Source: a virus. Taken from it: a DNA stretch of 20,530 nucleotides. Location: IMG/VR virus record IMGVR_UViG_3300048597_000643, positions 1 to 20,530 of that record; one strand, given 5' to 3'. Every line of letters starts with the position of its first letter. The first letter of the stretch is position 1. The position numbers and the translations under genes are program-made. Below, piece after piece: positions 1-20,530 of this stretch. The notes beneath the pieces were generated by a model that was not told the origin of the DNA, ran no database searches, and saw nothing but the letters and a program-made list of their open reading frames with translations.

Positions 1-822
1 TCAACCCCGTCGGCCGTCGCTCTCGGCGGGGGTGCGCCCGCCCAGTTTCGAGTGCGGCCTGACCATGTTGTAGTCGTGCTTCCAGGCAGCCAGGATCGAT
101 CTGGCGTGGGCCAACGATGTGAACAGGGTCTCGTTGAGGCATTCGTCGCGCAGCCGGCCGTTGAAGCCCTCCACGAAGGCGTTCTGCGTTGGCTTGCCCG
201 GCGCGATGTAGTGCCATTCAACTTGGCGTTCCTGCGACCAGCGCAGGATCGATGTTGACGTCAGCTCGGTGCTATTGTCGCTGACCACCGTCAGCGGCTT
301 GCCGCGGGCAGCCATCAACCGATCCAGTTCTCGTGCTACCCGGGCACCGGAAAGCGACGTGTCGCCCACCAGCGCCAGGCATTCGCGGGTGAAGTCGTCG
401 ACAACGCACAGAATGCGGAAGCGCCGGCCGCATGCGGACGCATCGCTGAAGAAGTCGAGCGACCAGCGCTGGCTCGGCCCCTGGGGCATCGTCATCGGTG
501 CCCTGGTGCCCAGCACCCGCCTGCGGCCGCCGCGGCGGCGCACCTTCAACCCTTCCTCCCGGTAGATCCGCAGCAGCTTCTTGTGGTTCGGCACCAGCCC
601 TTCGCGTGCCAACAGATAGCCAAGGCGCCGATAGCCGAACCGCCGCCGTTCGCCGGCCAGTCCGCGCAGCCTGACGCGCAGGCTCGCATCATCAGGGAGG
701 GTCGGCTCATAGCGAACCACCCGCCGCGCCACACCGATCAGACTGCACGCCTGCCGCTCGCTCAGCCCGAACTTCTCCCGGGCATGGGCGACCGCATTCC
801 GCTTCGCGTCGGGCGTCACCAT
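1..822 (-). CDS. IS3-family transposase OrfB (DDE integrase domain)
   Basis: This 273-residue protein is the catalytic half of an IS3 transposase, which cuts and joins the element's ends. An N-terminal HTH_21-like region (motif [12 protein letters not shown]) is followed by an rve integrase core. The acidic triad is visible: Asp in WSLDFFSD, Asp in [11 protein letters not shown] and Glu in [11 protein letters not shown], with 35 residues between the second Asp and the Glu, as expected for D,D(35)E enzymes. The ATG at 822 lies inside the end of orfA in the -1 frame, so the active protein would be an OrfAB fusion made by frameshifting. Two otherwise conserved positions differ from what I recall of the family (SDNS for SDNG, FVEGF for FVESF); this may be harmless variation or early decay. 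Confidence 0.9.
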
Positions 823-1166
823 TTTTTTGCAGAGATGTCTTTCAACACCGCGATGTCCAGCATCGCCTCCGCCAGCAGCTTCTTCAGCTTGGCGTTCTCA
901 TCCTCCAGCGACCGAAGCCGCTTGGCCTCGGACACCTCCAGCCCGCCGTACTTGGACTTCCATTTGTAGAACGTCGCCCCGCTGATCCCGTGCCGACGAC
1001 AGACCTCGGCGGTCGCTATGCCGGCCTCCTGCTCCTTCACGATCGCGATGATCTGCTCGTCTGAGCCGAAGGCCAGCGAAGCTAAAACCTGCTCCGCTTC
1101 ATTCGTCCGTCTCCTCGAGAAACGGACTCTACCCAAAAATGGGGCCAAATCAGGGGTGCACGTCAC
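816..1166 (-). CDS. IS3-family transposase OrfA, 5' end probably disrupted
   Basis: OrfA is the DNA-binding half of the transposase. The readable part has the family's helix-turn-helix ([20 protein letters not shown]) and a heptad-repeat zipper ([19 protein letters not shown]), ending in KDISAKKW at the frameshift site. The open frame runs back to a GTG at 1166, which lies within the terminal repeat and is unlikely to be the natural start. The expected start is the ATG at 1102 (encoding MKRSRF, typical of the family), preceded by an AGGAG ribosome binding site about 8 nt upstream. That frame meets TAG at 1084-1082. Removing about 20 bp (1064-1083) would restore MKRSRF-SDEQII, so the gene looks inactivated by a small insertion. 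Confidence 0.75.
822..828 (-). promoter_or_regulatory. A7 slippery site for -1 programmed frameshift between orfA and orfB
   Basis: The minus strand has seven consecutive A residues (GCAAAAAAATGG) just before the orfA stop at 818-816. A -1 slip here moves ribosomes from the OrfA frame (GCA AAA AAA TGG TGA) into the OrfB frame. This is the standard A-rich slippery sequence used by IS3 elements to make the OrfAB transposase. Confidence 0.75.
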
Positions 1167-1273
1167 AGGCCGCGCGCGAAACCAAGCCGGAGCATGGCCG
1201 AACTGCGCACAAGGCTCTACTTCCGTATTCCATCAATCTGGGTTGATGTCAGCGTCTACCAAAGAGAATCGTC

Positions 1274-1310
1274 AAAACAAAAAAGGGCCGCTCATTCAAG
1301 AGCGGCCCTA
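1274..1310 (-). terminator. Rho-independent terminator of the ompA-like gene
   Basis: A perfect 10-bp inverted repeat (AGGGCCGCTC at 1284-1293 and GAGCGGCCCT at 1300-1309, 6-nt loop) is followed on the minus strand by TTTTTTGTTTTG. It lies 27 bp past the ompA-like stop codon. The geometry and T-tract are those of an intrinsic terminator working on the minus strand. Confidence 0.92.
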
Positions 1311-1336
1311 ATTGTAATATCAGATTTCGAACGTTG

Positions 1337-2506
1337 TTACATCGGCCGGCAAGGGCCTGTATCAGCCGGCATCGGCGCACCGCTGAATGTGATTTCCACA
1401 CGACGGTTCTGCGGTTCGCGCACATTGTCGCCGGTTTCAACCAGCAGACGAGTCTGACCAAAGGCTTCGGTTCCGATGACCGTTTCCGGCACACCCTTGC
1501 CAACCATGTAAGCCTTGACCGCGTCAGCACGGCGCTGTGACAGGCGCATGTTGTAGTCTGCCGCACCCGATGTATCGGTATGGCCCGCCAGAGCCACGCT
1601 GGTCTGGCCCGTGGCGGCGTATTGCTCCACAGCGCGATCGAGGATGGCCGAGGCTTCGGGCGTGATGGCGTATTCATCCCAATCGAAGAACACCAGGAAC
1701 GGGCCAGGCGTCACAGCAGCCGGCGGGCAAGGCGGCAGAGGGGCCGGAGGCGCCGGAGGCGGCGGCGGCGGCGGCGGCGGCGCTGCTTCTTCAGTAAAGA
1801 AGTTGTACGCCAGCGTCACCATAAAGCTGTGGCTGCGATAGCTGGTCTCTGTGGCTAGACCATTCAGCGTGAAGGTCTGCACATCCGGCACGTTGAAGAA
1901 GCGATACTTCAAGCCCAGGTCAACATGCTTGCTGATCGGCTTGTAAACACCTGCCAGCACCTGCCATGCAAAACCGGTATCACTGTCATCGATGAAAGCC
2001 TGGCCAAACTTAGCGGTCTGCAGGTCAGAAAGCTGTACGCGCGCAACGCCGGCGCCACCGCCGATGAATGCGCCGAGGTTCTGATCCTTGCCACCGAAAT
2101 CCAGCAAGCCGTTGGCCATGAAAGACAAGACCCGCGTGTTGCCATCAGCACCAGGATAAGCGCCGATACCGGGAACCCCGACACGATTGAACAAGCGGAT
2201 CGGGGGAATTGTCTTGTCGATGTTCACAACATCAATGTTGTTGTCTTTATACCCAACTTCAAATTCAGCCCGGAACGGTCCAAAATCATAACCCATGGTA
2301 CCGCCGACATCGAAACCGAGCTCATATTTGTTCCGGATGCCATCGGTCGTGATCACCGTGCCTGCCGCATTCGAGATGTCAAAGATCTGATTTTGCATCA
2401 GATTGACGCCAGCCCCCACGCCAACATACCAAGACTTGTCTCTGGCCACGGCAGCGCCAGACAACATCGTTGAGGCAAGCACAGTCCCTATCAGAATTTT
2501 ACGCAT
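1337..2506 (-). CDS. OmpA-family outer-membrane protein (beta-barrel, polyproline linker, peptidoglycan-binding domain)
   Basis: This 389-residue protein links the outer membrane to the cell wall. Residues 1-21 are a signal peptide with an AVA cleavage site. Residues 22-238 form an eight-strand-type barrel ending in an aromatic residue pattern (TLAYNFF). Residues 241-267 are a Pro/Ala-rich linker. Residues 269-375 are an OmpA-like domain with GHTDTSG and LSQRRADAV; Asp311 and Arg326 match the spacing of the peptidoglycan-contacting Asp and Arg of E. coli OmpA. The ATG at 2506 was chosen over an upstream in-frame start at 2554 because it begins the signal peptide and follows AAGGGGAA. The gene has its own terminator; a weak promoter may lie at about 2580-2620 (TTGTGT, then CATAAG). 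It is separate from the phage-like operon upstream. Confidence 0.93.
   Translation of the reverse strand: MRKILIGTVLASTMLSGAAVARDKSWYVGVGAGVNLMQNQIFDISNAAGTVITTDGIRNKYELGFDVGGTMGYDFGPFRAEFEVGYKDNNIDVVNIDKTIPPIRLFNRVGVPGIGAYPGADGNTRVLSFMANGLLDFGGKDQNLGAFIGGGAGVARVQLSDLQTAKFGQAFIDDSDTGFAWQVLAGVYKPISKHVDLGLKYRFFNVPDVQTFTLNGLATETSYRSHSFMVTLAYNFFTEEAAPPPPPPPPPAPPAPLPPCPPAAVTPGPFLVFFDWDEYAITPEASAILDRAVEQYAATGQTSVALAGHTDTSGAADYNMRLSQRRADAVKAYMVGKGVPETVIGTEAFGQTRLLVETGDNVREPQNRRVEITFSGAPMPADTGPCRPM
1758..1781 (-). repeat. (GGC)8 trinucleotide tract encoding part of the polyproline linker
   Basis: Eight perfect GGC units on the plus strand read as GCC or CCG-type proline codons in the ompA-like gene. 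Changes in copy number would alter linker length by single residues without shifting the frame. Confidence 0.8.
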
Positions 2507-2645
2507 GGCATTCCCCTTATCAAGCAAACGAAGTTGGTCAAACTCATTGGCCATCTAGCGCACGCGGCGTAAGGGAAGCAAGCGTTGAATCGCTTATGTT
2601 GTTGTTTATGGGCAACACAACCGAGTGTTCTGCAAGGTCGTGCCC

Positions 2646-3146
2646 TTAATCGGGTGGGTTGAGCAAAATGCCTTGGTCACGAAGGGCGGCGAGAAGGTCA
2701 AACAGCACCGCACGTGCCTCAGCATCCACAACCGTCCCACCCTGAGGACCGCTGATTTCGATTGCGGGAGCGCTGAACAAGGCCCTGTTGTCGACGATAA
2801 GGGAGGATACCGGCCACCCTGATGACCAGCTTTCTTCCCAAACAACCATGCACCGCTCGTCGGCGACCCATGCGACAGACCCGCTGACCGGACTAGTATA
2901 GGCCCAACCAAACCCATCGAAAAGTGCAATGCTTCCCTCAGCGCCAGACCAGACACCGGTGGCTCCATACGGAACAATATAGGCATCCCCCGCCACGGCA
3001 TCCTCAGGCGCCTCGCTGACCGATCTCGATGCGACGCCGAGATGCAGTTTCATATCAATCGTCTGCAACGCTTCATTATGCGTCACTTCTTTTTGCGACT
3101 GACCCGCCATCAAAAACGGCATGCCGTGACGAATGCTCCGTGTCAT
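2646..3146 (-). CDS. DUF2793 phage tail-associated protein
   Basis: This 166-residue protein opens with RHGMPFLMAGQSQKEVTHNE, the characteristic start of DUF2793 proteins, which occur at the end of alphaproteobacterial phage and GTA-like tail operons. The middle is beta-rich with aromatic-glycine motifs (GVWSGAEGSIALFDG), as in small fibre or receptor-binding proteins. The exact role is unknown. The ATG at 3146 is preceded by GGAGA 7 nt upstream and starts 26 bp after the baseplate gene stops; an in-frame TTG at 3176 is rejected as weaker. It is the last gene of the structural operon. No convincing terminator follows in the 139 bp before the ompA-like start. Confidence 0.8.
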   Translation of the reverse strand: MTRSIRHGMPFLMAGQSQKEVTHNEALQTIDMKLHLGVASRSVSEAPEDAVAGDAYIVPYGATGVWSGAEGSIALFDGFGWAYTSPVSGSVAWVADERCMVVWEESWSSGWPVSSLIVDNRALFSAPAIEISGPQGGTVVDAEARAVLFDLLAALRDQGILLNPPD

Positions 3147-3172
3147 CGTTTGTCTCCAGCCAATAAGGGTGC

Positions 3173-5410
3173 TCAATTCACGACAAGCACTGCGGCCGCC
3201 GCCCGTCCCGGCCCTGCAACCGCGCTCAATTGGGCGATTTCCACCCCAACGGTCCCGCCGCCTCCATCGGCCACTCGGTCGCTGAAGTCGTAGCGGAACT
3301 GAGTTTCGATCACCTCCTGCTCCCGCACGACCACATCATCCAGAAGGATGCGAAGATGATAGGCCTCCCGCACCTCGGAAAGTGGCGCATCTACAAAGTC
3401 CAGCCATGCAAACCCCCCGCGGCTACGCCTGGTCCAGGTGATCACGATGTCGCCGCCCTCTTGGCGCATCCGAACATGCACCGGCGCAAGCGGCTGAAGT
3501 GATGTGCCTTTCACCATCAACGCCTGCGAATCCGCACCTCCATCGAAAGGCCCAGTTGGCCGTGCCTGCAGTGTCTGCCCGATCATCCCCACCGACGCCT
3601 GCACAGCCGCCAGCGCCGGTGTGTCCAGCAACACAAAGCGCTCGCCCGCGCTGTGCTCCGCCGTCGCCCACTCGGTTCCGCGCCGCCCGCGCAACAATCG
3701 CGTCAATCGAAACTGTCGCGGGCCAAACGCCTCGGCCTGTCCAAACTGTACCAGTTCGTCCCCGACCAGCGCCAAATTCGCCCCTTGCAAAACAGCCAAG
3801 TCGCCTTTGCTCTCAAGCCACATATGCGATCCCAGCAGAACGACATCGATATAGCTGTTCTGGTCCCAGATCATTGTCGGCCCTGCACGAAGCGCATCAA
3901 CCGTCGTGCCCATTACAGTCGGTGTCGGAATCATGCCGGCGCTTGAATAGCTTGCCCCATTGTCGGTGCTCAATTCAAAACCGGCTCGCCGCCAGCCCGC
4001 CGAGGCGCCTGCCCCCGCCATGTACAGAGCGGGCACCGCAGGAACGCCGCCGCCAAGCCCCGGCAGTTCCAGAAATTGCAGGGTGGTCGCCCCGGCTGCC
4101 ATATCGGAAAACTGTAAAGCCCGCCCGCCGTCCGCACGTACGGCCCGGCCTGTGCTTGCCGTCAGCCGCTCAAGCGAAAGCGCCATCACAAAGTTTTCAA
4201 ACCGCACTTCCCGAATGCGCCAGACGTCGTCCGCGCCCTCAAGTCTGACAAGCATTCCAGGCGTCAGCCCCAAATCCCGCCAAGGCAGGCTGAGCGCGCG
4301 TGTCAGTCGCGACGCTTGTCCCCGTGATAACAGCCTCGCTGCCAGCGACTTCGCAGCATCCGGCGTCATTGCGGCGGAAAGAACGCCCTGCCGCAGCCGG
4401 CTGCCATGGCCTCGGCGCATCCGCTGAAGGCCCGGCTGATAATCCCGGGTCACATCATAAAATCCCATCTCGACAATATCTGGGCCACGGTCCCCACCAT
4501 AGGTCTGCCGGTCACGGGTCCGCCCCTGCGTGTCCGTTCGTGCCTGCGTGCTGGACTCGGCAATTTCCACCGCCGCCACATTCACCGGCGTCTCCAGGTC
4601 CTGCAGCAGCAGCCCGTCGCCTGAGGCGACCAGCGTTCCGTCGATCATCTCGATAAGGGGTTGCAGCGCATCGGCCATGCTGGCCGGTCGCCCGAAGTAA
4701 TAGCCACTTACCAGGGGAAATGGCCCTTCAACCCGCAGACCGATCTTGCTACCCCGCTTCTCGGCTACTTCAACCAGCGCCCGCGCCGCATCTCCCAGAT
4801 CGAGGCTTGTGCCGTCTCCAGCCTGGTCCGCGATAATTTCAAAGGTCAGGTTCGGAATCCGATTGCCAAACTCGCCCAGCGCCAGATCCTCGAAAACCGC
4901 ATAGGCCATTCCGCGATAGGCTGGCGTCTGGCTGGCTCCTTCCGCTGCCGCCAACAGCGGGTCCGCGGCCTGGCCTTCGTCACCCCGATGAAGACGCATC
5001 ACCATCGGCAGCAGAAAGCTCCCGTCTGCCTCCCGGACCAGCCGTCCATCGGCCCAGATGCGACGAACACCGACAATCGTCCGCGCTGCCAGCCCCACGG
5101 CAAACGACGCCGAATAGCTATATTGGTTGGTTGCAGAGCCGCCCTTGCCGCCACCACTGCGCGCGACCTGCTCCGAAATGCCGCTGCTCCAGATCAAATT
5201 TCCAGCCGCACGCATCGTCCCGACAATTACCGGAAGTGCCTCGCCATAGGCGGCGCTCTGCACCACTGGATTGTCGATCCGCCCAACATCCCGGGCACCC
5301 CGACCTCCGAACAAGGCCCGGTCAACAAACCCTCCCGCCACCGACCCGAGCAAACCTCCGACCGGTCCCGCAAAAGCTCGCCCGACAGCGCCTAAAACAA
5401 GTGTTGCCAT
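3173..5410 (-). CDS. Phage/GTA baseplate (tail-tip) protein, gp15-like but short
   Basis: This 745-residue protein occupies the place of RcGTA gp15, the large baseplate protein. The N-terminus is a Gly/Ala-rich hydrophobic stretch (MATLVLGAVGRAFAGPVGGL) typical of the family, followed by the Phage-tail_3-like core (NQYSYSASFAVGLA, IWADGRLV) and a C-terminal beta-rich region with FQF-type motifs (LQFLELPGL, FRLTRLLRGRRGTEW) resembling the fibre-binding end of gp15. From family knowledge, RcGTA gp15 is about 1300 residues with an internal glycoside-hydrolase-like TIM barrel; no such segment is recognised here and the length agrees with its absence. It starts 3 nt after the NlpC/P60 gene. Role: closes the tail tip and carries receptor-binding parts. 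Confidence 0.87.
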   Translation of the reverse strand: MATLVLGAVGRAFAGPVGGLLGSVAGGFVDRALFGGRGARDVGRIDNPVVQSAAYGEALPVIVGTMRAAGNLIWSSGISEQVARSGGGKGGSATNQYSYSASFAVGLAARTIVGVRRIWADGRLVREADGSFLLPMVMRLHRGDEGQAADPLLAAAEGASQTPAYRGMAYAVFEDLALGEFGNRIPNLTFEIIADQAGDGTSLDLGDAARALVEVAEKRGSKIGLRVEGPFPLVSGYYFGRPASMADALQPLIEMIDGTLVASGDGLLLQDLETPVNVAAVEIAESSTQARTDTQGRTRDRQTYGGDRGPDIVEMGFYDVTRDYQPGLQRMRRGHGSRLRQGVLSAAMTPDAAKSLAARLLSRGQASRLTRALSLPWRDLGLTPGMLVRLEGADDVWRIREVRFENFVMALSLERLTASTGRAVRADGGRALQFSDMAAGATTLQFLELPGLGGGVPAVPALYMAGAGASAGWRRAGFELSTDNGASYSSAGMIPTPTVMGTTVDALRAGPTMIWDQNSYIDVVLLGSHMWLESKGDLAVLQGANLALVGDELVQFGQAEAFGPRQFRLTRLLRGRRGTEWATAEHSAGERFVLLDTPALAAVQASVGMIGQTLQARPTGPFDGGADSQALMVKGTSLQPLAPVHVRMRQEGGDIVITWTRRSRGGFAWLDFVDAPLSEVREAYHLRILLDDVVVREQEVIETQFRYDFSDRVADGGGGTVGVEIAQLSAVAGPGRAAAAVLVVN

Positions 5411-5413
5411 GGC

Positions 5414-5863
5414 TCAAATTGCTCCCAAAAGTCGCCACGCGCCGACCCAGACCCAGTCTGGATCAACCGGCCCCTCCACCACCTGTCCCAGGCCCGCGTG
5501 CGCGTGCACCATCCCGCGCGGCGTCAGCACCCCAAGGTGCAACCGCCCCGCCGCCGGCGCCAGAACTGCCACGTCACCCGGCCCGGCCGCATCGACCCGC
5601 AGCCGCGCGCACCCATTGGCAACAAACACCGCTTCCATAAGCGCTGCATTGTCCCCCGCCAGGTCATAGGCCGGGGTTCGGTCCAGACGAATGCCCGCGC
5701 CCCGCGCCGCGATCAGCACCACGCCCACGCAATCGAGCCCGAGTCCGGCAACCCGTCCCTGTGGCCGGAACCGCGTTCCCACACAGCCCCTGGCTGCGCA
5801 GACAATTGCCGGCCAGTGCCGCAACGGCGTCTCAAGCACCGGATCAAGCGCGGCCGCCTTCAC
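5414..5863 (-). CDS. NlpC/P60 peptidase, gp14-like tail protein
   Basis: This 149-residue protein belongs to the NlpC/P60 cysteine peptidases (TIGR02219-type phage members). These cleave peptidoglycan peptides to help the tail tip pass the cell wall. The catalytic Cys is Cys45 in LGLDCVGVV and the His is His109 in RLHLGVL; a further polar His lies in VHAHAG (120-122). The start is GTG at 5863, overlapping the preceding stop by 4 nt (GTGA); no in-frame ATG is available at the right place, so translation is probably coupled. Position between the DUF2163 hub and the baseplate protein matches RcGTA gp13-gp14-gp15 and phage lambda L-K. Confidence 0.93.
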   Translation of the reverse strand: MKAAALDPVLETPLRHWPAIVCAARGCVGTRFRPQGRVAGLGLDCVGVVLIAARGAGIRLDRTPAYDLAGDNAALMEAVFVANGCARLRVDAAGPGDVAVLAPAAGRLHLGVLTPRGMVHAHAGLGQVVEGPVDPDWVWVGAWRLLGAI

Positions 5864-6699
5864 AGCCCGGCAATCCGCATCAGCAGGTCGCCGCCCGGCA
5901 CATGTGGCTCGCCCCGAAAGTTGGCGCCATTTTCAAAGCGCGTCACACAGGTCGAAAAGCGCTTGTCACACCCTTCGAGCAGTCTCACCCGTGTCCCGGC
6001 CTCTAGAAGCAGCGGCTCATCGAGAACAAGCCAGCCCTCTTCCGCCGCGATCACCCGTCGCTCAACGCCTGCCTGCGGTCCATTCAAAACGCGCAACCGA
6101 CCCTCGGCAAAGTCATCCAGCGTCGCCGTCGCCAGCGATACAGAAAGCTGCGGCCCATCACTTGCAACTACCGCCGTGAGATGATCACGACCCCGCATCG
6201 ACACCCGACAACGCCTGTCACCCAATGCCGCCCGACACTCAGGCGAATAGCTTTCCACCGCAGTCGCCTCGAGCATTGCTGTCGGCCCCAGCAGGGTCGC
6301 AACAAAGCCCGCGTCGGGCCCGTCTCCCGCCTCCACCGCCCCCAATCGGCCCCAGGCCAGCCGATGCCGCCCCGCATCGGGAGCCTGCCAATCAACCAGA
6401 AACACCTCGACCGCCGCGCCGTCATATCGCCCCTCGAGCAGATCGCGCGTCGTGATGGCGTCCGCTGAAAGCGCGCCCGCCACTTCCATCGTGTCCACCT
6501 CAAGGCCGTCGCTCGTCACCACCGCAGACGGCGACATGCCCGGTGCATGCTCGTACCGCATCCCCTTCACCCGCAGCGGCCGGTCATGGCTGGTAAACCC
6601 CAGCGCTACCCCATCCCGCCGCACGATCCGCCAGCACAGAACCAGCGTCGTCAGCGCTCCCGTCAAGCGCGCACCCAGAGCCGTGTCAGGGCCAGCCAT
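5860..6699 (-). CDS. DUF2163 / BR0599-family tail hub protein, gp13-like
   Basis: This 279-residue protein has an N-terminal DUF2163 domain and a C-terminal BR0599 domain, the arrangement of RcGTA gp13, the tail hub related to lambda gpL. Four cysteines lie in two pairs: Cys155 and Cys164 (ECRAALGDRRC) and Cys244 and Cys251 (GCDKRFSTC), followed by FENGANFRGEPHVPG, a hallmark of the family. In lambda gpL and its relatives such cysteines hold an iron-sulfur cluster; that this protein does so is inferred. The ATG at 6699 has GGGAGG 8 nt upstream and begins 3 nt after the previous stop. It overlaps the peptidase gene by 4 nt. Confidence 0.93.
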   Translation of the reverse strand: MAGPDTALGARLTGALTTLVLCWRIVRRDGVALGFTSHDRPLRVKGMRYEHAPGMSPSAVVTSDGLEVDTMEVAGALSADAITTRDLLEGRYDGAAVEVFLVDWQAPDAGRHRLAWGRLGAVEAGDGPDAGFVATLLGPTAMLEATAVESYSPECRAALGDRRCRVSMRGRDHLTAVVASDGPQLSVSLATATLDDFAEGRLRVLNGPQAGVERRVIAAEEGWLVLDEPLLLEAGTRVRLLEGCDKRFSTCVTRFENGANFRGEPHVPGGDLLMRIAGL

Positions 6700-6702
6700 C
6701 GC

Positions 6703-9057
6703 CTAGGCCTCCCGCACTTCAACCAGCGGAACCGAAGGCAGTTCGCCCGCCCGCCAGCCGGCAATTGACACATCGATCCGGTCGACGGCAAATCGCACCG
6801 GCACATCAAAGCGAAACCCCGCGCTCACCGTCACCCCTGGCGGCGGCGGCACGTCAAAATCGACAAACCCGCCGTCTCCAAGCACCCAGCCGTCCACCAC
6901 TGGCACAGCGTCCAGCGCCACAACCACCGTATCCGCAACCGGCCGACTTATCCGGCGGACCTGCCCCACTTCCTCGCCGTAGCGCTTGGTCAGCGCAAAG
7001 CGCGTCTGCCCACCGTCTCCACTCCCCAGCGCCTGATCGGTCGGCGAAACCGGCTGCCCCTGCAGGGCCGAACTATTGTCGAGCGGGTCGTTGAACCGAA
7101 ACCCATAGGCCTGCCCACGCCGGGCGCGAAAAAACGAAATCAGCTGGGAAAGATCAGCCTCCGAGCGCACCCCGAGCCCCGCATCATAATATTGCCGCGC
7201 ATCGCTCCACTGGCTGTTGCGTTGCTCATGCCCCGAGGCAGTCACCACCACTTGCGTTGAAAACTCCGGCCCGCCCGCAGCCCCAAAGCCCAACTGCAAG
7301 GGAAACAGCACATCATGAAACGCCATCGCCGCCTCCTCATCATCACCGTCACCAATCGAAAAAGCCGTAAAGCCGTCGCGCGCCACCTGCGGCCAAGCCC
7401 AGATGAAGGTCTCTGCCACGCCGCGTCGCTGCGCCGCTGCGGCTGCATCGGCAATTGCCGTCCAGTCCGCCTCCGCTGTCGCCGCCTCCAGCACAAAGCC
7501 CGACAGATAATGCTGCGCCGATAGAGGATAGCCTAGCCGCTCCGTCACTACCTCACGCGCGCGTCGCTGGCCCGCAAAGTCGCCACCTGTCACAAACTCA
7601 TAGTCCTCCAGCTGCAACACGTCATAAGCCGGCGACTCCCAGGCCTGGGGCATATTTGCCCGGATCAGGTCAGGCGCTTCCGTGTCCAGCACCTGCGGCG
7701 CATAAAACAAGAGCAGCGTCTCCGTCCCCGCCGCCACCGCCAGCGCCGCATCGCGCAGCGCGAGCGTTGCCCGTCCCAGCAAGCCTCCACACCAGTCGAG
7801 ATAGTCCCGCTGCTCTGCCGTCGACACCTGCCGCACGTCGAAAATCGGCGGTGCCGACTGCTCGGTCTCGGCCAGATACAGCGCCACCGTCGCCGCATCA
7901 TAGAGGCAGGGCCGCTTGTCCGGCCCCACCCACCACCAGGGCTCGCCAATCTGAAAGCGCGGCGCCGCGCCAGCCGCCACGCTCAGCTCCACAAACACCG
8001 CCGCCACGTTCTGCAGCCAAGCCATCGCCGCTGGTTCCGCCGGAGAAAGCAACGCCGAGGGGGGAACCCAGCCCGTTAGCCCCCGCGCCCCATTGGCGTC
8101 ACGCTGCGCCCATGGAGCCGGACAATTCTGGTCAAGCAACTCGAATGACAAGGACAAGATCGGCGAAAACGCCAGCCCCACAGCCCGCGCCAGAAAATCC
8201 GCATGCCACGCCAGCGCCGGCCCACAGACCGTCCCCGTTCCCGCTCCCGCCGCCAGATAGGCTTCCGCCACGCCGTCCCACCGCAGCGTCGGAAAATGGC
8301 TCATGCCGAGATAATGGACAAGCGACCCCCGATAGCCGAGCGCCAATATCCCCTCAAGAAGCCGCTCGGGCGTCTGATTGTAGCTGTCATCATATCCCGA
8401 TGCGATGTGCATCCCATGCGGCGGCACAAACGCATCACCGGCCTCGATCATCGACCCCGGACCATCGCAAGCGATGTCGCTCAACGTCATCCGCGCCGTC
8501 ACCGCCTCCACAAGCGGCGCATCTGTCCCATCATAGCCGCTCGCAACCAGCGACACGAACATCCGGTCGATGTCCCCCGGCCACACCCGGTCGGCCTCGC
8601 CCGGCAAAACAAACCCGCCGTCAAGCGCATCGAAATCAAGGTTCACCCGCGCGTCGCTTGGCGATCCGTCGGCATAATTCCACAGCCGCACATACCAGGC
8701 GCGGGCCATGCCGGCGGCATCGCGCCCCTCGATCGTCAGCACCGGGCCATTGATGCCATCCAGCAAAACCACATCGCCGCTGATCTGCACCCGGAACGAA
8801 AGCTGAACCCCCCGATAGTCGCGCGCTGTATCCAGCGCCAACAGCGGATGGCTCCACCGGTCCTGCGATTCCCAGATCAACCCGGCCAGATCGGCCCGCC
8901 GCAAAAACTCCGCATCCACCACCAGCGCATCGGCCCCGACGCTCGTCACCGCCGCCATCATCGGCCGCGGAAAATCGACCGTCCAATAGCGCGGGTCAAA
9001 GCGCTTCACCCAGCGCCGCCGCTGGCCGTCCCCGGCCTTTGCCAACCAATGCCGCAT
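6703..9057 (-). CDS. Large tail protein: N-terminal sheath-like and TIM-barrel-like region fused to DUF2460 distal tail domain (gp12-like)
   Basis: This protein has 784 residues. The last 207 (from Met578) are a complete DUF2460 / TIGR02217 domain, the distal tail protein of RcGTA (gp12), with FHDVLFPLQLGFGAAGGPE and the SFFRARRGQAYGFRFNDP motif. The first roughly 570 residues have a beta-rich start (FDPRYWTVDFPRPMMAAV) and then a region starting near PPHGMHIASGYDDSYNQTPE that looks like a TIM barrel, with a GEPWWW motif containing a possible catalytic-type Glu. The whole resembles non-contractile tail-sheath proteins, but this is from memory of the family, not a search. The ATG at 9057 (TGATG overlap with the tape-measure stop, GGAG 5 nt upstream) is preferred to GTG at 9060. 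An internal ribosome binding site precedes Met578. Confidence 0.85.
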   Translation of the reverse strand: MRHWLAKAGDGQRRRWVKRFDPRYWTVDFPRPMMAAVTSVGADALVVDAEFLRRADLAGLIWESQDRWSHPLLALDTARDYRGVQLSFRVQISGDVVLLDGINGPVLTIEGRDAAGMARAWYVRLWNYADGSPSDARVNLDFDALDGGFVLPGEADRVWPGDIDRMFVSLVASGYDGTDAPLVEAVTARMTLSDIACDGPGSMIEAGDAFVPPHGMHIASGYDDSYNQTPERLLEGILALGYRGSLVHYLGMSHFPTLRWDGVAEAYLAAGAGTGTVCGPALAWHADFLARAVGLAFSPILSLSFELLDQNCPAPWAQRDANGARGLTGWVPPSALLSPAEPAAMAWLQNVAAVFVELSVAAGAAPRFQIGEPWWWVGPDKRPCLYDAATVALYLAETEQSAPPIFDVRQVSTAEQRDYLDWCGGLLGRATLALRDAALAVAAGTETLLLFYAPQVLDTEAPDLIRANMPQAWESPAYDVLQLEDYEFVTGGDFAGQRRAREVVTERLGYPLSAQHYLSGFVLEAATAEADWTAIADAAAAAQRRGVAETFIWAWPQVARDGFTAFSIGDGDDEEAAMAFHDVLFPLQLGFGAAGGPEFSTQVVVTASGHEQRNSQWSDARQYYDAGLGVRSEADLSQLISFFRARRGQAYGFRFNDPLDNSSALQGQPVSPTDQALGSGDGGQTRFALTKRYGEEVGQVRRISRPVADTVVVALDAVPVVDGWVLGDGGFVDFDVPPPPGVTVSAGFRFDVPVRFAVDRIDVSIAGWRAGELPSVPLVEVREA
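7324..7337 (-). promoter_or_regulatory. Internal ribosome binding site and ATG for a stand-alone DUF2460 protein
   Basis: Inside the large tail gene the minus strand reads AGGAGG (7337-7332), CGGCG, ATG (7326-7324). This is a consensus Shine-Dalgarno with 5-nt spacing in front of Met578, exactly where independent DUF2460 proteins of other GTAs begin. It would give a 207-residue product ending at 6703. The sequence is seen directly; use of the start is inferred. Confidence 0.6.
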
Positions 9058-9641
9058 CACCGCTCCGCCTGCATCAAGGCACGGCGAACCGCGCGCGCCA
9101 CTTGTGTTCCGGTCTGTGCCATCATCGCCGCATTCGCCTCCCGCGGTGCCGCCACATTCACCGTCACATTCACCGCCCCGCGCGGCGCGGCTGTCCCCGC
9201 CTCCACGCGCCCGGCGGCCGTCGGCACAAACAGCTCCGGCCCGCGCTCTCCCACGCGGTAGGCCCGCCCCGCGCTCACCGGTCCGCCTGTCGCTCGCCCC
9301 GGCGCTCCGCCCACCAGCCCGGATATCGCTCCGCCCAGCGCCCCCAGAACGCCGCCGCCACCCCCGCCGCCAAACAGCCCGGAAATGTCGTTCCGCACAG
9401 CGCCTGCCGCAATGTCCGCCAGCGTCCGCAGTGCTACCCGCCGCAAATCCTCAAAGCCCAACCGGCCGCTCACCGCTGCCCGAGAAAGCGCTCGCTCGAT
9501 GCCGCCCCCGGCGCGCTCCGCCCCTTGCGCCAGCGGCCCTTCCAGTTCGCGCCGCATGTCGCTGAGCCCGGCCATGAATCCCGACGTGTCCGCCCGCACC
9601 CGCACCACCAACGTGTCCAGATCGCCTGTTTCAACATCCAT
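9057..9641 (-). CDS. Very short tail tape measure protein, gp11-like
   Basis: This 194-residue protein fits RcGTA gp11. An amphipathic alpha-helical N-terminus (residues 1-80, DTSGFMAGLSDMRRELEGPL) leads to a Gly-rich hydrophobic segment (89-114) and the C-terminal signature ATGGPVSAGRAYRVGERGPE, LFVPTAAG seen in many tape measures. It sets tail length during assembly and may enter the target membrane. It is much shorter than typical siphophage tape measures but in keeping with the short tails of GTAs. The ATG at 9641 overlaps the preceding gene by 11 nt and has GGAGG 9 nt upstream. Confidence 0.88.
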   Translation of the reverse strand: MDVETGDLDTLVVRVRADTSGFMAGLSDMRRELEGPLAQGAERAGGGIERALSRAAVSGRLGFEDLRRVALRTLADIAAGAVRNDISGLFGGGGGGGVLGALGGAISGLVGGAPGRATGGPVSAGRAYRVGERGPELFVPTAAGRVEAGTAAPRGAVNVTVNVAAPREANAAMMAQTGTQVARAVRRALMQAER

Positions 9642-9828
9642 CGGGAAATGCCTCCATCAACCGCGCCAGCCACGCCGCGTCCACAGCGCCCACCGCCTCA
9701 TCTTCAAGGTCAAGCCCCAGCGCCATGCGCAGCTCCGCCGGCGTCGCTCCCCAAAACACATCGGGCGGCCAGCCCAGCTCGGCCGCCGCCACCCGCGCCG
9801 CCCGCCGCGCCGCGTCGCCAAACATCAT
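9631..9828 (-). CDS. Phage tail assembly chaperone, gp10.1-like (TIGR02216 / rcc01693 family)
   Basis: A 65-residue protein with GWPPDVFWGATPAELRMALG, the core motif of the small GTA tail chaperones that follow gp10. It is thought to bind the tape measure and major tail protein during tail assembly and not to stay in the particle. The start is ATGATG at 9828/9825, overlapping the gp10-like stop; either ATG is possible and the first is used here. The start is weakly served by a Shine-Dalgarno, so coupling to the upstream gene is likely. It ends inside the tape measure gene by 11 nt. Confidence 0.85.
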   Translation of the reverse strand: MMFGDAARRAARVAAAELGWPPDVFWGATPAELRMALGLDLEDEAVGAVDAAWLARLMEAFPDGC

Positions 9829-10136
9829 CGACCCGCCAAAATCTGCCCCAGCAACACCCGGAGCGCCGGCGTCACCGACGAAAGCCCGGCCCGCACCAGC
9901 GCCTCGCCAAAGCCGTCCCGGTCCATCCCGGCGGGCGGCGTCCCAAGGCAGTGCCACATCAGCGTAGCCATTTCCGCCAGGGTCAGTCCGCCGCCCGCCG
10001 CCCGCTCCACCAGCTGAAACAGCGGCCCCAGTTCCGCCTCAGCCGCCACCAGCGCCTGAAAGCTCGGCCGCAGCACCAGCGTCTCGCCGGCCAGCAACAG
10101 CGCCGCCTCGCCGCGCTCCGCATTGGCTGGCCTCAC
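9825..10136 (-). CDS. GTA gp10-like protein (gene transfer agent family tail protein)
   Basis: This 103-residue protein matches the GTA-gp10 family: RGEAALLLAGETLVLRPSFQ at the start, then a helical region with MWHCLGTPPAGMDRDGFGEA. The family is a tail-tube-associated or chaperone-type protein found between the major tail protein and the small chaperone. The only suitable start is GTG at 10136, which overlaps the major tail protein stop by 4 nt (GTGA) and has no clear ribosome binding site, so it is probably translated by coupling. Confidence 0.85.
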   Translation of the reverse strand: MRPANAERGEAALLLAGETLVLRPSFQALVAAEAELGPLFQLVERAAGGGLTLAEMATLMWHCLGTPPAGMDRDGFGEALVRAGLSSVTPALRVLLGQILAGR

Positions 10137-10540
10137 GCCGTCACCACCGGGCCGGAGCTTTCCAGCGCCATCGTGTAGGTGCGTTCACCATTGAAATCCC
10201 CGGCATAGTCCAGCCGCGTGATCAAAAACCGACCCGTCACGGTCTCACCGCTCTCAAACGCCACCTGATAATCATCGATCGTGCCCGAAAGTGCATTGGC
10301 CTTCACCCGCGCCTCCGCGCCCGAGCCGGTAAACACCCCCGACCCACTCAGCGACACAGACCGCACGCCTGCCCCCGACAACAGCTCGCGCCATCCGCCA
10401 GAGCCCTGGTTCGTCACCACCACCGTCTCGGTATTCACCGTCATCTGCGTCGTCCGCAGCCCGGCCACGGTCGTAAACACCGTCGGCACCGCGCCATTGC
10501 CCACCTTCAGCAAAAAGGCACTGCCCTTTTCCATCGCCAT
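10133..10540 (-). CDS. Phage major tail (tube) protein, gp9-like
   Basis: This 135-residue protein belongs to the TP901-1/TIGR02126-type major tail proteins. It begins EKGSAFLLKVGNG, has VAGLRTTQMTVNTETVVVTN, and ends with the beta strands YAGDFNGERTYTMALESSG that are standard for the tail-tube fold. Its hexamers stack into the tail tube. ATG at 10540 follows AAGGA with 7-nt spacing, 22 bp after the tail-terminator gene. A second Met two codons in is a less likely start. Confidence 0.93.
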   Translation of the reverse strand: MAMEKGSAFLLKVGNGAVPTVFTTVAGLRTTQMTVNTETVVVTNQGSGGWRELLSGAGVRSVSLSGSGVFTGSGAEARVKANALSGTIDDYQVAFESGETVTGRFLITRLDYAGDFNGERTYTMALESSGPVVTA

Positions 10541-10562
10541 ATCCGCATCCTTTCAAAAACGC

Positions 10563-10964
10563 TCAGCCGCCCAACACTCGGCTTCGCAGCCGAAATTCCA
10601 CCAGCCCCTCGGTCCAATCGCCGCTGTCCCGGATCACCAGCGCCCGCACCAGCCGGCTCGAAACCAGCACATGCCCGTCAACCGCCCCGGTCATCCCGGC
10701 AAGTGCGGCCTCCACTTCACCCATCAGCGGCTTCAACCGAGCACTCCCCGTGGCGGACCCCGCCCGCTCGTCCCATACCCGCACCTGCACCCGGTGCTCA
10801 TGCCCGGTTTCGGTCTTGGTGCTCCAATCCGTCATCAGGTCCGGCCCGACGGTCAGATAGGGCGCAGCCGCGTCCACCGGCGGGCCGTCATAGACGCCGC
10901 TCACCCCCGCCACGCCCGCCAGCGCCGCCCGCATCAACCGCTGCATCGCCAGGCTCGCGCTCAT
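10563..10964 (-). CDS. DUF3168 tail terminator protein, gp8-like
   Basis: This 133-residue protein is a DUF3168 member, the family of tail terminator or tail-completion proteins that cap the tail tube (RcGTA gp8). Typical features are VSGVYDGPPVDAAAPYLTVG near the start and the central HEHRVQVRVWDERAGSA. The ATG at 10964 overlaps the preceding stop by 4 nt and has GGAGGGG 7 nt upstream. Confidence 0.92.
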   Translation of the reverse strand: MSASLAMQRLMRAALAGVAGVSGVYDGPPVDAAAPYLTVGPDLMTDWSTKTETGHEHRVQVRVWDERAGSATGSARLKPLMGEVEAALAGMTGAVDGHVLVSSRLVRALVIRDSGDWTEGLVEFRLRSRVLGG

Positions 10965-11230
10965 TTCACATCCCCTCCGCCCATTGTCTCCGACGCAAGC
11001 CAAGCGGCCAGCATCGCCAGCCGCGGATCGGGTGCCCGGTCCCGGCGTCCACGCGCCCGGCTCGCCAGCCCCGCCGCCCGCAGCCACAGCCGCTCCCCAT
11101 CCCGCCCCACCTCGATCTCGGGAAACTCCGCCACAACCGCGCCCTCCAACCTCGCCAGCCGCCGCGCCACCGCTGCTGCGCCGCGCCGTTCTGCCGCCCC
11201 GGCCAGCGCGTCCAAAACCCGGCTCGCCAT
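10961..11230 (-). CDS. Small hypothetical protein between gp7- and gp8-like genes
   Basis: I do not recognise this 89-residue protein with confidence. It is basic, with an Ala/Arg-rich helical first half (LAGAAERRGAAAVARRLARL), a short beta-type segment (EIEVGRDGERLWLRAAGL) and an acidic end. The spot between the head-tail adaptor and the tail terminator often holds an HK97 gp10-like component in other phages, but I see no decisive motif. The gene is coupled on both sides: TGATG with the gp7-like gene and ATGA with the gp8-like gene. The ATG at 11230 has GGAG 9 nt upstream. RcGTA has no gene at this place as far as I recall. Confidence 0.72.
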   Translation of the reverse strand: MASRVLDALAGAAERRGAAAVARRLARLEGAVVAEFPEIEVGRDGERLWLRAAGLASRARGRRDRAPDPRLAMLAAWLASETMGGGDVK

Positions 11231-11571
11231 CACCCGGCGCTCCGGCAGCGCAGCACAACCGTCTGATCCCGAACGGGATCACGCTCCACCGCCAGCACCG
11301 TCAGCCGCTCGCCGCGCCACCACAGCCGCGATGTCAGCCCCACATCAACCGGCCCGCGCAGCGTCACCCGCAGCCGCGCCACTTGCCGCCGCGCCTCGCC
11401 GCCAGGCTGCAGGTCAGCCGCCGTCAACCGCTCCGCCTCCACCGCCGCTGCCACGGTCGCACGCACCGCCCAATGCCCGGCCTCCAGCCCGGCCGCGTCG
11501 CGCGCCTCCACCCATTCCTCGATCGTCACCCGCTCGCGCAGCCGGCCCGCCAGTTCGCGCTCCTCACCCAT
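11230..11571 (-). CDS. Head-tail adaptor / stopper protein, gp7-like
   Basis: This 113-residue protein fits the phage head-tail adaptor family (SPP1 gp16-like; RcGTA gp7). It begins GRLRERVTIEEWVEARDAAG, matching the family's opening LRxRVxIE...RD, and ends with a strand-rich region (SRLWWRGERLTVLAVERDP) typical of the adaptor fold, which joins the connector to the tail. The ATG at 11571 has AAGGA 7 nt upstream. Longer in-frame extensions overlap the upstream gene heavily and are rejected. It ends in TGATG with the next gene. Confidence 0.88.
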   Translation of the reverse strand: MGEERELAGRLRERVTIEEWVEARDAAGLEAGHWAVRATVAAAVEAERLTAADLQPGGEARRQVARLRVTLRGPVDVGLTSRLWWRGERLTVLAVERDPVRDQTVVLRCRSAG

Positions 11572-11600
11572 CCGCCCATCCTTTTCAAAACCGGCGTTTT

Positions 11601-12116
11601 TCAGCCCAGCCGCATCCGTCGCCATGGTCGCCACATCGCCGCCACCGCCGCTGGCGGCGGTCCCGCGTCGGCCGCATCGCGGTGGCTGAACAGATGCACC
11701 ACCAGCCGCACCAGCCCTTGCCTCAGCGGCTCGGGTATGCCGTTCCAATCGGTCGCCAGCCCCGCCTGATAGCGCACCACAGGTGCCCCCAGGCCCGGCG
11801 TCACCACGCGCACCCAGCCCTGCCCGGTGAGGTCGATATCCACGGCAAAGTCGCTCGCGGGCAGCAATGTTTCTCCGTCGCGCACCGATTCCACCGCCAC
11901 CACGGGGAGCGCCGTCAGACGCTGCCAGCCCCCATCGGCGCTCAGGCGCTGCTCGGTCTCGCGGACCATCAGCCATTGGCCGATAAACGCCTCGCAAAGC
12001 CCCGCAGCCGTGCGGATAAGCCCGGCCAGCACCGCGTCCTCATCGTCGCGCTCCAGCCGCAGATAGGCCTTGCACTCCGCCAGGCTGATCGCCAGCCCGC
12101 CCTGGTCGATCGCCAT
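11601..12116 (-). CDS. Head-tail connector protein, gp6-like
   Basis: This 171-residue protein resembles phage gp6-like / phiE125 gp8-family connectors, which bind the portal and form the neck ring. The first part is helical (ISLAECKAYLRLERDDEDAV, LIRTAAGLCEAFIGQ), the middle beta-rich (LPVVAVESV, DIDLTGQGWVRV), and the end helical (PEPLRQGLVRLVVHLFSHRD), the order expected for the family. The ATG at 12116 shares one base with the previous stop (TGATG) and has GGAGGA 6 nt upstream; GTG at 12119 is a weaker alternative. Confidence 0.9.
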   Translation of the reverse strand: MAIDQGGLAISLAECKAYLRLERDDEDAVLAGLIRTAAGLCEAFIGQWLMVRETEQRLSADGGWQRLTALPVVAVESVRDGETLLPASDFAVDIDLTGQGWVRVVTPGLGAPVVRYQAGLATDWNGIPEPLRQGLVRLVVHLFSHRDAADAGPPPAAVAAMWRPWRRMRLG

Positions 12117-12397
12117 CACCGTTCCTCCACCCGCACCACAAGCATCCGCTCGTCCTGCCCGCCGTCCGAGAATGTCACCGCATTGGTTATCCGATAGATA
12201 TGTCCGGCCCGGCCGCCACTCAGCGTCACCAGCGTCCGTCCGCCTTCGATCCGGCCCGGACCAACCAGAACGCCGGCCACATCCTCCGGGCTCACGGACC
12301 AGTTCGATTCAACAATGCTCTGGTCCCCCAGATATCCCGCCGCCCAGTCGATCGCATAATCAAGCGATGCGCCCGGATCCTTCACAAAGACGCTCAT
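12116..12397 (-). CDS. Fibre-tail adaptor-like small structural protein
   Basis: This 93-residue protein starts MSVFVKDPGASLDYAIDWAA and ends in an Ig-like beta region (TLVTLSGGRAGHIYRITNAV, ERMLVVRVEER). The pattern, a VKDPGA-type start, WSVSPEDV and a strand-rich repetitive-sequence-friendly end, matches what is called phage fibre-tail adaptor protein in many phages, where it occurs near fibre or spike genes. It is the last of the three-gene cassette between capsid and gp6-like genes, and TGATG couples it to the connector gene. The ATG at 12397 has AGGAGGAGGG upstream, a very strong site, so a longer reading back to 12460 is rejected. Confidence 0.72.
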   Translation of the reverse strand: MSVFVKDPGASLDYAIDWAAGYLGDQSIVESNWSVSPEDVAGVLVGPGRIEGGRTLVTLSGGRAGHIYRITNAVTFSDGGQDERMLVVRVEER

Positions 12398-12424
12398 CAG
12401 ACCCTCCTCCTGTCGCCCGCTTCC

Positions 12425-12453
12425 CGGCCGGCACCGCGCCGCGATGCCGGCCG
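12425..12453 (-). other. GC-rich hairpin in the gap before the fibre-adaptor gene
   Basis: A perfect 9-bp inverted repeat (CGGCCGGCA at 12425-12433, TGCCGGCCG at 12445-12453 on the plus strand, 11-nt loop) lies in a 101-bp gap between the decoration-like and adaptor-like genes. No T-tract follows on the minus strand, so it is not a standard terminator. It could protect or process mRNA, or limit translation. Confidence 0.5.
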
Positions 12454-12498
12454 TCTTCATCGCTCGTCCGCATTGTCGTCAGCGATGGCGAAAGCTCA

Positions 12499-12867
12499 TC
12501 AAAGAGGGTCGCCGATTTCCACATTCCAGCTGGCAATGTTCACCGTGCCGCCGCTCGGAAGCAGCTGTGCCGGGCAGGTCGTCACATAGAGCAGCCGCTC
12601 CGCCACGCCGTCGAGCAAGGCAATATGGTTCGCCGTTCCGGTCGCGCTCACCAACACGCCCAGCTTCGCAGCCACCGTCACCTTGCGCCCGGACACGTCG
12701 CCATTGCCGATGCTGAAATCCACCGGTGCCATCGCCGCCTCGGCCAGGGCGCCGCTGTTCGCGGCCGCATAGGTTGCCGGTTGTGCTGCCAAAGCCACCA
12801 TCCGGTTCGCTGTCCGCACCACCTCAAGGCTGCCATCCAGAACAAAATCGCTTGCAAATTTCGCCAT
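12499..12867 (-). CDS. Small phage structural protein, decoration-like (MAKFASDFVLD family)
   Basis: This 122-residue protein starts MAKFASDFVLDGSLEVVRTA and continues with NRMVALAAQPATYAAANSGA and VTVAAKLGVLVSATGTANHI, a beta-rich pattern I recall as conserved among phage proteins with the same opening, usually near capsid or fibre genes. Its function is unknown; capsid decoration or fibre attachment are the obvious possibilities. Two ATGs occur at 12870 and 12867; the second has GGGAG at 7-nt spacing and gives the usual N-terminus. The gene lies 27 bp after the beta-helix gene and probably belongs with it. Confidence 0.75.
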   Translation of the reverse strand: MAKFASDFVLDGSLEVVRTANRMVALAAQPATYAAANSGALAEAAMAPVDFSIGNGDVSGRKVTVAAKLGVLVSATGTANHIALLDGVAERLLYVTTCPAQLLPSGGTVNIASWNVEIGDPL

Positions 12868-12894
12868 CATCGCTCTCCCATCATGCCAAAAAAA

Positions 12895-15594
12895 TCACCC
12901 CAGCCGCGCAAAGGCCGTTCGCTCGTCCGGCCCTATGATCAGCCGCCGCGCTCCCACTCCCGCCACCGGCACACTCAACAGGGCAACGTCGCCGCCCAGG
13001 CCATGCACCGCACGGTCCGGCACCAGCACGGCGCCCCCCGGTTCCAGCGTCGGCGAGGACGTCAGCACCACATGGCCGGCCGCCAAAGGCGTCAGCGCCA
13101 CACTCAGCAACAGGGCTGATGTCGAAGCCCTGCTCGCAAGCATCCCGCCCGCCGGCGCCAGGCTTGCCACCGCCATCAGCGCCGGCCCATCGGCAAAATG
13201 TCCATGGCGCGCATTCATCGGCATCAGCCCCGCGCCGGTCACCACCCCGGGTGCCGTAGAGTGCACAGCATGTCCGGTCGGATCCGGCACCAAAGCCAGC
13301 GCCGCCACCGCCTGCTCATAAGCCCCAGCAGCGCCGGACGTCATGCGCGCCACGCCCAGCAAATCCCGGTCGGTGTTGCTGTTCGTCACCCGCCCCAGCA
13401 CCGGAGAGCCAGAGGCCGGACGATAATCACCGCCGCCCGTATTCGCGCCAAAGCCCGAACGGTCGTCTGTCACCAACGGGTCAAACGGCGCCGCCAGATT
13501 TTGCGATGAGCGCAGCCCGTAGAAACTTCGCGGGAAGGCAGACAGGGGAACAACCGCGCGCCCGCTGTCAAAATTGCCTTCGTGCATCACCCCATTGTCA
13601 TCAGACCACCCGCCGATCAGATGCGGGCGATAGCCAAAGGTGCCGTCCAGAAACTTGTCGTGCTTGGTCGGGTTGCTGTCCCACAAATTATTGGCGATGC
13701 GGTTGCAGAACAGGTCGCTGTTGATCGAAGAACTGCCGCTGTTCGGGTCATTATAAATGGCGTTCGCCCGCTCACCGACAACGGTGTTGTTTTCAATGAT
13801 GTTGTAATGAACCGAAACAGCGGCCCCTTCTCCAATCGCAAACATCGGTTGCGAGCCGGAGCGGTTGAACATCTCGAACACATTGCCGACAATGGCCATG
13901 CGGCGGACGCTCGGATAGGTCGTGCCTGCGGTGGCCGTCGGCACCAGGGTCAGCAACAACGCCCGGCTGCGATGCGCCCGTATGTCGTTGTAGGCAATGA
14001 TGTTGTCCTCACAGCCCTCCAAATCCGTCTCACGCGTGTAGTTGCCCACCGCGACGAGTGTGTTGGAGGTCAGGTCATCGTCGCGCCCGATCCACTTGCT
14101 CGTCAAAATGCAGGCGGCCCGCGCCGTGCGGCTGAACTCGCACTTGCGGATCAAGCCGAACAGCATCGTGGAGCTGCCCATGCCGACGCCAGAGCGCCAC
14201 CAGCGCGTTCGCGCCGCGTCCACGGAAGCCTGCCCCAAAATCGGGGCCGCTGCGATAATCCCGCCGCTGCTGCCCTCAAAGCCCGCGCGGCCCCGCACAA
14301 TCACATTGTCCAGCGTCACAAAAACAAAGTTCTGCGAGATCGCCGTGCTTGGCCCGATTTCAATCGTGCAGCTTTCAAACTGCCCCAAAGTGGCAAAAAA
14401 GGTCGCGTTCGGCGAGACGGTTTGCACAATGCAGTTTTCACGCGGGTTCGCGTTATCGGGGTCGCCGATAACTCTGACCGGAATTTCAATGGTATTGAGC
14501 GGGAAGGTGATCGCCGCGCCCGTCAATTCGTTGACGCCCGATGCCAAAACAATCGTCGCGCCGTCGCAGGTGCGCGTGCCTCCGCCCCGCCCATTGGCAG
14601 CCGGAAGGGTCTTGTTCGCCAACTGGAGCGCCTGAAACGCCGTCCGCACCGTGCGAGGCTTGGACGCAGCCGCGACCGCTCTTGCCCCTGCCAGCGTCGT
14701 TTGCACCATCGCCGAAGATGCGGTTGTCGTGCCGTTGACGCTGTCGATCACAATCCATTGATTGCGGTAACGATTGCCCGTCGGGTCAAAGCCGACAACG
14801 TAAGGCCGCTCCGCCCCCACACCCCGGCCCGACAAGATGGTCGCCATCGAGCGCGTGCCAGCCGGGTCCGTTGTCCGCATGGCCCCGAGCCACGGATACA
14901 CCTCCGCGTCACAGCGCAGAAGCCCCGCCGTCAGCGCGGTCGCAGTCGTCGGGTCGACCTCCACCGTATAGCAGCGCAGATTGTCGCCATAGTCATTGTC
15001 GGTGCCCAGCGCCGTCGCCCACACCGTCTTCGTGTTGGTTCCGTCCGTCACCGTGAACTTGACGCCCGCCACCGGCTCGAAGCCAAGCGGATGATGCGAC
15101 ATGACCACCAGCGAAAGACGGAACGCGCCCTGAACCACCTGAAGACGCAGTCGCGCCCAACGCATGATCGGCACAGGGGCCACCAGCGTTGAATTATTGG
15201 TGACGCTGATCCCGGTCGCCGCATCCTCGCCCGTCCGCCACCCGGCCAGCACATCAAGCAGCAGGCTCGTGTCGGTCGCATAGACATGGTTCGAAAGGGC
15301 GATACGCACGCGCCGTTGCCCGCCGCCAATGTCCTCCTCGTCAAGCACGTCAACGGTGGGGTTCAGCGGATCGACCGGCAGCCGCAGCGCCCTTGTGGCC
15401 GGAATGGACCGCGCCAGCGTGCCCGATACCGCCTCGCCGCCCGACTTCACAAACCCGGGATGCGACGAGCGCAGCACCACACGCGGCGAGGCGTCCGGGG
15501 CTAGCGCATAATCGCCAAAGCCCCCGGCACCGCCGCTCACCACCAGCTGCAAAACCCAGCCGTTGCTTTCCACTGCTGCCGAAACAATCGCCAT
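12895..15594 (-). CDS. Right-handed parallel beta-helix spike/fibre-like protein
   Basis: This 899-residue protein has three parts. Residues 1-320 are beta-rich with Trp/Thr/Gly strands and no recognised enzyme motif. Residues 320-760 form a beta-helix region with spaced N-N/N-x-I turns (NIIAYNDIRAHRS, NIIENNTVVGE, NRIANNLWDSN), ending with DYRPASGSPVLGRV and GAAGAYEQ, a closing motif common in secreted beta-helix and polysaccharide-lyase-like proteins. Residues 766-899 are six degenerate repeats. There is no signal peptide, as expected for a particle protein. It begins at 15594 (AAAAGG about 7-8 nt upstream), 114 bp after the capsid gene. A head or tail spike that binds or cuts surface polysaccharide is inferred; no active site is identified. 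The central part is lower in GC than its ends. Confidence 0.82.
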   Translation of the reverse strand: MAIVSAAVESNGWVLQLVVSGGAGGFGDYALAPDASPRVVLRSSHPGFVKSGGEAVSGTLARSIPATRALRLPVDPLNPTVDVLDEEDIGGGQRRVRIALSNHVYATDTSLLLDVLAGWRTGEDAATGISVTNNSTLVAPVPIMRWARLRLQVVQGAFRLSLVVMSHHPLGFEPVAGVKFTVTDGTNTKTVWATALGTDNDYGDNLRCYTVEVDPTTATALTAGLLRCDAEVYPWLGAMRTTDPAGTRSMATILSGRGVGAERPYVVGFDPTGNRYRNQWIVIDSVNGTTTASSAMVQTTLAGARAVAAASKPRTVRTAFQALQLANKTLPAANGRGGGTRTCDGATIVLASGVNELTGAAITFPLNTIEIPVRVIGDPDNANPRENCIVQTVSPNATFFATLGQFESCTIEIGPSTAISQNFVFVTLDNVIVRGRAGFEGSSGGIIAAAPILGQASVDAARTRWWRSGVGMGSSTMLFGLIRKCEFSRTARAACILTSKWIGRDDDLTSNTLVAVGNYTRETDLEGCEDNIIAYNDIRAHRSRALLLTLVPTATAGTTYPSVRRMAIVGNVFEMFNRSGSQPMFAIGEGAAVSVHYNIIENNTVVGERANAIYNDPNSGSSSINSDLFCNRIANNLWDSNPTKHDKFLDGTFGYRPHLIGGWSDDNGVMHEGNFDSGRAVVPLSAFPRSFYGLRSSQNLAAPFDPLVTDDRSGFGANTGGGDYRPASGSPVLGRVTNSNTDRDLLGVARMTSGAAGAYEQAVAALALVPDPTGHAVHSTAPGVVTGAGLMPMNARHGHFADGPALMAVASLAPAGGMLASRASTSALLLSVALTPLAAGHVVLTSSPTLEPGGAVLVPDRAVHGLGGDVALLSVPVAGVGARRLIIGPDERTAFARLG
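12898..13299 (-). repeat. Six degenerate 21-24-residue repeats at the C-terminus of the beta-helix protein
   Basis: Residues 766-899 can be cut into six units with the pattern L-x-P-x-x-x-x-H-x-x-x-x-x-x-(A/P)-L: for example LALVPDPTGHAVHSTAPG, AGLMPMNARHGHFADGPA, GAVLVPDRAVHGLGGDVA. Similar H-spaced repeats occur in phage fibre proteins. The later units are more diverged and the last ends in PDERTAFARLG. Confidence 0.6.
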
Positions 15595-15616
15595 GGGTCA
15601 GCCTTTTCAGATAATT

Positions 15617-15663
15617 GGGTCCCGCCCCGACGGCCACCAAAGCCGCAGGTCAGGACGGGACCC
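15617..15663 (-). other. Hairpin between capsid and beta-helix genes
   Basis: In the 114-bp gap, GGGTCCCG (15617-15624) pairs perfectly with CGGGACCC (15656-15663), and CGGC/GCCG inside the loop can form a second short stem. No T-tract follows on the minus strand. It could stabilise the capsid mRNA 3' end, allow partial termination, or mark an insertion junction. No gene is seen in this gap. Confidence 0.5.
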
Positions 15664-15708
15664 CTTCACACACCCACCTTCAGGGGGGCTCAAATGCTCA
15701 AAAGTCGA

Positions 15709-16818
15709 TCAGACGCTGAAGCGCATCAGCTTGATCGCCCGGCTGTCGACCACAGCCCCGCCAATCCGACGCGTTGCATAAAAATGCACAAACGGCTTGC
15801 GGGTATAAGGATCGCGCAACACCAGAGTCTCCCGGCGCTGGGCAATCAGATAGCCGGCCCGGAAGTTGCCAAACGCGATCGACAGGCTGTCGGCAGCCAC
15901 ATCGGGCATCGCATCGGCCTCCACCACCGGATAGCCCAGCAGCGTCGCCGGCTGCTCTGCGCTCAGCGAAGGCTGCCAGATAAAGCCCCCGCTGCTGTCC
16001 TTCATCTTGCGAATGCGCGCCAGCGTCGAGGCGTTCATCACCCAGCTCGCCCCTTGGCGATATGGCGCCGCCAGCGCCTGCACCAGGTCGATCAGCCGGT
16101 CCTGCGGATTGCTGGCCGCAAAAGCGCCCGCCGCCCCCGAGGTCACAAACTGCAGCGTCCCAAAGGCCCGCACCGCATCCCCCGTCGCCGCATTGGGAGC
16201 CGCCAAAAACCCGCGCGGCTTGTTCACCCCGTCTCCGGACACAAAGGCCACACCCTCGGCGCGCGCAAACTCGCGGCCAATCTCCTCGCCCAGCCACGCT
16301 TCCACATCAAACATCGCGTCATCGAGCATCGCCTGGCTCGCCGCCGGATTGGCATAAAGCTCGCCCATCGGCGGTGCGATCTCGGCAAAGTCCGGCGTCT
16401 CCGTCTCAGGACGCACCGCCGTCTCGCTCACCCAGCCCGAAACAACGCCCGTCGTGGTAATCAGCTTGCGATAATTGGCCGAGCCGACATCCACGACCTG
16501 CGCAATGGCCCGGATCGGCGATGCCGCGTTCAGCACCCGGTCGATCACGGCGTCGATCTCCACCGGAACGGCCAGCCCGCCCTTGGCCGGCGTGCCGATG
16601 CTGGCGGCCTTCATCTCGGCCCCCGCATCGCCGCCCTTGCGCAGCCAGTCGCCGTCGCCAGCCGATTTCGCGCCCGATAGCGCCGGACGCTCCACAGCAC
16701 GCGCCGAAACCACGCCCGACAAGCGGCTCACCTCGGCCCGCAGCGCCACAACCTCATCATGCGCCTCAACACGATCAAACACCGCTTCCAGCGGTTCAGC
16801 CTTCATCTCATAGTCCAT
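15709..16818 (-). CDS. HK97-family major capsid protein, gp5-like
   Basis: This 369-residue protein builds the head shell. Residues 1-50 are a coiled-coil scaffold (delta) region (EAVFDRVEAHDEVVALRAEV) normally removed by the upstream protease. The rest shows HK97-fold motifs: VEIDAVIDRVLNAASPIRAI, TETPDFAEIAPPMGELYANP, a G-loop and A-domain end (GNFRAGYLIAQRRETLVLRD, FYATRRIGGAVVDSRAIKLM). The ATG at 16818 shares one base with the protease stop (TGATG) and has GAGGAG 8 nt upstream. The length fits the family. Confidence 0.95.
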   Translation of the reverse strand: MDYEMKAEPLEAVFDRVEAHDEVVALRAEVSRLSGVVSARAVERPALSGAKSAGDGDWLRKGGDAGAEMKAASIGTPAKGGLAVPVEIDAVIDRVLNAASPIRAIAQVVDVGSANYRKLITTTGVVSGWVSETAVRPETETPDFAEIAPPMGELYANPAASQAMLDDAMFDVEAWLGEEIGREFARAEGVAFVSGDGVNKPRGFLAAPNAATGDAVRAFGTLQFVTSGAAGAFAASNPQDRLIDLVQALAAPYRQGASWVMNASTLARIRKMKDSSGGFIWQPSLSAEQPATLLGYPVVEADAMPDVAADSLSIAFGNFRAGYLIAQRRETLVLRDPYTRKPFVHFYATRRIGGAVVDSRAIKLMRFSV

Positions 16819-17252
16819 CAGTCCGTCTCCTCTGCCACCATCGAAAGCCCCAAAACCCGAGCGAGTGGCTGCATCGGGAAGGTCACCAAAGAAACCTCGA
16901 CAAGTTCAACCCGCTCCAGCGCCCGCACGCCGCGCAGCCGGTCCCGGCGGCTTGCCTTCACCCGGTATCCAAACGACAGGCCATCGATTGCGCCTGCCTT
17001 CAGCAACCGCACCACCTGCTCGCCGCGCCCGCTCGCCACCACCCGCGCCACCACGCGCAAGCCGCGCGCATCCTCCTTGGCACTCTCCACAAACCCCACA
17101 GGTTCGCGCACATCATGCTGCCAAAGCAGCGGTACCCGTCCCGGAAGCACCTCGGACAAAGCTCCCGAAAAAGCTCCCGGCATCACCACATCGCCGCCCG
17201 TGTCCGCCACGCCGAACACACTCGCATAGCCCGCCAGCCGCAGATCCTGCAT
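16818..17252 (-). CDS. HK97-type prohead protease (peptidase S78), gp4-like
   Basis: This 144-residue serine protease matures the capsid by cutting the scaffold region of the major capsid protein. His46 lies in LLWQHDVREPVG and Ser93 in IDGLSFGYRV, the two conserved catalytic motifs; an acidic partner is likely in ELVEVSLVTFP. It is compact, as in GTAs. The ATG at 17252 has GGGAGGA 8 nt upstream and begins 3 nt after the previous gene. Confidence 0.94.
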   Translation of the reverse strand: MQDLRLAGYASVFGVADTGGDVVMPGAFSGALSEVLPGRVPLLWQHDVREPVGFVESAKEDARGLRVVARVVASGRGEQVVRLLKAGAIDGLSFGYRVKASRRDRLRGVRALERVELVEVSLVTFPMQPLARVLGLSMVAEETD

Positions 17253-17255
17253 CGC

Positions 17256-17561
17256 TCAAATCCTCCCGCGTTCGATCAGCCCCAGCTTGAACGCCAGCCC
17301 CAGCAGCAGCAGCGCCGCCATCATCCGCACCACCCAGCTCACCGCCGCATTCACCGCCGATTTCTTCGCATCCCGCCACCCCTGGATCAGCTGGCGAAGC
17401 TGCACGATGTCCGATCCCGCCGTCGCATCGCGCAGCCCCACCATCTCCAGCGCGCGGCTGGCGCCTACCTCGCTGGCTTCCTCCACAAGCGCGCGCAGCG
17501 TCACTCGCGCCGCACCCTCGGCCTCGGCCTGCGCCACCAGCCCCTCCAGCATCGCCGTCAT
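17256..17561 (-). CDS. Small membrane-anchored protein, DUF6127-like
   Basis: This 101-residue protein has a charged helical N-terminal two thirds (LVAQAEAEGAARVTLRALVE; DIVQLRQLIQGWRDAKKSAV) and one C-terminal transmembrane helix (about 71-93, WVVRMMAALLLLGLAFKLGL). It resembles DUF6127, a family I recall from sphingomonads beside GTA-like portal genes; that name is from memory. Its function is unknown. A membrane protein inside a head-gene block could tether assembly at the inner membrane or be a release factor, but nothing shows this. It overlaps the portal stop by 4 nt (ATGA). Confidence 0.75.
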   Translation of the reverse strand: MTAMLEGLVAQAEAEGAARVTLRALVEEASEVGASRALEMVGLRDATAGSDIVQLRQLIQGWRDAKKSAVNAAVSWVVRMMAALLLLGLAFKLGLIERGRI

Positions 17562-18727
17562 CGCGCCGCCTCAAGCCCAAGCAGCGCCCGCTTCTCCGCA
17601 TCGGTCAAAAACGCCGCGCCCGAAACCTGCGACCACAGCCGCTCCCGGTCCGCGGAAAGCGCCGGCACCGCATCCAGATCGACCCGCACCTCAAGCCCCG
17701 GCCACCAGTGTCGCAAATGCGCCGACAGCGCCTGCAAGATTCGCCCTGTCAGCGGCAACAGCGTCAGCCGCCACAGCGCCACATTCGCTTCCTTATAGTT
17801 GGAATAGGTCGCATCCCCCGCCAGCCCCAGCAGCAGCGGCGGCACCCCGAACGCCAGCGCAATCTCGCGCGCCGCCGCATCCTTGGCCTTGGCAAAGTCC
17901 ATTTCCGCCGGCGTCAGGCTCATCGCCTGCCAGCTCAAGCCGCCCTCCAGAAGCATCGGCCGCCCGGCATTGCCAGCGCCCGAAAAACCCGCCTCCATCT
18001 CCGCCTTCAGCCGCTCAAACTGCTCAGCCGAAAGCGCCGACCCATCGCCAGGCTGGTACACCACCGCCCCCGAAGGCCGCGCCGCATTGTCGAGCAGCGC
18101 CCGGTTCCACTGCGAGGCGGCATTGTGCATCGTCACCGCCGCCTCCGCCGCCCCCAGGCACCCCAGGCCATAATGGTCATCGAGCGGATGAAAGCCCCGA
18201 ATATGCAAAAGCCCGGCATCCTCGCCCCGGTTCTCCGGCGCATAGCGCGTCACCGTATCACCAGCCCGGTACAAATAGGCCTCAGGCCATCCTTTGGCAT
18301 CAAGCGCCACCGTCACCCGCTCGGGCCGCAGCGCATAAAGGGCAGCCGGCAGCCCGTCCGCTCCGCACGCCACCTCCACATAGGCATTGCCGTGCAGCAA
18401 AAGCTGTGCGGTCAGCGTCTCCATCAGCCCCGGCCCCGAAGCCCCGCAGCCACAGCTCTGCAGCAGCGCCAGCGCCGGATGCCCAGCCGGATTCGAAACC
18501 AGCGGCGCCCCGCCCGCCCCTTCGCTCAACAGCCGCACCGCCCGCGCCGCCACCGGATTCTTCAGATAAGACGCACGCACCTGTGCCTCATAGCTTCTCG
18601 GTGCGCCGTCTCCGCGCCCCATGTCGGCCCCGGACCAGGGGTGCGCCCAGCTCGGCGCATACCCCGCCATCTTCGCCGCCACGCCGTCCGTCGCGCGTGC
18701 CTTGGTCCGCCAGAATGCCAAATTCAT
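17558..18727 (-). CDS. HK97-family phage portal protein, gp3-like
   Basis: This 389-residue protein forms the dodecameric portal through which DNA enters the head. Diagnostic motifs are YLKNPVAARAVRLLSEG, LLLHGNAYVEV, DHYGLGCLGAAEAAV, and PPLLLGLAGDATYSNYKEAN. It ends with LTDAEKRALLGLEA, standard for the family. The ATG at 18727 has GGAGGGG just upstream; a reading back to 18799 would extend into the terminase gene and adds no family-like sequence. It is followed by a 4-nt overlap with the membrane protein gene. Confidence 0.94.
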   Translation of the reverse strand: MNLAFWRTKARATDGVAAKMAGYAPSWAHPWSGADMGRGDGAPRSYEAQVRASYLKNPVAARAVRLLSEGAGGAPLVSNPAGHPALALLQSCGCGASGPGLMETLTAQLLLHGNAYVEVACGADGLPAALYALRPERVTVALDAKGWPEAYLYRAGDTVTRYAPENRGEDAGLLHIRGFHPLDDHYGLGCLGAAEAAVTMHNAASQWNRALLDNAARPSGAVVYQPGDGSALSAEQFERLKAEMEAGFSGAGNAGRPMLLEGGLSWQAMSLTPAEMDFAKAKDAAAREIALAFGVPPLLLGLAGDATYSNYKEANVALWRLTLLPLTGRILQALSAHLRHWWPGLEVRVDLDAVPALSADRERLWSQVSGAAFLTDAEKRALLGLEAAR

Positions 18728-18773
18728 CGGCCCCTCCATCTTGTCAGCCCGCCGCCACGGCAGGCAAGAATTT

Positions 18774-20084
18774 TCAGATCCCGCGCACCGATGGCGCACC
18801 CGCCCTTGGTCCCAGCATCAACGCGCTCAGCGCCCACACCAGCGCATCGGCACGGTCGGGAGACTGTCCCGGCCCGGCATAAACCCCATTCGCCAGCAGC
18901 CCGCACAGCTGGTCCTCCAGCGCCGGAAACGAACCATAATGGAACACCTTGCCCTGCCCATACAGGCTCGCCACAGGCTCGGCGCGCGCCACCTTGCCGC
19001 GCGCCGCACGCACCGCTGTCAGCGGCAGATGGGCATCCACCGCCCGCAATTGCGCCACCACCATGTCGCCACCATTGTTCACCTCGGCAATCACCCTGTC
19101 GGCGCGCCACCGGTCCGCCGCAGACACCACGGCGCGCGCCCAGCTCTCCGGCCGCGCGCCCTGCACCGAGGCATCTTCCAAAACCCAGCCCCGCCCATTT
19201 TCGTCGAGGCCCGTCACCACAATCCCGCACACGCCGTCCACCGCCCCCGCGGGCGGGTCGACGCCGACCACAACCCGCGCCAGCGGTGGCCAGGCCGTGC
19301 GCTTCTGCTGCTCCAGAAGCGCCCGCGTCCACAACGCCCCCTCGATCGTCTCCACAAGCTCGCCGTCCAACTCCTGCCGCCCCACAAGGCTGCCGCCAAA
19401 GCGCGCCTCCAGCGCATCGAGAAAAGTCGCCGGCAAATTCTTGCCGTTGTCGCGCATCCGCCCCCGCGTCACCACCACACCCGGCTCGATCAACAGCCGC
19501 TTCAGCCAGTCGAGCGGCAACGGCGTTGTCGTCAAAAGCAATTGCGGACGCACCCCCAGCCGCGTCGACAGGCGCAAATTGGTCAGGGCCTCCTCGGCGC
19601 GCGGCCAATGCGCAAATTCGTCCCCCCAACCATAATCAAACTGCCCGCCGCGCAGCCCATCGGGGTCTCCGCCCGAATAGAGTCGCGCTGTCGATCCGTT
19701 CGCCCAGGCCAATTGATGAAGGCTCGAAAAATACCGCAACCCGGCATCAGGCGGCGCCAATGCCAATAGCCCCGATTCCCCTTCCACCATCACCGATCTG
19801 GCACTTTCCAGGCTCGCCCCCACCAGCGCAAAACGGCGCGGCGCGCCCTTCGCCTGCGCCAGAACCCATTCCGCTCCGGCGCGCGTCTTGCCAAAGCCCC
19901 GGCCCGCCAAAATTGCCCAGATCGACCAATCGCCCGGCGGCGGAAGTTGCGCGCGTCGCAGCCGTCCCGCCCCCGTCAAAGCCTTTATCACCACTTCAAC
20001 ACCAAAACGGTTCACCAGCGCCAGCCGGTCGTGTTGCGGCAGCAAGGCCCAAAGCTCCGCCACCGACGCTTCTTCACACGCCAT
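18774..20084 (-). CDS. terL: Terminase large subunit, gp2-like
   Basis: This 436-residue enzyme is the ATP-driven DNA-packaging motor and headful nuclease. In the ATPase half, the Walker A motif is AGRGFGKT (60-67), Walker B ends in Asp155-Glu156 (YGWGDE), and the coupling motif is TTTP (185-188). In the nuclease half, Asp276 (VVGVD), Glu334 (AEVNNGG) and Asp410/Asp413 (SPDRADAL) are in the expected order. All key residues are present, so it should be active. The ATG at 20084 is preceded by GGGGGG; a TTG seven codons earlier is rejected. A 59-bp gap separates it from the small terminase. The sequence is GTA/HK97-type. Confidence 0.95.
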   Translation of the reverse strand: MACEEASVAELWALLPQHDRLALVNRFGVEVVIKALTGAGRLRRAQLPPPGDWSIWAILAGRGFGKTRAGAEWVLAQAKGAPRRFALVGASLESARSVMVEGESGLLALAPPDAGLRYFSSLHQLAWANGSTARLYSGGDPDGLRGGQFDYGWGDEFAHWPRAEEALTNLRLSTRLGVRPQLLLTTTPLPLDWLKRLLIEPGVVVTRGRMRDNGKNLPATFLDALEARFGGSLVGRQELDGELVETIEGALWTRALLEQQKRTAWPPLARVVVGVDPPAGAVDGVCGIVVTGLDENGRGWVLEDASVQGARPESWARAVVSAADRWRADRVIAEVNNGGDMVVAQLRAVDAHLPLTAVRAARGKVARAEPVASLYGQGKVFHYGSFPALEDQLCGLLANGVYAGPGQSPDRADALVWALSALMLGPRAGAPSVRGI

Positions 20085-20143
20085 CAGGCCCCCCGATGCT
20101 GTCAATTCTGTCTGCGCATAGCCACCGTCATCGGTAGCCGCGC

Positions 20144-20530
20144 TCAGTTTTCCTCGCTCGCCGCCAGCAGCCGTATCTCCTCGCGCAGCGCCGCAATGTC
20201 AGGCCCATCATCGCCGCCGCGCGCCGCCGGCGCCGCCGAGCGCCGCTGCAGAATGGCCAGCGCCAATTTGCTGTCGACAATCCGTGCCGATGTCGGCACC
20301 GTGTCCTCTGTCGCCAAAATGCGTGCCAATACCTTGGCTTCCACCAGGTCCCAGGCGATATCCACAGCCCGGCTCCAGCCCTGATCGAAGCCGGGTTCGG
20401 CCGCCCGAAGCGCATAAGCCTCGTCCAGCCGCCGCGACACCGAGGCTGCCGCCGTCGCCGGGTCACCCGTCTCCGCCAGCCGCGCCAGAAAGCGCTGACG
20501 CTGCGACACCGTCCATCTCGATTTTGCCAT
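20144..20530 (-). CDS. Terminase small subunit-like protein, gp1-like
   Basis: This 128-residue protein lies just before terL. Its first half (SQRQRFLARLAETGDPATAA) resembles the helix-turn-helix DNA-binding region of small terminases, and the second half is helical and charged (ILATEDTVPTSARIVDSKLA; ALREEIRLLAASEEN), as needed for oligomerisation. In GTAs this subunit has little sequence preference. The ATG is the last codon of the window (20530-20528), so its ribosome binding site and any upstream promoter are not visible. A start further upstream cannot be excluded. Confidence 0.82.
   Translation of the reverse strand: MAKSRWTVSQRQRFLARLAETGDPATAAASVSRRLDEAYALRAAEPGFDQGWSRAVDIAWDLVEAKVLARILATEDTVPTSARIVDSKLALAILQRRSAAPAARGGDDGPDIAALREEIRLLAASEEN

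Follow-up and report, generated by a model that had tools for sequence, protein, structure and literature searches.

A candidate neck-anchored spike cassette between the capsid and head–tail adaptor genes of sphingomonad RcGTA-like clusters

Introduction

What can lie between the capsid gene and the head–tail adaptor gene of an RcGTA-like cluster, and what might it do for the particle? In the RcGTA cluster of Rhodobacter capsulatus, these genes bear consecutive locus numbers (Rcc01687 and Rcc01688) with no gene between them, in line with an earlier sequence-only reading that placed gp6 directly after gp5. In the window (the whole stretch of 20,530 bases analysed here, an IMG/VR record listed there as a virus), by contrast, three genes occupy this place. 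A literature search of non-subscription papers found no description of a capsid–gp6 slot. Extra conserved genes in the head–tail clusters of Sphingomonadales and a replaced g7 are reported in PMC9765227, in a section that does not discuss the slot. It is fairly probable that the block is a modular, neck-anchored, polysaccharide-directed receptor-binding spike cassette of sphingomonad RcGTA-like particles.

The cluster and the three-gene block

The closest genome relatives of the window are Polymorphobacter-like and other Sphingomonadales. All genes of the cluster are located on the − strand and, from terminase to megatron, their families and order are RcGTA-like. Curated families are matched by the portal, protease, capsid, adaptor, distal tail protein, baseplate hub and part of the megatron; the capsid, adaptor, distal tail protein, baseplate hub and megatron follow the RcGTA-type order. 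The megatron match comprises the C-terminal 530 of 1299 profile positions alone, with a score under the curated cut-off, and it is this C-terminal half that is homologous to RcGTA, together with the other four. Among PDB entries, the capsid protein is closest to the major capsid protein of RcGTA, Rcc01687 (E 4e-86); for gp6, a match to the RcGTA adaptor Rcc01688 was obtained (E 2e-4).

The block comprises ORFs for proteins of 899, 123 and about 93 aa, which fill 3.5 kb between the capsid gene and gp6 (Table 1). Its earlier description as three same-strand genes between the capsid and connector genes is correct, as is the TGATG coupling to the connector; the stop codon of the third gene and the start codon of gp6 share bases in the sequence GGTGATGGCG. 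A hairpin comparable to the one that follows the capsid gene here is present at most loci of every slot type. Full-length ORFs of all three families are found again, in this order, at dozens of independent loci, and this recurrence rules out an origin of the block by chance or assembly artefact.

Table 1. Features of the capsid–gp6 interval, in coordinates of the window
Feature	Coordinates	Strand	Remarks
Major capsid protein (gp5)	15709..16818	−	TIGR01554, E 9e-106; upstream boundary of the slot
GC-rich stem-loop intergenic segment, 114 bp	15595..15708	−	Directly 3′ of the capsid gene; folds to −49.8 kcal/mol
Predicted spike protein, 899 aa	12895..15594	−	AlphaFold pLDDT 77.9, pTM 0.80; 23 homologues aligned
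Spike residues 1–250, Ig/FN3-like N-terminal part	14845..15594	−	Best conserved, 52% mean pairwise identity
Spike residues ~330–760, predicted β-helix	13315..14607	−	Conservation lower, 33–36%; most differences from contig L002
Spike residues 764–880, low-confidence tail	12955..13305	−	In homologues, 22-residue repeats of variable length
Neck-whisker-like protein (orf123), 123 aa	12499..12870	−	AlphaFold pLDDT 95.4; Foldseek 9mt4, 9c39
Fibre–tail adaptor (gp77 family), 93 aa	12116..12397	−	PF23148, E 2.8e-22; probable true extent
gp6 head–tail adaptor	11601..12116	−	TIGR02215, E 5.5e-20; ATG at 12116

The three proteins

The first gene encodes the predicted spike, which has no sequence match in Pfam, PHROG or PDB, a profile search of PDB included. 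The AlphaFold model has a β-rich N-terminus, repeated short strands as in a β-helix and a low-confidence tail, beyond which a short C-terminal motif recurs. The best structural matches in PDB are tandem Ig/FN3-like domains, which fit the N-terminus, and a Foldseek search with the full-length spike gave chiefly Ig-like proteins, along with weak matches to viral tail fibres; no enzyme family is therefore assigned to it. The earlier designation of the protein as a β-helix finds support in the predicted strand pattern and the sequence, but no solved β-helix protein is among the best PDB matches; a weak NosD match was obtained for one of the 24 spike homologues, and no catalytic residues were identified in the spike. 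The conservation values of the spike parts in Table 1 were computed on 22 sequences of the 24-member alignment, after omission of two divergent ones. The tail region has a family-wide period of 22 residues (identity at lag 22 of 0.20, against 0.105 in shuffled sequences), clearest in several homologues, where its length varies, and weak in the window spike itself. The spike genes of loci L084 and L088, although split by an automatic choice of ORFs, proved intact on direct extension.

The second protein, orf123, is strongly conserved (74% mean column identity in 24 sequences) and its AlphaFold model is confident; sequence matches in Pfam, PHROG and PDB were not found. Its closest structures in Foldseek are a chain from the Bas63 connector (9mt4, E 7e-4) and one from the Sf14 neck (9c39, E 8e-4). 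Across the Sf14 and Bas63 chains the similarity is modest, with E-values from 7e-4 to 3e-3, a probability of 1.00, TM-scores of 0.56–0.60 and about 15% identity; chain a of the GP4 structure 8JOU, a fibre chain, is a weak match at rank 7 (E 0.43). The neck of Sf14 bears two sets of whiskers, composed of gp30 and gp31 and attached via adapter gp37 (PMC11821841). Judged from the lengths of FelixO1 genes, the matched Sf14 chain, K, may be the gp31 counterpart. No sequence similarity was found between orf123 and FelixO1 ORF55, the presumed gp31 counterpart (hhalign probability 0.8%), or between FelixO1 ORF54 and ORF55 and the adaptor and linker profiles. Both Sf14 and Bas63 are contractile-tailed phages, and the shared fold is a structural resemblance between the orf123 model and their neck chains rather than established homology. 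Since sequence homology was not detectable, orf123 is termed whisker-like rather than a member of the family. This description suits the neck and connector matches better than the decoration-like role proposed for the protein at first.

The third gene may be read as an ORF of 114 aa (12116–12460), but its start is most likely at position 12397, at an ATG preceded by GGAGGAGGGTCTG, because most relatives start there and the gp77 protein of podophage GP4 also has 93 aa. It had been considered fibre-adaptor-like from the sequence, and the family assignment bears this out. The window protein scores 79.5 bits against PF23148, for which the curated cut-off is 27, and covers model positions 1–84 of 84; all 40 of the aligned adaptor homologues match this family. 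A profile of these 40 sequences finds GP4 chain 8jou_D with E 6.5e-10, in an entry titled ‘Fiber I and fiber-tail-adaptor of phage GP4’. The GP4 fibre–tail adaptor is reported to form a ring around adaptor I and to hold two kinds of fibre (Zheng et al. 2023). GP4 is a short-tailed phage, however, and its fibres are proteins different from the window spike.

Contents of the slot in related clusters

A survey of the slot covered 137 loci that have both the capsid and the adaptor gene. The slot is empty in 49 of them and contains an S74-type tail fibre (cluster C1) in 36, the window-type cassette in 17, orf123 with another spike in three, a gp77-like adaptor gene alone in eight and other contents in the remaining 24. 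Isolates with the window-type cassette include Polymorphobacter glacialis (locus L087) and Thermaurantiacus tibetensis (L112). Representatives of the slot proteins include tail fibres with an S74 endosialidase chaperone, a SASA carbohydrate esterase, a GDSL lipase and a collagen-like fibre, and further ones match PHROG tail fibre or spike families. The proposal that the block encodes a spike agrees with this cassette behaviour, in which the spike is replaced by other fibre families at the same site. The receptor-binding role of the cassette is well supported, as judged from the protein families and from the other occupants of the slot.

Of 150 family genomes, 101 carry the capsid gene, 31 a gp77-like gene and 16 orf123. 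In 28 of the 31, the gp77-like gene shares the strand of the capsid gene and lies 87–4144 bp downstream of it; orf123 is linked in 15 of the 16. Of 74 additional IMG/VR loci, 66 have orf123 within 200 bp of the gp77-like gene, usually with gp6 beyond. The slot is a widespread and variable cassette hotspot and not a single oddity. That the arrangement is singular is not supported, given the adaptor in the slot of 28 of 150 family genomes and the same parts in phage-like contigs. The sequence-only reading, which knew of no described system of this kind, had also allowed that the trio might be standard in all sphingomonad clusters, and the empty slots show that it is not.

On the capsid tree, the six slot states require at least 30 changes, as compared with 66–80 in shuffles, and the distinction between empty and filled slots requires 15 (35–46 in shuffles), whereas the window type, defined by orf123, requires one (14–20 in shuffles). 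The slot has thus been refilled repeatedly across the group, and the window type has descended together with the capsid gene within a single clade.

Variation within the spike gene

Window positions 10091–19169 have a collinear counterpart in contig L002 (sample 3300048583). In this one pair of metagenome contigs, where a chimeric assembly is possible, 78 of 9,079 bases differ, and 77 of the 78 fall in the spike gene (2,700 bp), almost all of them at codons 185–691; the capsid, orf123, gp77-like and gp6 genes are identical. The dN/dS of the spike gene is about 0.19, a value more in keeping with replacement by a diverged, working spike allele than with random decay. The spike ORFs are intact in nearly all homologues which, taken with this ratio, argues for a working spike gene. 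A chimeric assembly of L002 would likewise require a second spike allele in nature.

Proposed position in the particle

In the proposed arrangement, the spike, the orf123 linker and the gp77-like adaptor would assemble on the gp6 ring: the 93-aa adaptor would dock the spike on this ring, the 123-aa protein would act as a whisker-type linker and the spikes would project from the neck between the head and the tail. The predicted β-helix would then meet cell-surface polysaccharide, binding or cutting it. We infer the assembly of these proteins into particles, their oligomeric state, the polysaccharide target and any enzymatic activity. Since the slots of related clusters are empty or hold other surface-binding spikes, the particles may differ in the cells that they bind. 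The neck position is suggested by two matches of fold or family, those of orf123 and the adaptor, and by gene order. The first proposal left open a head-attached or a neck-attached spike; the neck-protein fold and the adaptor family favour the neck, and the head is the less likely of the two.

A known GTA spike offers a comparison. TspA of RcGTA (rcc02623), a tailspike directed against extracellular polysaccharide, has a β-sandwich N-terminus followed by a β-helix, a layout like that predicted for the window spike; it is bound to the baseplate, is absent from species outside Rhodobacterales and can degrade biofilm polysaccharide (PMC13420450). Unlike the window spike, TspA is encoded outside the cluster, beside lysS; it is a detachable baseplate protein; the RcGTA head spikes are also encoded elsewhere. 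As a GTA spike is able to degrade polysaccharide and TspA is confined in this way, the cassette is a plausible substitute for TspA in sphingomonads.

Such a substitute could also fill the place of TspA itself, so that the receptor-binding spike would be at the tail tip or baseplate and only its genes would lie near the neck genes. The gp77-family genes of actinophages (Gordonia and Mycobacterium phages) are located among minor tail genes, so that membership of this family is not enough to place the adaptor at the neck. A baseplate location is nevertheless unlikely: the fold matches of the linker are neck and connector chains, it is the gp6 adaptor gene, and not the tail-tip genes, that comes straight after the cassette, and the trio keeps this place in dozens of loci.

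It is quite unlikely that the carrier is an ordinary prophage rather than a GTA, with the cassette as a usual phage receptor-binding module. The viral classification in IMG/VR would agree with a prophage, and no report of a sphingomonad GTA particle was found in the accessible literature; against it stand the RcGTA-like families and order from terminase to megatron and the flanks of the cluster, which in this record, itself a fragment, hold an IS element and an OmpA gene of host type and no phage integrase or replication genes. A prophage carrier would be compatible with a neck-anchored receptor-binding cassette, since it concerns the carrier.

Decoration of the capsid shell is very improbable. 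The block genes do follow the capsid gene, and GTA head spikes bind capsule (PMC7296036); in RcGTA, these are Rcc01079 and Rcc01080, with a jelly-roll base protein on the capsid pentamers. Neither small protein of the block was matched to a head-spike base protein, however, and neither Rcc01079 nor Rcc01080 is among the Foldseek matches listed for orf123; the family of the adaptor is one of fibre–tail adaptors, and the linker is similar to proteins of the neck.

Implications for GTA host range

A broader reading of the neck-anchored cassette is offered tentatively, as a possibility that falls short of being probable: sphingomonad GTA-like particles would have a neck slot dedicated to docking, which would exchange whole spike modules (β-helix, S74 fibre, esterase, lipase or collagen fibre) and, within one population, spike alleles, the rest of the cluster being identical, and it may in this way control DNA sharing. 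GTA recipient choice has so far been studied mainly in R. capsulatus. If the broader reading is correct, a core-cluster hotspot of exchangeable spikes would let sphingomonad GTAs change recipients, lineages or capsule types may control their DNA-sharing partners, recipient choice would become testable at one locus and GTA evolution would be tied to the diversity of surface polysaccharides. The fibre adaptor and whisker also suggest that phage neck parts are retained in domesticated particles.

Phage relatives and origin of the cassette

Phage-like contigs with distant capsids (25–50% identity) or with other structural genes carry parts of the cassette in other orders. L196 has the order gp6, gp77-like gene and orf123; in L228 the capsid gene is followed by orf123, a fibre gene and gp6, and in L226 by orf123 and an ORF of 394 aa; L212 carries the N-terminus of the spike. 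The module is common to these clusters and phages, and phages are its probable source. That the block is phage-derived cargo with no role in the particle is hardly credible, even with these parts in L196, L226, L228 and L212 and about one-third of the related clusters lacking any insert, since the ORFs are intact, dN/dS is low, the trio is conserved and, in one clade, it is inherited vertically with the capsid gene. The Gly-rich fibre of L228, encoded between the orf123 homologue and gp6, has a tail that looks similar, by eye, to that of the spike.

Sequence variation and organisation of the spike cassette

Comparison of the window with L002, a near-identical metagenome contig from sample 3300048583, revealed 78 base differences in this one contig pair (L002 1-9079 against window 10091-19169), 77 of which lie within the spike gene, mainly in codons 185-691. 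Since all but one of the differences sit in the spike gene and the capsid, orf123 (neck-whisker-like), gp77-like (fibre-tail adaptor) and gp6 genes flanking them are completely identical, the alignment suggests an allele exchange limited to the spike in this pair. Residues ~764-880 of the spike contain a 22-residue repeat of variable length, located ahead of a recurring C-terminal motif, with the related locus L082 as an extreme case; this region is possibly a stalk or attachment tail.

Gene order inside the cassette can vary, because in loci L233 and L243 and genomes G148 and G010 orf123 immediately follows the capsid gene and the gp77-like gene lies ~2.5-3 kb further on. Orf123, the gp77-like protein or the spike N-terminus, differently ordered, were also found in phage-like contigs L196, L212, L226 and L228, the capsids of which are distant. 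A distant spike homologue (30%) follows the capsid gene in L142, a MAG labelled Rhodobacteraceae; gp6 was not recognisable in this locus, and the MAG may be misbinned.

Hairpin, tail genes and cluster end

At the position equivalent to that of the window hairpin, most related loci have a GC-rich hairpin, whether the slot between the capsid gene and gp6 is empty or filled. T residues often come after it, and the hairpin may act as a partial terminator reducing downstream expression.

In gp12, DUF2460 is fused to two domains of the non-contractile tail sheath type, one N-terminal and one TIM-barrel (PF23844 and PF23845), and this long form is common to nearly all related loci. The DUF2793 protein is a possible second receptor-binding protein, at the tail tip. 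The transposase and OmpA-family genes sit just outside the cluster end.

Features of the window outside the cassette
Feature	Position	Remarks
IS3-type transposase genes and OmpA-family gene	1-1166 and 1337-2554	adjoining
DUF2793 protein	2646-3176	after megatron; matches tail-fibre PHROGs
gp15 (megatron)	3173-5410	family match in C-terminal part only
gp12	6703-9060	PF23844 + PF23845 + DUF2460
GC-rich hairpin	15595-15708	immediately 3′ of capsid gene
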